NCBI GenBank assembly: GCA_017302795.1
Contig: JAFLCB010000001.1
Coordinates: 186,001 to 250,000 of the forward strand
Length of the DNA: 64,000 bases
Direction: 5' to 3'
From: Deltaproteobacteria bacterium
GTDB lineage: Bacteria > Bdellovibrionota > Bdellovibrionia > Bdellovibrionales > JAMPXM01
Within the stretch, counting starts at the first letter, position 1. Every line of letters starts with the position of its first letter. Below, one piece after another: positions 1 through 64,000 of the stretch. The position numbers were made by a program, and so were the translations under genes. The notes beneath the pieces were generated by a model, which was not told the DNA's origin, ran no database searches, and saw nothing but the letters and a program-made list of their open reading frames with translations.

Positions 1-153
1 GGAAAAGCTTGCTGTCTTGTCATTGTGGTCAGGAAATGGGCATCGGCCCATAAAGTTAGACCCCGCCGACCGCAATTGGGTGTAAGGCGCAATTACGTCG
101 ACGATGTTGTTCGCTTCGCGAACTTTATCTACGAAGTCCGGATTAAATCTCAC
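1..153 (-). CDS. dnaG: DNA primase DnaG, N-terminal fragment (cut by window edge)
   Basis: Only the first 51 residues are in the window. Reading the minus strand from a GTG at 153 gives RFNPDFVDKVREANNIVDVI, then a CPFPDHNDKTASF segment. This matches the start of bacterial DnaG: the IVDVI helix followed by the zinc-binding CPFH-type motif that recognises template DNA. DnaG makes RNA primers at the replication fork. The GTG overlaps the yqeY stop codon as GTGA, so the two are translationally coupled. In many bacteria rpsU, yqeY-like and dnaG genes share one operon. The family call is secure; the rest of the gene lies outside the window. Confidence 0.85.
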   Translation of the reverse strand, partial: MRFNPDFVDKVREANNIVDVIAPYTQLRSAGSNFMGRCPFPDHNDKTASFS

Positions 154-599
154 TTCGCTAATTTGGCTTTCACAAGCTCACTTACGAGTTTGTTGTCCGC
201 CGTGCCGGAGGTTCGCGCCTGGACTTCTTTCATCACCGCGCCCATGTCTTTAACCGACGATGCGCCGGTCGACGCAATCACTTCCGTCACGACCTTTTCC
301 ACCTGTTCCCTCGACAGCTGCGCGGGAAGATAAGTTTCCAAAAGCTTCAGTTCTGCCGACTCTGCATCGACCAGATCTTGACGATTAGCGGCCGCGTACT
401 GTTCGATCGATTCGCGTCGTTGCTTGGCTAATTTTTTTAGGACGGCAATATGTTCGTCTTCGGACATCGGTTCAGGACGAAGTTCAATTTCACGGTTTTT
501 AAATGCCGATTGAACCATGCGAAGAGCATTGAGCTTCGCCATGTTTTTTGCGCGCATTGATTCTTTGATGTCGTTGCTGATTTGATCTCGAATTCCCAT
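150..599 (-). CDS. yqeY: GatB/YqeY domain-containing protein
   Basis: A 149-residue stand-alone YqeY protein, about the usual length for the family. It has the typical start (IRDQISNDIKESMRAKN), the central LNALRMVQSAFKNREIE helix and the C-terminal G-A-S-S-VKDMGAVMKEV segment. YqeY resembles the tail domain of the amidotransferase subunit GatB, which binds tRNA; its own role is not well defined. Several ATG codons lie close together (611, 605, 602, 599). The GGAG at about 606-609 is best spaced for 599, so I use that start. The gene lies between rpsU and dnaG, consistent with the macromolecular-synthesis operon. Confidence 0.88.
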   Translation of the reverse strand: MGIRDQISNDIKESMRAKNMAKLNALRMVQSAFKNREIELRPEPMSEDEHIAVLKKLAKQRRESIEQYAAANRQDLVDAESAELKLLETYLPAQLSREQVEKVVTEVIASTGASSVKDMGAVMKEVQARTSGTADNKLVSELVKAKLAK

Positions 600-652
600 C
601 ATCATCTCCATTGTCTTTAGACAGTCCCTTCGTCGTTCAAAGGGACTAAAAC

Positions 653-682
653 AAAAAAGAGCCGGTTGAGCCGGCTCTTTTT
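653..682. terminator. Rho-independent terminator-like hairpin beyond rpsU
   Basis: An A-run, the stem GAGCCGG / CCGGCTC with a five-base loop, and a T-run. It is nearly symmetric, so it could end transcripts on either strand. It lies just after the rpsU stop codon in the minus direction. Confidence 0.75.
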
Positions 683-715
683 ATCTCGATTGATTTCGAT
701 CACCGAAGAATCGAA

Positions 716-913
716 TTAATCGTTATGTTTCTTCGATTTTTTGAGAAGCCGTTTGCGAGCCGAGATCGACTTCTTTTTAAGTCGTACGCTTGGCTTTTCA
801 AAGTGTTCACGCTTCTTCACTTCAGACAGGATGCCAGCTTTTTCGCACGACTTTTTGAATCGACGAAATGCCGCTTCGAAACTTTCGTTATCTCGAAGTT
901 TAACCAATGCCAT
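716..913 (-). CDS. rpsU: 30S ribosomal protein S21
   Basis: A 65-residue basic protein with the S21 signature: a short N-terminal strand ([20 protein letters not shown]), a central [20 protein letters not shown] segment and a Lys/Arg-rich tail ending KKSKKHND. S21 binds the 30S subunit near the 3' end of 16S rRNA. A GTG four codons upstream (922) is in frame, but the ATG at 913 gives the canonical N terminus and sits after a GGGTGA-type ribosome site, so I prefer it. A strong hairpin lies between this gene and yqeY, so read-through or a separate promoter would be needed for dnaG. Confidence 0.93.
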
Positions 914-1071
914 ATAAATCACCCGCCCTTCAAAGCTTGCCGCGAGGGACCCCCTCGGGAAGCAGAATGTGAACTAAAGAATTGGCTAACATGGTAAAGT
1001 GACTATGACAAAGCACTTTCTTGGACTATAGACTTTCTTGACCGAAGCTAAGCGCTCGGTATTGCTGCATT

Positions 1072-1542
1072 ATGGCGGAACCTGTGGAAAATAACGATGA
1101 TCTACGATTCATGGCCCTTGCGCTGACTCTCGCCGAGGAAGCCGCGGCTCGCGGCGAGGTACCGGTCGCGGCCGTTATTGTTGAGAATGGAAACGTGGTC
1201 GCCACCTCTGCGAACGAAAAAGAGCGGGCGTTTGACCCCCTCGGTCATGCCGAGATTCGTGTGATTCAGGATGCGGCGGCCAAACTAGGCCGCTGGCGCC
1301 TTCTCGGATGCACACTTTACGTGACTCTCGAGCCGTGCGTGATGTGCGCCGGCGCGATCGTACAATCGCGTGTCGACCGGGTTGTTTACGGGGCAAAAGA
1401 CGCAAAAGCTGGTGCGGTCGAATCGCTCTACCAGATCCTTTCCGACACCCGTCTCAATCACCGACCCCAGGTTGAGACAGGGGTAATGGCCAAAGAATGT
1501 GGCGCCATTCTTTCAAGGTTTTTCGCCGAGAAGCGTAAATAG
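1072..1542 (+). CDS. tadA: tRNA-specific adenosine(34) deaminase TadA
   Basis: A 156-residue cytidine/deoxycytidylate deaminase-fold protein, normal TadA length. The zinc site is complete: H59-A-E61 (proton shuttle Glu) and PC89-V-M-C92. After the second cysteine comes AGAIVQSRVDRVVYGAKD, the typical TadA stretch, followed by a basic C terminus. TadA converts A34 to inosine in the anticodon of tRNA-Arg(ACG). It is the first plus-strand gene, divergent from rpsU. Other members of the deaminase superfamily are possible in principle, but the segment order and length fit TadA best. Confidence 0.92.
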   Translation: MAEPVENNDDLRFMALALTLAEEAAARGEVPVAAVIVENGNVVATSANEKERAFDPLGHAEIRVIQDAAAKLGRWRLLGCTLYVTLEPCVMCAGAIVQSRVDRVVYGAKDAKAGAVESLYQILSDTRLNHRPQVETGVMAKECGAILSRFFAEKRK

Positions 1543-1664
1543 CTCAGGGTTCAGCTCTGGCTGCCACAAAAATATGCACTTCCGATTGCGGAGAAAGGAC
1601 GCGCCGCGGTAAGAGTCATTGCGCCCGATCCCCTCAAACTATTTTAGACCAAAGGAATCGCCCA

Positions 1665-2090
1665 ATGAAATTAGCCAAAATGACTGCCCTATCGATCGCT
1701 CTAGCTGCCCTAGCCGCTGTTTCGACCTTCGCTGTTTCGCCAAGCGCAAAAGCAGCTGGCACGACACAAAAAGGAAACCTTGTTCCAGCGCGTGTTACGG
1801 ATATCAAAGTTGTTGTCGCACCTGCGGGTTCGCCAACTGGCGTCGGCGCAGCGCGCGCTTTTGCGACAATTACCGCTTTAGTTCGTTTTTGTCGTGGTGT
1901 TGCTCCCGAGCAATTTGAAGTGAAAGTTCGCAAATCGACAAAACTTCAGACCGTGGAAATACTTGATGTTTATCTCACTGACTGCCGCTCTATGGGCACA
2001 ATCCAAGAAGTCGTCTTGCAAACCGCAGCTCTTGAAGCTTACAAACCTGTCGTGATCAAAAACACGTACCTCGTTGATTACGGAATGTAA
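1665..2090 (+). CDS. Secreted protein of unknown function
   Basis: A 141-residue protein with a clear Sec signal peptide: K4, then a long Ala/Leu-rich core and an SAKAA cleavage region near residue 30. The mature part is basic at its start, is predicted to be mostly beta, and has two cysteines (in RFCRG and TDCRS) that could form a disulfide in the periplasm. I do not recognise a family. It sits between tadA and a VOC gene in the core chromosome, with an in-frame ATG after CCCA but only a weak ribosome site. No function is assigned. Confidence 0.6.
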   Translation: MKLAKMTALSIALAALAAVSTFAVSPSAKAAGTTQKGNLVPARVTDIKVVVAPAGSPTGVGAARAFATITALVRFCRGVAPEQFEVKVRKSTKLQTVEILDVYLTDCRSMGTIQEVVLQTAALEAYKPVVIKNTYLVDYGM

Positions 2091-2110
2091 GACCATCGAA
2101 GGGAGTTTTC

Positions 2111-2491
2111 ATGGGCTCAGCAGTTTTAGAAAGCTATTCGCATCCAATGCTCTACGTGAACGATCTGGGCCGTGCGGTTCAGTGGTACAAAGAGGTCCTT
2201 GGATTTGAAGAGCGGCACGTTGCTCCTGATGCCTACGCCTCCCTTTTTCATCCGCAGTTAAAAATGCGTTTGGATCTTCATCCCACCGAAGCCAATTCGA
2301 AAGATGTAGGCTTCGGTTCGATTCAATATTTTACGACTTCCAACCTCGATAACTCCATTGCGGCACTGAAAGAGCGCGGCGTAAAAGTTGGCGAGCCTCG
2401 CACCGAAGGCGGAAGCACACGCTTTGTTTCTTTCTGGGATTCCGAAGGAAACACTTTAGGCCTCGAGCAAGCTCGCCACCCAAGCACGTAA
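2111..2491 (+). CDS. VOC-family (glyoxalase/bleomycin-resistance fold) protein
   Basis: A 126-residue single-module vicinal-oxygen-chelate protein. It opens with a metal-ligand-type strand (SHPMLYVNDLGRAVQWYKEVLGFEE), has a central SIQYFTTSNLDNSIAALKERGVKV repeat, and ends with the FWDSEGNTLGLEQ strand carrying the typical C-terminal Glu ligand. VOC proteins include glyoxalases, dioxygenases and resistance proteins, so the substrate cannot be read from the sequence. A GGGAG ribosome site precedes the ATG closely. It precedes the broken permease gene at 2521. Confidence 0.8.
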   Translation: MGSAVLESYSHPMLYVNDLGRAVQWYKEVLGFEERHVAPDAYASLFHPQLKMRLDLHPTEANSKDVGFGSIQYFTTSNLDNSIAALKERGVKVGEPRTEGGSTRFVSFWDSEGNTLGLEQARHPST

Positions 2492-2520
2492 TCGAAAATC
2501 GTGAACTCAATCGTTACATC

Positions 2521-3134
2521 GATGGAGTTTTGGAGCTTGGCGATTGAACGTATCGAGCTGTTTCCTACAGCAATCTGTGTTGCTTTTCTGGCCAATTCGT
2601 CAGGATTCTCAGGGGGCGTGGGTTTTCATTGGCATCCTCGGTGGTTATTTGTTTTTCAAGTTCGCATCGCCTAAGTATCTGAAAATCGCCCTAGGATTTG
2701 TGCTTATCGGGATTTCTCTTTTAAAGTTTTACGAATTGCTTCGTCCAAGCAACACGCCGCAATCCAGACAGAGGCCGCGAAAACTGGCAGCGCTTGTAGG
2801 AATTGTAGGCGGGGCTGGATCCGCAAGCACTGGAACGGGTGTCTGTGAACTTCATCAGCCCTTTTTTGAACGAAAATGCGGAATGCCCGTCGTTCAGGCC
2901 AATGCCTCTGCCATCGCAACGGAAGCATGGGGAAACATTTGTATCTCGATCCTCAATTTGAGTTTCGGGTTCGTGGATTTTTCAGTCCTCGTTTGGACAG
3001 GGCCTGGAGCATTGATAGGTGCCCAGCTTGGAGCACTAAGTTCAAAGTGGATTCCAACGCGATTCATGAAGGCCGCTTTTTCGGTTTGCGTCTTCATCAT
3101 AGGTGCATTTTATCTCTACCAAACATTGCGATGA
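2521..3134 (+). pseudogene. TauE/SafE-type permease, internally deleted and frameshifted
   Basis: From the ATG at 2521 one frame encodes a plausible first membrane helix and a SSGFSGGV motif, as in TauE/SafE (PF01925-like) anion exporters, but it stops at the TAA near 2671. The adjacent frame then continues the family from WVFIGILGGYLFFKF to the end, including the second-half motif GGAGSASTGTG and the helices around WTGPGALIGAQLG. The region expected between the two pieces, about 50-60 residues covering helices 2-3, is missing. The simplest reading is a deletion near 2610-2630 that also shifted the frame. A shortened protein starting at the TTG at 2544 is possible but would lack the first half. 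Confidence 0.65.
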
Positions 3135-3140
3135 TTCGGC

Positions 3141-4403
3141 TTACAAAAGTTCTTTTCCGCCAAGCCAATTGCGCACTTTCACCGGAATTCTAATTTTTCC
3201 ATCTTCTGTTTGGTGCTGTTCTAAGAACGGGACCAAGATTCTTGGCGTTGCAATCGCAGTGTTGTTCAGCGTGTGCACGAATTTTACGACACCGTCTTTG
3301 TCTCGGTAGCGAAGATTCGTTCGTCTTGCCTGCCAGTCGTGAAGGCTGCTGCAGGAGTGTGTTTCGCGGTAAAGCTTTTCACTTGGCACCCAAGTTTCTA
3401 TGTCGAACATTCGAAATTTTCCCGCTCCCATATCGCCTGTGCAAACTTCGACAACGCGGTAATGCAGTTCAAAATCTTGAAGAATCTCTTCCGAGGTTTC
3501 TAATAGCAATTTGTGAAGCCGTGCGGATTCCTCGGGATCGTTTTTGCACAAAATGTACTGCTCCACTTTGTTGAACTGATGCACGCGAATAAGTCCTCGC
3601 ACATCTCGTCCCGCGCTTCCCGCCTCACGACGGAAACAAGGAGAAACTCCTCCGTACAGAAGCGGCAGCTGATCTTCTGAAAGAATCTCGCCCGCATGCA
3701 AAGCATTGATTGGAACCTCGGCCGTGCCAGCGAGGTAAATATCGTCCTCTGGCATGTAATAAACTTGGTCGCGACCAGTAGGAAAATTTCCCGTTCCGAT
3801 AAAGGCGAATTCCCGCGCCATCGCCGGAACACTGATCAGCGTAAAGCCTTTGTCGTTTAATTTTTCTAGGCCATACCTTAGAAGTGTGTGTTCGAGCAAA
3901 ACGAGATCGCCTTTCAGAGAATAGCTGCGCGAACCCGCAACTGCCGCGATCCGTTCGAATTCGGCCCAGCCGCGCTGATTGAGGATTTCGACGTGGTCTT
4001 TTGGCTTGAACTTAAATTCAGGCTTTAAGCCCCATTGCTTTACTTCGACGTTGCCAGAATCATCCGGACCAATCGGCGCCCGGGGATCTGGAATCATCGG
4101 TACGAGATACATAAACTCGAGAAGTGTTTTTTCCGCCGCATCGGTCGCCTCTTTGAGCGCGTCGATCTCTTGCCCAATTTCACGACCGCGTTTGATGATA
4201 TCTTCACGCTCTTCAGGAGAAGCGCCCTTCATCTTTTTGGCGTTCGCGTTTTTTTCTTCATTCAGCGACTGATTCTTTTTTTTCAGTTCCAGAAGTGAGG
4301 CATCGGCAGCCAAAAGATCATCGACGTTTAAGTTCACGCGCTTTAGCTGAACAGCTTTTTTGAGCGCTTCTGGATTTTCGCGGATAAATTTGATGTCCAT
4401 CAT
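3141..4403 (-). CDS. serS: Seryl-tRNA synthetase
   Basis: A 420-residue class II synthetase of normal length. The N-terminal 110 residues form the long antiparallel coiled-coil arm that contacts the tRNA-Ser variable arm (LKKKNQSLNEEKNANAKK, then EIGQEIDALKEATDAAEK). The catalytic core has motif 2 (PCFRREAGSAGRDVRGLIR) and motif 3 (NTAIATPRILVPFLEQHQ). It charges tRNA-Ser with serine; a tRNA-Ser gene lies 700 bp away. The AGGAG at about nine bases from the ATG at 4403 supports that start over the adjacent ATG at 4400. It is convergent with the broken permease gene. Confidence 0.96.
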   Translation of the reverse strand: MMDIKFIRENPEALKKAVQLKRVNLNVDDLLAADASLLELKKKNQSLNEEKNANAKKMKGASPEEREDIIKRGREIGQEIDALKEATDAAEKTLLEFMYLVPMIPDPRAPIGPDDSGNVEVKQWGLKPEFKFKPKDHVEILNQRGWAEFERIAAVAGSRSYSLKGDLVLLEHTLLRYGLEKLNDKGFTLISVPAMAREFAFIGTGNFPTGRDQVYYMPEDDIYLAGTAEVPINALHAGEILSEDQLPLLYGGVSPCFRREAGSAGRDVRGLIRVHQFNKVEQYILCKNDPEESARLHKLLLETSEEILQDFELHYRVVEVCTGDMGAGKFRMFDIETWVPSEKLYRETHSCSSLHDWQARRTNLRYRDKDGVVKFVHTLNNTAIATPRILVPFLEQHQTEDGKIRIPVKVRNWLGGKELL

Positions 4404-4474
4404 GGGCCGGTCTCCTGATCGAAAAACTATGGCTCGACACTACCTCAAACTCTCTTGCCTTCACAACGGCGGGT

Positions 4475-4945
4475 TCAGTCACACACTGCTTTTTGCACAT
4501 GGCCCAAGGTCTCCGAGTATGCGATTCGACAAGTTGACAGGCCTTTCGGCAGCTTTTGAATCAAACGAACCAAGGTGTTCCCGTACTGGCAAACCAGGAA
4601 AACGTCTTTCCCCTTCGGCAGATCAAAGAAAGTTTCGTTAGTGTGTGAGCCCGCTGGAGAAGGTTTGACGTCAAGCACCACCCCATCTTTGGGGTGGCCA
4701 TCAGAAAGTGTGGCACCGGTGAAGATCTGGCGAGAATTGAGCACCTCAACAAAAGGCGACCACCCCTTCACGTGAGCCGAAGGAGCCTGTTTCGTTCGCA
4801 CTTCTTCCGGGCACGCGGCCTCAAATCTAGGCGATTTCGCATCAGAAATAGATGCGGCCGCCTGTGGCGCCGGGTCGTCTGCCTTGGCTCTCGCCAAAGT
4901 CAAAGTCGTGAAAATCAGTAGAGCGAGATATCCCACAGTTTTCAC
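4475..4945 (-). CDS. Secreted STY0301-like protein
   Basis: A 156-residue exported protein. A Sec signal peptide (MKTVGYLALLIFTTLTLARA) is followed by a mature domain with the CPEE...W.PF start, a FTGATLSDG segment and a VCQYGNTLVRLIQKLP segment ending with conserved cysteines. This layout resembles the STY0301 family of small periplasmic proteins, whose function is unknown. The four mature cysteines could form two disulfides. It is the last chromosomal protein gene before the tRNA-Ser gene and the start of the mobile element. Confidence 0.6.
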   Translation of the reverse strand: MKTVGYLALLIFTTLTLARAKADDPAPQAAASISDAKSPRFEAACPEEVRTKQAPSAHVKGWSPFVEVLNSRQIFTGATLSDGHPKDGVVLDVKPSPAGSHTNETFFDLPKGKDVFLVCQYGNTLVRLIQKLPKGLSTCRIAYSETLGHVQKAVCD

Positions 4946-5096
4946 GGAAGGCTCCTTATCTAAAAGGTAAATCGAACTTGTACCGTTAAAATCCTAGACG
5001 ATCGGGCGGCGTTTTGAGAAGACTCCTGCGATAGTACACGATAGTTGCCGCGCACAGCCAGAGCGTGAGCGATTGCAAGATTGTCGTGAAACCTCC

Positions 5097-5186
5097 GGAG
5101 AGGTGGCCGAGTGGCTGAAGGCGCACGCTTGGAAAGCGTGTTTAGGGTAACACTTAACGTGGGTTCGAATCCCACTCTCTCCGCCA
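5097..5186 (+). tRNA. tRNA-Ser (anticodon GGA)
   Basis: A 90-nt class II tRNA. The acceptor stem is GGAGAGG paired with TCTCTCC (last pair G-U), followed by discriminator G and an encoded CCA at 5184-5186. The anticodon stem CACGC/GCGTG encloses the loop TTGGAAA, giving anticodon GGA at 5131-5133, which reads UCC and UCU. A long variable arm typical of tRNA-Ser and the T-loop GGTTCGAATCC are present. The 3' end is a likely attachment site, since the accessory DNA begins directly after it. Confidence 0.97.
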
Positions 5187-5360
5187 AATTACTCCAACGT
5201 AATTTGAAAAACAGATCCCGCCGCAAGTGACAACAGTTTCAATCGCCTAACTCCGCAAAAGATCAGAAGAAAATAACAATAACAAGCAGATAGAGTTCAA
5301 GGCGATTTTCAGTTCGAAAAAGGCCAACATCACGCGAGAATGCCCGAGATTTCCTGGTTT

Positions 5361-5402
5361 ATGCTATTTCTGTGCTACGTTTGTGCTACGGAAAAATAGC
5401 AT
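5361..5402. repeat. Inverted repeat enclosing two helically phased direct repeats
   Basis: Outer arms ATGCTATTT (5361-5369) and AAATAGCAT (5394-5402) are perfect inverted copies. Inside are two copies of TGTGCTACG at 5371 and 5382, 11 bp apart, one DNA turn. Such an arrangement fits a protein-binding site of an integrase arm, excisionase, relaxase or repressor. It lies about 180 bp inside the tRNA-Ser end. Confidence 0.5.
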
Positions 5403-5410
5403 CCGCCAAA

Positions 5411-5551
5411 AGTTTCCAAACCTGGAATCCTCCAGTTAAATTCTTGAAATCAGTGTGTTTCGTACTTTCCAAGTAGATGTCTGGAACGTCTAACCCAAAA
5501 CGACCATTTTTCACGGAACTTTCCAGTTGGAAAGTTGGAAACCTGGAAACG
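5411..5551. promoter_or_regulatory. Operator array (TTCCA/TGGAA half-sites) upstream of XRE gene
   Basis: At least eight TTCCA or TGGAA half-sites occur in 140 bp. They include a perfect palindrome with 9-bp arms and a 2-bp spacer at 5517-5536 (AACTTTCCAGTTGGAAAGTT) and a looser pair at 5414-5427. The palindrome lies 41 bp upstream of the XRE start codon, so autoregulation by that protein is the natural guess. Confidence 0.55.
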
Positions 5552-5577
5552 CGGTCGAAAAAAAAGGAGTACGAATC

Positions 5578-5958
5578 ATGGCTTTAACGGAACAAAAACG
5601 AATGAACAGTGTCGCAAGTGTGATGAAGCGCTTGCGCGAAAATGCGGGGCTTACCACGAGGCAAGCCGCTGGGATCATAGGTGTTACTCACACAACAATT
5701 AGTCAGTTTGAAACCGGAAAGCGCGACTTTCCGAGTTTGCGAATAGAAAAGCTTGTAAAGGCCTATGGCTACACAATGGAGAGTTTTGAGAAGATCCTCG
5801 GCCACAGGAGCGTCACAAGTCATAAGGACGATTGTGTCACAATGATCGGCCATTTAGACGACGAACAGCTTTCTGCAATTCGCTCGGTCTTATCCCAGAT
5901 GCTACGCAATTCTCCAAAGGCAATTGTCGCAACTGAGCCCGTAGAAATGCAGCAGTAA
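5578..5958 (+). CDS. XRE-family helix-turn-helix regulator
   Basis: A 126-residue protein whose residues 13-70 form a Cro/CI-type helix-turn-helix: VMKRLRENAGLTTRQAAGII, then GVTHTTISQFETGKRDFPS. The C-terminal half is predicted to be helical and may dimerise. It likely represses the mobile element promoter, acting on the palindromes just upstream. The start was placed at the ATG at 5578 because AAGGAG at 5564-5569 is ideally spaced; an upstream in-frame extension would run through the operator array. It is the first gene inside the element and probably shares a transcript with the gene at 6000. Confidence 0.85.
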   Translation: MALTEQKRMNSVASVMKRLRENAGLTTRQAAGIIGVTHTTISQFETGKRDFPSLRIEKLVKAYGYTMESFEKILGHRSVTSHKDDCVTMIGHLDDEQLSAIRSVLSQMLRNSPKAIVATEPVEMQQ

Positions 5959-5999
5959 TTCCCCACAAACTAACCCATTAAAAAATAGGAATAACAAAG

Positions 6000-6359
6000 A
6001 TGGAAAACAAAACGGCTAAAGCAAACACAAAAACAAGCGCAAAAAATAAATCAGTTCGCATCAGCATAGAGAACCAAAAGAAGGCAGATAAGGTTCTCGC
6101 GGTTGCGAACAAGAAAAAGCTAGGTCGCAAGATCAAGCTCGATCATATTCTGGCGATTGCTTTGGATCTTGTCACAGAGGAACACATCCGAATGATGCAG
6201 GATCAATCGCTTTCGAATGAAGATCGAAAAGAACAATTGCGACAAAGATACATTGAGGAAAGAGGACCAATTTCTCGGGACGAGTTTACGGGATTTATGC
6301 TTACGAAAGAGTTTTTCGAGTTTCTAGCAGAGCAGCCCGGAACCATGAGTGCCGCATAA
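6000..6359 (+). CDS. Small basic protein of unknown function (element-associated)
   Basis: A 119-residue protein. The first 40 residues are Lys/Ala-rich (MENKTAKANTKTSAKNKS), then comes a helical segment (RISIENQKKADKVLAVANKK) and an acidic C-terminal half with LVTEEHIRMMQDQSL. The pattern of a basic head and a helical body resembles accessory DNA-binding proteins of mobile elements, such as ribbon-helix-helix relaxosome proteins, but no specific family is recognised. It lies 41 bp after the XRE gene and is followed at once by a strong terminator. Its first seven residues are identical to those of the minus-strand gene at 7297-7659. Confidence 0.65.
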   Translation: MENKTAKANTKTSAKNKSVRISIENQKKADKVLAVANKKKLGRKIKLDHILAIALDLVTEEHIRMMQDQSLSNEDRKEQLRQRYIEERGPISRDEFTGFMLTKEFFEFLAEQPGTMSAA

Positions 6360-6362
6360 ATG

Positions 6363-6399
6363 AAAAGGCGGATTGAACAGTTCAACAATCCGCCTTTTT
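6363..6399 (+). terminator. Rho-independent terminator after the XRE/6000 gene pair
   Basis: A stem AAAAGGCGGATTG / CAATCCGCCTTTTT around a ten-base loop, ending in a T-run, directly after the stop codon at 6357-6359. It separates this transcript from the convergent ardA gene, and its A-rich 5' side would also work for ardA on the minus strand. Confidence 0.9.
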
Positions 6400-6432
6400 A
6401 ATTTCTATCGGAAGAGCGTGTACACTTCCACA

Positions 6433-6978
6433 TTAGCAATTGCGAAAAACGTAAGTTTGGCAATTGTGCCGAGTGAAAGAAAAATCGCCGCCCAAATTAA
6501 GATCACGAGCGTAGCTTTCAAAATCAAAGTAGTTCTGAGCCCAGACTGGAAGCTCGCTCAACTGACCAGTTTCTTCGAGAAGTTTGTAAGCGAAATCAGT
6601 CTCAGATTCAAAAATGCCTTGCCACTGCTCTAAAAACATCTCTCCCAGTTCTGAACCGTCGAAGTTATCGCCGTCTTGGTTCTGATACCAGAGCGTAAAG
6701 GGCTCGCCATGTTCAGCAATCAACTTCGCAAGAGTTGAAACGCGCTCAATGCTCGGCCACTCACCGATAGAAATAGAGCCGAAGCCTTCATAATCATGAA
6801 CGGCCCACTCTTCAGCAAAGGGTTCGGGGGATTTTTCCAGCATAGATTGTATCGCAGCCTGAATTTCCTGCGGCTCTTGATCGGCAAGAATCCATTCTCC
6901 GTGCAATTGGCCAGCGTTGTACGAAGCCAAGCAAGCGACGTAGATTTTAGGGCTATCGTTTTGTGCTTTGTGTTCCAT
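6433..6978 (-). CDS. ardA: Antirestriction protein ArdA
   Basis: A 181-residue acidic protein of normal ArdA length. It starts with the family signature PKIYVACLASYNAGQLHGEW and continues with the EEWAVHDYEGFG block; the C-terminal block is YFDFESYARDL. ArdA mimics bent B-form DNA and inhibits type I restriction enzymes. Mobile elements use it to survive entry into a new host, and it usually sits in the leading region near the transfer origin. An AAGGAG site precedes the ATG, downstream of an unusually structured leader (6979-7296). This strongly supports a conjugative element. Confidence 0.95.
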   Translation of the reverse strand: MEHKAQNDSPKIYVACLASYNAGQLHGEWILADQEPQEIQAAIQSMLEKSPEPFAEEWAVHDYEGFGSISIGEWPSIERVSTLAKLIAEHGEPFTLWYQNQDGDNFDGSELGEMFLEQWQGIFESETDFAYKLLEETGQLSELPVWAQNYFDFESYARDLNLGGDFSFTRHNCQTYVFRNC

Positions 6979-7296
6979 AGTTTTGTCTCCTTCTTATGGT
7001 TTAAAAAAACATTTTTCGCCCGCCCGGTACGCTCCCAGCTCGCTGGGCGGGGGGAAAATTTGGAGCACTTGGCGCTTCTTGCTCATGGGCTCGCATAGGC
7101 CCTTTTGGGCCGTTCAGAAGGCATGACAAGACCCGAAGGGGATTGGCGGGACTTCGTGAGAAGAGAACTTGAATTTGCAAGATGTGACACGTGCGACCTA
7201 GAAAATGAGACAAACTGAAAGGTATTCCTTCAGTTTATCCACTATTGGTATTTGTAACTGGAGGCCAAAGCCTCCAGTTACTTGAGAGAGAACCGC
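6979..7296. other. Structured, GC-rich non-coding stretch upstream of ardA
   Basis: No gene is supported in these 318 bp. Visible structure includes CCCGCCC/GGGCGGG arms around 7018-7050, a GGCCC/GGGCC hairpin near 7099-7112, a bulged hairpin at 7212-7236 and a perfect 11-bp-arm hairpin at 7255-7280 (TAACTGGAGGC / GCCTCCAGTTA). The last lies just past the stop codon of the gene at 7297. It could serve as a promoter region for ardA, including a single-strand (Frpo-like) promoter, or be part of a transfer origin. Confidence 0.45.
7255..7280. terminator. Perfect hairpin past the 7297-7659 gene
   Basis: Arms of 11 bp (TAACTGGAGGC and GCCTCCAGTTA) around a CAAA loop, 16 bp beyond the stop codon of the minus-strand gene. 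No clear T-run follows, so termination is plausible but not proven. Confidence 0.4.
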
Positions 7297-7659
7297 TTAT
7301 GCTGTTTGTGTTTTCGGAGTGTACGCAGCTCCGAGAATTTGTTTGTAGTAGTTCACATGCTTTGAAATGCGAATTCCAAGAACGCTGTGAATGAGGTAGT
7401 TGCCGTCTTCGCTTAAGAAAAGTACGGGCCTAGCAACGAGACCGTACGTGACTTTTCGAGGAGCTTCTTGATTTTGCGAAGCTTCTTTTTTCTCAAAAGG
7501 TAGACCCAGAATCTTTTTGTAAAGATTGACGGGCATTTCGATCTTGAGATCAGCACTTAGACGATGAGTGATGCTTTCGCGATCTTGATTCAGATAAACT
7601 TGCGGGTTTGCGTTGAATCCTTGAGCGATTCGAGTTGTTTTAGCTGTTTTATTTTCCAT
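7297..7659 (-). CDS. Unknown protein with two internal ~40-residue repeats
   Basis: A 120-residue protein made of two related units. Unit one (residues about 21-57) runs VYLNQDRESITHRLSADLKI and ends in NLYKKILGLPFEKK. Unit two (about 79-116) runs VLFLSEDGNYLIHSVLGIRI and ends in NYYKQILGAAYTPK. The shared pattern is V-x-L-x(2)-D, then IxH, an amphipathic strand, and NxYKxILG. No family is recognised. The start has a good AAGGAG site. It lies upstream of ardA on the same strand, in what looks like the leading region of a conjugative element, so a role in establishment is possible. Confidence 0.6.
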   Translation of the reverse strand: MENKTAKTTRIAQGFNANPQVYLNQDRESITHRLSADLKIEMPVNLYKKILGLPFEKKEASQNQEAPRKVTYGLVARPVLFLSEDGNYLIHSVLGIRISKHVNYYKQILGAAYTPKTQTA

Positions 7660-8075
7660 TTTACTTTCTCCTTGTGAAAGTTGTTTTGTTTTTTGTTCCC
7701 ACTCTCTATCGAGTGAGGCCTTCGCGAGAAGGACAGGCCCCCGAAGAGAGAGGTTTCAAGCGAGCTCAAGGCAGAAGCCCCGACCGTCACACGAGAGCAC
7801 CCGAGAGGTGCGGTAGAGGCAGCGGGCATGACAGGAAAAAGGCCGTATGGCCCCTGGCATTGACCGATGCAAAGGGAGGAAAAGGCTGCTGACTTAAAGA
7901 GAGCGATCTTAAAAAAACAACGCACAGGGAATAGGAAAATTGGACTAAGGAGGGTGACAACCGATCGATCAAGATGACCCAAGAAGAAAGTTGATTTCAG
8001 AATGAAGACGTTGAAGTATCAGGCCTTAACGAACGGTTCTGATATCTAAGATTCGATCAAATGGAGCTAAAAAAC
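7660..8075. other. Structured non-coding stretch upstream of the 7297 gene
   Basis: About 400 bp without a supported gene. It is purine-rich on the plus strand, with several GC-rich inverted segments (for example GGCCGTATGGCCCC near 7842 and a GGCATGACA motif also seen near 7119 in the other structured stretch). Long open frames here have no family resemblance and look fortuitous. It may contain promoters for both the minus-strand 7297 gene and the plus-strand 8076 gene. Confidence 0.4.
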
Positions 8076-8321
8076 ATGGCGTCAGAGCAAGCGGGAGAAG
8101 CAATTAAAAAGGCAAAGCGCAGAGGCCGCCCGAAAGGGAGTAAGAACAAGAAAAAGCGTGGTGCGAACAAAAGACTTGGCAGGCCTCCAGGAAGTAAGAG
8201 CAAAGTATCCACTTTTAAAGCAAATCGTGGCTCTTTAGAGGAAACTATAAAGCAGTTGCTGAAGCTCCCGACAAATGCAGAGGCGAAGGTGCGTCTCATT
8301 GAAGCCGCACTAAATATTTGA
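8076..8321 (+). CDS. Small AT-hook-like DNA-binding protein
   Basis: An 81-residue, very basic protein. Two AT-hook-like cores are visible: KRRGRPKGSKNKKKR (about residues 13-27) and KRLGRPPGSKSK (about 31-42). The R/L-G-R-P core binds the minor groove of AT-rich DNA. The C-terminal 35 residues form an acidic/hydrophobic helical unit (SLEETIKQLLKLPTNAEAKV). I chose the ATG at 8076 because a GGAG lies nine bases before it; the ATG at 8061 would add five residues. It could be a nucleoid-type or silencing protein of the element. No specific family is recognised. Confidence 0.6.
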   Translation: MASEQAGEAIKKAKRRGRPKGSKNKKKRGANKRLGRPPGSKSKVSTFKANRGSLEETIKQLLKLPTNAEAKVRLIEAALNI

Positions 8322-8350
8322 GGTTTTTTAGCTTGCCTCGAAATATCGCA

Positions 8351-8376
8351 GAGGTTTTCTCTCTAGAGAAAACCTC
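8351..8376. terminator. Hairpin between convergent genes
   Basis: Perfect 12-bp arms (GAGGTTTTCTCT / AGAGAAAACCTC) with a two-base spacer between the stop codons of the convergent genes at 8321 and 8389. There is no long T-run, but position and strength suit a bidirectional terminator. Confidence 0.55.
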
Positions 8377-8388
8377 CTTGAAGTTTAC

Positions 8389-8691
8389 TTATTCTTTGAG
8401 AAAGGCCGTATCGGCATTTATCTCAAACTCACTATCCTTTTTGATGATGGAATAGTCACTTTCAACTCTAGATACAGTAAGTGTGCCCGCTGGTTCGTAT
8501 GAGTAACCGGAACGCGCTGCCGATGGCACTTTTTTATAAGCGGTGACCTTATCTCCTATCTTAAGTCCCTTTGAGGCACCGTACTTGTACCGAATCCCTT
8601 CGCTCGTTGAATCTTCGGGTTTGAATGGCTGCATGGTACTGCAAGCCGACAGAATTAAACTTAGGATGGAAAACAAAATAATCTTTTTCAT
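8389..8691 (-). CDS. Small lipoprotein, island paralogue 1
   Basis: A 100-residue lipoprotein: short signal peptide with lipobox LSAC (Cys16), then a small domain with the pattern LKIGDKVTAYKK ... GTLTVSRVESDYSIIKKDSEFEI ... AFLKE. The same pattern recurs in the lipoproteins at 12504 and 35121 (K-x-GD-x-V-x(2)-YK, a V-x(3)-I/V-x(3)-Y/F-x-I/V-V/I strand and a final FxEK-like end). This copy lacks the middle cysteine pair of the other two. It is probably anchored to a membrane facing the periplasm. No known family is recognised; its location suggests a role linked to metals. Confidence 0.65.
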   Translation of the reverse strand: MKKIILFSILSLILSACSTMQPFKPEDSTSEGIRYKYGASKGLKIGDKVTAYKKVPSAARSGYSYEPAGTLTVSRVESDYSIIKKDSEFEINADTAFLKE

Positions 8692-8747
8692 AAAAAATTC
8701 CTTTAATAATTGAAATTTAAAAAATTAAATAAACGACGAACTATAAT

Positions 8748-9143
8748 TTAAATAAGATTTTTCGGAGGCTTAAATGGACCATCCAAAAATAATTCTTTGG
8801 GGGGAAAGAGGAAAATATCTGTCTTCAGGCTATTTTCATCACGGAAAGCCATAGTTATTGGCAGCCAAAAAATTAAATGACAAGTATGGCCAAGATGACA
8901 AAACCAATGCGTTTGTTGGGTAGATGGGAAATCACTATCTCTTGAGTTAGTGTGCTTAATTGAAATGTCGTTATTCGCGTTGACAGTGTTATCTAAGAAA
9001 TGTCCTACAGGAAGTTCAATGGGCTCAAGCTTTTTAGTGCAAAGATCAATTTCAGGCTGAATCGTAGCGCTCAACAGAACAAAAATCATGAGGACTGAAA
9101 GGGTGTTTGAAATAACTTTCTCAACTTGCCAAAACGAATTCAC
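8748..9143 (-). CDS. Small Cys/His-rich membrane-anchored protein (CHLGH type)
   Basis: A 131-residue protein with one hydrophobic N-terminal segment (VLMIFVLLSATI) and a Cys/His cluster, HWFCHLGHTCHL, near residues 78-90. It ends with a PFKPP motif. The minus-strand protein at 18077 has the same plan: hydrophobic head, CHTCHLGHC, a LF/FxP segment and a terminal FRPP. Such small proteins occur beside metal-efflux genes and resemble DUF2946-type proteins, whose role is unknown. It is the last gene of the probable operon led by the P1B ATPase gene. Confidence 0.55.
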   Translation of the reverse strand: MNSFWQVEKVISNTLSVLMIFVLLSATIQPEIDLCTKKLEPIELPVGHFLDNTVNANNDISIKHTNSRDSDFPSTQQTHWFCHLGHTCHLIFWLPITMAFRDENSLKTDIFLFPPKELFLDGPFKPPKNLI

Positions 9144-9150
9144 GAATCAT

Positions 9151-9522
9151 TCACTCCCTTAAGTCTAAATAAATTTTTAAATCACTCGGAATTTGCATTG
9201 GCTGAAAGATTCCAACATTAGATCCTCCAGTATTTCCTTTGGGTGCTAGCCCCGTGAGAGATCCAGGTATCGATAAAACTAATCTTGGAATCTGTCCTAA
9301 AAACTCAAGAATTTGAAAATGTCGTAGGCTAAAGAGCATCATCAAAACATGAATGTAAAAGTGCTGTGAAGCCCGGTATTGACCCAAGATGTGGGCTCTT
9401 TCCAGATGTTGCCATTCACGTTCCATTTCACCATCTGCCCTCGCCTTCTTCGCTAGGGTTAGCTCGCTACGGAATGCGGCTGTGAGATGATTCTTAAATT
9501 CATTATCATTGTAAGCTTTCAT
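9151..9522 (-). CDS. DUF3703-family protein
   Basis: A 123-residue protein that fits the DUF3703 family. It has WQHLERAHILGQYRASQHFY near the middle, then the LGQIPRLVLS segment and the closing GNTGGSNVGIFQPMQIP motif. The function is unknown, but DUF3703 genes are often linked to metal-efflux ATPases and MerR-like control genes. The ATG overlaps the stop of the upstream gene at 9519-9522, so the two are translationally coupled within the P1B ATPase operon. Confidence 0.8.
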   Translation of the reverse strand: MKAYNDNEFKNHLTAAFRSELTLAKKARADGEMEREWQHLERAHILGQYRASQHFYIHVLMMLFSLRHFQILEFLGQIPRLVLSIPGSLTGLAPKGNTGGSNVGIFQPMQIPSDLKIYLDLRE

Positions 9523-9965
9523 TTTGTGATGCGATCTCCTACAAGGCTAACTACGCGGCCCGAAATGACAGCGGCACTTCCTTCGTACTTTTCACTTACG
9601 ATTTTTGCCGTATATTTTTTTGTTGAATCGAGACCATGAAATCCGACAATTCCATTCATCCCTGTGAAACCGACCAACATGCGTGAGTTACTCTCGTCGA
9701 ATAACTCCACAGTAATCCCACGACAGGGAGCTGTTGAAAGTGAACAGTTTATGATTGTCACATCATGCGGAAGTTTTTTGTCGTTTAGGATTTTCTCAAT
9801 AGCCAACTGGTCAATGGTTTCAGCTTTTGATGGCTTAACTCTGACGACTATCTTTTCTGGTTTAGGTTCTTCCCTTTTCGAGTCTCCTCCATGAGCAAAG
9901 GCAGAGCTATCAACGAACATAGAAAGCAGATAGAACATCGAAAAAATCCAAGAAGTCGGTTTCAT
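9519..9965 (-). CDS. Periplasmic protein of unknown function in the Zn/Cd ATPase operon
   Basis: A 148-residue secreted protein. A signal peptide ends near SSAFA, followed by a short HGGDSK metal-binding-like head. The rest looks like a small beta-sandwich, with two cysteines (INCSLSTAPC) and a FHGLDSTKKYTAKI segment reminiscent of carboxypeptidase-regulatory-like folds. It overlaps both neighbours by four bases (ATGA), so it is made together with the ATPase. A role in periplasmic metal handling is inferred from position only. Confidence 0.55.
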   Translation of the reverse strand: MKPTSWIFSMFYLLSMFVDSSAFAHGGDSKREEPKPEKIVVRVKPSKAETIDQLAIEKILNDKKLPHDVTIINCSLSTAPCRGITVELFDESNSRMLVGFTGMNGIVGFHGLDSTKKYTAKIVSEKYEGSAAVISGRVVSLVGDRITK

Positions 9966-12184
9966 TCATTTCCTCCAATTACTGAATTGCTCGTTTCGAT
10001 CTTAAGAAGTCGCATAGAGTTAGCAATAACGAGTAATGATGCCCCCATGTCGGCAGCTACGGCGATCCAAAGATTCGACAGACCAAAAACACCAAGGGCG
10101 ATAAAGACGGCTTTAATGACCAAAGCAAATGAAATGTTGAACCGAATGATGCCTAAAGTTTTTCGGCCATGTGAAACAGCCCGAGCAAGTTGTGTAAGGT
10201 CATCTGTCATGAGAGCGACGTCAGCAGTTTCTATTGCTGCGTCAGTTCCGGCTGCTCCCATAGCAATTCCAATTGTCGCTTGGGCCAAGGCTGGTGCGTC
10301 GTTGATCCCATCACCGACCATTGCAACGTACTTGTGACGCGACAGCAGTTTCTGAATTTCAGTAACCTTATTCTCAGGAAGTAGATCACCTATAGCGGTA
10401 TCAATATGAACTCGTTTTGCGATTGAACTTACCGTCCTCTGGTTATCTCCACTCAGCATGGAAATTTCTCTGATGCCAACCTTGTGAAGACTTTGAATAG
10501 CCTCAATGACATTTGACCTAGGTTCGTCGGCAAGGCCCAGCACACCAAATACATCACCAGAGCAGCTTTCGTGCGGCATATGTCCCACAACCAAAACTGA
10601 CTGTGCTTTGTCTTCAAGGGTGGAGAGATATGATTCCAACTCAGGGGTGCATACGCCAAGTTCGTGAGCTAGCTTGTGGTTTCCTGCAAAGTAAAGATGC
10701 CCTTCAATTTCGCCTTGAATTCCCTTTCCTTGAATAACTTTGAAATCAAGCACCTCCTTATCTGGGGCATTTTGTTGTTCGCAGTATTTAACCGCAGCTC
10801 TGGCAAGCGGGTGTGTAGAATGGCTTTCTAAGGAATGGATAATGGTTAAAAGTTCTGATTCACTTTTTTTATTAAAGAGCTGAGTGGAAACCACCTGCGG
10901 CGTTCCCTCTGTGATGGTTCCAGTTTTATCAACGGCAAGTGCACGAATTTTACCAAGGGATTCAAGAAAAACTCCGCCTTTGATCAGAACTCCTGATTTC
11001 GCCAGAGCCGTCAGCGCCGACACTATTGACACTGGGGTCGCAATCACAAGCGCGCACGGACACGCAATTACCAAGAAGACGAGAGATCTATAAAACCAAA
11101 TTTGCCATTCCCCACCAAAGGCTAAGGGCGGAATAAGCGCCACCAAAACGGCCACTAGGGTTACGATGGGGGTGTAGATGCGAGAGAATTTATCGACAAA
11201 TAGTTGCGCCGGAGCCTTTTTACTCTGGGCTTCTTCAATCAAGCGAATGACATTTGAAATTTTTGAATCTTTAAAGGTATGAGTGACTTTAATTTTCAAT
11301 GTTCCAGATTCATTTATTGTCCCAGCGAGAACAGTATCACCAGGATTCTTCGCAACAGGTTGAGATTCTCCGGTTAAAGGAGCCTGGTTCACTGACGAGC
11401 TTCCTGACAATACAGTGCCATCAAGCGGAATTCTCTCACCAGCAAGAACTAAAACCGTATTTCCGACTTCAACTTGTTCGACGGGTACAATTTTGTCATT
11501 GCCGCCATCTTCTACCGTGGCCGTCTGTGGGGTAATAGAGAGAATTTCGCGGATGGCCTTTCTTGCCCTGACAACACTAAAGGCTTCGAGCATTTCAGCG
11601 AGAGAAAATAGGAAAACAACAGCAGCCCCTTCGGAATATTCGCGAATGATAAAAGCGCCCATAGCCGCCATTGTCATTAAGACATTCATATCCAGGGACT
11701 TCTGCTTAAGCGCCCGAATCGCTTTTGGTAGAATCAAGCTTCCACCAAAAAGTGTCGCCATTAAAAATAAAGCAAATAGAACTGCTTCAGGAGCATTTAA
11801 GAACCACTGCGAAAGAAGGCCTATAAGCAGAAATGCTCCAGACATTCCGACGAGCCAAACTCTCGTTTTATTGTCGGTATAAAACGACGTAGTTGCCGTA
11901 GCTTCCCTGACTCTCACTCCGGCACTATTGATGAGGGATATTATTTCGATTTCAGAAAGGGATGGCTCATGCTCGACGGTAACCTGTGAGGTCATAAGAT
12001 TTGCAGTCACTTGGCCTATTTTAGGTTTAGAAAGTGCCTTTTGAATGGCCACGATTTCATCTGCGCAATCCATTCCACTGACAGTGAATACAGATTTCTT
12101 ACTTTCCGTCAGGTTACTAAAAACCATTGTCATTTTCTGATCACTGCCTGAATTGCAGCATTGAGTATCCTTTGTTTCAATCAT
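9962..12184 (-). CDS. Zn/Cd/Pb-type P1B ATPase (ZntA/CadA-like)
   Basis: A 740-residue heavy-metal efflux ATPase. One N-terminal HMA domain carries GMDCADE. Six to eight membrane helices follow, with the transport motif IACPCALVIATPVS, the phosphorylation site DKTGTITEG, an HP-type motif (STHPLARAAV) and the hinge [13 protein letters not shown]. The helix 8 DMGASL aspartate and the CADE form of the HMA domain point to Zn2+/Cd2+/Pb2+ rather than Cu+. The frame extends upstream to a TTG at 12226, but the ATG at 12184, after GGTGG, gives the natural start. It leads the operon 9962-9519-9151-8748. Confidence 0.93.
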   Translation of the reverse strand: MIETKDTQCCNSGSDQKMTMVFSNLTESKKSVFTVSGMDCADEIVAIQKALSKPKIGQVTANLMTSQVTVEHEPSLSEIEIISLINSAGVRVREATATTSFYTDNKTRVWLVGMSGAFLLIGLLSQWFLNAPEAVLFALFLMATLFGGSLILPKAIRALKQKSLDMNVLMTMAAMGAFIIREYSEGAAVVFLFSLAEMLEAFSVVRARKAIREILSITPQTATVEDGGNDKIVPVEQVEVGNTVLVLAGERIPLDGTVLSGSSSVNQAPLTGESQPVAKNPGDTVLAGTINESGTLKIKVTHTFKDSKISNVIRLIEEAQSKKAPAQLFVDKFSRIYTPIVTLVAVLVALIPPLAFGGEWQIWFYRSLVFLVIACPCALVIATPVSIVSALTALAKSGVLIKGGVFLESLGKIRALAVDKTGTITEGTPQVVSTQLFNKKSESELLTIIHSLESHSTHPLARAAVKYCEQQNAPDKEVLDFKVIQGKGIQGEIEGHLYFAGNHKLAHELGVCTPELESYLSTLEDKAQSVLVVGHMPHESCSGDVFGVLGLADEPRSNVIEAIQSLHKVGIREISMLSGDNQRTVSSIAKRVHIDTAIGDLLPENKVTEIQKLLSRHKYVAMVGDGINDAPALAQATIGIAMGAAGTDAAIETADVALMTDDLTQLARAVSHGRKTLGIIRFNISFALVIKAVFIALGVFGLSNLWIAVAADMGASLLVIANSMRLLKIETSNSVIGGNE

Positions 12185-12233
12185 ACCCACCACCTTTAGC
12201 CGTAGGGGCTGATTGCCCCCACGCAATTATTTA

Positions 12234-12458
12234 TTACTTTGAATCTTTCTGATCTTCCTTGTGCTCATGATCGTCGTGTTTTTCTTTGTCTTCGCATTTG
12301 CAGTTCTTCTCGTCTTTCTTACACTTGTCACATTTTTTATGCTTGTGTGAATGCGCGCCCTGCTTGTCCTTTTCTTTATGATCATGGTTGTCGCCGGCGA
12401 AAGCACTTCCACCTAACAAGAAAGAGAAAGCAGCGGCTGTTAGTAAAATACGTTTCAT
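12234..12458 (-). CDS. Periplasmic His/Lys/Cys-rich metal-binding protein
   Basis: A 74-residue protein with a signal peptide (MKRILLTAAAFSFLLGGSAFA) and a mature part almost entirely of His, Lys, Asp, Glu and Cys, with HDHKEKDKQGAHSHKHKK and CDKCKKDEKNCKCEDKE. It is likely a periplasmic metal buffer. It sits just upstream of the P1B ATPase gene on the same strand and may share its transcript. A low-complexity protein like this has no reliable family; the signal peptide, the placement and an AGGAG-like site support it as real. Confidence 0.7.
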   Translation of the reverse strand: MKRILLTAAAFSFLLGGSAFAGDNHDHKEKDKQGAHSHKHKKCDKCKKDEKNCKCEDKEKHDDHEHKEDQKDSK

Positions 12459-12503
12459 TAGAACTCCTTTTCTAGATCGGTTAGCGATCCATTTAGTTTA
12501 TGG

Positions 12504-12854
12504 TTACTTACTCTTTTCAACGTACATATCTGGTTCCATCGTAAGGCCCTGTTGAGGACTTACGATAGCAAAGTCTGACGTAAGAATTTTGGTCACAACT
12601 GCTTCACCAAGCTTTGTGGTTGTACATTTCTCTGCGCTTGCTCCTCGATGATGCATCTTGTTTTTGACGCACTTTCTTTTAAAGACATCAACGCTATCTC
12701 CAGCTTTGACTTCAGAAGAGCCAATATTCACCCGAACTCCCTCTGGAATTTCAGATTTTTCCTCTCGGCCTTCAATTTTATGGTAATGAGCGCAGCCAGT
12801 ACCGAACGTTGATATTCCTATTGCTGCAATTGCGGTTAAAAACTTTAATTTCAC
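12504..12854 (-). CDS. Small lipoprotein, island paralogue 2
   Basis: A 116-residue lipoprotein with lipobox FGTGC, then HYHKIEG and the paralogue domain: EVKAGDSVDVFKRKC ... C-TTTKLGEAVVTKI ... DFAIVSPQQG ... YVEK. It matches the lipoprotein at 35121 closely in spacing, including a middle cysteine pair. I chose the GTG at 12854, which follows AAGGAAG; an upstream in-frame start at 12875 would add seven basic residues. It lies between the metal-binding protein gene and the RND operon on the same strand. The function is unknown. Confidence 0.65.
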   Translation of the reverse strand: MKLKFLTAIAAIGISTFGTGCAHYHKIEGREEKSEIPEGVRVNIGSSEVKAGDSVDVFKRKCVKNKMHHRGASAEKCTTTKLGEAVVTKILTSDFAIVSPQQGLTMEPDMYVEKSK

Positions 12855-12962
12855 TTTACTTCCTTTACTGACCAAATCGGGTCACCTTTAATGAGGCAAA
12901 AAATTATGTCTAGTTCCTCTTCATTTACTTTTTGATCTTCTATATCGTCCCGTTACTCCCGA

Positions 12963-15900
12963 TTAATGAGCAACTCTACCTTTCATTCTCGATTCAAATC
13001 TGGAAAACAAAATCGGCAGTACGATCAACGTCAGAAGTGTCGAAGAAATAATTCCTCCGATCACGACAGAGGCTAGAGGCTTCTGTACTTCAGCGCCGAT
13101 GCCGGTCGAAATCATCATCGGTATAAATCCGAAGACTGCCACGAGTGCCGTCATCAGAACCGGACGAAGCCGAACTAGGGTTCCTGAAAGAACAAGATCT
13201 TTCCCGGTTTTTCCTTCAGCTTTGAGTTGGTTAAAGAAGTTAACGAGTACAACTCCGTTGAGGACGGCGATCCCTGAGAGCGCTATAAATCCGATACCTG
13301 CGGATATACTAAAGGGAAGACCATTCAGGATTAGTCCAATAACCCCGCCGACAAGTGCCATTGGGATACAGGCAAATATCAGAAAGGTCTGGGCGACACT
13401 TCCAAAGGCCGCATAAATCATCATCAGCACCAAAGACAAAGCAATCGGAGCTAAAATCAAGAGACGTGACCTTGCTTGCTCTAGGTTTTTAAAATTTCCG
13501 CCCCATTCGAGGTAGTAACCATCTGGAAGCTTAAGCTGCGTTTCAACTGCCTTTTGAGCTTCGAGCACGAACGATTCAGTATCGCGCCCTCGAAGGTTGA
13601 TGAGAACGGCAGTTCTTCGATTCGAATTCTCTCTGTTCACTGAGCCGTAGGTTTCTTTAAAGGAAATATCCGAAAGCTTTCCAAGAGGAACTAAGACGTT
13701 TGGTCCAACACCTACTGGCAAATCTTTGATTGTGCCAAGATCAGATCTCAAATCATTTGCAAGTCTAACAACGATTGGAAACTTTCTTTCTCCTTCGTAC
13801 AGAAAGCCTGCTTCTTGACCTCCAAGTGCAATCGAAACTGTATCAAGAACGTCCTTTACAGATCCGCTGTAAGCTGAAAGTTTTGATTCAATTGGTTCAA
13901 TTCTCAAAACTGGTGATGTGCCCGCTAAATCTACTTCGACATCTCCAGCCCCTCTTACTTGAGATACGATTTCCTGGGTCTTCTTCGCAAATTCAACGAG
14001 CTTATCTAAATCAGGTCCGAAAACCTTTACTGCTACATCTGCTCGTGTTCCTTCAAGTAGCTCATTAAAGCGCATTTGAATTGGCTGCGAAGCTAAGTAC
14101 GTTTGACCAGGAATTTCCTTTTCAAGTTTTTCAACCATCAAAGTTGTGAGTTCTTGAAAAGTTCGTTTCCTGCCCTCAATCTTCGGCCAGTCATCACGAG
14201 ATTTCAGCATAATATAGGTGTCAGAGACGTTAACTCCCATCGGATCTGTTGCGACTTCGCTTGTTCCAATTCGTGAGAAGACGTGATCGACTTCAGGAAA
14301 TGTTTCGACGACTTTATCGGCTTTTCTTTGAAATTCGACTGACTGACTTAAGCTCGCATTTACGGGCCTGATCATGTGAAACGCAAAGGAGCCTTCGCTA
14401 AGTTGAGGTAAAAACTCAGCTCCCCTGGTCATGAAGAGTCCAACGCCTAAAACTACAGATAGTAGCCCCAATCCCATCGTCAGATTTTTTCGTTTATACG
14501 CGAACTCAAAAAATGGGATGTAAGCTCTGCGAATCCACTCCATCAGCTTTGGTTCTTTATCGACTGTCTTACCGGACAAGAAAATACTGGCGAGCGCAGG
14601 TGCCGTTGTAAAAGAAAGTACAAAGGCTAAAAGAACTGCGATGGCAAACGTTGAAGCCATCGGAATGAACATCTTTCCTTCCACTCCGGTTAAGGCAAAC
14701 ACTGGCAAGAAAACCATTACGATAATGAATTGACCAAAGCCTGCTGCTTGTCTGATCTCGACAGTGGATTCGTAAACAGCTTTTTTGATTTCTTCTTTGT
14801 CTAAGTTTCGCCCTAGATACTTCGCTCGGTCGTGAAGAAACCTGACACAGTTATCGAGTACGATCACTGTACCATCGACGATGATTCCGAAATCCAAGGC
14901 CCCCAGACTCATGAGATTCCCTGAAATCCCAAGGGGCTTCATCACAAGAAAAGTTGCGAGCAGAGAAAGCGGAATTGTCACGGCAGTGATGAGTGCTGCT
15001 CGAATGTTTCCAAGCAGAATCAGCAGAATGATGGTTACAAGAAGGGCACCCATTAAGAGGTTGTGCTCAACCGTTCCAAGAGTTGCATTCACTAAATCTG
15101 AGCGGTTATAGACCGTGGTGATTTCAACATCTTTCGGAAGAGTCTTTCTGATTTCATCAATTTTTGCATGAACACGAGTTGAAACCGTTCGGCTGTTTTC
15201 TCCAAGCAGCATCATGACAGTGCCAAGAACCACTTCTTCACCGTCGTAAGTAGCAGAGCCAGTGCGAAGTTCTTTGCCTAAAGTCACCTGGGCAATATCA
15301 CCGATAGTTAAGATTTTAAAGGATTCTAAGCTTTTAACCGGGACTCTTTCGATTGCCTTTGGATCTTTAATGAGACCGACACCTTGAATAAGAAACTGTT
15401 CGGCTGTTTGCTCAACATATCCGCCGCCGACGTTTTTATTGATTTTTTCAAGAGCTTCGCCGATGTCTTCGAAATGAATTCCAAAAGAGGCCATTTTTTT
15501 CGGATCAGGCTGAACGTGATACTGCTTTTCAAAACCTCCAGAAGTATTGATCTCAGCTACACCCTCAACCGTTAAAAGTCTCGGCTTTACGAACCAATCC
15601 TGGAGCGCCTTAAGCTCCATGAGCTGCTTTACTCGCTCGTCGCCCTTTTTCTTTTCTTTGAAATCTAAAACGAATTGATAGATTTCGCCGAGGCCTGTTG
15701 AAATAGGACCCAGCTCCGGTTTCGCCGAATTAGGCAAATCTCCCGAAACTCCTTGAAGACGTTCCGTGACAAGTTGCCTAGCTCGGAAAATATCGACGGA
15801 GTCTTTAAAGATGACTGTTACTTGAGATAGACCAAATCGGGTAATAGATCTAACTTGCTCAACACCTGCGACTCCTCTCATCGAAGACTCAACCGGAAAA

Positions 15901-16097
15901 GTCACAGTTCTTTCGATCTCTTCAGGTGCAAGGCCTTCAATGACTGTATTGATCTGAACCTGATTGTTGGTGATGTCAGGGACAGCATCAATCGGTAGGT
16001 GCTGAAAGCTGTAAATTCCAGCAACTACCATAAGAAAAGTTAGAAAGAGAACAACGCCGCGATTGTAAATTGAGAAGTGAATTATTTTGTTCAGCAT
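12963..16097 (-). CDS. czcA: Heavy-metal RND efflux pump, CzcA type
   Basis: A 1044-residue inner-membrane RND pump of full length with 12 expected helices and two large periplasmic loops. It begins MLNKIIHFSIYNRGVVLFLT and has the VDAVPDITNNQVQI motif of heavy-metal pumps. The proton-relay helix reads DFGIIVDGTVIVLDN, matching the HME1 (Co/Zn/Cd) pattern DFGxxVDxxxxxxEN except that the last acidic residue is Asp. It works with an outer-membrane factor and an adaptor; the downstream partners here are the OMF at 16711 and the short adaptor-like protein at 16112, transcribed first. The exact metal is inferred. Confidence 0.93.
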   Translation of the reverse strand: MLNKIIHFSIYNRGVVLFLTFLMVVAGIYSFQHLPIDAVPDITNNQVQINTVIEGLAPEEIERTVTFPVESSMRGVAGVEQVRSITRFGLSQVTVIFKDSVDIFRARQLVTERLQGVSGDLPNSAKPELGPISTGLGEIYQFVLDFKEKKKGDERVKQLMELKALQDWFVKPRLLTVEGVAEINTSGGFEKQYHVQPDPKKMASFGIHFEDIGEALEKINKNVGGGYVEQTAEQFLIQGVGLIKDPKAIERVPVKSLESFKILTIGDIAQVTLGKELRTGSATYDGEEVVLGTVMMLLGENSRTVSTRVHAKIDEIRKTLPKDVEITTVYNRSDLVNATLGTVEHNLLMGALLVTIILLILLGNIRAALITAVTIPLSLLATFLVMKPLGISGNLMSLGALDFGIIVDGTVIVLDNCVRFLHDRAKYLGRNLDKEEIKKAVYESTVEIRQAAGFGQFIIVMVFLPVFALTGVEGKMFIPMASTFAIAVLLAFVLSFTTAPALASIFLSGKTVDKEPKLMEWIRRAYIPFFEFAYKRKNLTMGLGLLSVVLGVGLFMTRGAEFLPQLSEGSFAFHMIRPVNASLSQSVEFQRKADKVVETFPEVDHVFSRIGTSEVATDPMGVNVSDTYIMLKSRDDWPKIEGRKRTFQELTTLMVEKLEKEIPGQTYLASQPIQMRFNELLEGTRADVAVKVFGPDLDKLVEFAKKTQEIVSQVRGAGDVEVDLAGTSPVLRIEPIESKLSAYSGSVKDVLDTVSIALGGQEAGFLYEGERKFPIVVRLANDLRSDLGTIKDLPVGVGPNVLVPLGKLSDISFKETYGSVNRENSNRRTAVLINLRGRDTESFVLEAQKAVETQLKLPDGYYLEWGGNFKNLEQARSRLLILAPIALSLVLMMIYAAFGSVAQTFLIFACIPMALVGGVIGLILNGLPFSISAGIGFIALSGIAVLNGVVLVNFFNQLKAEGKTGKDLVLSGTLVRLRPVLMTALVAVFGFIPMMISTGIGAEVQKPLASVVIGGIISSTLLTLIVLPILFSRFESRMKGRVAH

Positions 16098-16111
16098 AAA
16101 TTAAGCTCCAA

Positions 16112-16714
16112 TTAGTGAGAATGACCTTCAGGAGCGCCGCCAAATGCGGCAATCTCTGCGATTCTTAAAAACCCAAGACCTGTGACGGCGATCTCATCAC
16201 CATCTTTTAGGTCTTTTGAGCGAATCTGGATTTTGTTTCCTGATCGACTGATTTGTTCAAAGTCGATGCGTTTATAAAATCCCGATCTGTAGCGATAAAG
16301 GTTCACTTCAAGGCCGGCAGTGACGACTGCCTCTTTCGGAATTTCAAATGCGCCGTTTGCCGTAACCTTGAATTTTTGAATCTCAAAATTCTTCTCGGCT
16401 TCGGGTGAGAGCTTGATACCCTCCTCTTCGGTCGCTGCTAGAATTCCTTTATTAGGACCTACTTGAGGGTTTTCTTCTTCGCCGTGAGCATGTTCATCAC
16501 CATGACCATGCTCTTCTGATTCTCCATCAGAGTGCTTGTGCTCGGACTCATTTTCTTCGCCCTTTTCATTTTCATGAGTTCCATGCTCCTCATGTTTAGG
16601 CGATTCGGCCTTGGGCTTTTTTTCGGATGCGTGATCGTGGTTATCACTCGCGCGTACATAGCTGCTGGTCACATAGGTGGCTAGGAAGCATGTAATTAAA
16701 AAATATTTCTTCAC
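16112..16714 (-). CDS. Shortened CzcB-like periplasmic adaptor with His-rich head
   Basis: A 200-residue secreted protein; normal adaptors have 350-500 residues. After the signal peptide comes a very His/Glu-rich stretch (about residues 24-95). From about residue 115 the sequence matches only the membrane-proximal/C-terminal part of RND adaptors: IPKEAVVTAGLEVNLYRYRS, then DGDEIAVTGLGFLRIAEIAA. The biotinyl-lipoyl and hairpin domains, which contact the outer-membrane factor, are absent. It overlaps the OMF stop by four bases and is followed closely by czcA, so its expression is coupled. It may work as a metal-sensing or stabilising cap rather than a bridge. Confidence 0.75.
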   Translation of the reverse strand: MKKYFLITCFLATYVTSSYVRASDNHDHASEKKPKAESPKHEEHGTHENEKGEENESEHKHSDGESEEHGHGDEHAHGEEENPQVGPNKGILAATEEEGIKLSPEAEKNFEIQKFKVTANGAFEIPKEAVVTAGLEVNLYRYRSGFYKRIDFEQISRSGNKIQIRSKDLKDGDEIAVTGLGFLRIAEIAAFGGAPEGHSH

Positions 16715-17949
16715 AAAATGACCTCGTTAAATTTGTTATCAAGAATAAGAATTCGCCCCAAGGCTTCAACAGCCTCAAGCTCAGAAGCATTTCTTCGTTC
16801 TTCTAAATCGAAAAGTTGTCGATGGGCTTCAATCACAAGGGAACTCGGAACGAGTCCTTTAAAAAACTGTCTTTCAAGTTGCTCGTGCTTTTCATTCACG
16901 ATTCTAAGACTTAAGGAATTTTTCAGGCTTTGAATGGTATGATTATAACGATTCACAAGCTCTGCTCTTGCCGCAGCCGATTTCCTTTTGGTTTGCTCAG
17001 CGCTCAATTCAGCTTCTAAAAGTCTTTGGGCACTATATGCACGACCGGCACCGTTTTGACTAAAAACTGGAAGCGGCATCGAGAGCCCAAGACCAACGAA
17101 AGTAGTCGATTCACCATTTTCTTTTACGGCCTTCATTGTCGGACCGATCTTAAGATCCGGCCAGGAATCGCCCTCGGCTTTTTGTTTTTGGCTTCGAGCA
17201 AGCTTGAGATCCGCGAGCGCAGCTCGCACTTGCGGAGACTCATCGTTTGGCACACCACTTTCAATCGTCGGCCATGCCTGCTTTACAGGCGGAAGATTTT
17301 TTGACAGAAGGCTCTTTGAAAGGCCTGTTACGGCGGTGAGAGCTTGATATAGTTTTTCTTCGTCGGACTTCAACTTCGTAAGCCGAAGCTGATGGTCCGC
17401 CAAAGCCATCTTAAAGACTGATAGGGACACGTCTTGTTCTGGTGAAAGGGCTGCTCGTTTTTGGAACTGCTTTACGATCTTAGAAAAAGTCTCAACCGAC
17501 TCTTCTTCTAAGTGAATTTCACTTTTTAGGTGAGAAAGTCGGTAAAGACTGAGCATCAACTCAAGCCTTGATTGATAAACTCCCAAGTCCCGGTCTGCCC
17601 GTGCTCGCTCTAGCTCGCTTTGAGCTTCGCCTATCAGGGCGTCTCTTTTTCCACCGAGTCTTAAAGTAAAGAAAAGTGATGCATTAGTCTCAGATCTTTC
17701 CGAGCCTTTTGCTACCGTGTCGGCGTCAAGTTCTGGGTTAACCCATTGCCTTGCAACGTCTTCTAATTTCTGCGCAGATCTTAGCTGCTGATCTGAAATT
17801 TGAATTTCTGATGACTTGCTCTCTGCACAGCGAACCAATTCAGCATAGCTCGCAGGTTTACAAATAGTTTCAGTAGCGTCAGCGGCCTTGGATTGCACAG
17901 GGAGGAACGCTAATAATATCCCCAGTACGGCTAGAGTCATAGTTTCCAC
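16711..17949 (-). CDS. czcC: Outer-membrane efflux factor, CzcC/TolC family
   Basis: A 412-residue TolC-family protein, first gene of the czcCBA-like operon. A signal peptide ends near QSKA. Two OMF repeats follow, with long helices (ELVRCAESKSSEIQISDQQL and the duplicated LRIVNEKHEQLERQFFKGLV region) and a GLSMPLPVFS beta-strand segment typical of OMFs. It would form the outer-membrane exit duct for the RND pump at 12963. The GTG at 17949 follows GGAG at good spacing, so I prefer it to the longer frame from 18006. Confidence 0.85.
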   Translation of the reverse strand: METMTLAVLGILLAFLPVQSKAADATETICKPASYAELVRCAESKSSEIQISDQQLRSAQKLEDVARQWVNPELDADTVAKGSERSETNASLFFTLRLGGKRDALIGEAQSELERARADRDLGVYQSRLELMLSLYRLSHLKSEIHLEEESVETFSKIVKQFQKRAALSPEQDVSLSVFKMALADHQLRLTKLKSDEEKLYQALTAVTGLSKSLLSKNLPPVKQAWPTIESGVPNDESPQVRAALADLKLARSQKQKAEGDSWPDLKIGPTMKAVKENGESTTFVGLGLSMPLPVFSQNGAGRAYSAQRLLEAELSAEQTKRKSAAARAELVNRYNHTIQSLKNSLSLRIVNEKHEQLERQFFKGLVPSSLVIEAHRQLFDLEERRNASELEAVEALGRILILDNKFNEVIL

Positions 17950-18076
17950 GCGGAAATCTCCAGATAAAAGTTTTTGTGTCGTGCAAACGGAGCTAAAACT
18001 CAGCACTGAATTAAGTGCGCGTTAACTTCGTAAGCTTTCTATTTTGTCTATGTATTAAGATGGGAGCCCGAAGGAC

Positions 18077-18418
18077 TTAAGAAATCGGGGGGCGAAAGAG
18101 ACTTGCTTCGAAATCAGAAAGTTCAAAAACATTCTCTAGAGGTGAAAAAATCTTTGTGTCCCCATAGCCCGGAAGTACGGGGCTTGAGGCAAGAGTAAAT
18201 GAACAATGACCCAAATGGCAGGTATGACAAATATCGTGGTCGTGACCAGAACTTGAGCTGTGCGGAAAAGATGAATCGGCTTTTATTGTACAGGCAACAA
18301 GAGATGCTTCCGAGGATAACTGCACCGAATCGGTAGACACGTCGCAAGAAGGATTAACGGGGCGTATAACGCTTAGTACGGTGATTGAAATAAAAATGAC
18401 GGCTATAAACGCTTTCAA
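18077..18418 (-). CDS. Small Cys/His-rich exported protein (CHLGH type)
   Basis: A 113-residue protein with a hydrophobic N-terminal segment (AVIFISITVLSVI) and a metal-binding-like cluster, GHDHDICHTCHLGHC, near residues 58-72. The tail has a FSPLENVF segment and ends in LFRPPIS. It shares its plan with the protein at 8748. It is transcribed away from the CsoR-type regulator at 18492 and just upstream of czcC, so it is probably the first gene of the RND transcript or its own metal-induced unit. It resembles DUF2946-type proteins; the function is unknown. Confidence 0.55.
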   Translation of the reverse strand: MKAFIAVIFISITVLSVIRPVNPSCDVSTDSVQLSSEASLVACTIKADSSFPHSSSSGHDHDICHTCHLGHCSFTLASSPVLPGYGDTKIFSPLENVFELSDFEASLFRPPIS

Positions 18419-18471
18419 ATTAACCCTCTACGACGAGAATAAACCTAACAAGATGTAAAGGTCAATGCTAT

Positions 18472-18484
18472 CCTCCAGGGGAGG
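18472..18484. promoter_or_regulatory. Possible regulator site at the divergent junction
   Basis: CCTCC and GGAGG arms with a three-base spacer in the gap between the divergent 18077 and 18492 genes, overlapping the ribosome site of the latter. G/C-tract palindromes of this kind are typical of CsoR/RcnR operators, but this one is short. Confidence 0.35.
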
Positions 18485-18491
18485 GTCAATT

Positions 18492-18797
18492 ATGTCGCGC
18501 AAAGCAAAGAAAAGCGTTAAAGCTGAGAAGGATCATTCTCATTCGTCTCATCCCAAGACACTGTCTCGTTTAAAAATAGCTTCTGGGCATCTTTTGAAAG
18601 TTATCGAAATGGTTGAAACCGATGAGGAATGCATTGATGTGCTTCAGCAGCTTGCGGCTGTAATCTCGGCACTTGAGTCTTCTCGTATTACTTTGCTGCA
18701 GGATCATTTCACATCTTGTGTTGCGCCTGCATTGTCGGAAGATTCAAAATATCTGATTAAAGATTTAGAGACATTGCTCCAGAGAGCCCTAAAGTAG
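18492..18797 (+). CDS. CsoR/RcnR-family metal-sensing repressor
   Basis: A 101-residue all-helical protein of the DUF156/CsoR-RcnR family. It has the first helix LSRLKIASGHLLKVIEMVET, ECIDVLQQ with the first Cys, and DHFTSC with the His and second Cys. A Cys-His-Cys set binds the inducing metal. A His-rich head (KDHSHSSH) resembles nickel/cobalt sensors as well. The GGGAGGG before the ATG at 18492 supports that start; the frame opens earlier at 18465. It is divergent from the 18077 protein and the czc operon, which it likely controls. The metal cannot be settled from sequence. Confidence 0.88.
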   Translation: MSRKAKKSVKAEKDHSHSSHPKTLSRLKIASGHLLKVIEMVETDEECIDVLQQLAAVISALESSRITLLQDHFTSCVAPALSEDSKYLIKDLETLLQRALK

Positions 18798-18820
18798 GAA
18801 TCTTCGACTCCTTTCAGAAT

Positions 18821-19591
18821 TCAAATTTGAAGAAATACTTTTTTCAATGCGGTCATTAGGGGCTCTTTTCTGAGTTCAGGAGTTTTCTCCATAACTTGTT
18901 TGAACTGACTGTCGGGAAGCTGATCGAGTTTTCCGATAGCTGTTGTGATGTCTCTTAAAGGTTGCCCTGCGAGAGTAATTTGCTCCTCTCCTGTAAGAAT
19001 GGTCGCAAGTCGCCAAATATCTTTGAGATGTTTCTGAACTACTTTTTCATCGACAGTTTTGTCGCCAGCAGCTTTGCGATCAAAAAGCTCGCGATGAGCG
19101 CGCGCTTTAAGACAAATGTTTGCGAGCGCATTAATAAGTGGAATGCCCGATTCAGATTTAATGAGATTGTTCTGTATGATTTCAAAATATTCGTCGTCGA
19201 GAAGAATCGCAGAGAGCTTTTCTGCTGAATCATCCTTGATCGGAATGATGTATTGACCCTCTCTCAATTCAAGATTTAGCTCGTTGCGAGCAAAAATTTC
19301 GATTAAGACCGGACAGTTTTTTTGATTTGGTTCTCTGAAGCGATAGTACCGAGGAGATCCATCAGTTGCTTCCTTAATTTTATATTCTCCCTCTTTGACA
19401 TAGGCGAGAATTCTTGCGTTCAATTCCTCTGAGCGCCCAAGAACAACTAGATCCACATCTTTTGTAGCTCTAAATTCCAAACCCTCATCTTCCATGAGAA
19501 TTGAAGCGGCACCACCACCGATAATGACGTACAAGTTCTCAAGGCCAGTGAGGTAGTTGCAAAAATGATCGAAGCCATGTGGCCGAGCCAT
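18821..19591 (-). CDS. AbiEii-like nucleotidyltransferase (toxin component)
   Basis: A 256-residue protein with the minimal nucleotidyltransferase core: IIGGGAASILMEDEG, then ATKDVDLVVLG, giving the G-G-x-A-S and D-x-D metal-binding motifs near residues 23 and 44. Length and helical C-terminal half match AbiEii/Type IV toxin-like enzymes, which can modify tRNA acceptor ends and block growth or phage replication. It lies three bases after the gene at 19595, so the two are one unit. An abortive-infection or element-stabilising role is inferred from the family. Confidence 0.75.
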   Translation of the reverse strand: MARPHGFDHFCNYLTGLENLYVIIGGGAASILMEDEGLEFRATKDVDLVVLGRSEELNARILAYVKEGEYKIKEATDGSPRYYRFREPNQKNCPVLIEIFARNELNLELREGQYIIPIKDDSAEKLSAILLDDEYFEIIQNNLIKSESGIPLINALANICLKARAHRELFDRKAAGDKTVDEKVVQKHLKDIWRLATILTGEEQITLAGQPLRDITTAIGKLDQLPDSQFKQVMEKTPELRKEPLMTALKKVFLQI

Positions 19592-19594
19592 GAA

Positions 19595-20668
19595 TTACTC
19601 CTTGCCTCGATGAAGACTGTATTTCTCCAGCATTTCATCAAGAGATAGTTGAATACGCTCGTCTTGGTTTTTTTGAAGTGCGAAGAAGACTTCAATGGGA
19701 TTTTGAACTCCGTCGATGGCAAAAAGGGTTGGGTCTTCCTTCCAAACTTGGACAAGCGTTGTTATTTGAGATTCTTGAACAAGAAATTTTTTGCTGACAC
19801 TCTGAAAGCTCAATCGAAATTCATTCGTGGTGACAGCAATGATGTTTTTATTGGGATTGGCTAAATTAGAATAAGAAGCGAGTGCGGCTTCGCCTGCGAC
19901 AATGTAGTCTCCCAGCGGCTTTGGCAGATAATTGGCTTCAACTTCCTTAAAGAGCGGAGCAAGAGGAAAAGACAACAGCCTTTCCCATACATGTTGATGA
20001 TTTTCTTGCGTGTAAGATTTGGTTGGACCTGCGCCATGAGCATTTAAAAGCCCGCGCTGAGTTAATTCGATCAATGCCGGACTCAATTTAGAAGCAGAGA
20101 GCTTGGTCTTATCTTGCAGTGTTTCGAGTAAAAGTTTTTGCGTGAATTCCTGCGGAATCTGATTTGTGAGAAACCCCGCAAGAATCTTAAGTGCAAAAGG
20201 AGTTAGTTCTTTTTTTTGCGGGGCTAGTTCTTGTTTTGGTTGATCCTCAAATTTTTTGAGATTTCCAATCTTCACCCCTAAGTTTGGGACAAAAACCGAT
20301 TCATTTTTGTAAATGAATGGGATGCGAAACTTCACGAGTAGCGGACGATGCTTAGGAGGCATCCGATCAGCGATGACCAAAACAAGAGGGCCGAGTTTTT
20401 CTTGAAGGATTTGGTAGATGCGCATGAGGTGTTCAAATGTAACTTTTGGCTTTGGGATAATGAGGTAGATGGCTCCCCCCACCCCCTTTGTAGGGATCTC
20501 TAAGACACGGATGTTTTCTCGCATCCAAATGGGTAGCCCCTTGATCTGCTCAATAGGTAATGGGCGTGGGGTATCCTGAATCTCTCCAGGATAGATTCCA
20601 TGCAGGGCTCGTAGGTTTCTTTTGATGTCCAATGGCTCCATTAATCTAATATTATCAGTATTTTGCAT
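19595..20668 (-). CDS. Partner of the AbiEii-like enzyme (probable antitoxin/regulator)
   Basis: A 357-residue protein encoded just upstream of the nucleotidyltransferase. The N-terminal third (about residues 15-130) has a strand-helix pattern including LGPLVLVIADRMPPKHRPLL. The middle (about 155-215) looks like a winged-helix unit (LLLETLQDKTKLSASKLSPA). The C-terminal part has YIVAGEAALASYSNL, similar to the antitoxin-like domain seen with AbiE-type toxins. A fusion of DNA binding and toxin neutralising would suit an AbiEi-like role, but no family is firmly recognised. The start is uncertain: the ribosome site is weak. Confidence 0.6.
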   Translation of the reverse strand: MQNTDNIRLMEPLDIKRNLRALHGIYPGEIQDTPRPLPIEQIKGLPIWMRENIRVLEIPTKGVGGAIYLIIPKPKVTFEHLMRIYQILQEKLGPLVLVIADRMPPKHRPLLVKFRIPFIYKNESVFVPNLGVKIGNLKKFEDQPKQELAPQKKELTPFALKILAGFLTNQIPQEFTQKLLLETLQDKTKLSASKLSPALIELTQRGLLNAHGAGPTKSYTQENHQHVWERLLSFPLAPLFKEVEANYLPKPLGDYIVAGEAALASYSNLANPNKNIIAVTTNEFRLSFQSVSKKFLVQESQITTLVQVWKEDPTLFAIDGVQNPIEVFFALQKNQDERIQLSLDEMLEKYSLHRGKE

Positions 20669-20748
20669 TTTTTCAAACTAAATTCTAAAATATATGAATA
20701 TAGATAGATAAATCGTAAGTATATGAAATATATAGATTATGGTCGATC

Positions 20749-20761
20749 CGCGGTAGCCGCG
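20749..20761. repeat. Short GC hairpin upstream of the AbiE-like operon
   Basis: CGCGG TAG CCGCG, a perfect five-base-pair hairpin in an otherwise AT-rich, gene-free 200 bp between 20669 and 20866. It could be a regulator site or the tip of a larger structure; nothing more can be said. Confidence 0.35.
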
Positions 20762-20866
20762 TCCAATCCGATGGTCCAATCATCTCATTTTGATCCAACT
20801 GCTCTCGGTTTGATTCCCTAACCGACTCCTTCTCCTGCCTTCGGCGTGGGCAAAAGGAGATCGTTT

Positions 20867-21025
20867 ATGGAACAAAATCAAAACAACTACATTACGCTAG
20901 AAATGAATCTGAAACTTCAGATGAAGGATTATCGGATAGTTCTTGGAATCAAGCGGACTTGGATTGTGGCGCTTGTTGTAGCACTGGTTCAATTGGCCAC
21001 ATGGTTTGTAAAGGATCGGCAATGA
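20867..21025 (+). CDS. Small single-span membrane protein
   Basis: A 52-residue open frame with an excellent ribosome site (AAAAGGAG, eight bases before the ATG). The first half is polar (MEQNQNNYITLEMNLKLQMK), then comes a basic RIVLGIKR stretch and one hydrophobic helix (WIVALVVALVQLATWFV) ending KDRQ. It lies between two convergent minus-strand operons and is divergent from the AbiE-like pair. The good start signal and coherent membrane helix argue it is real. No function is assigned; element-borne exclusion or TA-like peptides have this shape. Confidence 0.5.
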   Translation: MEQNQNNYITLEMNLKLQMKDYRIVLGIKRTWIVALVVALVQLATWFVKDRQ

Positions 21026-21032
21026 AGATCCT

Positions 21033-22349
21033 TTAATTTGAAGTCTTCGGCGACTCCTCACGAGTGGGGTCGCTGCTGACTAACTCGTAAATTTTAAGCT
21101 TCGTCAGGTAGTAGTCTTTTCGATATTCGAGATTCCTTATTCGGGCTTCAAGGAGGCGCTCGGAGGCTCCTACCATATCAGGTGAGTTCTTTACTCCTCG
21201 TTTGTACTCGCCAAGAGTGATTTTGTAATACTCTTCAGACTTCGACAGATTTTTTTCTTCCAGATTCAAGCGATCCGCAAGTGTAGATAGCAGGGAGAGA
21301 AGATTTTCAGTCTCAGCATACGCAGATAAATTTTTACGCGAAATGGCAGCGTCTTTTGCTGCAATAGTGGAGCTTGCTGCCCTTGTTTGATTGACCGTTT
21401 CGAGACCCGAAAAAAGAGGTACGGAAACCTTCAGCATGATGGAATAGTTATTATTGTCGGAAAACACACGCTCTTCATTAGCGATCCTTCCATATTTCGC
21501 TTCCAAATCAACTGCAGGTAAAAATCCTGATTTTGCGATAGAAACATCCTTCTGACTCATTTGCAGCTCTGCCTCGGCTTCTGCAATTTCAATGTTGCTT
21601 TCTTTTAGGCGAGATAAAATGCTTTCTCGCGACAAAATTGGTGAAGAATCCCTCTTGAGATGCCCTTTTACTAAATTGTGGATAGATGAGTCTTTTCTTC
21701 CAAGAAGAACAGACAGTTCTCGTGATTTCTCACTAATCACCTGCGAAAACAGTTTGAGATCAGAACTCAGCGTGGCCTCTCGCAATTCAAATTCAATCAC
21801 GTCGGCATTTGAAGTAAAGCCAGAGCTTTTTTTAATCTTCGCAAGCTTCATTTGCTCTTGATTCATTTCTAGAGCTTTCTCTTTGAGATGTGTTCCCTCA
21901 ATTAAAAAAAGAAGCTCGTAGTAGACCCGACTGATTTCTCGAACAACTCGCGACTTCACCGCTTCATACTTTTTTCGGTCAAGATCCCTTTTGATTTTCG
22001 CCTTATCAATCGCGTCCTTGTCTCTGCCGCCACGATAAAGATTCCAGTCAGCTTTTCCATAAACGGCGGTACCAGAGTTCTTTTCATCGTCATACTTTGT
22101 AGTAAGCGGCCCCCCCTCAATAGAAAGTTGAGGCAATAGTTTCCCGTACTGCGATTTTGACTCAGCTTCAGATGCCTTTAAGTAGCTGTCAGCCTCTTTG
22201 AGATCGAAATTTTGAGATGCGGCCTCTTTGATGAGTTGCTCAAGCGATAAAGATCCTTCGTTGGGGTGATCTGCGAATGCAATAGCACCCATAAAAAATA
22301 TGAGTGCCAAACTACCTAAGCGAACGAAATAAAAAGACTGACGATTCAT
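21033..22349 (-). CDS. Outer-membrane efflux factor, TolC family
   Basis: A 438-residue OMF, last gene of the second RND operon. The signal peptide is FYFVRLGSLALIFFMGAIAFA. Two helical-hairpin repeats follow: LSLEQLIKEAASQNFDLKEA starts the first, and ESILSRLKESNIEIAEAEAE the second. It would give the exit duct for the pump at 22776. The ATG at 22349 follows AAGGAAG at good spacing, so I reject the longer frame from 22382, which overlaps the upstream gene. Gene order (pump, small protein, OMF) differs from the usual OMF-adaptor-pump. Confidence 0.85.
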   Translation of the reverse strand: MNRQSFYFVRLGSLALIFFMGAIAFADHPNEGSLSLEQLIKEAASQNFDLKEADSYLKASEAESKSQYGKLLPQLSIEGGPLTTKYDDEKNSGTAVYGKADWNLYRGGRDKDAIDKAKIKRDLDRKKYEAVKSRVVREISRVYYELLFLIEGTHLKEKALEMNQEQMKLAKIKKSSGFTSNADVIEFELREATLSSDLKLFSQVISEKSRELSVLLGRKDSSIHNLVKGHLKRDSSPILSRESILSRLKESNIEIAEAEAELQMSQKDVSIAKSGFLPAVDLEAKYGRIANEERVFSDNNNYSIMLKVSVPLFSGLETVNQTRAASSTIAAKDAAISRKNLSAYAETENLLSLLSTLADRLNLEEKNLSKSEEYYKITLGEYKRGVKNSPDMVGASERLLEARIRNLEYRKDYYLTKLKIYELVSSDPTREESPKTSN

Positions 22350-22368
22350 AACTACTTCCTTTGCGTAT

Positions 22369-22767
22369 TTACTGCGGCTCAACGCTGAATTTTAGTTTCT
22401 CAGCTTTCCCGCCATGAGTGACCGTGATATCAAGATCATAGCGGTGAGCACCCTTTGCATCGACCTTTGCTACGAAGTGATCGCCATCAACAGTAAACTT
22501 AACTGTCTCCGCCTTATTTTTTCGTGGAACCGACATTTTTCCTTCAAGCTTTACGTCGGCAACAGGGATCGGTTTTGTGTCGTGGTTGAGCGGATAAATT
22601 TTAATGCCACCAGATTCGGTCACGAGTTCGAGATAGATGTGGTCGGTGCCTTTGACTAATCCTCCGTGTGGAGCGGCAAGGGCACCGGGGGTTTTGTCAT
22701 GCCCTTCATGAGCACTTGCGACGCCGAGAGCGAGAAATATCGCCGAGAAAATAATAAGTTGTTTCAT
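22369..22767 (-). CDS. Small periplasmic metal-binding-like protein
   Basis: A 132-residue exported protein: a signal peptide ending LGVASA, then HEGHDK and APHGGLVKGTDHIYLELV, then a small beta-rich domain ending KAEKLKFSVEPQ. This HGG-x-V plan is also seen in the 143-residue protein at 25940, on the other side of the pump gene, and in cation-efflux-associated proteins of other metal operons. It may be a soluble periplasmic donor that replaces the adaptor; that is inference. It lies between the RND pump and OMF genes on one transcript. Confidence 0.6.
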   Translation of the reverse strand: MKQLIIFSAIFLALGVASAHEGHDKTPGALAAPHGGLVKGTDHIYLELVTESGGIKIYPLNHDTKPIPVADVKLEGKMSVPRKNKAETVKFTVDGDHFVAKVDAKGAHRYDLDITVTHGGKAEKLKFSVEPQ

Positions 22768-22775
22768 GAGTTCTC

Positions 22776-25700
22776 CTAATGTTGTGTTGGTTTTAATTCC
22801 GTATTTTTAGCCTCTAAATTTCGCTCCGCAGATTTTCTGCCGTATCGAAAAAAAACAGCTGGAGTTACAAACATATCTAAGAGAGTCGAACTCAAAAGTC
22901 CGCCCACGATGACTACAGCTACTGGGTGAAGAATTTCTTTTCCAGGAGCGCCTTTTGCGAGAACTAGAGGCATTAGCCCCAAGATCGCAGTGAGCGCTGT
23001 CATGAGAACAGGTACGAGCCGCTCCAGTGACCCTCGAATGACCATTTCCTTCGTAAACTTTTCGCCCTCGTACTTCATGAGGTGCAAGTAGTGCGAAATC
23101 ATCATGATGCCATTTCGACTAGCGATACCGCATAGAGTGATGAATGCCACCATCGTCGCAATTGAAAAGATTCGATCAGAGAGGTAAATCGCAACGAGGC
23201 TTCCGATGAGTGCCATCGGAATATTAAGCATAATCTGAACGGCGATGAACGAAGACTTGAAGTGCGCGTAGAGCACTATAAAAATGCCGATTAAGGATAG
23301 GATACCCAAAAACAAAATCAAGCGACTTGCCGACTTTTGACTTTCAAATTGTCCACCGTACTGAACGAAATATCCGTCTGGAATCTGAACTTGTTTTTGG
23401 ATGCGGCTTTGAACTTCAGTGACAAGACTATCTAAGTCTCGTCCTGAAGAGTTCGCTGAAACAACAATGCGTCTTTGGGCATTTTCCCGGTTGATTTGAT
23501 TTGGTCCCTGTGACTCGAACACATCGGCTACTTTTTCAAGAGTGACCTTCCGACCATCAGGCATGATTTTAAGAACCGTTTGTTTGATAAGATCAAGGTT
23601 GGCGCGAGACTTGTCATCAAAGCGCATATAAACATTAAACGTCCTTTGCTGATCTAAAACTTGAGCGACAACTTCTCCGTTAAGCGCCTTCTCAAGAGTT
23701 TCTGAAAGTTCTCCGGCAACAATGCCAAATTGTCCGGCCTCATCACGAAGAAGCTGAATTTTGACTTGAGGAATGAGCACCTGCTGTTCAACTTGTAAAT
23801 CAACAAGCCCACTTGTTCCATCAAGTGCCTTATATATTTCTGCGGCTTTTCCCCGAAGGGTATTGAGATCAGGTCCAAATACTTTGATGGCAATCTGAGC
23901 GCGCACACCTGACAAAAGGTGATCGAGTCTGTGAGAAATAGGCTGGCCTATGTTTGAGAAAACGCCGGATACAGATTCAAGTTTTTCGCGCATCTCGTAT
24001 AAAACGATATCTCTACTTCTGCCGCCTTCTTTGAAATCTACGTCAATTTCTGAATAATGAACTCCTTCGGCGTGTTCGTCGAGTTCGGCGCGACCAGTTC
24101 GTCGGGCAACAGATTTGACCTCTGGGATTTTAAGAAGAATTTCTTCTGCCTGAGTTCCAAGCTTATTTGATTCTTCTAAAGAAATTCCTGGCTGAGCTAA
24201 GACGTTTACGGTTGCCGTACCTTCATTGAATTTGGGCAAGAAATCTCGGCCCATAAAGGGAATCAAAGCCAACGACAAAATAAAAAGTGCTCCGACGGTC
24301 CAAAAAACAATCTTAGGATGATCGAGCGATTTCACCAGAAGTTTCCGATCCCAATTTTTTAAGGTCCTAACGAGCTTTCCGTCCTCATGCTCGATCAGTT
24401 TGTCCTTTGCTAAGAGCAACGAACAAAGGACTGGAGTAATAGTAAGAGAAACGATTAGAGAAGCGATAAGGGACACGATATATGCTACCCCAAGTGGAAT
24501 GAACAATCGCCCTTCAATCCCGCTCATATAAAACAGCGGAAGGAAAACAAGGACCACAATGATCGTTGCAAATACAATGGAGTTTCTAACTTCCGATGAA
24601 GCGTTGTAGACAACTTGAAGCGTGCTTTCTGGATTTTTTAGACCTTTGTTCTCTTTTAGTCGGCGAAAGACATTTTCAACATCGACGATGGCATCATCTA
24701 CCAATTCGCCGATAGCAACTGCCAGCCCACCCAAGGTCATCGTGTTAACGGAAAGGCCGAAGAAATGAAATACGATGGCTGTAACAAGGAAAGAGAGCGG
24801 AATAGCAGTCAGGGTGATAGCTGTTGTTCTAAAATTCAGAAGGAACATAAATAGGACTACGAAAACTAGAATGGTTCCATCGCGCAGGGCTTCTTTGACG
24901 TTATCCACAGCAGCTTCTATGAAATGAGCTTGCTTAAAAAGATCTCGATGAAATTCGGCGCCTTTGGGAAGGGACTTTTCAAGTTCCTTAAGGGCCGCAT
25001 CAATTTTTTCCGTCAACTCAACAGTATTGCTGCCTGGTTGTTTTTGAATGCTCAAAATAACAGACGGTTTTCCATTCACACTTCCGTCGCCGCGTTTGAT
25101 CTGCGGTCCCAGCTTAACTTCTGCTATGTCTCTGACATATACGGGCCGACCCAGATGTAAGCCCACAACAGAATTCAAGATGTCATCTTCGGATTTAATT
25201 GTCCCAATATTGCGAATCAGAAACTCTTTTTTATCTTGGTCAATGTATCCACCAGTTGTATTGAGGCTGATTTTTGAAAGAGCTTTTTCAATTTCCTCTA
25301 GGGGAAGCTGGTTCTTTTGAATTTTTTCGGCTGAGAGCAATATTTGATACTGCTTTACTCCGCCGCCAATTGCGATGACCTGGGCTACTCCTGGAACGGA
25401 CAGTAGGCGCGGTCGAATGGTCCAATCAGCAAAAGTTCTTAAGTCCAATGCGCTCACTTCTTGATTTGGAGAAGAGAGACCGATGAGTTGAATTTCTCCC
25501 ATGATAGACGCAATAGGACCCATCACAGGAGTTACACCCTGAGGAAGCTTTTCTTTTGCGAGCTGAAGCTTTTCGGCGACAAGTTGGCGGTTACGGTAAA
25601 TTTCAGTGTCCCATCCAAATTCGACATAAATGACAGAGAGTCCGATACCAGTTGTAGAGCGCACTCGCTCGACTCCAGGCAGTCCATTGAGAACTGTTTC

Positions 25701-25907
25701 TAATGGAAGCGTGACTAGCGTTTCAACTTCCTCTGGAGCCATGCCCGCAGCTTCCGTCATGATATTCACTGTAGGACGATTGAGATCTGGAAAGACATCG
25801 ACAGGCATTTTGCTAACAGTGAAAAGACCGTAGGCTGTGATGATGACCCCGACAGTTAGTACCAGAAGCCTATGGGTCAGTGAAAATCGAATGATTCGGT
25901 CAAGCAC
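22776..25907 (-). CDS. Heavy-metal RND efflux pump (CusA/CzcA superfamily)
   Basis: A 1043-residue full-length RND pump. It begins MLDRIIRFSLTHRLLVLTVG and has VDVFPDLNRPTVNIM after the first helix. The proton-relay helix reads AIGELVDDAIVDVEN, close to the HME3-like pattern and different from the other two pumps in the window. The substrate is therefore not assigned. No gene for a full adaptor (CusB/CzcB) lies in this operon, only the small proteins at 22369 and 25940. A GGAG site precedes the ATG. It is transcribed from the direction of 26371. Confidence 0.92.
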   Translation of the reverse strand: MLDRIIRFSLTHRLLVLTVGVIITAYGLFTVSKMPVDVFPDLNRPTVNIMTEAAGMAPEEVETLVTLPLETVLNGLPGVERVRSTTGIGLSVIYVEFGWDTEIYRNRQLVAEKLQLAKEKLPQGVTPVMGPIASIMGEIQLIGLSSPNQEVSALDLRTFADWTIRPRLLSVPGVAQVIAIGGGVKQYQILLSAEKIQKNQLPLEEIEKALSKISLNTTGGYIDQDKKEFLIRNIGTIKSEDDILNSVVGLHLGRPVYVRDIAEVKLGPQIKRGDGSVNGKPSVILSIQKQPGSNTVELTEKIDAALKELEKSLPKGAEFHRDLFKQAHFIEAAVDNVKEALRDGTILVFVVLFMFLLNFRTTAITLTAIPLSFLVTAIVFHFFGLSVNTMTLGGLAVAIGELVDDAIVDVENVFRRLKENKGLKNPESTLQVVYNASSEVRNSIVFATIIVVLVFLPLFYMSGIEGRLFIPLGVAYIVSLIASLIVSLTITPVLCSLLLAKDKLIEHEDGKLVRTLKNWDRKLLVKSLDHPKIVFWTVGALFILSLALIPFMGRDFLPKFNEGTATVNVLAQPGISLEESNKLGTQAEEILLKIPEVKSVARRTGRAELDEHAEGVHYSEIDVDFKEGGRSRDIVLYEMREKLESVSGVFSNIGQPISHRLDHLLSGVRAQIAIKVFGPDLNTLRGKAAEIYKALDGTSGLVDLQVEQQVLIPQVKIQLLRDEAGQFGIVAGELSETLEKALNGEVVAQVLDQQRTFNVYMRFDDKSRANLDLIKQTVLKIMPDGRKVTLEKVADVFESQGPNQINRENAQRRIVVSANSSGRDLDSLVTEVQSRIQKQVQIPDGYFVQYGGQFESQKSASRLILFLGILSLIGIFIVLYAHFKSSFIAVQIMLNIPMALIGSLVAIYLSDRIFSIATMVAFITLCGIASRNGIMMISHYLHLMKYEGEKFTKEMVIRGSLERLVPVLMTALTAILGLMPLVLAKGAPGKEILHPVAVVIVGGLLSSTLLDMFVTPAVFFRYGRKSAERNLEAKNTELKPTQH

Positions 25908-25939
25908 GGGTTCTCCTTCAAAATTTTCTAAAGCTGCTG

Positions 25940-26371
25940 CTAGTTATGTCCACCATGACCGTCATCAATTACTTGCCGCTTCAATGGAAGCTCGTAAGAA
26001 ACTTGATTTCCTTTTTGGTTTTCGCGTTTTGCATCAATAACGAGTTCGCCTTTTTGAGTAATGTCCACTCCCTTTGGGAAATCGCAAATGTAGTAGTTTT
26101 CCTTAATTTCACATTTAGCCTTGGATGATTTATTTTTTCTAAGGCTCACGACTAGGCTAGAATTCGCTATAGAAGGATTTTGCCAATTAATGTCGAGAAG
26201 AAAAACTTTGAGCTTATTTGGTCCGAGCGGAATGACTTCGGTGTGAAAAGCTCCTGGCATTCGGATGAATCCGCCGTTTGGTCCCGGCTTATCTTCTCCG
26301 TGCGCATAGACTACGCTTTCTCCTAAAATCAAAGTTGTCAGCACGGTAAAAATCAGTGTTCTCATATTCAA
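25940..26371 (-). CDS. Small periplasmic protein leading the second RND operon
   Basis: A 143-residue secreted protein with signal peptide to VVYA, then HGEDKPGPNGGFIRMPGAF and a beta-rich domain with a possible disulfide (AKCEIKENYYICDF), ending with DDGHGGHN. It shares the HG...P-x-GG head and the His-rich character of the 22369 protein. The TTG at 26371 has the better-spaced ribosome site (AAGGA plus six), while an ATG lies two codons later. It is the first gene of the RND operon; a periplasmic metal-donor role is inferred from position. Confidence 0.6.
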   Translation of the reverse strand: MNMRTLIFTVLTTLILGESVVYAHGEDKPGPNGGFIRMPGAFHTEVIPLGPNKLKVFLLDINWQNPSIANSSLVVSLRKNKSSKAKCEIKENYYICDFPKGVDITQKGELVIDAKRENQKGNQVSYELPLKRQVIDDGHGGHN

Positions 26372-26446
26372 CCAGATTCCTTTCGCGAATTAAGGGGCCT
26401 ACACCCCTTAATACGACTGTACTTTTAATTTTGTGACAGACGGCTC

Positions 26447-27208
26447 TCAAAAAACTTCGACAGACAAAGGTATCGTTTTGAGACTTCCGTTATCTATAAA
26501 TTGAATCCAAAGCCTGTATTGACCAGCCGTCGGAAAAGTAGTGTGAATCATTCCTTGGCTGGGGCCGGTGCCGACAGGATGAACGTGGATCAAAGCATCC
26601 CCATCCGCAGGAGTCGTTATGATATGGGCGAATGCTCCGAGATATGGCTCTAGTTGAGGTGTTGTTCCGTCAGTACGGGTCATCGTTATATCGAGCATCA
26701 CCATCTTGCCGGCAATAAGTTTAGTTTTGCTAAGCTCGATTGTCGACGTGCCCGACGAACCAGTTCGCTGATCGCCGAGAACAGGCGGAGTCGGCCAAGC
26801 TGATGTGCCACCTGTAATTTCAAGTTTGTTTGCCGAGGAAAATTCCTCGCCGTCAGAAGCAAGTTCGCCTTGAGCCCAAATCCAATATTTGCCATCAACC
26901 GAGAACTGAGTATCAGCAACCCACATGGTTCCATCGAACTCAGGGTGAATATGCTGAAATTCCTGAAGCGAAGGATCGTATATTATAAGGTGGAGTTTCT
27001 TCTCATGCGCGACGTTTAAGTCTTGGTCGCCAAGCAGCTTGTTAGTCTCCGTATCAAAAAGTTGGAATTTATATTTCACACTGCCTGCCGACATGGACAT
27101 TACATCGGGCTCTAGCGCAATCCGACTTTCCTCGCCTCCATGTGCCCAGGTTGTTTGACTCCATAGTGCTATGGCGCTCAACGCCATCAGTATTTTCTTC
27201 ATCCCCAT
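26447..27208 (-). CDS. Periplasmic His/Met-rich copper-handling-like protein
   Basis: A 253-residue exported protein, signal peptide ending TTWA, then HGGEE. It has two similar beta-sandwich halves: the first with HLIIYDPSLQEFQHIHPEFD, the second with GAFAHIITTPADGDALIHVHP and a final QYRLWIQFIDNG strand. The H-x-H-P motifs occur in proteins of copper-resistance loci, although no catalytic role is known. A strong promoter with a CsoR-type operator lies directly upstream, shared with the divergent csoR gene at 27304. The ATG at 27208 has a close GGAGGAG; the ATG two codons later also fits. Confidence 0.65.
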   Translation of the reverse strand: MGMKKILMALSAIALWSQTTWAHGGEESRIALEPDVMSMSAGSVKYKFQLFDTETNKLLGDQDLNVAHEKKLHLIIYDPSLQEFQHIHPEFDGTMWVADTQFSVDGKYWIWAQGELASDGEEFSSANKLEITGGTSAWPTPPVLGDQRTGSSGTSTIELSKTKLIAGKMVMLDITMTRTDGTTPQLEPYLGAFAHIITTPADGDALIHVHPVGTGPSQGMIHTTFPTAGQYRLWIQFIDNGSLKTIPLSVEVF

Positions 27209-27240
27209 TTCTCCTCCGTAAAAAATAGCTTTGACAGCAA

Positions 27241-27268
27241 ACTATACCCCCCGTAGGGTATGTGTCAA
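27241..27268 (-). promoter_or_regulatory. Promoter with embedded CsoR-type operator
   Basis: On the minus strand, TTGACA (27263-27268) and TATAGT (27241-27246) are separated by 16 bp, close to a consensus sigma-70 promoter for the 26447 gene. The spacer holds the inverted repeat ATACCC-N6-GGGTAT (27244-27261), the classic CsoR operator pattern. A TTGACA on the plus strand at 27231 could serve csoR. Confidence 0.75.
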
Positions 27269-27303
27269 TCCAGCCATAAGAAGCGGAAGAAGGATGACTT
27301 GCT

Positions 27304-27639
27304 ATGTTGGAAAAAGAGAAAGCTCATGGAAGAAGCAAAAAGCCTGTGTCAAAAGTCCAGGTCAATCACGAAGCGCATGACCATCCAGATCACTCTGCTC
27401 ATATCAAGAGACTTAGCCGAGTGAAGGGACAAATCGAGGGCATCGAGCGGATGATTGTAGATCGCAGGTATTGCACTGACATCATTGCACAGTTGAAAGC
27501 GGCATCAGCGGCTCTAAAGGCTGTTGAGTCAGAAGTTTTCAAGTCTCATTTAAGGGGCTGCGTAAAGTCGGCGTTCAATGGAAACGATACTTTTGAGGCC
27601 GAAGAAAAGATCCAGGAGATCATTAAACTCATTTATTAA
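27304..27639 (+). CDS. csoR: CsoR-family copper-sensing repressor
   Basis: A 111-residue CsoR-family protein. A His-rich head (NHEAHDHPDHSAH) precedes the core: IKRLSRVKGQIEGIERMIVD, RYCTDIIAQ (first Cys), and KSHLRGC (His and second Cys). The Cys-His-Cys set is the Cu(I) site of CsoR; binding releases the operator. It is divergent from the 26447 gene, with a palindromic CsoR operator in the shared promoter, and leads the operon of periplasmic, cytochrome and copA-like genes up to 34484. Copper is the best-supported metal. Confidence 0.9.
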   Translation: MLEKEKAHGRSKKPVSKVQVNHEAHDHPDHSAHIKRLSRVKGQIEGIERMIVDRRYCTDIIAQLKAASAALKAVESEVFKSHLRGCVKSAFNGNDTFEAEEKIQEIIKLIY

Positions 27640-27659
27640 ACAAAGTTCCGGGGGGAGCA

Positions 27660-27947
27660 ATGAAAGCAATATTAGCGATTTTAGTTTCAATGGCTGGAGC
27701 TGCGGCCTTCGCAAGCGATGTCAAAGTCACAAGTTTTCGATTCCTACAAAGCGGTTCGAGTTTTTCTCCCGCAGCAGAACTTTGCGGTGAACTTGTCATG
27801 CCCACGGGAAAACCGGAAATGGTGAAGATTGTTTCTGATCCGAATTCTAAAGGATCGGCGACTTATCATGTTTGGACTGGCAAAGAAGGAAAGTTCTGTT
27901 CAGTCCTCGCTACTTACACAGGCAAAGCAGAAGCCGATATCGAATAA
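27660..27947 (+). CDS. Small secreted protein of unknown function
   Basis: A 95-residue protein with a signal peptide (MKAILAILVSMAGAAAFA) and a compact mature domain of about 77 residues with two cysteines (AELCGEL and KFCSVLA) placed to form a disulfide across a beta-sheet. No family is recognised. The ATG follows GGGGAG. It lies 20 bp after csoR and 30 bp before the next gene, so it is probably copper-induced with them. Confidence 0.6.
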   Translation: MKAILAILVSMAGAAAFASDVKVTSFRFLQSGSSFSPAAELCGELVMPTGKPEMVKIVSDPNSKGSATYHVWTGKEGKFCSVLATYTGKAEADIE

Positions 27948-27977
27948 AAAACAAAACCATATATAAGGAGAACAAAT

Positions 27978-28556
27978 ATGAAAACCACACTCTTACTAAC
28001 AGCGATTCTTTTCGGATCTCAACTCGCCTTTGCTCACAATGATCCAACAATCTCGACGGCGAAAATCGCGGAGCTTTCAGCACATCGAGCTGATCGACTT
28101 GCCACTCTTGGAAAAATTGATGCCACTTTCGTTCAGAAAATGGACAAAATCGAAGTGACAAAGCTTTCAAGCGGGGCCGCTGCTTATAAGTCTATTGTAT
28201 CTCAAACTCAACCACAGGCTGGCTCTTCTCTTCAACTTGAGCTTCAGTTTGATCACGATGGTAAACCCCTCTCTTTCAAGGTCTTAGCCGGTGGAACTGC
28301 TGGCCCCGATATGGGGTGGTCGCCGAAGAGTGCCGGTGAGTTGGTAGAAAATGGAATGCACTACGTTCTTGATAACAGTGCAAATGGAACCATTGCTCCC
28401 TACTTCAACGACTTTACAAATCTTGTTCTCGTAAAGGGGACATTGAGCGGAAAAGACGTCGCATTGTTGCAGGTCACTGCAAGCTCTCAAGCGAAGCCAT
28501 TGAACGTTTACGTTAATCTTGATGGCACAATCAATTCAGTCGTTGTTGGACCATAA
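27978..28556 (+). CDS. Secreted protein of unknown function
   Basis: A 192-residue exported protein. The signal peptide ends QLAFA, then HNDPTISTAKIAELSAHRAD leads to a predicted beta-rich domain with SLQLELQFDHDGKPLSFKVL and a final VYVNLDGTINSVVV strand. There are no cysteines in the mature part. I recognise no family. It is preceded by AAGGAG and sits in the csoR-led operon, between the 95-residue protein and the diheme lipoprotein. Confidence 0.55.
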   Translation: MKTTLLLTAILFGSQLAFAHNDPTISTAKIAELSAHRADRLATLGKIDATFVQKMDKIEVTKLSSGAAAYKSIVSQTQPQAGSSLQLELQFDHDGKPLSFKVLAGGTAGPDMGWSPKSAGELVENGMHYVLDNSANGTIAPYFNDFTNLVLVKGTLSGKDVALLQVTASSQAKPLNVYVNLDGTINSVVVGP

Positions 28557-28565
28557 GGATCTTAA

Positions 28566-29243
28566 GTGAAGACTGTATTCCGTGCTCTTAGTTTGATGTT
28601 AGTTGCAGGCCTTATCGGTGCTTGCAATTACACACGTCTCAAAGAGGGTGCGGATACAGTTCAAAATTTTGGAGACGTGAGTCCTAGCGAGAAAGCTACA
28701 ATGATGAATTACAGATTCATCAATTCTAGGATTCTTGAGGCGAAATGCACGAGCTGTCATGGCAATTCTGGAGACGTGAATCTCGAATCCTATGAGTTAG
28801 TTAAGGCTAATCTCTCAAAAATTCAAACAGCTGTATTTGTGGAACAGACGATGCCCAAGCGAGGCGCACTCACTTTGGAAGAAAAACGTCTCTTATGGAA
28901 TTGGATTAATATGGGTGCTCCTTTGGAAAGTGCCGAATCGCCACCTGAAGAAGAACCGCTCATTGCTACCTATGAGTCCATCCGAAGCCACATTATCGAG
29001 CCCAAGTGCATCACATGCCACAATCCGATGGGAACTGGTAACAAGGTTGGTCTCGACAAAGAGTCTTTGCTGAATTCGCCACTAGAGCTAGTTCTACCTG
29101 GGAGTGCTGACGAATCGGGACTGATTATTGCGCTCGAAAGAAAAGACGACAAACGAATGCCACCGGCCAAAGAGGGATATTCAGCCCTTAAACCTGAAGT
29201 CATTCAGGTGATCCGCGAGTGGATCAATAACGGAGCAAATTAA
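28566..29243 (+). CDS. Lipoprotein with two c-type heme sites
   Basis: A 225-residue protein with lipobox IGAC (Cys20) and two CxxCH motifs: CTSCHGNSGDVNLESYELV and CITCHNPMGTG. Each is followed by a Y/E-x(2)-L...  segment and ends with PK/RMPP and a WINNGA-type tail. Each half looks like the small cytochrome domain seen in planctomycete-type and PSD proteins. It likely carries electrons in the periplasm while tethered to a membrane. It needs the host c-cytochrome maturation system. It is encoded in the copper operon next to the cupredoxin fusion at 29262. Confidence 0.8.
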   Translation: MKTVFRALSLMLVAGLIGACNYTRLKEGADTVQNFGDVSPSEKATMMNYRFINSRILEAKCTSCHGNSGDVNLESYELVKANLSKIQTAVFVEQTMPKRGALTLEEKRLLWNWINMGAPLESAESPPEEEPLIATYESIRSHIIEPKCITCHNPMGTGNKVGLDKESLLNSPLELVLPGSADESGLIIALERKDDKRMPPAKEGYSALKPEVIQVIREWINNGAN

Positions 29244-29261
29244 TATCCTTTTGGAGGGATT

Positions 29262-30440
29262 ATGAAAACTACAACCATAGCCATGTTAATGGCGCTAGCG
29301 ACAAGTCTCAGTGCCCATGCCGAAATAGTTTCGTGCAAGGGCTATACTAATGCAGACCAAAAAACTCAGGTCCTACTTACGATCAATCCGCCTAAGCAAA
29401 AGGGCGAGATTCGATTTATTTCTTCGAGTGGCTCAGTTACGCACGGACTGAAACTCACTGATGTTTACTATCCTGCGCCGAATACATTGCGGTACGCTGA
29501 TTTCGGAGGATTTTCTCACCTAGATTTCCTCGTTGAGGGTGGAGTCATAAAGAAAAACTCCTTCACTCATGGCCTTTACTTTGCAAACACAGAACTTGAT
29601 TGCAAGATTACGGGTCAATTCCCTTCTGCACCTTCTTGCGGAAAGAACCCGAGCGAAACGCTAGTCGATATTCTTAGAGAAGGACGATCTTACCAGACAC
29701 TTCGAGCTTTAAATTACCAGCTTGCTTGCGGAGCTGACGTCAACTTCACAGACAAGTATGGTTGCACACCATTACTTTATGCGATGGACCAATATTGCGG
29801 GGGAAATACGATTCCCGCAGCTCATACAATTACGGATCTCCCACGAATTGTAGATCGCCTTATCTCTGAAGGCGCTTTTGTTGATATTGTTGACCCAAAC
29901 AAAAATGAAACGGCTCTTTTAAAAGCGGCAAAACTTGGAGTTCGCAACGTGTATGACTCTTTCATTGCTGCCGAGGCAAATTTTGATTTTCAAGACAATG
30001 ATGGAATGACCCCGCTTATGTGGTCTGCCTATCTTGGAGATGATTGGGCAGTAAAGGATATTTTAGAGGCTCGTCCAGATAGACGATTAAAGAACAAGAA
30101 AGGTCAGACGGCTTTCGATATTGCTACACATTGGCAAAAGGAGCGCGTGATTGACCTCGTTAGAATTCCTGATGTGACAGTGGAAGTGGCCGGTGCAAAC
30201 GACGGTACATGCTCACCTCTCAAAATTGAAGCAAACGAAGGCCAAACAGTAGAAATTGTGCTTAAAGCGACTGACAAAATGTTTAAGTTCGATGCGGAAG
30301 AGCTTGGTCTTGATTTGATGGCTGATCGTAACGGGAAAGCTTCTCAAATTGTAAAGCTTGAAACAGCAGGTACCTATAACTTTACCTGCGGTATCCATCA
30401 TGCCAGCCAGTATTCAACTGGCGAGATCATAGTGAAATAG
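29262..30440 (+). CDS. Exported ankyrin-repeat / cupredoxin fusion protein
   Basis: A 392-residue protein with signal peptide ending SAHA. Residues about 20-120 are a beta-rich N-terminal domain with two Cys. About 125-300 are ankyrin-like repeats, e.g. DVNFTDKYGCTPLLYAMDQY, NETALLKAAKLGVRN and DGMTPLMWSAYLGD. Residues 305-392 are a cupredoxin-like domain ending YNFTCGIHHASQYSTGEIIV; the Cys-x-x-His and nearby His may bind copper. Periplasmic ankyrin and cupredoxin together is an unusual combination. It is in the csoR/copper operon between heme proteins, so electron or copper transfer is a reasonable guess. Confidence 0.75.
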   Translation: MKTTTIAMLMALATSLSAHAEIVSCKGYTNADQKTQVLLTINPPKQKGEIRFISSSGSVTHGLKLTDVYYPAPNTLRYADFGGFSHLDFLVEGGVIKKNSFTHGLYFANTELDCKITGQFPSAPSCGKNPSETLVDILREGRSYQTLRALNYQLACGADVNFTDKYGCTPLLYAMDQYCGGNTIPAAHTITDLPRIVDRLISEGAFVDIVDPNKNETALLKAAKLGVRNVYDSFIAAEANFDFQDNDGMTPLMWSAYLGDDWAVKDILEARPDRRLKNKKGQTAFDIATHWQKERVIDLVRIPDVTVEVAGANDGTCSPLKIEANEGQTVEIVLKATDKMFKFDAEELGLDLMADRNGKASQIVKLETAGTYNFTCGIHHASQYSTGEIIVK

Positions 30441-30450
30441 GAGACTTTAG

Positions 30451-31011
30451 ATGTTTAAAATTATTCTTCTTTTGATTCCGATGTCCTGGGCTGCTGTGCA
30501 GGTAGATCTGGCACAGCAAAAATCCGATGTGGAATTTTTCGCTATCGGAAAACCAAGCCTGCTTAAAATCAATGGCACTGGCGGAAAACTGATCGGAAAT
30601 TTAGAGCTGGATAAAAATCAGGTAAAGGGACGTTTGAAAGTTAACCTGGATGATTTCACTACTGGCATTGATCTTCGTGATCGACATATGAAAGAAAAAT
30701 ATCTAGAGACCGCTAAATATTCCGAAGCTTGGATCGAAGTCGAGAAGATTGATCTACCAGAAGATTTCTTGGCGGTAAAAAAAGTTTATTCTGCTGTGCC
30801 CTTTCAAGGAAAGCTCAGTCTTCATGGCGTGGAAAAGCCAATCAAGGGAACAGCCGACGTCGATACCAGCAAAGATTCGCCGAGCGTTTCAACAGAGTTC
30901 AAAGTTCTAGTTTCAGACTTTAAAATAGACATCCCCACCTACTTGGGAATCAAGGTTGCAGATGAGGTCACTATAAAAACTCGGATGAATTTGAACCTTG
31001 TTAAGCAATGA
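30451..31011 (+). CDS. YceI-family lipid-binding-like protein
   Basis: A 186-residue secreted YceI protein. A signal peptide precedes VDLAQQKSDVEFFAIGKPSL; the core shows the DLRDRHMKEKYLETAKYSEA motif and the closing FKVLVSDFKIDIPTYLGIKV strands. YceI forms a lipocalin-like barrel binding isoprenoid quinones or lipids. It lies among heme and cupredoxin proteins, which fits an electron-transfer context. It overlaps the next gene by four bases (ATGA). Confidence 0.85.
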   Translation: MFKIILLLIPMSWAAVQVDLAQQKSDVEFFAIGKPSLLKINGTGGKLIGNLELDKNQVKGRLKVNLDDFTTGIDLRDRHMKEKYLETAKYSEAWIEVEKIDLPEDFLAVKKVYSAVPFQGKLSLHGVEKPIKGTADVDTSKDSPSVSTEFKVLVSDFKIDIPTYLGIKVADEVTIKTRMNLNLVKQ

Positions 31012-32108
31012 TAAGACTTTTTTTTCTTTTTTTGATTGTTGCAGTTTCTCAAGCTGCTCTTGCATTTCCTGAAAATGTTCGGCACGGGTATTTTTCCTGC
31101 ACGGCTTGTCACGTCTCTCCCTCCGGCGGAGGCGTATTAACACCCTACGGACGGTCTTTGTCTTCAGAACTCATGAGCACATGGGGTACGACAAAGACCT
31201 CCGGCTTCATGTTCTCTAACCCCGAAGATGAATCCAAACTTCAATGGCTGAGAAGTCAGATTTTCTTGCGTGGAGTGCAAACCTATCGAGACACTCCAAA
31301 GGTTGAAAAGGCTCAGTTTATTCCAATGCAGGCCGATCTTGAAATCGGAGCTGATACCGAAAAATTCGCAATTATGTCTACGTTTGGATATCGAGCGAAT
31401 GATGCCTCGAAGGATTTAAAAGAGTTTTTCTCAAGAAGACATTACGTCCTTTACCGATTCACCGAGCAGATTGTGGGTCGAGTAGGAAAATTCATGCAGT
31501 CGTTCGGTCTTAATGGTCCAGATCATATCTCAGCAACCCGAAGAGGTCTTAACTGGGATCAGGGGTCTGAATCTTATAATTTAGAGACGAACTACATTGG
31601 AGAGAACTTCAATCACACGCTCACGTTCATTTCCAATTCTCCCGAAGAAAAATCTGTAAAAAAAGATCAGGGCATTTCTATTAATTCGAGCTACTTATGG
31701 CGAGAGAAATCTCGACTCGGAATTAGCGCGTATCAAGGGCGACAAAGAGATTTTGAAAGAGTCGTATTTGGTCCATATGTTACGATTAGCTTCACTGAAA
31801 AACTCTATTTAAGTTCTGAAGTCTTTTTTCAAGACAAGACAATTAAAGCTACGTCCGTTCACGAAAAAGGCTATGCGATCTTTTCAAGAATTGGCTATGA
31901 GGCGCTTAAGGGCGTAACACCTTTTATACAATTTGATCGCTCCTATCTTGATGATTCAGATCGAAATTCACAATTTGATTCCTACGGCCTTGGAGTTCAA
32001 TGGCTACCGTATTCGCATTTTGATTTGATGTTGTTTGCCGGAAAAGAAAAGTCTTATTCGCAAGAGGCAACCGACTTTGCCTGGCTCATGCTTAATATTT
32101 ATCTGTAG
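31008..32108 (+). CDS. Outer-membrane barrel-like protein with one N-terminal heme-c site
   Basis: A 366-residue protein. After the signal peptide is a HGYFSCTACHVSPSGGGVLT segment with one CxxCH and the LTPYGRSLSSELMSTWG motif that recurs in a family of similar proteins. The remainder (about residues 75-366) alternates aromatic and polar residues with SSYLWREKSRLGISAYQG-like strands, as in outer-membrane beta-barrels, and ends in an F-like strand (WLMLNIYL). A porin-cytochrome role is plausible. It lies just before the copA-type ATPase gene; no soluble partner is close except the diheme lipoprotein. Confidence 0.7.
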   Translation: MIRLFFLFLIVAVSQAALAFPENVRHGYFSCTACHVSPSGGGVLTPYGRSLSSELMSTWGTTKTSGFMFSNPEDESKLQWLRSQIFLRGVQTYRDTPKVEKAQFIPMQADLEIGADTEKFAIMSTFGYRANDASKDLKEFFSRRHYVLYRFTEQIVGRVGKFMQSFGLNGPDHISATRRGLNWDQGSESYNLETNYIGENFNHTLTFISNSPEEKSVKKDQGISINSSYLWREKSRLGISAYQGRQRDFERVVFGPYVTISFTEKLYLSSEVFFQDKTIKATSVHEKGYAIFSRIGYEALKGVTPFIQFDRSYLDDSDRNSQFDSYGLGVQWLPYSHFDLMLFAGKEKSYSQEATDFAWLMLNIYL

Positions 32109-32117
32109 AGGTGTTTT

Positions 32118-34484
32118 ATGACGGATCAGAATTCTTGCTGCTCAACTCATGCTCAAAGTGGACATGACCACCACGCCAAACACTCATCCCACAATACCGA
32201 GCAGATTGATCCTGTTTGTGGAATGAAAGTAAATCCAGCAACTGCCAAGGGCGGGTCCTCTTCCTACAATGGAAAGGAATACTTTTTTTGCAATCCCAAA
32301 TGCAAAACCAAATTCGATGCGAATCCGCAATCCTATCTAAACCCTAATCTTGAGAAGAAAACTCAACCACAGAATGTCGAGTACACCTGCCCAATGCATC
32401 CTGAAATTCGGCAGATTGGTCCAGGCAGTTGTCCGATTTGCGGCATGGCGCTGGAGCCTCTAATGATTTCGCTCGATCATGAGGAAGACCAGTCTGAATA
32501 CTTCGACATGAGAAGACGCTTTTGGATCTCCACTGCCTTAAGTCTTCCGCTTCTTTTCATCACCATGGGCGGACGTCATTTAATTGAGTCTGCCAGCATT
32601 CACGCAACTCTTGGTTATGTTGAACTTCTTTTGGCAACTCCAGTCGTACTCTGGGGAGGGTGGCCCTTTTTTGAGAGATTTTGGCAGTCTCTCAAAAATA
32701 AAAGTCCCAATATGTTTACCTTGATTGGACTTGGTGTTGGGGTCGCCTACGGATTTAGTATCGTTGCCATTTTATTTCCGCACTTTTTTCCAGACTCATT
32801 TAGAGATCCGATGACAGGACAAGTTGGTCTTTACTTTGAACCTGCGGCAGTAATTGTGACTCTTGTACTTCTAGGACAAGTTTTAGAGCTTAAGGCTCGA
32901 AGCCAAACTGGAGCTGCGATCAAGGCGCTTTTGGGTCTCGCTCCGAAGACCGCCCGTCGAATCAAGACTGATGGCTCGGATGAAGAAATAGAAATTGATG
33001 CAATTTCTATTGGTGACACACTTCGTGTTCGACCCGGAGAAAAAATTCCTGTTGATGGCGCTGTCATTTCAGGAACCAGCGCAGTTGATGAATCAATGGT
33101 GACTGGAGAATCTATTCCTTCGGAAAAGTTGCCAGAATCAAAAGTAGTTGCAGCGACTATCAATGGCACGGGAGCCCTCATCATCCGAGCTGAAAAAGTC
33201 GGAAAAGATACTTTGCTTTCCCAAATTATTCAGATGGTTGCTGATGCTCAGAGATCACGCGCACCCATTCAGAAGTTGGCCGATCAAGTTTCGGGTTACT
33301 TCGTCCCGGCTGTCGTTTTGATCGCAATCCTCTCGGCAATTGCGTGGGGAATCTGGGGACCCGAGCCGAGACTCGCTTACGCAATCGTGAATGCTGTGGC
33401 AGTTCTCATCATTGCATGTCCCTGTGCTCTTGGTCTTGCAACACCGATGTCAATTATGGTGGCAACGGGTCGCGCTGCTAAGATGGGAGTTCTATTCAAG
33501 GACGCTGAAGCTATTGAGTTACTGCGAAAAGTCCAAATCCTTATTGTGGATAAAACAGGGACTTTGACAGAAGGTAAGCCAAAGCTTGTCACAGTAAAAA
33601 CTTTTGCAAACGTGACAGAAGAAACTCTTCTGCAACTCACAGCCAGTCTGGAGCGTGAAAGCGAGCATCCTCTAGCTGCTGCCATCGTTAAGGGAGCTCA
33701 AACCCGTGGCATCGCACTTCAAGCAACTTCAGACTTTCAGTCAATCACTGGAAAGGGTGCTCATGCGAACGTATCCGGTCGCACAGTAGCAGTTGGAAAT
33801 CGCGCATTAATGGAAAGTTTTGGAATTGATTCAAAAGAAAGTGGGAGCTTGGCCGATCAACTCCGAGATGAGGGCCAAACTGTCATGTTTGTGGCGATTG
33901 ATGGAAAGCTTGCCGGATTAATCGGAGTGGCAGATCCCATTAAGGAAACAACCCCGGATGCAATTCATACTCTTCAAAAATTGGGTCTTAAGGTTGTCAT
34001 GGTTACAGGTGACAACGGGCGAACTGCCAATGCGGTTGCTCAAAAAGTTCACGTTGATGAAGTGATCGCAGATGTTTTGCCGCATCAGAAGGTTGAGATC
34101 GTTAAGAAGTTTCAATCCGAGGGCAAAATTGTCGCAATGGCCGGAGATGGGATCAACGACGCTCCCGCGCTCGCGCAAGCCCAAGTTGGTATCGCCATGG
34201 GAACAGGAACTGACGTTGCGATGAAAAGTGCAGGCGTCACTCTCGTCAAAGGTGATCTTGGGGGTGTTGTTCGCGCGCGTGAGTTGAGCGAAGCAACTAT
34301 TGCAAACATTAAGCAAAATTTATTCTTTGCGTTTATTTACAATGCGCTGGGTGTTCCACTAGCAGCGGGCGTTCTGTACCCGGTTTTTGGCTGGTTACTA
34401 AGCCCGATGATCGCGGCTCTTGCTATGAGCTTGAGTTCAGTTTCTGTGATCGGAAATGCATTAAGGTTGAAGGGCGGGAAGTAG
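32118..34484 (+). CDS. copA: Copper-exporting P1B ATPase with YHS and CPMHP domains
   Basis: A 788-residue Cu+ exporter. The N terminus is His-rich, followed by a YHS domain ([17 protein letters not shown]) and a [20 protein letters not shown] domain at about residues 91-115. There is no HMA domain, the usual substitution in this subgroup. The pump core has [14 protein letters not shown], the phosphorylation site [17 protein letters not shown] and [13 protein letters not shown]. Cu+ efflux to the periplasm is the family role. It is the last gene of the csoR-led operon, followed by a convergent CsoR gene. Confidence 0.92.
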
Positions 34485-34531
34485 GGACAACGGTACTAAG
34501 TTCCTATTGAGGTACGAACTCACATCTATGG

Positions 34532-34813
34532 TTACCGGCAGGATGCTTTCAGTAAATCCGTTATTTCGCGTAAATGACGGTCTTTTTCCTTGCTGTTTTC
34601 AGCGTCAATGGCTCGAAGCACACAGGTATCGACGTGCTGTTCAACGACTGATCTTTCTACGGACCTCAGGGCTGAAGTTATCGCCTTTAGCTGCGTAACG
34701 ATATCAATGCAGTAGCGCTCTTCCTCTATCATTTTAATCACACCTCGGATCTGACCCTCGATCTTGGCGAGGCGAGATGCCTGAGTGTGATGCGACGCGC
34801 CTTTTTTGGCCAT
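34532..34813 (-). CDS. CsoR-family metal-sensing repressor
   Basis: A 93-residue CsoR-family protein. The core has ASRLAKIEGQIRGVIKMIEE, RYCIDIVTQ (Cys) and QHVDTC (His, Cys). It lacks the long His-rich head of the copy at 27304. It is divergent from the gene at 35121, with the palindrome TACCCC-GTA-GGGGTA (34944-34958) in the junction, so it probably represses the Cus-type operon that follows. Formaldehyde-sensing FrmR is a relative, but the operator and context favour copper. Confidence 0.87.
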   Translation of the reverse strand: MAKKGASHHTQASRLAKIEGQIRGVIKMIEEERYCIDIVTQLKAITSALRSVERSVVEQHVDTCVLRAIDAENSKEKDRHLREITDLLKASCR

Positions 34814-35120
34814 AATAAATTTTCCCCGCTCCCATCATTAAAACAATAAAATGACTTTGCAATACATATTCCAAATTGTCGGCCCGATGTCCGGGAGACT
34901 GCAGGGCATTAAATTGTTTTGAAAGTTCCAATTATTCGTCCTATACCCCGTAGGGGTAGAATTATCAGCCCACAATCTTGAGACAAATTGGCCCGAGCTT
35001 GGGCCACAATGTCACAAACTCTCATTTGTAATGAGGCAAAGTGAGTCGGTAGGAAACATCGCGGCTGGCATTTCAGTTGCAAATAGGCCTTATAATAACC
35101 ACATACCGGTAGGAGGTACC
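34814..35120. other. Divergent regulatory region between csoR-type and Cus operons
   Basis: About 307 bp with no supported gene. It holds a CsoR-type palindrome at 34944-34958 and AT-rich promoter-like DNA. A good ribosome site (TAGGAGG) at its end serves the lipoprotein at 35121. I saw nothing else of note. Confidence 0.5.
34944..34958. promoter_or_regulatory. CsoR-type operator
   Basis: TACCCC-GTA-GGGGTA, a G/C-tract palindrome like the one at 27244-27261. It lies in the gap between the divergent CsoR gene (34532) and the lipoprotein/Cus genes. A TAGAAT -10-like box overlaps its right arm on the plus strand. Confidence 0.7.
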
Positions 35121-35468
35121 ATGTTTTTGAGATTACTTTTACTGCCATTGGCTGCTTTGGCATTAACACTCGTGGGATGCGCGCACGGACTGATGAGAGG
35201 AAGTGTTGCAATGAAAGTGAGTGATACAGAAGCGCATGTCTGTATGGATAACACCGAGGCAAAGGTGGGGGATCGAGTCACCCTTTATAAAAACAATTGC
35301 CCAACAAAAGGGGGCGGCGTTCGAACGGGTCTTGGCGGCGGAGGAAGATGTGAAAAAGTTGAGTTGGGCCAAGGATCAGTAACTGAGATACTAAATCAAC
35401 ATTACTCAGTAGTAAAATTTGATTCCGGTGTTCCGTTTGAAGAGGGAACATTCGTCGAGAAAAGATAG
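35121..35468 (+). CDS. Small lipoprotein, island paralogue 3
   Basis: A 115-residue lipoprotein with lipobox LVGC and HGLMRGSVAMKV after it. It has the paralogue domain: EAKVGDRVTLYKNNC ... RCEKVELGQGSVTEI ... HYSVVKFDSG ... FVEKR. The first block matches AKVGD/VKAGD in 12504, and the Cys pair occupies the same place. A TAGGAGG ribosome site fixes the start at 35121. It is the first gene of the Cus-type operon, so its role is probably tied to copper or silver efflux. No known family is recognised. Confidence 0.7.
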   Translation: MFLRLLLLPLAALALTLVGCAHGLMRGSVAMKVSDTEAHVCMDNTEAKVGDRVTLYKNNCPTKGGGVRTGLGGGGRCEKVELGQGSVTEILNQHYSVVKFDSGVPFEEGTFVEKR

Positions 35469-35476
35469 GAGACCAT

Positions 35477-36934
35477 GTGAGGCTTCTAATGAAATCCATC
35501 ACGAGAAGCCCATGGGCAAAATTTGTGAGAGAGTATCTTTTCAAGAAGATACTCTTTAGTTTTTTTCTCTTATTTGCCTTTAGTTTTCCCGCTTTCGGCA
35601 GCGAATTAAGTCTTACTGAGTATTTATCCCAAGTTAAACAAGCAAATCCTACGCTGCGATCATCCACACTTAGAGCTGAGGCATTAGATCATCGTGTTGA
35701 TCCTGCTGGAACATTAGATGATCCCTTCGTTGCTGGTGGCGTAGATCAAATCCCCTTTGAAGGTGGGATGGGTTCGGTAACTCGCTATCAGATCAGTCAG
35801 ACCATTCCCTTTCCTGGAAAACTTTCCGCAAAATCCTCTGTTGCAGAAAATAGAGCCCGCTCGGCAAAGAGTGACTCGGAGACTTATAATCGGGAAATTA
35901 CCGTGTTAGCAACACAGGCTTTCTTTAGACTCTACTACAGCCAAAGGGCTCTTGAGCTCAATGAACGACTCAAACAAATCGTCGAGAGTACCGTTGTAAG
36001 TACCAAGGCTCGTTATAAAACAGGAGAGGCTGGTCATCACGATTGGTTACTGGCTAAAGTTGAGCTCTCTGTCTTTGAAATTGAAAAGCTGAGACTTCTG
36101 CGGGAGCAGAAAACTATTCAGGCCATCGTCAATGAGCTGAGAGATCAGCCCGCCTCAACTGCTATTGGCACTCTTTCGCCAAAATTTTCCAGTGGTGAGC
36201 TTAAAGAGAGTGAACTTCCATCACTAGAAAATCAACCCGAACTCAAATCTTTAGAATTTTTTGTTTCGCAGGCAGAAAATGAAAAGAAACTAGCAAAGCT
36301 TTCATACTTTCCCGATTTTGTGATTCAGGGAATGGCTATGTATCCAAGTCCGGAAATGATGGAAGAGAAATCGAACTGGGGTGTCATGATTGGAATCAAC
36401 ATCCCACTTTATTTTTGGCGAAAACAATCTGAGCTTTCTACTGCCGCTTCTATAGATAAAGAAGCTGCGATTTTAGAAAAGAGAAATATAGAAAATCGAC
36501 TTAATACGGAATCTCTGGATGCCAGAGAACAATTCAAAACGGCCAAAGATGTCGCAGCTCTTTATAAAAGCACTGTGATTCCCACGACAAATCTGGCGGT
36601 TCAAAATGCAAAATCCGGATACGCAGCTAGGCGCCTTCCGCTCACTCAATATTTAGAGACACTCAAAGTTCAACGCACTCAGGAACTAGAATTCTTAGCG
36701 GCTCAAATCGACGTGGAACTCGCAAGAACGAGGCTTAAAGAACTTCTCTCATCACCTCCCCTCTTGAGACTAGCACCAGCAAAACCAAGTCTTTTTGGCG
36801 GAGGCGCCATGGGAAGCGCCTCCATGGGATCTGACACGGTCGGCATGGGTCGCGGAATGAGTGGGCCGACACGAAAATCAAAAGGATCATCTGGACCTAG
36901 CGAAAGTGGGAGTTCGGGAATGGGAGGTATGTAA
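35477..36934 (+). CDS. Outer-membrane efflux factor with Met/Gly-rich tail (CusC-like)
   Basis: A 485-residue TolC-family protein. After a basic head and hydrophobic signal (LFKKILFSFFLLFAFSFPAF) come two OMF repeats, e.g. LSLTEYLSQVKQANPTLRSS and DREQ-like helices near residue 350. The last ~50 residues are low-complexity, rich in Gly, Ser and Met (GAMGSASMGSDTVGMGRGMS, then GMGGM), which could bind Cu(I). AGGAG precedes the GTG at 35477; the ATG at 35489 is also possible. The stop overlaps the adaptor start, so the two are coupled. It is the outer duct for the pump at 38107. Confidence 0.85.
   Translation: MRLLMKSITRSPWAKFVREYLFKKILFSFFLLFAFSFPAFGSELSLTEYLSQVKQANPTLRSSTLRAEALDHRVDPAGTLDDPFVAGGVDQIPFEGGMGSVTRYQISQTIPFPGKLSAKSSVAENRARSAKSDSETYNREITVLATQAFFRLYYSQRALELNERLKQIVESTVVSTKARYKTGEAGHHDWLLAKVELSVFEIEKLRLLREQKTIQAIVNELRDQPASTAIGTLSPKFSSGELKESELPSLENQPELKSLEFFVSQAENEKKLAKLSYFPDFVIQGMAMYPSPEMMEEKSNWGVMIGINIPLYFWRKQSELSTAASIDKEAAILEKRNIENRLNTESLDAREQFKTAKDVAALYKSTVIPTTNLAVQNAKSGYAARRLPLTQYLETLKVQRTQELEFLAAQIDVELARTRLKELLSSPPLLRLAPAKPSLFGGGAMGSASMGSDTVGMGRGMSGPTRKSKGSSGPSESGSSGMGGM
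35530..35555 (+). repeat. Strong inverted repeat followed by T-tract inside the OMF start
   Basis: Arms AGAGTATCTT and AAGATACTCT with a six-base spacer are followed by TTTAGTTTTTTT, all within the signal-peptide codons of the OMF gene. The shape matches an intrinsic terminator or attenuator read on the plus strand. It may also be a chance of coding for a basic then hydrophobic stretch. Confidence 0.45.
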
Positions 36935-38097
36935 TGCGACTTGATATTTATTTTTTTTTACTGATGGGCTGTGCGAATGCGTTCGCGCAAACTCATAGTG
37001 GACATGGGGAAGTGCCAAAGGCTCCCAATGCTCCAAAGACTCCCATCAAATTAGCTCCTCAAAAGGCAGAGCCTGCAAAAAAGGATGAGGCTCGTGTTCC
37101 CATCGAAGTGCCCTTAGAGCAACAATCAAAAATTGGGCTCAAAGTAGTAAGGGCCGAGAAGAAAAAGGTGGAGCACACGATTCGAACCGTAGGAACGGTC
37201 ACTGCTGACCAAACCAAAGAAGCTCACGTCCATACAAAAATCAACGGCTGGGTTGAGCAGATATATGCGGACTACATCGGTAAGCCCGTAAAAAAAGGAC
37301 AATCTCTTTTTGAACTCTATAGCCCCGACCTAGTTTCCACTCAGGAAGAATACTTAGCGGCAAGGAAACAAGGCGCGCCTGGCAGAGAAATCGCCGTGAC
37401 GGCACTTGAACGACTTAAGCTTTGGGGGGTTCCGCAAAGTGAGATCGATAGACTTAAAAAATCAGGAAAAGCTAAGAGATCGGTCACATTTGATTCGCCA
37501 GTTGATGGTTTTATCGTCAATAAGACAGCCATTCAAGGAATGTACATTACTCCTGAAATGGAACTCTATCACATCGCTGACCTTTCGCGAATTTGGATCA
37601 TTGTTACTCTTTATGAATATGATGTGGCTGTTATTTCAGTCGGTGATGAAGCCGAAATTCAGCTTCCCTATGACCCAGACAAATCATTCAAAGGAAAAAT
37701 TAGCTACATTTATCCAGAGATTGAACTTGAGACAAGAACGGCCAAGGCACGAATTGAACTAGATAATCTTGATCAGAAATTGAAGCCTGGGATGTTTTCA
37801 AATATTTCGTTAAAGAAAAATCTCGGCGAGGCCATCGTTATTCCGGACGATGCCGTCATTGATACCGGAGCAAGAAAAATCGTTTTCATCAAAACTGGCA
37901 CCTCCCGCTTTGAACCCAGAGAAATCAAAGCCGGTCCAAGAATTGAAAATACGTTTGCCATTCTTTCTGGACTTAAAGAAGGGGAAGAGATTGTGACAAG
38001 CGCACATTTTCTTATCGATGCTGAAAGTAAATTCCAAGCCGCTCTTCAAAAAGGTTCACCAACAAATTCAGGTCATGGCGGCCATGGCGAAAAGTGA
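36934..38097 (+). CDS. cusB: Periplasmic adaptor of a Cus-type RND pump (CusB-like)
   Basis: A 387-residue membrane-fusion protein, normal length. The signal peptide is followed by a His/Pro-rich linker. Residues about 75-250 include the HVHTKINGWVEQIYADYIGK biotinyl-lipoyl half, LFELYSPDLVSTQEEYLAAR, a short hairpin and the second lipoyl half. The beta-barrel and membrane-proximal domains end in VTSAHFLIDAESKFQAAL, typical of CusB. A GHGGHGEK tail may bind metal. The ATG overlaps the OMF stop (TAATG). It is the only full-length RND adaptor in the window. Confidence 0.9.
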   Translation: MRLDIYFFLLMGCANAFAQTHSGHGEVPKAPNAPKTPIKLAPQKAEPAKKDEARVPIEVPLEQQSKIGLKVVRAEKKKVEHTIRTVGTVTADQTKEAHVHTKINGWVEQIYADYIGKPVKKGQSLFELYSPDLVSTQEEYLAARKQGAPGREIAVTALERLKLWGVPQSEIDRLKKSGKAKRSVTFDSPVDGFIVNKTAIQGMYITPEMELYHIADLSRIWIIVTLYEYDVAVISVGDEAEIQLPYDPDKSFKGKISYIYPEIELETRTAKARIELDNLDQKLKPGMFSNISLKKNLGEAIVIPDDAVIDTGARKIVFIKTGTSRFEPREIKAGPRIENTFAILSGLKEGEEIVTSAHFLIDAESKFQAALQKGSPTNSGHGGHGEK

Positions 38098-38106
38098 GAT
38101 GGCTTT

Positions 38107-41100
38107 ATGATCGAAAAAATTATCACTTGGTGCGGAAGAAACGCCAGAGTCACAATCATACTTGCCGTTCTGTTAGGTCTTTGGGGCGCTTATTGCCTTA
38201 AAAATATTAAAGTCGATGCAATTCCAGATTTGTCAGAGACCCAAGTTATTATTTTCACAGAATGGATGGGCAGAAGTCCGGACCTAATCGAAAATCAGAT
38301 TACCTATCCCTTAGTTACCGCCATGCTTTCGGCACCAAAGGTGTCGGTCGTGCGTGGCTTTTCAATGTTTGGAATGTCCTTTGTTTATGTGATTTTTGAA
38401 GACAAGACCGATCTCTACTGGGCGAGATCCCGAGTCATCGAGTATTTATCAAAGCTTTCTGGGCAACTTCCACAAGGGGCAAGTCCTTCCATCGGACCCG
38501 ACGCAAGCGGCGTAGGTTGGGTATTCCAGTACGCCTTAGTTGATACCTCTGGAAAATATAATCTGTCCGAAATCAAAACCTTTCAGGATTGGTATTTAAA
38601 ATATTGGTTAACTTCAGTTCCAGGTGTTGCCGAGGTCGCAAGTGTTGGTGGATTTGAAAAACAATATCAAGTTGAAGTAGATCCAAATAAACTGGCTGCT
38701 CTTAAGATTCCTATTCAAAAAGTCATAAACTCTATTCGCGAAAGTAACAAGGATGTCGGCGGAAGGACCTTAGAGGTATCCGAACGCGAGTACTATGTGC
38801 GAGGGCTTGGCTATATCAAAGATCCAAGAGAGATTGAAAATATATCTGTTGGAATCGGTCCTAATAATACACCCATTCGCGTAGCAGATGTAGGCCGAGT
38901 CAGCCTTGGACCTAATATTAGACGCGGACTTTCCGATCTTGATGGCAAAGGCGACACCGTCGGCGGGCTTGTCGTGATGAGGCAAGGAGAAGATGTTTCC
39001 AGAGTCATAGAGTCCGTAAAGAATAAAATTGAAGAAGTAAAAGGAGCTTTTCCGCCTGGGCTAGAGCTTAAAATTATTTACGACAGATCTTCGTTAATTA
39101 AAGAAGCTGTCGCCACTCTAAGAAATAATATTGTCGAAGAGATCATCCTCGTCTGCCTGGTTATTTTAGTTTTTCTATTTCATATTCGTAGCGCTTTGGT
39201 TGTTGCCATCACGTTGCCGCTTTCGATTTTGATTTCGATGATTCCGCTATATTACTTAAATATTAGTCTCAACATTATGTCGATGGGTGGGATCATTCTT
39301 GCTGTCGGCGATATTGTCGATGGTGTTGTCGTCTTCATTGAGAACACGCATAAAAAGTTGGCCGCGAATAAGGGTGCCAGATCCTCACAAGAACTTGCTA
39401 TTGAGGCCTGCAAAGAGTTGGGTCCATCGATTTTTAGTGCGCTCCTTATTATTGGTATTTCTTTTCTCCCTATTTTTGCTCTCCAGGCCCAAGAGGGAAA
39501 GCTGTTTCATCCCCTGGCCTATACGAAGACATTTGCCATGATCGCAGCGGCACTCGTATCAATTACTGTTACGCCACCACTGATTGCATATTTTGTTAAA
39601 GGAAAAATAAGGAGCGAGCAGGAAAATCCAATCAATCGCTGGCTACTTGCACGCTACAAACCCATTTTGCAATGGTGCTTGGGGCACTCTAAGGCTGTGC
39701 TTGGAGGAATGTTAGCCCTAGTCACCATTTGCGTTTTTGCATTTACACGCCTTGGCTCAGAATTTATGCCACCGCTTTGGGAAGGGGATCTTCTCTATAT
39801 GCCGATCACCACTCCAGGAATATCGGTAACGGCAAGCTCTGATCTGCTAACCAGACAGGGCGCAGCTATCAAAGCAGTTCCGGAGGTCGAAACCGTTTTT
39901 GGAAAAGCGGGACGCTTTGAGACGGCGACTGATCCAGCACCCTTATCTATGTTTGAATACACAATCCGTCTAAAGCCCCGCAGCCAGTGGCGAAAAGGTT
40001 TAGATGACGAAGAATTAGTTTCAGAACTTGATAAAGCTGTCGAAGTTCCAGGATTAAATCGAGCTTGGACCAAGCCTGTTCGGGGCCGCATTGACATGCT
40101 CTCCACGGGCATTCGTACTCCGGTCGGGATTAAAATTTACGGCAAAGATTTAAAAGTTATCGAAGATATAGGACAGCAGCTTGAGCGCACACTGAATACT
40201 GTTCGCGGAACTAGAAGTGTTTACGCCGAACGAATCATTGGCGGGTATTACCTAGATTTCGAGCCAGACCGCCACGCCCTTGCACGATACGGTCTTAATG
40301 TCGGTGATGCGCAGATGGTCGTCGAAACGGCTATTGGCGGAATGGAAATTTCTCAAACCATCGAAGGACGAGAACGCTATACGATCAATGTTAGGTATCC
40401 GCGAGAATTGCGAGATAACATTGAAAAACTAAGCCGCATTCTTGTTGCGACGCCAACCGGAACTCAGGTTCCCCTTGGGCAGTTGGGAAAACTAACAACA
40501 CGAATGGGTCCACCCATGGTGCTGGATGAAAACGGATCGCTTGCCGGTTACGTTTACATTGATCTCAAAGACCGAGATCCGGGCGGATACGTCAATGATG
40601 CAAAAGAAGCAGTTAAAAGAGAGGTCAAAATCCCCCAGGGGTATTTCATTTCATGGACCGGCCAATATGAATATCTAGAGCGTATGCAAAGCCGAATGAA
40701 GATCGTACTTCCGCTTACGCTTCTTCTGATATTTGCATTCCTTTACTTCAGTATGAGATCAGTTTCGAGATCTGTCATGATTATGGCCTCAGTTCCCCTA
40801 TCGCTCATTGGCGGGATTCTTTTGATGTGGGCCCTTGGTTACAACACCAGTGTGGCCGTCTGGGCTGGTGCTATCGCGTTGATAGGAGTCGCGGTTGAGA
40901 CCACTTCCATTATGATCGTTTTCTTAGACCAAGCTTGGAACAGGCGAAAGGCCGATGGCCTGCTGAAAACTTCCGATGATTTTACTCAGGCCACTCTTGA
41001 GGGGGCTCAAAAAAGTTTAAGATCTGTTTTGATGGCCGTAAGCATGAATATTTTTGGGTTGCTTCCGGTCATGCTGGCGACGGGACTCGGAGCAGATGTC

Positions 41101-41226
41101 ATGAAACGAATTTCCTCTCCAATGTTTGGGGGGCTCATTTCATTGATGCTACTGACTCTCGTGGTGATTCCCGTCATCTATAAAATGCGCGAAGAAAGAG
41201 TGACCCTAAAAGGAGCGCCGTTATGA
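38107..41226 (+). CDS. cusA: Cu/Ag RND efflux pump, CusA type
   Basis: A 1039-residue full-length RND pump. It starts MIEKIITWCGRNARVTIILA and has VDAIPDLSETQVIIFTEWMG, a CusA hallmark. The relay helix is AVGDIVDGVVVFIENTHKKL, nearest to the HME4 (Cu/Ag) pattern AVGxMVDxAIVMIENxHKxL. It moves Cu(I)/Ag(I) from the periplasm or inner membrane through CusB and the OMF to the outside. The stop overlaps the start of the P2-type ATPase gene (ATGATG at 41223), so the two are probably translated together. Confidence 0.93.
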   Translation: MIEKIITWCGRNARVTIILAVLLGLWGAYCLKNIKVDAIPDLSETQVIIFTEWMGRSPDLIENQITYPLVTAMLSAPKVSVVRGFSMFGMSFVYVIFEDKTDLYWARSRVIEYLSKLSGQLPQGASPSIGPDASGVGWVFQYALVDTSGKYNLSEIKTFQDWYLKYWLTSVPGVAEVASVGGFEKQYQVEVDPNKLAALKIPIQKVINSIRESNKDVGGRTLEVSEREYYVRGLGYIKDPREIENISVGIGPNNTPIRVADVGRVSLGPNIRRGLSDLDGKGDTVGGLVVMRQGEDVSRVIESVKNKIEEVKGAFPPGLELKIIYDRSSLIKEAVATLRNNIVEEIILVCLVILVFLFHIRSALVVAITLPLSILISMIPLYYLNISLNIMSMGGIILAVGDIVDGVVVFIENTHKKLAANKGARSSQELAIEACKELGPSIFSALLIIGISFLPIFALQAQEGKLFHPLAYTKTFAMIAAALVSITVTPPLIAYFVKGKIRSEQENPINRWLLARYKPILQWCLGHSKAVLGGMLALVTICVFAFTRLGSEFMPPLWEGDLLYMPITTPGISVTASSDLLTRQGAAIKAVPEVETVFGKAGRFETATDPAPLSMFEYTIRLKPRSQWRKGLDDEELVSELDKAVEVPGLNRAWTKPVRGRIDMLSTGIRTPVGIKIYGKDLKVIEDIGQQLERTLNTVRGTRSVYAERIIGGYYLDFEPDRHALARYGLNVGDAQMVVETAIGGMEISQTIEGRERYTINVRYPRELRDNIEKLSRILVATPTGTQVPLGQLGKLTTRMGPPMVLDENGSLAGYVYIDLKDRDPGGYVNDAKEAVKREVKIPQGYFISWTGQYEYLERMQSRMKIVLPLTLLLIFAFLYFSMRSVSRSVMIMASVPLSLIGGILLMWALGYNTSVAVWAGAIALIGVAVETTSIMIVFLDQAWNRRKADGLLKTSDDFTQATLEGAQKSLRSVLMAVSMNIFGLLPVMLATGLGADVMKRISSPMFGGLISLMLLTLVVIPVIYKMREERVTLKGAPL

Positions 41227-43874
41227 TGAGCGCAACTGCAAGCTCTCCTTGGGCAAAATCAGAAAATGAAGTCTTAGAAGTTCTCCAAGTAGCACTAAAT
41301 CAGGGTCTTTCCGCAGAAGAAGCAAAAACTCGTCTTGAGACGTTTGGACCCAATGTTTTAAGAGCCGAAAAAAAGGTGAGCGCCCTACAAAGATTTTTAT
41401 CCCAGCTAAAAAGTCCTGTGGTGATTATACTTTTGATTGCGACATTTATTACAGCCGTACTGGGTGAAGTCACCGATTCAGTCGCCATCGCCATCATCGT
41501 AATTATTAATTCCTTGATTGGTTACTTCCAGGAAACAAAAGCAGAAGCTGCCGTCGAGGCTTTGAAGAAATTGTCTGCCCCCAAGGCTAGAGTTCTTAGA
41601 GACGGCAATATTTTAGAGGTAATGGGTTCGGATCTATGTCCTGGTGACATTTTGATTTTAGAAGCGGGCGATTATGTGCCTGCTGATTGTCGGATCATTC
41701 AAGCAAGTCAGCTTTCTGCCGATGAAGCCATTCTCACGGGAGAATCTCTTCCAGTCGTAAAGGCGGCTCATCCGGTTTCTGAAAGCTCAACTTTAGCTGA
41801 TAGAAAAAACATGCTCTTTGCCAGCACGGCTGTAACGACTGGAACAGCTAGAGCCGTAGTCACCGCCACCAATATGAATACAGAAATTGGGCGCATCGCT
41901 GGGCTACTTGACGCAAGCATCTCCGCAAAAACTCCCCTGCAAGCAAAGCTTGAGCAAGTTAGCAATAAGCTGCTTATTTTTTGCGGACTAGTCGTGGTTA
42001 TCGTTGCGATACTGGGTATCGTTCATGGAGAGAAATGGCTTGATGTCTTAATGTCGGCAATAAGCCTGGCTGTCGCCGCGATTCCAGAAGGCCTTCCTAC
42101 TGTTGTGACCCTGGCTCTCACGATGGCTGTGAGTCGCATGACAAAGCGAAATGCCATTGTAAGGCATCTTCCCGCTGTGGAAACTCTGGGTTCAACCAAT
42201 GTCATCTGTACCGACAAGACAGGAACGTTGACTACCGGGAAAATGAGAGTGCGGGAGACATTCATTCCTGCTAGAGGAATTTTAAATGAGCTCGACGGAA
42301 ACTTAGCGGGAGTAAATGAACAGGTCCACGACTCAAAACGCCTTATAGAATGCTCGGTTTTATGTTCGAATGCTTCCATCAATGATGATGGGCTCGCTAC
42401 GGGCGATCCCACAGAAGTAGCACTTCTTTATTTAGCAAAAAATCATGATCTTGATCTTAAAATTTTGGCTTCAAGTTTTCCGAGGCTAGCTGAGTGGAGC
42501 TTTGATAGCGAAAGAAAGCGAATGAGTGTTGCGGTTCAATCGGACTCTCAGGTCATTATTCATAGCAAGGGTGCTCCAGAATCTATTCTCCCTCTTTGTA
42601 AATTAAATGACGTTGAAAAAAATAAAATCCAGATTGCTATTGAAACTCTCTCTTCTCAGGGTAGACGCATATTGGCTATTGCCTCAAAGCCTCTTGGCGA
42701 AACTCGTACAGAATTCAATATTACCCTCTATAAGGATCATTCTTCCGTTGAGAACAATCTCACGTTTTTAGGTTTGATTGCTATTGCAGATCCTCCTCGG
42801 AAGGAAAGCATTCCAGCCATTCAAGAATGTAAGGCGGCTGGAATAAAGGTCGTCATGATTACAGGCGATCATCCGATAACCGCTAAGGCTATTGCTCGGG
42901 AACTTGGAATCGTCGAAGACGGCAAGTTCGATCAGGTTCTAACCGGAGCCCAATTGGATACTATGTCCGCGCAAGACCTTGAAGAACATGTGGAGCGTAC
43001 GGCCGTTTACGCAAGGGTCACACCAGAACATAAATTAAAAATCATTCAGGCTTGGCAAAATAAAGGAAATGTTGTCGCCATGACCGGAGATGGTGTGAAT
43101 GATGCTCCAGCTTTAAAGCAAGCCTCGATAGGGATTGCGATGGGCAAGGGTGGTACAGAAGTCGCCCGTCAGGCTTCGTCCATGATTTTAACAGACGACA
43201 ATTTCTCGACTATTGTTTCGGCTGTCGAGGAAGGGCGTGCAATATATGGAAATATTCGCCGAACAATTCAATATCTTCTATCTGGAAATTTATCTGAAAT
43301 TCTTATTATGTTAGGAGCGGCTCTCTTAGGCTGGCCAGCGCCATTGGCGCCTATTCATCTCCTTTGGATCAATCTGGTTACCGACGGTCTTCCTGCATTA
43401 GCCTTAGCTGCCGAACCCGTCCCCAAAAACGTTCTTGGTTTTACTAAGAGACCATCACCTTCTACTTTCTTTGATCGTAGTTTTTATCGCGAAATGACTT
43501 TTGTAGGGCTCCTTACTTCGATTCTTACTCTCGCTGTTTATGGTTACAGCTTAAAAAATGAAGATGAAATTACCGCAAGAACTCACGCCTTCTCTTTTCT
43601 TGTATTCGCCGAACTTTTTAGATCCTTTGCTTGCCGGAGTGAACATAAGACGTTTTTCCAAATGGGACTTACTTCAAATCTCTATCACTTGGCCGCAGTG
43701 GCAGTTCCGATTTCATTTCAAATCATTCTTCATCACTCGGATCTTTTCCGAGGCATCTTTAAAGTCAATGAGATCAGTTGGACGGAATGTTTTGTGATGT
43801 TCGCGCTGACATTGATCCCGGTTACCATCATTGAGGTGAGGAAGATTGTTCGACAAAAAGTAGGTGGCCATTGA
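41223..43874 (+). CDS. P2-type cation-transporting ATPase (calcium-pump-like)
   Basis: An 883-residue P2-type ATPase. It has an N-terminal cation ATPase domain (VLQVALNQGLSAEEAKTRLE), the TGES motif, the membrane PEGLPTVV motif, the phosphorylation site CTDKTGTLTTGKM and the hinge GDGVNDAPALKQASIGIAMG. The second membrane half has IHLLWINLVTDGLPALALA. These features fit P2A/P2B calcium or Na/K/Mn-type pumps, not metal P1B ATPases. The start overlaps the cusA stop, and the stop overlaps the next gene by TTGA. Its inclusion in a copper-efflux operon is unusual. Confidence 0.9.
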   Translation: MMSATASSPWAKSENEVLEVLQVALNQGLSAEEAKTRLETFGPNVLRAEKKVSALQRFLSQLKSPVVIILLIATFITAVLGEVTDSVAIAIIVIINSLIGYFQETKAEAAVEALKKLSAPKARVLRDGNILEVMGSDLCPGDILILEAGDYVPADCRIIQASQLSADEAILTGESLPVVKAAHPVSESSTLADRKNMLFASTAVTTGTARAVVTATNMNTEIGRIAGLLDASISAKTPLQAKLEQVSNKLLIFCGLVVVIVAILGIVHGEKWLDVLMSAISLAVAAIPEGLPTVVTLALTMAVSRMTKRNAIVRHLPAVETLGSTNVICTDKTGTLTTGKMRVRETFIPARGILNELDGNLAGVNEQVHDSKRLIECSVLCSNASINDDGLATGDPTEVALLYLAKNHDLDLKILASSFPRLAEWSFDSERKRMSVAVQSDSQVIIHSKGAPESILPLCKLNDVEKNKIQIAIETLSSQGRRILAIASKPLGETRTEFNITLYKDHSSVENNLTFLGLIAIADPPRKESIPAIQECKAAGIKVVMITGDHPITAKAIARELGIVEDGKFDQVLTGAQLDTMSAQDLEEHVERTAVYARVTPEHKLKIIQAWQNKGNVVAMTGDGVNDAPALKQASIGIAMGKGGTEVARQASSMILTDDNFSTIVSAVEEGRAIYGNIRRTIQYLLSGNLSEILIMLGAALLGWPAPLAPIHLLWINLVTDGLPALALAAEPVPKNVLGFTKRPSPSTFFDRSFYREMTFVGLLTSILTLAVYGYSLKNEDEITARTHAFSFLVFAELFRSFACRSEHKTFFQMGLTSNLYHLAAVAVPISFQIILHHSDLFRGIFKVNEISWTECFVMFALTLIPVTIIEVRKIVRQKVGGH

Positions 43875-44176
43875 AACTGGAAAATACTTCGTTTGATTCT
43901 CGACTAAAACTTGCGGAGCTAACATCGAGTATTGGTGCCGGCGTTTTGGGCCTTGGCTTAGGCGTCCACTTTGGTGAACATCTAAAATCCTTTTCACTTC
44001 CTATTATTGCCATTGGGATTTTTTCTCATGCTGTCGGTATGTTCGATAAGCACAGACTTGAGTCTCAGGTGAACGGCGTCACGGCATTTTGGACAAAGTT
44101 TTTATATTGGATATGCTGGGTCAGCATGGCTGGCTTAATTGCTTATTTTATTTATCTTCAAAGAGGTGGCTTATGA
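43871..44176 (+). CDS. Small membrane protein of unknown function
   Basis: A 101-residue protein with three likely membrane helices: about residues 18-33 (SIGAGVLGLGLGVHFG), 42-57 (LPIIAIGIFSHAVGMF) and 76-96 (FLYWICWVSMAGLIAYFIYL). It starts at a TTG overlapping the ATPase stop (TTGA) and ends just over the next ATG, so it is tightly coupled to both neighbours. Similar short membrane proteins follow P-type ATPase genes in some metal islands. No family is firmly recognised. Confidence 0.6.
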   Translation: MKLENTSFDSRLKLAELTSSIGAGVLGLGLGVHFGEHLKSFSLPIIAIGIFSHAVGMFDKHRLESQVNGVTAFWTKFLYWICWVSMAGLIAYFIYLQRGGL

Positions 44177-45531
44177 AAATTACTTTCCTCGGTGCGACTG
44201 GCACCGTGACGGGTTCTAAATATTTAATTAATGCTAGCGGCTTTAAGTGCCTGGTTGATTGTGGACTGTTTCAAGGACAGAAGGAACTAAGGCTTAGAAA
44301 TTGGTCTGATTTTCCAATTAACCCAAAAGAAATTGACGCTGTGGTTTTAACCCATGCTCATATTGATCATTCAGGCTACTTGCCTGTGCTTACAAGGCAT
44401 GGGTTTAAGGGTCCAATTTATTCAACTACTGGGACACATGACCTATGTAAGATTCTTCTGCCTGACGCTGGAAAGCTTCAGGAAGAAGAGGCCCGCTATG
44501 CCGATCGAAAAGGCTATTCAAAACATAAACCAGCCCTACCTCTTTTTACTCTGGAAGACGCGCAAGACGTTCTAAAGCAATTCAAGAGTGTAGAATTTAA
44601 TCGTGAAATTAATCTTTCGAAGGAATTACAACTTACGTTTTCGCCATCAGGTCATATTTTAGGTTCCGCATTTGTCACTTTGAAATCTCAAAATACTTCC
44701 GTGGTATTCTCCGGCGATTTAGGTCGTCCAAATGATCTTTTAATGAAGCCGCCAGCGCTTGTAAGCCATGCGGACTACTTGTTAGTTGAATCTACATATG
44801 GGGATCGAACGCACCCAGTGCAGGACCCAGTAGATCAATTGGCGGAAGTCATCAACCGAACGGTAAAAAGAAACGGAGTTGTTATCATTCCGGCCTTCTC
44901 AGTGGGCCGGTCCCAATCCTTTCTCTATGCCATTCACCTTTTAAAATCACAAAAAAGAATTGAAGACACGCCTGTTTTTCTCAATAGCCCCATGTCGATC
45001 AATACCATGGGCGTCTACTGCGATCATCAACAAGAGCACAAATTAAACCCTAAAGAATGTGAAGCAATGTGCGATGTCGCGAAATATGTCAGAACCCCTG
45101 AGGAGTCAAAAATACTGAACACCAAGCCTGGGCCCATGATTATCATCTCTGCCAGTGGGATGGCGACAGGAGGTCGCGTGCTACATCATTTGAAGAAGTT
45201 TGCTCCTGATGCGCGAAATACAATTTTACTTGCCGGTTATCAAGCCGCTGGCACGCGCGGCGAAGCACTCTTTCGAGGGGCCAAAACCCTTAAAATCCAC
45301 GGTGAGCAAGTCGTGGTGAACGCAGAAGTAGCTTGCATCAATGGATTCTCGGCCCATGCTGATCAGTCAGAGATTATGGATTGGCTAAAACACTTTTCGA
45401 ATAAGCCCAAAATGACTTTCATTACCCATGGAGAGCCTACTTCGGCTCAGGGGCTAGAAGAAAAAATTAGAAATGATCTAAGATGGGCCACTCGAATTCC
45501 AGAATATTTGGAAGAGGTGGAGCTTACATGA
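44173..45531 (+). CDS. MBL-fold RNA-processing exoribonuclease-like protein (beta-CASP)
   Basis: A 452-residue metallo-beta-lactamase/beta-CASP protein. The metal motif THAHIDHSGYLP (HxHxDH) is near residue 60, and the Lactamase_B/RMMBL order is complete: SGHILGSAFVTLK, the VIIPAFSVGRSQ beta-CASP strand, SASGMATGGRVLHHL, and the C-terminal FSAHADQSEIMDWLKHF. Relatives are RNA exo/endonucleases or 3'-processing nucleases; the bacterial members are poorly studied. The ATG at 44173 starts inside the preceding small gene by four bases. It begins the metabolic cargo operon. Confidence 0.85.
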   Translation: MKITFLGATGTVTGSKYLINASGFKCLVDCGLFQGQKELRLRNWSDFPINPKEIDAVVLTHAHIDHSGYLPVLTRHGFKGPIYSTTGTHDLCKILLPDAGKLQEEEARYADRKGYSKHKPALPLFTLEDAQDVLKQFKSVEFNREINLSKELQLTFSPSGHILGSAFVTLKSQNTSVVFSGDLGRPNDLLMKPPALVSHADYLLVESTYGDRTHPVQDPVDQLAEVINRTVKRNGVVIIPAFSVGRSQSFLYAIHLLKSQKRIEDTPVFLNSPMSINTMGVYCDHQQEHKLNPKECEAMCDVAKYVRTPEESKILNTKPGPMIIISASGMATGGRVLHHLKKFAPDARNTILLAGYQAAGTRGEALFRGAKTLKIHGEQVVVNAEVACINGFSAHADQSEIMDWLKHFSNKPKMTFITHGEPTSAQGLEEKIRNDLRWATRIPEYLEEVELT

Positions 45532-46193
45532 TCACTTGCGATACTTCGATTCATACATGCGCATGTCAGAGGGAAAACCACGACTGCAAAAGAGTTGTTC
45601 TTACCGGCGGCCCTGGGGCAGGGAAAACCGCTGTTCTGGAAATTGCTCGAAAGAACTTTTGTGAGCACATCGCCATTTTGCCGGAGGCTGCAAGCATCAT
45701 CTTCGGCGGCGGATTCTTGAGACATGACACTCTTTCCGCAAAAAAAGCAGCGCAAAGAGCAATTTTCTCTGTGCAAAAGGAGCTTGAACGTCTGGTAGAT
45801 GAGGAAAAGAAATCAGCCATTATGCTTTGTGATCGAGGAACATTGGATGGTCTCGCCTACTGGCCTGATGATGAAGCTCTTTACTGGAAAGAGCTTGGCA
45901 CGACAAAGGCCGCCGAATTAGCCAGCTATGCCGCCGTTATTCACCTGCGGACCCCTCAACTAGAGCAAGGCTACAATCATCAAAATCCTGTTAGAATTGA
46001 ATCCGCCATTCAAGCTTCTGAAATTGACGAGAAAATCGCCCAGGCTTGGAGTGGGCATCCGCGAAGATTTTTTGTTGAAAGCAATAGCGAGTTTTTGGAA
46101 AAGGTCGCTCAGACCATCGCCCTTATCAAACAAGAGCTTCCCGAATGCTGTAAGGGCCACAGCATTCAGGAGTTGAAAAAGAATAGAGTGTAA
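45528..46193 (+). CDS. P-loop ATP-binding protein (AAA_28/NadR-like)
   Basis: A 221-residue protein with a Walker A motif VVLTGGPGAGKTAVLEIA near residue 25 and LPEAASIIFGGGFLR just after. CDRGTLDGLAYWPDDE forms a D-R-G kinase-like motif. The features match small P-loop proteins akin to the NadR kinase domain and AAA_28. The N-terminal head is Cys-rich (CDTSIHTCACQREN). A kinase or ATPase that phosphorylates a small substrate is likely; the substrate is unknown. The start ATGA overlaps the stop of the MBL gene. Confidence 0.75.
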   Translation: MITCDTSIHTCACQRENHDCKRVVLTGGPGAGKTAVLEIARKNFCEHIAILPEAASIIFGGGFLRHDTLSAKKAAQRAIFSVQKELERLVDEEKKSAIMLCDRGTLDGLAYWPDDEALYWKELGTTKAAELASYAAVIHLRTPQLEQGYNHQNPVRIESAIQASEIDEKIAQAWSGHPRRFFVESNSEFLEKVAQTIALIKQELPECCKGHSIQELKKNRV

Positions 46194-46221
46194 TACTCGT
46201 AAGATTTCTGGAGTAAAATGA

Positions 46222-47046
46222 ATGTCTAAACCAATTTCACTTCGCAGTATTTTAAAAGATAAAAAAAGCTTCAATATTGGGAACGGAACAGTCTCTAAGA
46301 AGGAAATTGAAAAACTTCAGTTGAAAATGCTTCGAATCCAACAGGGAATTTGGCACAAAAAAGCTCGTGTAATTATCGTGTTTGAAGGATTCGACGCCGC
46401 CGGAAAGGGTGGCGCAATCCGAAAGCTCACAGAAATGTTAGACCCTAGAGGTTTCAAAGTTCATCCCATTGGCCCTCCGACCGCCGAGGAACAAGGCAAA
46501 CATTGGCTTTACCGCTTTTGGTCTCTTCTTCCCTCTCCCGGAACCATCGCTATTTTTGACCGTAGTTGGTATGGCCGAGTACTAGTTGAGAGAGTGGAAG
46601 AGCTTACCGACAAAGCACACTGGAAAAGAGCATATAGTGAAATTAATCAATTTGAGGAGATGCTTAGAAATGACGGCATCGACATTGTTAAAATATTTTT
46701 AGCGATTACTAAGGATGAACAGCTCGTCCGATTTGAAGAGCGATTAAGCGACCCATATAAACAGTGGAAGCTTTCGGCAGACGACATTAAGGCTAGGAAA
46801 AAATGGAACTGTTATGTGGAGGCGGTTGAAGAAATCTTTCGGAAGAATCACTCGGAAACCTGTCCCTGGAATATCATTCCAGCTGCTCATAAACAGTATG
46901 CCAGAAAAGAAACTCTTAGAATAGTTACATCTGAGTTAAAGACGCGTGAAGCGTGGATGGAGAAACACGCCACAAAACTCGGCAAGAGAAGTCTAAGCGC
47001 TGCTCTGAATCAGCTTGGTAAGAAAAGGAAGGATATGTGCAGCTGA
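46222..47046 (+). CDS. ppk2: Polyphosphate kinase 2 family protein
   Basis: A 274-residue PPK2. Walker A is FEGFDAAGKGGAIRKLTEML. Walker B with the catalytic Asp-Arg is FDRSWYGRVLVERVEEL, followed by the lid segment LAITKDEQLVRFEERLSDP. PPK2 transfers phosphate between polyphosphate and nucleoside mono- or diphosphates, regenerating ATP or GTP when metabolism is stalled. The length fits class I or III forms. It sits among PEP synthase, 1-PFK-like and lactate dehydrogenase genes, so an energy-balancing function fits. Confidence 0.92.
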   Translation: MSKPISLRSILKDKKSFNIGNGTVSKKEIEKLQLKMLRIQQGIWHKKARVIIVFEGFDAAGKGGAIRKLTEMLDPRGFKVHPIGPPTAEEQGKHWLYRFWSLLPSPGTIAIFDRSWYGRVLVERVEELTDKAHWKRAYSEINQFEEMLRNDGIDIVKIFLAITKDEQLVRFEERLSDPYKQWKLSADDIKARKKWNCYVEAVEEIFRKNHSETCPWNIIPAAHKQYARKETLRIVTSELKTREAWMEKHATKLGKRSLSAALNQLGKKRKDMCS

Positions 47047-48290
47047 CCATTGCCGATATCCATCCATTTCACCAGCTCCTCATTTCTTTGGTCTTGGGTT
47101 TACTCGTAGGACTGCAAAGGCAATGGGCTGAATCTCCTCTAGGCGGGATTCGTACTTTTTCTCTGATCGCGCTATTAGGTACTGCCTGTGCGTTGTTGGC
47201 CGATCAATACGGAGAATGGCCAATAGCTTTAGGTTTTTTAGGCACCATTGCCGCTATGGTCGTTGGCCATATCTCCTGGCGAAATCAGACAACTTCAAAA
47301 GATCACTCTGGGCTTGTCACTGAATTTGCCATGCTTCTTATGTTCGCAACAGGAGTACTTGTGCGCATTGGGCCGCTTTGGCTGTCAGCCGCGTTAGCCG
47401 GCGCACTTGCTGTAATTCTCCAGGCCAAAATCGAACTTCATGGCCTCGCCGCTCGCTTTACGGAAAAAGAGATCAAAGCGGTTATGCAGTTTGTACTTAT
47501 CTCTCTGGTTGTTTTGCCAATTGTTCCGAATCAAAGCTATGGCCCTTTGGAAGTTTTGAATCCTCACAATATTTGGCTGATGGTGACTCTCATCGTTGCA
47601 ATAAGTCTCGCGGGCTACATCATCTACAAATTCCTTGGAGAAAAGGCGGGAGTGTTGCTTGGAGGAATTTTAGGTGGAGTGATTTCTAGCACAGCCACAA
47701 CAATGACCTATGCTCGGAGGTCGAAGGAGGCAGATTCGACAACCCCTCAAAATGCTCTCCTTATTTTAATCGCTTGGACAGTGCTTTATGTAAGAGTGTT
47801 TTTAGAAATCATGGTGGCGGCACCCCAGTTTCAAGACGCATTCGCTCCAATAGGGATCATGTTTTTAGTTTCTGTCTTGTCAGCAGCGTGGCTTTGGAGA
47901 AGATCAGATAGAAATCACAGAGGAATGCCGCAACAAAACAATCCAACTGAGTTAAGAACGGCACTGCTATTTGGATTGCTATATTCCGGAATTCTGTTAG
48001 CTGCTGCCTTTTCAAAGGAATTTTTTGGAAACAAGGGACTCACGGTTGTCGCGGTCTTATCTGGAGTTACAGATGTGGACGCATTCACTCTCTCGACGGC
48101 TCGTCTTGTAGAAACAGGAAAACTCCTATCCAAAGACGGCTGGTCCGTCATTGTTGCAGCCATTATGTCGAATATATTTTTTAAAGGAGTGCTCGCAGGG
48201 ACGTTAGGGGGAAAGCGCTTATTTAAAACTATCTTCTTTTCATGGGCTTCCACGCTCTCCGTCGGGCTCATTTTGATTTGGGTCTTGTAG
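47037..48290 (+). CDS. MgtC/SapB-DUF4010 membrane protein
   Basis: A 417-residue integral membrane protein with about 11 predicted helices. Its first part (LLISLVLGLLVGLQRQWAES, then GGIRTFSLIALLGTACALL) matches MgtC/SapB, and the rest matches DUF4010 (ILGGVISSTATTMTYARRSK, GVTDVDAFTLSTARLVETGK). Function is uncertain; MgtC members act in Mg limitation or membrane stress. The GTG at 47037 follows AAGGAAGG and overlaps the PPK2 stop region. It is part of the cargo operon. Confidence 0.85.
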   Translation: MQLTIADIHPFHQLLISLVLGLLVGLQRQWAESPLGGIRTFSLIALLGTACALLADQYGEWPIALGFLGTIAAMVVGHISWRNQTTSKDHSGLVTEFAMLLMFATGVLVRIGPLWLSAALAGALAVILQAKIELHGLAARFTEKEIKAVMQFVLISLVVLPIVPNQSYGPLEVLNPHNIWLMVTLIVAISLAGYIIYKFLGEKAGVLLGGILGGVISSTATTMTYARRSKEADSTTPQNALLILIAWTVLYVRVFLEIMVAAPQFQDAFAPIGIMFLVSVLSAAWLWRRSDRNHRGMPQQNNPTELRTALLFGLLYSGILLAAAFSKEFFGNKGLTVVAVLSGVTDVDAFTLSTARLVETGKLLSKDGWSVIVAAIMSNIFFKGVLAGTLGGKRLFKTIFFSWASTLSVGLILIWVL

Positions 48291-48291
48291 A

Positions 48292-49296
48292 ATGATTTAT
48301 ATGATTACGCCTAATCCAGCACTAGACATCGGAGGAACAGTTGATCGACTGATCGCTGACGAGAAGAACTATGTTTTAAATGAAACCCGTTCTGCGGGCG
48401 GTAACGGAATTAATGCTGCTCGAATTGCTCATTGCCTAGGAGCAAAAGTTACAGCTTTAGGTTTTTTAGGGGGGCCGACTGGAAGCGAAATTGAAAAGCT
48501 GCTGGATGGACAAAAAGTAACCCACAACTTCGTGCGCACAATTGGAAACACCCGCATTAATCTGACGATTTCCAACAATGAAACTCATTCTCAGACTCGC
48601 CTTAGCTTTCCAGGGCCCGAGATCGAGCGTACTGAGTTCAGAAAGCTACAGCAACTGTGCAATGGCATTAACCCATCGTCCATCGTGCTCATTGGGGGAA
48701 GTCTTCCCAAAGGCATTGGCCCACAAGACATTGAATTGCTTGTTGAGAAGGTAAAGAAGAGGGGGCACTTTTTTATCGTTGATATGCCGGGTCCTCATCT
48801 CAGATCTATCATTTCATGTCGGCCCTTTTTAATTAAGCCTAATTTGAGTGAATTTCAGGAATTGATTGGCAAAAACGTTCGATCCATTCGGACGGTCTTA
48901 CCTTTTGCTAGAGAGCTGTCCAAATCGATTTCTTTAGTATGTGTATCTTCTGTTGAGGGGGGCGCCCTTCTTGTCACAAAAAACAAGGCATGGTTTGGCA
49001 AGATTCCCAAAGTTAAAGTTAGGTCTACAGTGGGCGCCGGCGATTCGATGGTTGGAGCAATGGCCGCAGCCCTTGAAAGTTACAAGATCCAAAAGATGAA
49101 TAAAGAGAGCATAGACTGGTTTTTGGAAGCAAATGGGTCAGAGCTCCTGCGATGGGGTCTTGCTGCGTCTTGTGCAACTTTAGTCAAACAAGGAATGGTC
49201 TTGGGCGATAGGAAGTCGATCCTTAAATACCGCCCAATGATCGAGATCAAAGAAATTAACGAATACAAAAATAGGAAAAGTAATGGAAAAAAATAA
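48292..49296 (+). CDS. PfkB-family sugar-phosphate kinase (1-phosphofructokinase-like)
   Basis: A 334-residue ribokinase-fold enzyme. It begins ITPNPALDIGGTVDRLIADE, typical of 1-phosphofructokinase/6-phosphofructokinase II and tagatose-6-P kinases. GGNGINAARIAHCLG is the substrate motif, and the catalytic VGAGDSMVGAMAAAL motif is complete. It phosphorylates a sugar phosphate, most likely fructose-1-P or fructose-6-P. It is in an operon with PEP synthase and D-lactate dehydrogenase. The exact substrate is inferred. Confidence 0.88.
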   Translation: MIYMITPNPALDIGGTVDRLIADEKNYVLNETRSAGGNGINAARIAHCLGAKVTALGFLGGPTGSEIEKLLDGQKVTHNFVRTIGNTRINLTISNNETHSQTRLSFPGPEIERTEFRKLQQLCNGINPSSIVLIGGSLPKGIGPQDIELLVEKVKKRGHFFIVDMPGPHLRSIISCRPFLIKPNLSEFQELIGKNVRSIRTVLPFARELSKSISLVCVSSVEGGALLVTKNKAWFGKIPKVKVRSTVGAGDSMVGAMAAALESYKIQKMNKESIDWFLEANGSELLRWGLAASCATLVKQGMVLGDRKSILKYRPMIEIKEINEYKNRKSNGKK

Positions 49297-51742
49297 TTCA
49301 CAATTTATAAAGTGGTTTGAGGAGATTTCGATCAAAGACATTCCTCTGGTCGGAGGAAAAAATGCTTCCCTTGGAGAAATGTTTCAAGCATTAACTCCTC
49401 AGGGAATTCAAATTCCACCGGGCTTTGCCGTTACCGCTGACGCTTTTTCCGTATTGATTGCTCAAAACGGAATTTCAGAAAAAATTTATTCGCTTCTTTC
49501 AAAGCTCGATACAACTGAAACAAATGAGTTGGCAAAGACGGGTCATGAAATCAGAGCCCTGATTCGCAGTGTTGGAGTACCTGAGAATATCGCCCGCGAA
49601 GTCCGAGCGGCCTATGATCAGCTGTGCCTCCGATCAGGCATGGAAGAATTAGATGTCGCAGTGAGATCATCAGCAACGGCAGAGGATCTACCGGATGCTT
49701 CATTCGCAGGGCAGCAAGAAACATTTCTAAATATTCGTGGTTCTGACGATCTTCTGACCGCATGTCTCAATTGCTTTGCATCTCTTTTTACCGACCGAGC
49801 GATCAGCTATAGATCAACAAAAGGGTTTGAGCATTCTAAAGTCAGGCTATCTATTTGCGTTCAAAGGATGGTGCGATCGGACCTTGCGGCCTCAGGAGTT
49901 ATCTTCACCTTAGATACCGAGTCCGGCGCTAGAAACGTAATTCTGGTCAATAGCGCATATGGTTTAGGAGAGAACGTTGTTGGAGGTCGCGTAGACCCGG
50001 ATGAATTCTTTGTCCTTAAACCTCTTCTTGGAAACGCAAATTCCCAGAAAACTGTTCCGATCCTGAGAAGGAAGGTCGGCGCAAAACAAGTTAAGATGGT
50101 TTATTCAGGACATGGAAGTCGGACTACACGAAATATCGAGGTATCCCGCGTTGATCGGGAAAAGCTTTCGATTCCCGATGGTGATGTCGTCAAACTTGCG
50201 GAATGGGCCTTTGCTATCGAGCAATACTATTCCAAATTGAATGGTCGCGACACTCCAATGGATATTGAATGGGGAAAAGATGGGAGAACCGGCGATCTCT
50301 TTATTTTGCAGGCAAGACCAGAAACCGTTCACTCTCAAGTTTCGGGACCTCAACAAAGTTCTTTTGTTTTGAAGGAGAGATCAAAGATTTTAGTCTCTGG
50401 ACGAGCGGTCGGCGCTAAAATTGGCTCCGGGAATGTTCGCATCGTTAATGATGTATCTGAGCTTGGTCACTTTAAAAACGGTGAAGTTTTAGTAGCAGAC
50501 ATGACTGATCCTGACTGGGAGCCAATCATGAAAAAGGCATCTGCGATTATAACCAATCGAGGCGGACGTACTTGTCATGCCGCAATCGTTAGCCGTGAAC
50601 ACGGTGTTCCCTGTATCGTTGGGACCGGCATCGGAACGGAAGTGCTCAAGACCGATCAAGCAGTAACAGTGTCCTGTGCTGAGGGAGATGAGGGATTTGT
50701 TTATGAGAGAAAACTTTCTTTTATCGAGGAAAAGGTAAATTGGTCATCTCTTGCTAAACCCAGCACTAAAATAATGGTTAACTTAGGAAACCCATCTCAG
50801 GCTCTGAAGACCTCTCTCTTGCCCGTGGATGGAGTAGGACTTGCGCGGATAGAATTCATCATCAGTGAGTACGTTAAAGTTCACCCTATGGCGTTGGCGC
50901 ATCTAGATGAAATTGGCGAACCGGCCATTAAGGAACAGATCGAGACTTTACTCGGCGCTCACAAAAATAATCCTGCACAGTATTTTGTGGAGAAGCTTGC
51001 CGAAGGCGTTGGTCTTATTGCGGGTGCATTTTATCCAAGGCCCGTCATCGTTCGTCTTTCTGATTTCAAAACCAATGAGTACGCGAGTCTTTTAGGAGGC
51101 AAGCAGTTTGAGTCCTCAGAGGAAAATCCCATGATTGGATTTCGCGGGGCCTCTCGTTATTATGATCGCCGCTATCGTGATGGATTTGCACTAGAATGTC
51201 GTGCGATTAAACATCTTCGCGAGCTAGTGGGTTTGACTAATATTATGGTTATGGTTCCATTCTGTCGATCACCTGGAGAAGGTGAAAAGGTTTTGGCTGA
51301 AATGAAAAATCAAGGTCTCGTTCGTGGAGAACAAGGACTTGAGGTTTATGTTATGTGTGAACTGCCTTCGAACGTACTTCGTGCCGAAGAGTTTGCGCGT
51401 ATATTCGATGGGTTTTCAATTGGCTCAAATGATCTTACCCAAATGGTTTTAGGTGTGGATCGGGATTCGTCTGTTGTCAGCCATCTTTTCGATGAGCGCG
51501 ACCCCGCCGTATTAAAGATGGTTCATATGGCGATTGATGCCGCAAAAAAATCGGGCCGTCCAATTGGAATCTGCGGGCAGGCTCCAAGCGATTTCCCAGA
51601 AATTTCCCAACTTTTAGTTAACGAGGGAATTAGCTCCATCTCTGTCACGCCAGATAGCGTGATAAAGACTATCCATGTAGTTTTAGCGGCTGAAAAGGCT
51701 CGTAACGAGAGTCCCAATAGTCCGCAGGTAATACGTCTATGA
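49283..51742 (+). CDS. ppsA: Phosphoenolpyruvate synthase
   Basis: An 819-residue PpsA, normal length. The N-terminal PPDK nucleotide-binding domain starts KDIPLVGGKNASLGEMF and has VAVRSSATAEDLPDASFAGQ. The phosphohistidine domain is complete (GGRTCHAAIVSREHGVPCIV), and the PEP-utiliser domain ends SIGSNDLTQMVLGVDRD. It makes PEP, AMP and phosphate from pyruvate, ATP and water. Its start overlaps the PfkB gene by 14 bp, and its stop overlaps the dehydrogenase start by four. Carrying it on a mobile element is unexpected; it may help the cell use pyruvate or lactate. Confidence 0.95.
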   Translation: MEKNNSQFIKWFEEISIKDIPLVGGKNASLGEMFQALTPQGIQIPPGFAVTADAFSVLIAQNGISEKIYSLLSKLDTTETNELAKTGHEIRALIRSVGVPENIAREVRAAYDQLCLRSGMEELDVAVRSSATAEDLPDASFAGQQETFLNIRGSDDLLTACLNCFASLFTDRAISYRSTKGFEHSKVRLSICVQRMVRSDLAASGVIFTLDTESGARNVILVNSAYGLGENVVGGRVDPDEFFVLKPLLGNANSQKTVPILRRKVGAKQVKMVYSGHGSRTTRNIEVSRVDREKLSIPDGDVVKLAEWAFAIEQYYSKLNGRDTPMDIEWGKDGRTGDLFILQARPETVHSQVSGPQQSSFVLKERSKILVSGRAVGAKIGSGNVRIVNDVSELGHFKNGEVLVADMTDPDWEPIMKKASAIITNRGGRTCHAAIVSREHGVPCIVGTGIGTEVLKTDQAVTVSCAEGDEGFVYERKLSFIEEKVNWSSLAKPSTKIMVNLGNPSQALKTSLLPVDGVGLARIEFIISEYVKVHPMALAHLDEIGEPAIKEQIETLLGAHKNNPAQYFVEKLAEGVGLIAGAFYPRPVIVRLSDFKTNEYASLLGGKQFESSEENPMIGFRGASRYYDRRYRDGFALECRAIKHLRELVGLTNIMVMVPFCRSPGEGEKVLAEMKNQGLVRGEQGLEVYVMCELPSNVLRAEEFARIFDGFSIGSNDLTQMVLGVDRDSSVVSHLFDERDPAVLKMVHMAIDAAKKSGRPIGICGQAPSDFPEISQLLVNEGISSISVTPDSVIKTIHVVLAAEKARNESPNSPQVIRL

Positions 51743-52761
51743 AAGTTGCCTTTTTTGATACTCATCAGTTTGAACGAAAAATCTTTGAAAGAGAAAATGA
51801 AAAGCTTGGGCACAGTATCACCTTCTTTGAAACAAGACTTACTGAGCAAACCGCAAATTTAGCCGCCCAGTATCCTTGTGTGTGTGCTTTTGTGAATGAT
51901 AGGCTCGACAGCCGAACACTTAATTCCATTTCGGCTAATGGCACTCAGTTGATCGCTCTACGGTCAGCAGGTTTTAATCATGTGGACATGAGGGTCGCCT
52001 GCGATCTTGGACTTCACGTCGTGCGAGTTCCCGAGTATTCACCTCATGCTGTCGCCGAGCATGCTGTTGCTTTGATAATGTCTTTGAATCGAAAGATTCA
52101 TCGAGCCTACAGTCGGGTACGAGAGGGAAACTTTTCCTTAGATGGACTAGTCGGCTTTGATCTTTATAAAAAAACCGTGGGGGTAATCGGAACTGGAAAA
52201 ATCGGGGCAGTTTTTGCCAAAATCTTAGCGGGCTTTGGGTGTCAGGTCCTTGCCAATGACCGAGTACAGAACTCGAATCTTCTGAAGGCAGGTATCGAAT
52301 ATGTGAATCTCGATGAGCTCCTAAGAAATTCTGATATTATTTCCCTGCATGTGCCTCTAACTCCAGAGACTCGTCATATTATTGATGAAAACGCACTCGC
52401 CCGCACGAAGGCAGGCGTCATGCTTATTAACACCGGTCGTGGAGCGCTGATTGATACACGGGCGCTTATTCAGTCTTTGAAATCAGGACATATTGGATAT
52501 GCAGGACTTGATGTTTATGAGGAGGAAGAAGGTGTCTTTTTTGAGAACTTGTCAGATCAAATTCTTCAAGACGATCAACTGGCACGGCTACTTACATTTC
52601 CAAATGTACTTCTAACTTCGCACCAAGCTTTTTTAACAAAGGAAGCATTAGGAAATATTGCCCATACAACCCTTCAAAATATTTCTGATTTTGAAAAGGG
52701 ACAGCAATTAAAAAATGAAGTTTGTACCAGCGGAATGAAGATGGGAGATTTTAGAAAATGA
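51739..52761 (+). CDS. ldhA: D-lactate dehydrogenase (2-hydroxyacid dehydrogenase family)
   Basis: A 340-residue NAD-dependent D-2-hydroxyacid dehydrogenase. It starts KVAFFDTHQFERKIFERENE, the D-LDH signature. The Rossmann loop is VGVIGTGKIGAVFAKILAGF. The catalytic Arg lies near SAGFNHVDMRVA/VPLTPETRHII and the His is in the LLTSHQAFLTKEALGNI loop. D-lactate formation from pyruvate recycles NADH. The start overlaps the ppsA stop (ATGA). With PEP synthase, PPK2 and PfkB it forms a compact fermentation/gluconeogenesis cargo. Confidence 0.93.
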   Translation: MKVAFFDTHQFERKIFERENEKLGHSITFFETRLTEQTANLAAQYPCVCAFVNDRLDSRTLNSISANGTQLIALRSAGFNHVDMRVACDLGLHVVRVPEYSPHAVAEHAVALIMSLNRKIHRAYSRVREGNFSLDGLVGFDLYKKTVGVIGTGKIGAVFAKILAGFGCQVLANDRVQNSNLLKAGIEYVNLDELLRNSDIISLHVPLTPETRHIIDENALARTKAGVMLINTGRGALIDTRALIQSLKSGHIGYAGLDVYEEEEGVFFENLSDQILQDDQLARLLTFPNVLLTSHQAFLTKEALGNIAHTTLQNISDFEKGQQLKNEVCTSGMKMGDFRK

Positions 52762-52776
52762 AATTAAGGAGATTTT

Positions 52777-53256
52777 ATGCACGGCAAGCACTCACATCAC
52801 GACGGACCTGATGGAAAAATTCAATACTATCACCTTCTGATCATGGTCATCTTATCGTTTATTTCCATGTACTTCCTGATGTATGCGATGGTGGATAGTT
52901 TTCGAAATGTCTATTCCAGTTACAATCAAGTTTACATGGCAGGACTAATGACGGCGCCGATGGTTTTTATTGAACTCGTCTTGATGAAAATGATGTACCA
53001 GAACAAAAAATTAAACGCTCTAATAGCGGCAGTAAGTGTTATCGCATTGGCAGGATTTTTTGCGGCAATTCGATTTCAAGTTGGAATTGGTGATAAGCAG
53101 TTCTTGCGATCCATGATTCCTCACCACGCGGGCGCAGTTCTGATGTGTGAGCAATCGAAGATTTCAAACGAAGAAATAAAAGCCCTATGCGGCCAGATTG
53201 TACAAGGTCAGCAAAAGGAGATCGAACAGATGAAGGCGATCTTAGACCGGCTGTAA
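52777..53256 (+). CDS. DUF305-family membrane protein
   Basis: A 159-residue protein. A His-rich head (MHGKHSHHDGPD) precedes three membrane helices (about residues 22-42, 50-70 and 82-101). The periplasmic C-terminal part has SMIPHHAGAVLMCEQSK, the H-H-x-x-A-x-x-M motif of DUF305, then ALCGQIVQGQQKEIEQM. DUF305 proteins are associated with copper and other metal loci, and the His and Met residues may bind Cu. It is the last plus-strand gene before a convergent set of metal-binding proteins. Confidence 0.8.
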   Translation: MHGKHSHHDGPDGKIQYYHLLIMVILSFISMYFLMYAMVDSFRNVYSSYNQVYMAGLMTAPMVFIELVLMKMMYQNKKLNALIAAVSVIALAGFFAAIRFQVGIGDKQFLRSMIPHHAGAVLMCEQSKISNEEIKALCGQIVQGQQKEIEQMKAILDRL

Positions 53257-53285
53257 GGAATCTGTTTTTTATTTGCGGTTAGTAG

Positions 53286-53621
53286 CTACTCGGCAATGAC
53301 ATGAGCGGAAACCATATTCATGCCGCAAGCAAAACGAATGTCACCCTTCTTTAAAAGGCCAAGATCAACTTTGATTTCTTTGTTCAAGGGAAGATCCTTT
53401 TTGATCTTCAATTCCTTTATTTGAATCTGGGTCGCGCAAGTTAAATCAGTGGTTCTCGTCACTTGTAGAACAACGTGACTCCCAGCCTTCACCTTGATTT
53501 CAGAGGGTTCGAAGCCGCGCTCAGTCACCTGAACTTTTATATTTTGCGAACTCGATTCATTGGTAGCTCCCGCAATAAGGGATGAGGAAGACAATAGACC
53601 TGCGATCAAAATATTTTTCAT
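53286..53621 (-). CDS. Exported cupredoxin-like protein
   Basis: A 111-residue protein. After a signal peptide (LLSSSSLIAGA) there is a cupredoxin-1 type domain: IKVQVTERGFEPSEIKVKAG, then TDLTCATQIQIKELKI and the FACGMNMVSAHVIAE end. Cys (TCA), Cys (ACG), Met and His residues at the loop could bind copper. This is the EfeO/CzcE-like small cupredoxin group, whose roles include periplasmic metal delivery. It is the last of four minus-strand genes with MerT-like and MerP-like proteins. Confidence 0.75.
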   Translation of the reverse strand: MKNILIAGLLSSSSLIAGATNESSSQNIKVQVTERGFEPSEIKVKAGSHVVLQVTRTTDLTCATQIQIKELKIKKDLPLNKEIKVDLGLLKKGDIRFACGMNMVSAHVIAE

Positions 53622-53633
53622 AAATTTATCCTT

Positions 53634-54005
53634 CTAAATTTTTGGTGCGATGTAAGCGAAAAAGAATCCCAGCAAATAAATGCCCAGACTTATGAAGTAG
53701 ATAGTTTTGCTGGTCTTGCGGCCTTTTATACAGACGTAACGTACCTTCGGATCGATTGGACAAGGTGCGTTTCTGTTGTACCAAAGAAGCATCCCATTCA
53801 TTAAAAGCATGGCACCAGCAAAGGCGAAGACCATTAACTTATGCTCTGACATCCAGATAAGACCAGGAACATTAGAAGCAAGACCAGCCATGACTGCACC
53901 GAGACCAAGACTTATGAGCAATGACGGAAGCGCGCAGCAGATCAAGGTGCTCATTGACCCGAACAAGGTAAGGTAATTTAACAAGCTGTCTTTAATTCGT
54001 GTCAT
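53634..54005 (-). CDS. MerT-like membrane metal transporter
   Basis: A 123-residue membrane protein with four likely helices. The first carries STLICCALPSLLIS, the paired cysteines typical of MerT/MerC-type importers. A loop with CPIDPKVRYVC could bind metal. It is translated with the MerP-like protein (four-base overlap at 54002). No mercuric reductase gene is in the window, so mercury detoxification is not proven; copper or another soft metal is equally possible. Confidence 0.7.
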   Translation of the reverse strand: MTRIKDSLLNYLTLFGSMSTLICCALPSLLISLGLGAVMAGLASNVPGLIWMSEHKLMVFAFAGAMLLMNGMLLWYNRNAPCPIDPKVRYVCIKGRKTSKTIYFISLGIYLLGFFFAYIAPKI

Positions 54006-54319
54006 TTCTTTTTCTCAGCAGCTTCTTTGGTGGCCTCGGCGGATTTTTCGTCAAAATTTGCTTCGTATCCAGCGTCTTTTAGAATTTCAGCGATCTTCTC
54101 TTTTGGAAGACGTTTGCCATCTTTGAAGATCAACTTGACGAACTTATTTTCGAGACTCACTTCAACTTTTTCCACCTCTGGCTGAGCCTTAAATTTTTTC
54201 TCAATTCCTTGAGCGCAAAAAGCGCATACCATTCCCTTAACACCAACTTTAAGTTCCTCGCCGGCAACCGCTAGGCTCGCATTTATGAGAAAGAGCGCGG
54301 TGATGATCAGTTGTTTCAT
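54002..54319 (-). CDS. Periplasmic HMA-domain protein (MerP-like)
   Basis: A 105-residue exported protein. A signal peptide precedes one HMA domain: KVGVKGMVCAFCAQGIEKKF, then VEVSLENKFVKLIFKDGKRL and IAEILKDAGYEANF. The CxxC pair binds a soft metal and would hand it to the membrane partner at 53634. The C-terminal 20 residues are Lys/Glu-rich. Its stop overlaps the transporter start. Both are close to the 54330 protein and the ECF sigma gene. Confidence 0.85.
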   Translation of the reverse strand: MKQLIITALFLINASLAVAGEELKVGVKGMVCAFCAQGIEKKFKAQPEVEKVEVSLENKFVKLIFKDGKRLPKEKIAEILKDAGYEANFDEKSAEATKEAAEKKK

Positions 54320-54329
54320 AGTGACCTCC

Positions 54330-54971
54330 TTAGAAATGAATCATGTAGTTGAAAGCCCAGCCGCCATCGAATCTGGCTCCAACTTCCCAGAGCGTATTTT
54401 TCATGTAGAATCTTAGAAACTGAGTCAGCTCGATCTGCGCTTCGTTTAAATGTTTCTCGCCTTGAAGAATTAGCCAGACGTTAAGATCATTGTAATCCGC
54501 CAAAAAGGGAGCAGTTCCCAAACGCAGTTTGGAGTGGTTGTAGTCTCGATCCGGAAAGAGGGTGTTATCTTGGTTGTCACGGCTCAGATACAAGTGCTCG
54601 AAATATACATAGTATTTGCGGCTTTCCCAATCCGCGACAAATTCAGCGAGCTTTACGCCGTAATTCTTTGAGCCGAATTTCTCGTAACCTGCGCCGCCAC
54701 TCAAATAGATATTTGCTTGAGAGTCGTCGTTGTTCCAGCGCTTCAATAAAAAATTGGCCCGAGGAATATAAAACTCAGATTTCGAATCGCGTAAGTATGT
54801 CGCCGCTACCGCAAAGTGTGGGGTGAGTGAATAAGTCAGCAGGATCTCATTCATTTGCGGTGTATTGTAAGACATCAGTCCCACAGCTCCTTTATAGGAA
54901 ACCGGATGCGCTACAGCGACTGAGGAGAAAGCTATAATACTTAAAAAAATCGAAGCTAATTTAGAGATCAT
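54330..54971 (-). CDS. Predicted outer-membrane beta-barrel protein
   Basis: A 213-residue secreted protein: signal peptide to VAHP, then alternating strands (EILLTYSLTPHFAVAATYLR, ANIYLSGGAGYEKFGSKNYG, YYVYFEHLYLSRDNQDN, WEVGARFDGGWAFNYMIHF) typical of a small outer-membrane barrel ending in an aromatic residue. No family is named. The ATG at 54971 follows AAGGAGA; an earlier in-frame start would be far less likely. It leads the transcript with MerP/MerT-like proteins and may be a porin for metal entry. Confidence 0.6.
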   Translation of the reverse strand: MISKLASIFLSIIAFSSVAVAHPVSYKGAVGLMSYNTPQMNEILLTYSLTPHFAVAATYLRDSKSEFYIPRANFLLKRWNNDDSQANIYLSGGAGYEKFGSKNYGVKLAEFVADWESRKYYVYFEHLYLSRDNQDNTLFPDRDYNHSKLRLGTAPFLADYNDLNVWLILQGEKHLNEAQIELTQFLRFYMKNTLWEVGARFDGGWAFNYMIHF

Positions 54972-55036
54972 TTTGGTCTCCTTAAAGATGAATACGATGG
55001 CCAGAGTGGATTTGTGACAGTCCAAATCGTGACTAT

Positions 55037-55056
55037 TAAGTATTTGAAAATACTTA
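55037..55056. promoter_or_regulatory. Perfect palindrome in the divergent promoter region
   Basis: TAAGTATTTGAAAATACTTA, 9-bp arms with a two-base spacer, between the divergent barrel (54971) and sigma-factor (55125) genes. It is a good candidate operator for a dimeric regulator. No matching regulator gene is adjacent. Confidence 0.5.
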
Positions 55057-55124
55057 CCTTTTGGATTTTAATAATAGCTGTCACAAAAAGGTGCGTTGGC
55101 TCGTATTCGTAAAGAGAAGGATTG

Positions 55125-55670
55125 ATGTCAAAAGACTTGAAAACAAAGTCAGACGAAGAACTTATGGAGAGTTATCAATTGGGTGCAAGTGCCGCCTTTG
55201 ACATTTTATTTCAGAGACACTCTGGCCGGGTTTTCGGCTTTCTTTCGAAACGACTAAACCAGAAGAAAGAGGCTGAGGATTTACTTCAGGAAGTTTTCTT
55301 TAAGCTTCATCGGTCAAAGCATCTCTTCAACGCGACTCTTCCTTTTTCTCCGTGGCTGTTTTCAATCACTCGATCTGTCCTCTTAGATTTTGCTAAGAAA
55401 AGAAATTTGGAAGACCCCGTTGCTCAAGAGGATCTTGAAAGAATCCCTTCGGAAGAGCATCACTTTGGTAAAAATCAAGAAGGTGATCTGGGCGAAAAAT
55501 TAGGGGCATTGCCGCAAACGCAAAGGCAGGCAGTTAGTCTTAGAGTTTATGACGAAGAAACATTCGAGGAGATTGCTCTACGCCTGTCCACCACTCCTGA
55601 AAACGCAAGACAACTTGTCAGCCGCGGCCTAAAGAAACTTCGACAAGTTTTGGGAAGAAAGGAAGAGTAG
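55125..55670 (+). CDS. ECF-type RNA polymerase sigma factor
   Basis: A 181-residue sigma factor. Region 2 is LMESYQLGASAAFDILFQRH, then AEDLLQEVFFKLHRSKHLFN. Region 4 is LPQTQRQAVSLRVYDEETFE, then IALRLSTTPENARQLVSRGL. The ATG at 55125 fits AAGGA before it (a TTG lies one codon earlier). It directs transcription of genes under metal or envelope stress. The next gene encodes its likely membrane partner. Confidence 0.9.
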   Translation: MSKDLKTKSDEELMESYQLGASAAFDILFQRHSGRVFGFLSKRLNQKKEAEDLLQEVFFKLHRSKHLFNATLPFSPWLFSITRSVLLDFAKKRNLEDPVAQEDLERIPSEEHHFGKNQEGDLGEKLGALPQTQRQAVSLRVYDEETFEEIALRLSTTPENARQLVSRGLKKLRQVLGRKEE

Positions 55671-55673
55671 CCT

Positions 55674-56204
55674 ATGGCTTCAGGTCAAAAAAATGAATGG
55701 CTCAAGGAATTTACTGAATTCTCCAATGTTAGAACCGACGAGATTCAGGTTCCCGCATCTGCTTTTAAAAACCTTAAGAAGCAACTTTTCCCAAATCCCT
55801 ATGTGGTGTTTGGAAAGGTCACGGCAATTCACGCTGTCGTAGGATTTTTGTCGCTGGCGGTTTGCAATCAGTTTGGGCTCAATCCATTTCAAACCGAACA
55901 GTCGTTGACCGATTGGTTTATGAGAATTGCGGGTCATAACTTTTGTATGCTTCTTTGCGGATTGTTCTTTATGGCTACGACCTATTTACTCGCAAATTTG
56001 TTTTTGAATCTTGAGGAGCTTGAGGCGATCAAGCGCTATGAATGGCTGCAAACAGGAATCATTGGGCTTGCTTCGTTGGCAGCCTTTTATTTCTTGGGAG
56101 CTGAGCTAATAGGCACATTCGTCATTTTGTGGATTGTTGGAGCGTTCATCGGTGCGCTTTTGTCTATCGAAGGAAGCTATCGGTTTAGACGGAGTTTAGC
56201 CTAG
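55674..56204 (+). CDS. Membrane protein, probable anti-sigma partner
   Basis: A 176-residue protein with a soluble N-terminal part (about residues 1-45, WLKEFTEFSNVRTDEIQVPA) and four membrane helices (about 48-66, 80-106, 123-141 and 145-163). The start follows the sigma stop by three bases. Membrane-anchored anti-sigma factors have this arrangement, but no conserved zinc motif is present. The role is inferred from the gene pair. Confidence 0.55.
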   Translation: MASGQKNEWLKEFTEFSNVRTDEIQVPASAFKNLKKQLFPNPYVVFGKVTAIHAVVGFLSLAVCNQFGLNPFQTEQSLTDWFMRIAGHNFCMLLCGLFFMATTYLLANLFLNLEELEAIKRYEWLQTGIIGLASLAAFYFLGAELIGTFVILWIVGAFIGALLSIEGSYRFRRSLA

Positions 56205-56271
56205 TTAATGAATTATCCCGAATCCGTCCACGAACGTTAGTTGTGAAAAAAGTTTATGGTTCTAGCATCAA

Positions 56272-56375
56272 AGTGGCGAACTTTCGACACCAGTAGATCT
56301 AAAAATCATCGTATTTGGTGAGTTTTCGACAGCCTTCAAACCTAAACAATCGGGTATTGGTGAGATCTCGACGAA
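56272..56375 (+). repeat. Three-copy repeat array (exact 42-bp spacing)
   Basis: Three copies of a 15-bp element matching GGYGARNNYTCGACR begin at 56275, 56317 and 56359. Spacing is 42 bp, i.e. four turns of B-DNA, each time. The copies read GGCGAACTTTCGACA, GGTGAGTTTTCGACA and GGTGAGATCTCGACG. They lie 63-147 bp upstream of a sigma-54 promoter, the position of activator sites for NtrC-type proteins. A matching array occurs at 62115-62224. Confidence 0.75.
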
Positions 56376-56419
56376 TTTAACGATACGCCATAACCAAATG
56401 GTGTTTATTTATTAGGCAG

Positions 56420-56436
56420 TTGGCACCGCTGCTGCA
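56420..56436 (+). promoter_or_regulatory. Sigma-54 (RpoN) promoter of the peptide-sensing operon
   Basis: TTGGCACCGCTGCTGCA has -24 GG and -12 GC elements at the correct spacing (consensus TGGCAC-N5-TTGCW), differing only at the first T of the -12 part. It lies 41 bp before the start codon at 56477. Confidence 0.8.
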
Positions 56437-56476
56437 TAGGACTTTTTAAGTTTTTCAAAACCAGAACGGGGGTTCT

Positions 56477-56785
56477 ATGAAAATGTTTCGAAATATAGTT
56501 GGCGTAATAGCCGCTCTAGTGGCGGGAGTTGAGCCAGCTCATGCGTGTGAAGATAGAGCTGTTGATCTTAGATCGCTCCAAAAAGGCGTCTACTATTCGC
56601 TAACTCCATCGGCAGCGCAAACTATGAAAATAGACCTACAGAAGCTTGCTCATTTGGCACGGGCCAAAAGTTCAAACGATCTTGCGTTTCAAGTCAAAGA
56701 AGATGGCGAGCTGGATCTATCTATTTTCGAAAATGGTGCTTTTAAGGTTCTGGCTTCGGATATTGTAAAGGCAAGCTCACTCTAA
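56477..56785 (+). CDS. Exported polypeptide, possible precursor of a modified signal peptide
   Basis: A 102-residue protein with a signal peptide (MKMFRNIVGVIAALVAGVEPAHA) and an ~79-residue mature chain starting CEDRAV. The chain is soluble and largely helical (TMKIDLQKLAHLARAKSSND) with one cysteine. It ends in ASDIVKASSL. No family is recognised. It is the first gene after the sigma-54 promoter and lies one base before a gene for an HExxH enzyme that resembles RiPP hydroxylases. The idea that this is the enzyme's substrate and the signal for the peptide-binding protein at 57586 is inference from order only. Confidence 0.55.
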   Translation: MKMFRNIVGVIAALVAGVEPAHACEDRAVDLRSLQKGVYYSLTPSAAQTMKIDLQKLAHLARAKSSNDLAFQVKEDGELDLSIFENGAFKVLASDIVKASSL

Positions 56786-56786
56786 T

Positions 56787-57584
56787 ATGAGCCTAGCTGA
56801 ACGAGTCCTCTCAGAACTAGGGAATGGGGAGTGGTGCATCCAGAGTATCGCTCCGTCATTTCAAAGACGATTAGCAACTGGATTACAGATTAATCCATCC
56901 ACTAAGAGTCTATCTGCGATGTGCATGGGATATTACGGGAAAACCCATCCTAATCACATTCTGATTCCATATTCGAGTGAAGCGATTGAGCCAATGCAGG
57001 TAAGTGCTGAGGCAAAGGCACTTGTCGAAGCTACTTTCGTTAAAGAATACCAGGGATCAGGTGTCTGTGAGTTTGAATCAGGAACACGAAAAAAGCTTGA
57101 GCAGGCCTTTGAGATCATTGAAACCGCAAACAGAGATTTATCGTCACTACGCAAATCAATCATCACCGGATTTCTTCGTGTTTCAGGCGTCAATTTCCGA
57201 AGTGCTTCGCATCCACATATCTTCGGGTTGATTTTGCTAGGAGACGGGGTTCGCGAGCAGACTGCGCAAGAGCTTGCTGTGTCCGTTGTTCACGAAATGG
57301 CTCATCAGGAATTATTTCTCGTAAACCTACTCGACCGACTTGTGAACGAGCCGTGGGATTACAATCAAGTTCATGCTCCGTTTCAGGGAATGAAGAGACC
57401 GCCCATCGGGAGATTGCATTCAATGTGGGCTTTGTACCGAATGGTGCAATTCCAACGCTCAATTGGCGACATAAATCAAAAACATCAAGTCCTCTTACAA
57501 CAGAATGTTGAGGCTTTTGAAGATCAAGAACTAACGTCGTTTGCAAAGACGCTAGTTGGGATCGCGGAAAGGCAGGCCAGTTAA
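56787..57584 (+). CDS. HExxH protein resembling RiPP peptide beta-hydroxylases
   Basis: A 265-residue cytoplasmic protein. The C-terminal half contains HIFGLILLGDGVREQTAQEL, then the motif VVHEMAHQELFLVNLLDRL (H169, E170, H173) and the KRPPIGRLHSMWALYRMVQ segment. This order - a GxIxL strand, HExxHxxL helix, then R-x-P-x-x-G-x-L-H - is the plan of the HEXXH peptide-modification proteins that act as iron/2-oxoglutarate beta-hydroxylases on RiPPs, rather than proteases. The N-terminal half (about 1-130) has four cysteines and is not recognised. It is placed directly after the 102-residue exported protein gene. Confidence 0.65.
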   Translation: MSLAERVLSELGNGEWCIQSIAPSFQRRLATGLQINPSTKSLSAMCMGYYGKTHPNHILIPYSSEAIEPMQVSAEAKALVEATFVKEYQGSGVCEFESGTRKKLEQAFEIIETANRDLSSLRKSIITGFLRVSGVNFRSASHPHIFGLILLGDGVREQTAQELAVSVVHEMAHQELFLVNLLDRLVNEPWDYNQVHAPFQGMKRPPIGRLHSMWALYRMVQFQRSIGDINQKHQVLLQQNVEAFEDQELTSFAKTLVGIAERQAS

Positions 57585-57585
57585 T

Positions 57586-59031
57586 ATGAGAAAGTGGCTT
57601 GTCCTCATTGGAGGGATTATTTTTATGACATCAACAACAGTCCTGGCTGCGCCAAAAAAATACGGGTATGTGCCACCGACATTTCCTCGCGACCCTGCCG
57701 AGGTTAACCAGTTCGCAGAACACATCGTTCTTGGTCAAATTCTCGAACCAATGGTTGATACTGACAAACTTGGTAATGTCACACCAGGGTTGGCCGAAAG
57801 CTGGACGTTTGAAGACAAGGGTCTGACAATTCGATTTAAAATTCGAAAGGATCGCACTTTTTCAAATGGGCGAAAGCTTGAATCAAAAGACATCAAATAC
57901 ACGATTGAGAGAGTCATTTCTAAAAAATCTCAGTCGAGTAATTTTATCGCGAGTATTTCATCAGTGGAAAGTCCGTCTGCTGACGTACTGGTATTGAAGC
58001 TAAAAGAACCAAACGTCTCAATTCTTAAGGCTCTCAGTCGAGATCAATTGGGAATTGTGCCGCAGGGATGGAGCTTCGACAAAAATTCAACCGAGCCCAT
58101 CATCGGTTCTGGACCCTATCGACTACTCAAACGGGGGGATAAGTGGAACTTGGAGGCTAATGAAAGGTATCCGCAAGCATCGGCGATCAGTATAAAGGAA
58201 TGGCAACTTGTCTTTTTTGCGGACGGTGATCTCAATGTTCCAACAGGAACTCTTCCCGATTATGTGCCTGGGGCTACACTTTCGACAAAAACTGGAATGC
58301 AGAAGATCGCGGGATTTGAAAGGCTCAAATCAATCAGTCAGATTAGCTACGCTCAGACATCGGCATGGTGGCATCCACATGGTACTCACTTTAGTTCTCC
58401 TGATGTACGCAACAGAGCCATGGGGATGATTGAAACCATCTTGGACAAAGGCTGTAAGAAGTTAGACTTGGATAGAGCGACCGGCGTTATTCCCAAAGGA
58501 GTAGCCGGCCATTTGACGGTAACTCATCCCCCGGAAGTACACAGCAAGAAGTTGCCGAAAGGCGAGACCTTGCGTTTAGCTTTTGTCGGCGCAACATTTG
58601 ACGACTTTTTGAAAGCCAATGATGTTCAGTCAGTAGCTAAAGAATTCGGTTTTCAAATCGAGATTGTGAAGATTTCTCCAGCGGAAATGGGAAAAGTAGC
58701 AGAGAAAAAGCCAGATGTTATTTTTGCTGGCTGGGCTGGCGGGTTCAATGATCCAGAAGGATTCATTGCACTCTTGCCTACCTTTCTTGGAAAGGACTTT
58801 CCAAGCTATATCGGACCAAACTTGGCTGAAAAATACAAACGAGCAAGGCAAGAAGAAAACTGGACTGCTCGAAGTGAATTGTTTCAACAAATCAATGAAC
58901 AGCTTCGAAGAGAGCAGTTCATGGTTCCTGGATGGCGCATTCCATTCTTCATTATCGGTCAACCAAAGATGATTTCCGAAGAGGCAACGTATCGCTATAC
59001 TCCTCGGCTTCATGCAGTTAAGGAGATGTAA
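57586..59031 (+). CDS. Family-5 (peptide) extracellular solute-binding protein without a transporter
   Basis: A 481-residue periplasmic protein with signal peptide ending TVLA. The SBP_bac_5 plan is present: EHIVLGQILEPMVDTDKLGN, GLAESWTFEDKGLTIRFKIR, FSNGRKLESKDIKYTIERVI, and PIIGSGPYRLLKRGDKWNLE; the C-terminal lobe has PDVIFAGWAGGFNDPEG. This family binds oligopeptides. No ABC permease or ATPase genes lie beside it, and the next gene is a membrane histidine kinase, so a receptor role is likely. The ATG at 57586 follows the previous stop by one base. It may capture the product of the 56477/56787 genes. Confidence 0.85.
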   Translation: MRKWLVLIGGIIFMTSTTVLAAPKKYGYVPPTFPRDPAEVNQFAEHIVLGQILEPMVDTDKLGNVTPGLAESWTFEDKGLTIRFKIRKDRTFSNGRKLESKDIKYTIERVISKKSQSSNFIASISSVESPSADVLVLKLKEPNVSILKALSRDQLGIVPQGWSFDKNSTEPIIGSGPYRLLKRGDKWNLEANERYPQASAISIKEWQLVFFADGDLNVPTGTLPDYVPGATLSTKTGMQKIAGFERLKSISQISYAQTSAWWHPHGTHFSSPDVRNRAMGMIETILDKGCKKLDLDRATGVIPKGVAGHLTVTHPPEVHSKKLPKGETLRLAFVGATFDDFLKANDVQSVAKEFGFQIEIVKISPAEMGKVAEKKPDVIFAGWAGGFNDPEGFIALLPTFLGKDFPSYIGPNLAEKYKRARQEENWTARSELFQQINEQLRREQFMVPGWRIPFFIIGQPKMISEEATYRYTPRLHAVKEM

Positions 59032-59032
59032 G

Positions 59033-60427
59033 TTGGCACCTCTTGCCTCCTCTCGAACGAGATCTATCAATCGGTATTTTTTAGGATTGCTTGTCCCTAT
59101 CGTCTTGGTGGCAAGCCTTTCCATCAGTGCACTTTTTGCCTGGAACGACTATCAGACAAACAAGGCCTCGCGTATGGAGAGTCAACGCCTGACGTTTGAG
59201 ACCTTTGCGGCGGTAATAAGACAACCTTTGATTCAAGGTAGCCTTATCGAAGCGAGAATTCGTGCCGAAGCCCTCGCAAGCAATTCGCAAATTGGTTGTA
59301 TTGAGATCACTTCCCCCTCAGAGACGATCAAAACATGCAACAAAAGTAATGCCGGTAAGAACACGGGCCTCAATCGAATGGATACGGATTTATACTTCTC
59401 CGAAGATAAATCAAATCTCATGGGCCATTTGACTATTGTTTTCGATAATTCGGACTTGTTGGCAAACACATGGAAAAATCTGGGAAAAAATGTAACTGGG
59501 TTTGTGATACTCACTATTGCGCTATTTTTGGTTCTTTCGGTAGGCTTTGCGCGTATTCGAAAAGAATTAAATGAGTTGATGAAAATCTTGGCCTCGCCGA
59601 GCGACAATCCACAAAAGATGCCAGTTTTTAAAATCAGCGAATTTCTTTCCTTGGGAAGCAACTTAAGTCATCAGTTTGAAGTGTCCAAGGCAGCAGCGAA
59701 AGCAAAGGCTGCACTTGATGTTGCTAGGCATGTTGCGCACGATATTCGTTCACCTGTAGTTAGCCTGCAAATGGCGCTTCATGCAGCACAGAGTCAGCTC
59801 GATACTCAAACTAAGAGCGCATTGAACAATTCAGCCCAACGAATCAGTGACATTGCAAACGACCTTCTTACCAATCACACACCAGCGAATAGAGTCAGTG
59901 AGGCAAGACCCCCAGTACAACAACTTCCAATGTCGGTTAGTCTCGCTCTCAATGAAATGATTGATGAAAAAGCTCTTCTTTGTAAGGGCACATCGAAAAT
60001 TGAAGTTATTGGTATTTTGGAAAATGAAGACACTCTTATTGAAATGCGTATCAGTGATTTCAAACGAGTCATCTCAAACCTTATCGACAACTCAATTCAG
60101 GCGATGCCGAACGGTGGAAGAATTCAGGTCGTCTATTCTAGGAAAAATGCAGAATGTTGCATCTCAGTCAAAGACAATGGCGTCGGAATGTCGGCAGAAG
60201 TTGTTAGAGACATTCTGGAAAAAGGCGGTACTTACGGAAAACCCGGTGGAAAAGGTATCGGATTTCAATGGGCTAAACAGAAGATTGAACAAGGAAATGG
60301 CCGTATTTTAGTTTCTTCAGAAAAGGGGCTCGGAACGGACGTAAAGGTTATTTTGCCCGCTTTCGCAGATTTGTCGCAAAAGAATTCACCAGAGGTACGA
60401 TTAAGTTTGGTTACTAAGGAAGCGTAA
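59033..60427 (+). CDS. Membrane sensor histidine kinase
   Basis: A 464-residue kinase. Helices at about residues 15-37 and 154-172 enclose a ~115-residue periplasmic sensor with two cysteines. The H-box is VARHVAHDIRSPVVSLQMAL (His236), the N-box VISNLIDNSIQAMPNGGRIQ, and the G-boxes are KDNGVGM and GKGIGFQWAKQ. AAGGAG at 59020-59025 gives the TTG at 59033 a seven-base spacing, so I choose it over the ATG at 59012. It is downstream of a peptide-binding protein that probably presents the ligand, and upstream of the regulator at 60447. Confidence 0.92.
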   Translation: MAPLASSRTRSINRYFLGLLVPIVLVASLSISALFAWNDYQTNKASRMESQRLTFETFAAVIRQPLIQGSLIEARIRAEALASNSQIGCIEITSPSETIKTCNKSNAGKNTGLNRMDTDLYFSEDKSNLMGHLTIVFDNSDLLANTWKNLGKNVTGFVILTIALFLVLSVGFARIRKELNELMKILASPSDNPQKMPVFKISEFLSLGSNLSHQFEVSKAAAKAKAALDVARHVAHDIRSPVVSLQMALHAAQSQLDTQTKSALNNSAQRISDIANDLLTNHTPANRVSEARPPVQQLPMSVSLALNEMIDEKALLCKGTSKIEVIGILENEDTLIEMRISDFKRVISNLIDNSIQAMPNGGRIQVVYSRKNAECCISVKDNGVGMSAEVVRDILEKGGTYGKPGGKGIGFQWAKQKIEQGNGRILVSSEKGLGTDVKVILPAFADLSQKNSPEVRLSLVTKEA

Positions 60428-60446
60428 AGATTTTGAGGGAGGTTTT

Positions 60447-61991
60447 ATGGAAACACCAAGAGTTATTTTTGTTGACGACGAAAGTTGCTTTCAACAGGGA
60501 TTGCAATTGTCTCTGAAGACCGTGTTTGGCTCAGAGCCATCGTTCAAAGCTGAATTCTACTCCCACCCCGAAGACGCTCTAGCCGCTATCAGAGCAAATC
60601 CGTTCAATGTCTTTCTTGTATTCATGGACCATCATTTTCGAGAAGGGTCGGAGAAAGTGACATTAGGGGCTGACTTCATCAAGCCTATTAAACGTATCAA
60701 TTCATACATTGAAATTGTCATGATGTCGGCAGACACCAGCCCAGAGAGCTTGAGATTGTGGCTCAAGAACGGAGCGGATAAATTCATTTACAAAGAGTTC
60801 TCTGAACAGCATGAAAAGCTCCAAATTTTTATTACCGAAGCGCTTACGAAGTTTCGGTCAAAGTTTAACTGTTTTCTCGGCCAGCGTAGAAATCAACTCT
60901 CCCAAGTTCCCGATGCTTTAAAAAAGATAGATGTCGTTTCAATAAATGCTACTATGAAAGCTTCGGCGGAATTGGTCCTTCAGTCTGCCGCATCTGACCT
61001 TTCCGTACTTATTATTGGGGAAACAGGCACCGGCAAGGAACTGATTGCACGAGCCGTTCACCAGAATTCAAAGAGACGCGAAAAGCAATTTAGAACAATT
61101 GATTGTACTCAGTTTAAGAAATCTGAACTAATCGCGAGTGAATTATTCGGTAGCGAGCGAGGAGCTTTCACTGGTGCTGAATCAAAGGTGGGGTTGCTTG
61201 AATTAGCAAATGGTGGAACGGTATTTCTTGATGAAGTTCATCACTTGGGTCCCGAAGCTCAGGCTATGCTCTTAAGGTTTATCCAAGAAAGAAAAATTCG
61301 ACGAGTGGGTGGCAACGTAGAAAAATTTGTGGACGTTCGATTGGTTTTTGCCGCTAAACCTATGTTGAAAGATCTGGTCGCGAGTGACGACTTTTTGGCC
61401 GATCTAATGTACCGAATGAAAGAAATCAAAATTGATCTTCCAAGGCTGATCGAACGCCCCGAAGATATTGAGGTGCTTTGTGAGTTTTTCCTCCACAAGC
61501 ACACCCCAAAAACTGAATCAACGATTCGAAAGCAGTTTCATCCCGATACGTTTGACTTGCTTCGTTGCTACTCGTGGCCTGGGAATGTGCGTGAACTAGA
61601 AAATTTAATTAAGCGTATCTCGGTGCTGGTGGAAGGTCACATTGTGCTTCCAGAGCATATTGAAAGATTCGGGGAGCTAGACTCTACGGCGATGCCCGAT
61701 AATTCATTGAATGCTTTTGAGTCTATGATTGATATGCAGGTCCGACATGAAAATGAAGCCAGAGCATTGATTCTCAAAACCTATCAGATTTGTGATCAAA
61801 ATCTGTCGGAGACCGCTCGTAAGCTTGGTATTGCCAGAACTTCTCTTCGTAGCCAATGCCAGGCCCTTGGCATTTGGGAGAGCATGGATGCAGTGACCAA
61901 AAAACATGCCTCTGAAGACAAGAAGGATCTAAAGCGACGAGTTGATAGCTCACTTCGCTCTCTTCTCAGTCGCGTTGTTGAAGTCTCATAA
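60447..61991 (+). CDS. NtrC-family sigma-54 response regulator
   Basis: A 514-residue regulator with receiver (about residues 4-130), AAA+ (about 165-390) and FIS-type HTH (about 450-475) domains. Receiver: acidic pair VDDE, phosphorylated Asp61 in FMDHHF, and Lys116. AAA+: GETGTGKELI (Walker A), GSERGAFTGA (the sigma-54-contacting loop), and VFLDEVHH (Walker B). HTH: LSETARKLGIARTSLRSQCQ. It would be phosphorylated by the kinase at 59033 and activate sigma-54 promoters. The repeats at 56275 and 62115 are probable binding sites. A GGGAGG site precedes the ATG. Confidence 0.95.
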   Translation: METPRVIFVDDESCFQQGLQLSLKTVFGSEPSFKAEFYSHPEDALAAIRANPFNVFLVFMDHHFREGSEKVTLGADFIKPIKRINSYIEIVMMSADTSPESLRLWLKNGADKFIYKEFSEQHEKLQIFITEALTKFRSKFNCFLGQRRNQLSQVPDALKKIDVVSINATMKASAELVLQSAASDLSVLIIGETGTGKELIARAVHQNSKRREKQFRTIDCTQFKKSELIASELFGSERGAFTGAESKVGLLELANGGTVFLDEVHHLGPEAQAMLLRFIQERKIRRVGGNVEKFVDVRLVFAAKPMLKDLVASDDFLADLMYRMKEIKIDLPRLIERPEDIEVLCEFFLHKHTPKTESTIRKQFHPDTFDLLRCYSWPGNVRELENLIKRISVLVEGHIVLPEHIERFGELDSTAMPDNSLNAFESMIDMQVRHENEARALILKTYQICDQNLSETARKLGIARTSLRSQCQALGIWESMDAVTKKHASEDKKDLKRRVDSSLRSLLSRVVEVS

Positions 61992-62074
61992 GATCTTTTT
62001 TTACTGACAAGTTCATTTTCCTTAGCGCCACTCCCGTAAGCGCTCATCAATTTTACATTTTAATTTTATTTCTT

Positions 62075-62110
62075 GGCTCATTAAATCCAATTTAATGAGC
62101 CTTTATTTTT
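62075..62110 (+). terminator. Rho-independent terminator after the response-regulator gene
   Basis: GGCTCATTAAAT and ATTTAATGAGCC, a perfect 12-bp stem with a three-base loop (62075-62101), followed by TTTATTTTT. It closes the signalling operon. Confidence 0.9.
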
Positions 62111-62112
62111 CT

Positions 62113-62226
62113 GCGGCGAAAGTTCGACGTTTCACCTCTTGATAAAAACCAAATCCCGAAAATGTTGGCGCAAATTCGACGAAGAATCCTATTGCGGTCT
62201 TGAGGGATTGGCGAAGTCTCGACGAA
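62113..62226 (+). repeat. Second three-copy repeat array upstream of a sigma-54 promoter
   Basis: Copies at 62115 (GGCGAAAGTTCGACG), 62167 (GGCGCAAATTCGACG) and 62210 (GGCGAAGTCTCGACG) match the array at 56275-56373. Spacings are 52 and 43 bp. The last lies 89 bp before the -24 GG at 62299. The similarity points to one shared DNA-binding protein, most simply the NtrC-type regulator at 60447. Confidence 0.7.
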
Positions 62227-62297
62227 CTAACCTACACTCTCCTTTCTGAAGAGAACCAAAATCTAACAATTTCAACAAGTTAGTTCGTCACAGGCAG

Positions 62298-62313
62298 TGG
62301 CGATCTCCTTGCA
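62298..62313 (+). promoter_or_regulatory. Sigma-54 promoter of the downstream operon
   Basis: TGGCGATCTCCTTGCA has the -24 GG and -12 GC at the right spacing; it departs from consensus only in the GA after TGGC. It lies 55 bp before the ATG at 62369 and follows the second repeat array. An AGGCAG motif just before the -24 is shared with the first promoter. Confidence 0.7.
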
Positions 62314-62368
62314 ATTCTAAATTATAAGAGGACCTGATTTCGGTTCTCTCTACTGGAGGGATTGAAAA

Positions 62369-62620
62369 ATGAGAACAACGGGAAAATGCCCACGCTGCCA
62401 AGACGAAACATACGAGCGGTTCAGTACACATGCTTACTGCCATTCGTGCAATTACTCACCTGACTTTTCTATTCAGCGAAGACAGTGCGGTGATGATCTA
62501 CCGATTCCACCTTGGGCACACGAGGCAATCAAACAAATGAACAGACAAACGTCGGTAGCTGCACTTATGCCCCTGCCAATGAATCAAAAACCAAAATCAA
62601 AAAAAGGAAGTGCCGCATGA
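62369..62620 (+). CDS. Small zinc-ribbon protein
   Basis: An 83-residue protein. Residues 7-27 hold CPRC and CHSC pairs (KCPRCQDETYERFSTHAYCH), the plan of a small zinc ribbon. The C-terminal half has PIPPWAHEAIKQMNRQ and a basic KPKSKKGSAA tail. No family is recognised. It is the first gene after the second sigma-54 promoter. Zinc ribbons in conjugative elements may act as regulators or transfer accessory proteins, but that is only a guess. Confidence 0.6.
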   Translation: MRTTGKCPRCQDETYERFSTHAYCHSCNYSPDFSIQRRQCGDDLPIPPWAHEAIKQMNRQTSVAALMPLPMNQKPKSKKGSAA

Positions 62621-62889
62621 ATCAAGCCACAACACTATCGGGCTTAAAGGACATGAACCTCGTAACTCACATCAAAAATCCGCATTGGAACATAGAGTTG
62701 ATGAATAAGTTCTGGGCCGGAATCCGAAAGCTTAAAGAACTCTGGCAATGGATTTTGAGCCTTTGGATTTGGCGGATGATTTCACGCTTCGCCGGAGGAC
62801 TTTTCAATTTGCTATTTGCTACTCCCCCTGCGCAGGAGCAGATCGAGCAAGTAAGGGTCAAAGCAATGCAATATCGAAGTGTTTTCTAA
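62617..62889 (+). CDS. Unknown protein with amphipathic or membrane helix
   Basis: A 90-residue protein whose ATG overlaps the zinc-ribbon stop (ATGA). A polar start (MNQATTLSGLKDMNLVTHIK) leads to a Trp-rich segment (ELWQWILSLWIWRMISRFAG) that may be membrane-bound, then EQIEQVRVKAMQYRSVF. It is conserved-looking and in operon; no family is recognised. Confidence 0.55.
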   Translation: MNQATTLSGLKDMNLVTHIKNPHWNIELMNKFWAGIRKLKELWQWILSLWIWRMISRFAGGLFNLLFATPPAQEQIEQVRVKAMQYRSVF

Positions 62890-62904
62890 ATTCAAGGAGG
62901 GGCA

Positions 62905-63105
62905 ATGAGTGCCGCAGAGAATTTTAAAAATAAAAATCTGGACGAGCAAAAACCACTGACAGGGGGTGTAGTCCAAAAAATCAAAGAAGAAATTCGGAAC
63001 TGGTATGGAAGTCTCTCCATTCGGGAACTCACCCAGAATAAGGCATTGATTGCGGAGATCGAGCGACTTGAGAGCTTACTCGCAAAGGGCGCGGTGGTCG
63101 TATGA
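62905..63105 (+). CDS. Small helical protein of unknown function
   Basis: A 66-residue mostly helical protein with AGGAGG before the ATG. It has KIKEEIRNWYGSLSIRELTQ and ALIAEIERLESLLAKGA, a possible coiled-coil end. It overlaps the following gene by four bases (GTATGA). No family is recognised. Its operon position suggests a small accessory factor of the element. Confidence 0.55.
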   Translation: MSAAENFKNKNLDEQKPLTGGVVQKIKEEIRNWYGSLSIRELTQNKALIAEIERLESLLAKGAVVV

Positions 63106-63329
63106 TTGAGCAATCAAAAATACTGAACATGAAAGATGCATCGGATGACGCTGTTTTAGAAGAGGCGGCAAAACGCCTTCAAAGTCAGTATGCCCGCGAA
63201 CATGGAGTTGAGTTTTCGTATGGGACATTCAGATTCATCTTCCACGACGGAAGATTTCAAGGGGTCGAAGATTGGCCTCGTAATAAAAGATATGTGAGTC
63301 CCAAACGGACAAACAATGGAAACAATTAG
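63102..63329 (+). CDS. Small protein of unknown function
   Basis: A 75-residue protein. It has an acidic helix (DASDDAVLEEAAKRLQSQYA), then a short beta-like stretch (EFSYGTFRFIFHDGRFQGVE) and a basic tail (NKRYVSPKRTNNGNN). Its ATG overlaps the previous stop (ATGA). No family is recognised; overlapping starts and stops in this run argue for one coordinated operon. Confidence 0.55.
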   Translation: MIEQSKILNMKDASDDAVLEEAAKRLQSQYAREHGVEFSYGTFRFIFHDGRFQGVEDWPRNKRYVSPKRTNNGNN

Positions 63330-63355
63330 AAAGGTAAACTCTGAGAGGAAAATTT

Positions 63356-63514
63356 ATGGAAGATACGCTTGAAAAAATGGTTTTAAAAATTCTGGGACAG
63401 GTTTCAAGTCTTGAAAAAGAGCGCAATAAGACACTTGAGAGAAAGACCGCAAAAGTTTTGAAGGCTCTTGAATATATGAAAGCTGTTAGCAGAAATAAAA
63501 GACTGGGGGCTTAA
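63356..63514 (+). CDS. Small basic helical protein
   Basis: A 52-residue open frame, MEDTLEKMVLKILGQVSSLE, then KERNKTLERKTAKVLKALEY and a basic RNKRLGA end. It may form one coiled-coil helix. AGAGGAAA precedes the ATG at a good distance, and its TAA overlaps the next ATG (TAATG). It is likely a real small gene of the operon; no function is known. Confidence 0.5.
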   Translation: MEDTLEKMVLKILGQVSSLEKERNKTLERKTAKVLKALEYMKAVSRNKRLGA

Positions 63515-64000
63515 TGACAACAAGGGGTGCGGCAGGACAGCAGAATGACATTCCACTTTCAGCAGCGTTACTTGCGCTGATTGGGGTGAGTTTTGCGTAC
63601 TTTTATCTGACCTATTTGAGACTTCATCCTGGAGTCATGGAAATCGCCATACAGCAGTTGGAAAAAAACGTAGGATTTGTTTGGCTCACGCTGCTGTCCT
63701 TAATGGTGAATACGGCAGCACTTTCTCTTTTCATCAAACGCTCGGTAAAACTTGAGCGTCAGGGAAGCAAGCTTGCTGTACTTGAGGGGAAATCAAAGTC
63801 GCCCAAATTTGAGCGCATATCTGCACTATCATTGCTCCTCGCTTTCGGCTCTTATTTTGTCGTGCATAGTTATGTCGTTCACGTTGTGATCCCAGGAATT
63901 CCAGAGGTCGCCCAGCTCGCAGCCCAATACTATGTTCTCGAAATACTAAGTTCAAATATTGCGATCACTGCTGGACTCGTGAGCCGCTTTATTTTTAGTG
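63514..64000 (+). CDS. Multi-pass membrane protein, N-terminal part (cut by window edge)
   Basis: At least 162 residues in frame and open at the window edge. Predicted helices lie at about residues 14-32 (LSAALLALIGVSFAYFYLTY), 50-70 (VGFVWLTLLSLMVNTAALSL), 100-118 (ISALSLLLAFGSYFVVHSYV) and near 137-158. Between helices 2 and 3 is a basic loop (KRSVKLERQGSKLAV). The start overlaps the previous stop. It could be the N-terminal membrane domain of a coupling ATPase or other transfer protein; more sequence is needed to say. Confidence 0.5.
   Translation, partial: MTTRGAAGQQNDIPLSAALLALIGVSFAYFYLTYLRLHPGVMEIAIQQLEKNVGFVWLTLLSLMVNTAALSLFIKRSVKLERQGSKLAVLEGKSKSPKFERISALSLLLAFGSYFVVHSYVVHVVIPGIPEVAQLAAQYYVLEILSSNIAITAGLVSRFIFS

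Follow-up and report, generated by a model that had tools for sequence, protein, structure and literature searches.

The window, by which we mean the whole stretch of 64,000 nucleotides analysed here, carries five consecutive genes (called A to E below) that may encode a periplasmic signalling circuit governing the conjugation of a putative ICE. In this circuit, to which we give about an even chance, an enzyme (B) would oxidise a small exported protein (A), a binding protein and a kinase (C and D) would sense it, and a regulator (E) would act as the activator.

The operon and the element that carries it

The five genes follow one another head to tail between 56477 and 61991, and their layout indicates one operon; like the repeats, promoters and transfer operon described below, they are on the + strand. 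A (56477..56785) is an ORF for a 102-aa exported small protein, a candidate precursor or signal, and is separated by a 1-bp gap from B (56787..57584), which encodes a 265-aa protein assigned by profile, fold and residues to the aKG-HExxH-type peptide hydroxylase family. C (57586..59031) encodes a periplasmic solute-binding protein of the oligopeptide-type SBP_bac_5 family (1.5e-31), with no ABC permease or ATPase gene adjoining it. D (59012..60427) encodes a membrane sensor histidine kinase with an HDIRSP box (HATPase_c 6e-17, HisKA 6e-6), and E (60447..61991) a sigma54-dependent response regulator composed of a receiver, an AAA+ part with GAFTGA and an HTH (Sigma54_activat 1.3e-53). The operon contains neither a dedicated protease nor a peptide exporter. 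The first-pass annotation had covered only the first two genes (56477-57584), which it described as a possible RiPP-like pair. Both reading frames are real, and the pair is not a product of chance, since both genes and their adjacency are kept in orthologs. The enzyme family and the candidate precursor speak for that description, but the two genes form part of a sensory operon of five, linked to conjugation, and not of a stand-alone RiPP cluster.

The five-gene set, often reordered, recurs across Bdellovibrionota. The order A-B-C-D-E is found in the window, L009 and L049, while E comes first and is followed by A-B-C-D in L010-L012, L047 and L048; as the linkage survives this reordering, a joint function of the five genes may be argued. 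Between the window and L009, identity is 66% for A, 71% for B, 85% for C, 72% for D and 78% for E, A being the most diverged.

A conjugative transfer operon starts 3' of E (62370..64000 and on past the window), with an 83-aa CxxC-type protein (62370-62621), small ORFs and TraD/VirD4 from 63514. Its genes encode a TraD-type coupling protein, a T2SSE ATPase, TraE, TraK, TrbI (3e-24), TraC (6e-25), TraG_N and a MobA/VirD2 relaxase (2e-19), and a tyrosine integrase follows (Phage_integrase 1e-23). This single tract has a relaxase, a T4SS and an integrase, the combination by which an ICE is recognised, and the module would sit on such a putative element, just before its conjugation operon. With the metal-efflux cargo included, the tract spans roughly 78 kb between about tRNA-Ser (window 5097-5186) and G000:C1:269.7k. 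In the congener G001, about 9-15 kb separate tRNA-Ser from the 281-291 kb flank, as against about 90 kb here, and the window tract is absent between these flanks. No att repeat at the element ends and no copy of the tRNA 3' end were found, and a search of congeners with the right-flank protein gave no match. By sequence appearance, the metal-resistance cargo at 9.5-45 kb of the window includes three RND-type efflux pumps (12963-16097, 22776-25907 and 38107-41226) and P-type ATPases. Just 5' of the module, at 55122-56204, an RNA-polymerase sigma-factor-like gene is followed by that of a membrane protein resembling an anti-sigma factor.

The HExxH protein and its small neighbour

The first-pass annotation had read the HExxH plan of B as that of an iron/2-oxoglutarate hydroxylase and not of a protease, and this reading is borne out by profile, fold and residues. 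GLILL, HEMAHQELFL and RPPIGRLH, to which it had pointed, are all present in B, with HExxH at 57291-57305 and RPPIGRLH at 57396-57419. Against TIGR04267 (aKG-HExxH-type peptide beta-hydroxylase; NCBIfam cut-off 40), B reaches 51.3 bits, and it is the sole gene of this type in the genome; in the Pfam profile search no family, proteases included, reached its cut-off. When PDB sequences were searched with a profile of B, ChlH alone was retrieved (1.2e-4), with HE..H and RPP.G.LH aligned, so that RPPIGRLH of B stands opposite RPPSGLLH of ChlH. The top four Foldseek matches of the AlphaFold2 model of B (pTM 0.82) were all 8s5f, the HExxH domain of ChlB (E 2e-7, probability 1.0), and a TM-score of 0.55 on query length, with a high rmsd over a long alignment, indicates kinship of fold rather than agreement in detail. 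H169, E170, H173, R204, P205 and H211 do not vary across the 34 related sequences that were compared. These sequence and model comparisons support placing B in the iron/alpha-ketoglutarate HExxH family and not in a protease family. The chemistry of this family comprises beta-hydroxylation of Asp/His and Gln as well as oxidative backbone cleavage (PMC12636437). B was also considered as a zincin metalloprotease, a candidate rejected on profile and fold, protease folds ranking far below 8s5f (best protease E 0.02; weak zincin matches to 3c37 and 4l7a).

B has no signal peptide, as the annotation had stated, while A begins with a Sec-type signal (MKMFRNIVGVIAALVAGVEPAHA, followed by C), and so does every A ortholog. 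Mature A has 79 aa and, in the AlphaFold2 model, looks partly folded, with a small domain at residues 30-92 predicted at moderate confidence and a loose C terminus. No PDB fold match was found for this model, and given its moderate confidence, a known fold for A was rejected. Common to nine A sequences are the signal and a C-terminal (D/N)xS(I/V)F...D segment; the conserved C-terminal stretch reads LSIFENxxF...DIV. There is no sign of metal binding by A, as the window copy has a single Cys and most orthologs have none. Close to the C terminus, A of L010, L047 and L048 contains the ARMD motif known from Pseudomonas precursors (PMC12636437), which is absent from window A; we treat it as a lead only.

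In modules of the window clade, A lies directly before B, in the precursor-next-to-enzyme arrangement of a RiPP system, and this conserved adjacency together with the signal peptides backs the earlier suggestion that A is the natural substrate candidate. A Sec signal on a precursor had been called unusual; on oxidatively modified precursors it is indeed rare, yet there is a real precedent in bufferins (PMC12452194). It is plausible, judging from the sequences, that A is both the substrate of B and the signal.

A profile of B matched 20 of the 141 genomes of the order, and one HExxH gene in an unrelated setting (L055 of G097) was not counted as a module. The A-B linkage is present in Bdellovibrionales modules, while in several distant B-C-D clusters A is absent or doubtful. 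Of the distant HExxH matches (about 25-30% identity), the majority stand in clusters with a sigma54 regulator, an SBP, a kinase and a small exported protein, the last being unrelated to A in sequence. Outside the order, the HExxH/SBP/kinase core is kept in several families, sometimes with no clear small exported protein and sometimes with an MFS transporter. Distant relatives of B are accompanied by C and D more constantly than by any A-like gene. Because several distant modules (L121, L122, L127, L129 and L134) have B, C and D but no clear exported small protein, the substrate of B could be other than A, and we consider these modules the main caution against A as its only possible substrate. 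An MFS transporter gene lies between the HExxH and kinase genes in L121, L126 and L131, where no exported small protein is seen (Pfam MFS_1, tested in L121 only). HExxH genes in L118 and L119 stand beside proteins weakly similar to ABC exporters with a peptidase domain, which may be a further setting for peptide export. In PLSDB there were no plasmid homologs of B or C.

Regulatory sites and proximity to transfer genes

Three activator-site-like repeats, TGGYGANNTYTCGAC, precede the operon at 56274, 56316 and 56358 (56274..56372), exactly 42 bp apart, and a second cluster is found at 62166..62223, with a degenerate copy at 62166 and an exact one at 62209. L009 has repeats in both places, namely a trio at 4488, 4530 and 4572 with the same 42-bp spacing, and two copies at 10488 and 10582. 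The 4.23-Mb genome has only five exact matches to TGGYGANNTYTCGAC, and four of these lie at the two promoter regions of the module. The sole further exact copy is outside the element, at G000:C6:185194.

A sigma54-type -24/-12 promoter, TTGGCACCGCTGCTGCA, lies at 56420..56436, 57 bp upstream of A; its L009 counterpart keeps both elements (TTGGCACCTGAGCTGCA) with a different spacer. Before the transfer operon there is a sigma54-like promoter, GTGGCGATCTCCTTGCA (62297..62313), which is weaker than that of the module (score 13.8 of 16.8). Most transfer-linked modules have -24/-12 elements about 19-73 bp 5' of the first gene, distances for which the start codons of some modules were adjusted by eye. 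Such promoters precede the module in the window, L009-L012, L047-L049, L053, L057, L058, L062, L128 and L130. They also precede the transfer operon of the window, L047, L048 and L062, with weaker ones in L010-L012; where the L009 transfer operon would be expected to have its sigma54 site, none scored above the cut. Promoters and repeats alike are consensus matches and thus only candidates for binding.

At 10 of the 14 testable sites in the order, TraC is encoded no more than about 25 kb from the module (G000, G083, G028, G038, G058 and G036, and twice each in G085 and G024). The other sites are in G019, G032, G103 and G109, of which the G109 contig stops shortly after the transfer operon begins, while the G019 and G032 modules have no transfer genes nearby. 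A simple placement model gives P of about 2e-12 for this proximity, a nominal value, as sites were treated as independent though some are related. The transfer systems are unlike one another, TraC of the window type being 21% identical to that of the L010-L012 type, and a tree of B implies no fewer than four changes in the transfer-linked label. The module-adjacent TraD of L062, from the same order, is 92-95% identical to that of L130, from another part of the phylum, which is consistent with recent transfer. Control of conjugation by the module is well supported, and we infer from the candidate sites that E drives the transfer genes.

The proposed circuit, its alternatives and known systems

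In the circuit that we propose, B would act as a cytoplasmic Fe(II)/alpha-ketoglutarate enzyme oxidising A, likeliest in the conserved C-terminal segment, where Asp95 is one candidate. A would be exported by Sec, as its signal sequence suggests, and perhaps trimmed; C would then capture A or a fragment of it, and D would sense this, roles suggested by the conserved linkage. D would phosphorylate E, which may bind the repeated sites and activate two sets of sigma54 promoters, those of its own operon, as positive feedback, and those before the transfer genes. Transfer would thus rise once the peptide encoded by the element has built up in the periplasm or among neighbouring cells. Several points count against this scheme: without trimming, the 79-aa mature A, which looks partly folded, would be a large ligand for an SBP_bac_5 pocket, several distant modules have no clear exported small protein, those of G019 and G032 have no transfer genes nearby, and the transfer-operon promoter is weaker than the module promoter in the window and was not seen above the cut in L009.

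It is also conceivable, though we find it rather unlikely, that B modifies C or D, or tunes the circuit by oxygen, iron or 2-oxoglutarate availability, with A as an accessory periplasmic regulator and a nutrient or stress ligand sensed instead of a self-made peptide. The constancy of the B-C-D core in distant modules, where A-like genes may be missing or an MFS transporter present instead, would fit such a role, as would the many ligands bound by SBP_bac_5 proteins; however, every transfer-linked module examined has an exported small protein, adjoining B in the window clade, and characterised members of the HExxH family act on peptides (PMC12636437). An ordinary RiPP cluster, in which A would be the precursor of an exported bioactive peptide, the two-component genes would regulate its production only and the conjugation link would be incidental cargo, seems improbable to us. 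Peptide clusters are often carried by mobile elements, and both the enzyme family and the precursor-like neighbour agree with this idea, but it does not account well for an operon with no dedicated protease or peptide exporter, for recurrence beside unlike transfer systems, or for sigma54 sites and repeats that also precede the transfer operon. We consider it very improbable that B is a true HExxH metalloprotease processing A or another substrate: the motif is shared, zincins are weakly matched and PflC is proteolytic on a leaderless substrate (PMC12636437), but aKG-HExxH is the sole family above cut-off, 8s5f outranks the best protease (2e-7 against 0.02), and RP...H is invariant, as in ChlH.

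The proposed circuit has a wider form, which we hold only tentatively, at somewhat less than an even chance: mobile elements would encode a Sec-exported, HExxH-oxidised peptide which is sensed via a binding-protein/kinase pair and autoinduces itself and transfer through sigma54, a form of Gram-negative cell-cell signalling that would be undescribed. Our searches of open-licence literature found no account of such a five-gene module, and those for papers that connect HExxH with conjugation or with Bdellovibrio returned nothing relevant. If true, peptide-oxidising enzymes, so far known from natural-product pathways, would be linked to signal transduction, and peptide-based control of conjugation would occur outside Gram-positives. 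Within a phylum known for its predators, the module recurs on transfer systems that differ from one another, and, as the window copy rides with metal-resistance genes, the circuit may set when these genes spread.

B resembles the aKG-HExxH peptide hydroxylases (TIGR04267/IPR026337: ChlB, BpmH, PflC/PosC; PMC12636437, PMC12257519) in its HExxH, downstream RP...H, 8s5f fold and a small protein encoded next door. Unlike in those systems, it has no radical SAM, MNIO or transporter partner, its precursor-like neighbour bears a Sec signal, and it is embedded with an SBP, a kinase and a sigma54 regulator on a conjugative element. The bufferins, like other precursors that are modified by an MNIO and exported by Sec (PMC12452194), also have a small protein with a Sec signal encoded beside a cytoplasmic iron oxidase. 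However, their enzyme family is another one, and nothing in A points to metal binding. LuxPQ-LuxO quorum sensing of Vibrio employs, like C-D-E, a periplasmic binding protein, a membrane kinase and a sigma54 response regulator, whereas here the binding protein is of another family, the kinase is directly paired with the regulator and the proposed ligand is a genetically encoded peptide. In Gram-positives, conjugation is governed by exported element- or cell-encoded peptides, such as Phr of ICEBs1 and pLS20 or the enterococcal pheromones, and the proposed module would follow the same principle. It differs from them in that no Rap/RRNPP-type receptor is seen and in that periplasmic sensing by SBP and kinase, sigma54 activation and an oxidising enzyme are proposed, in a Gram-negative phylum.
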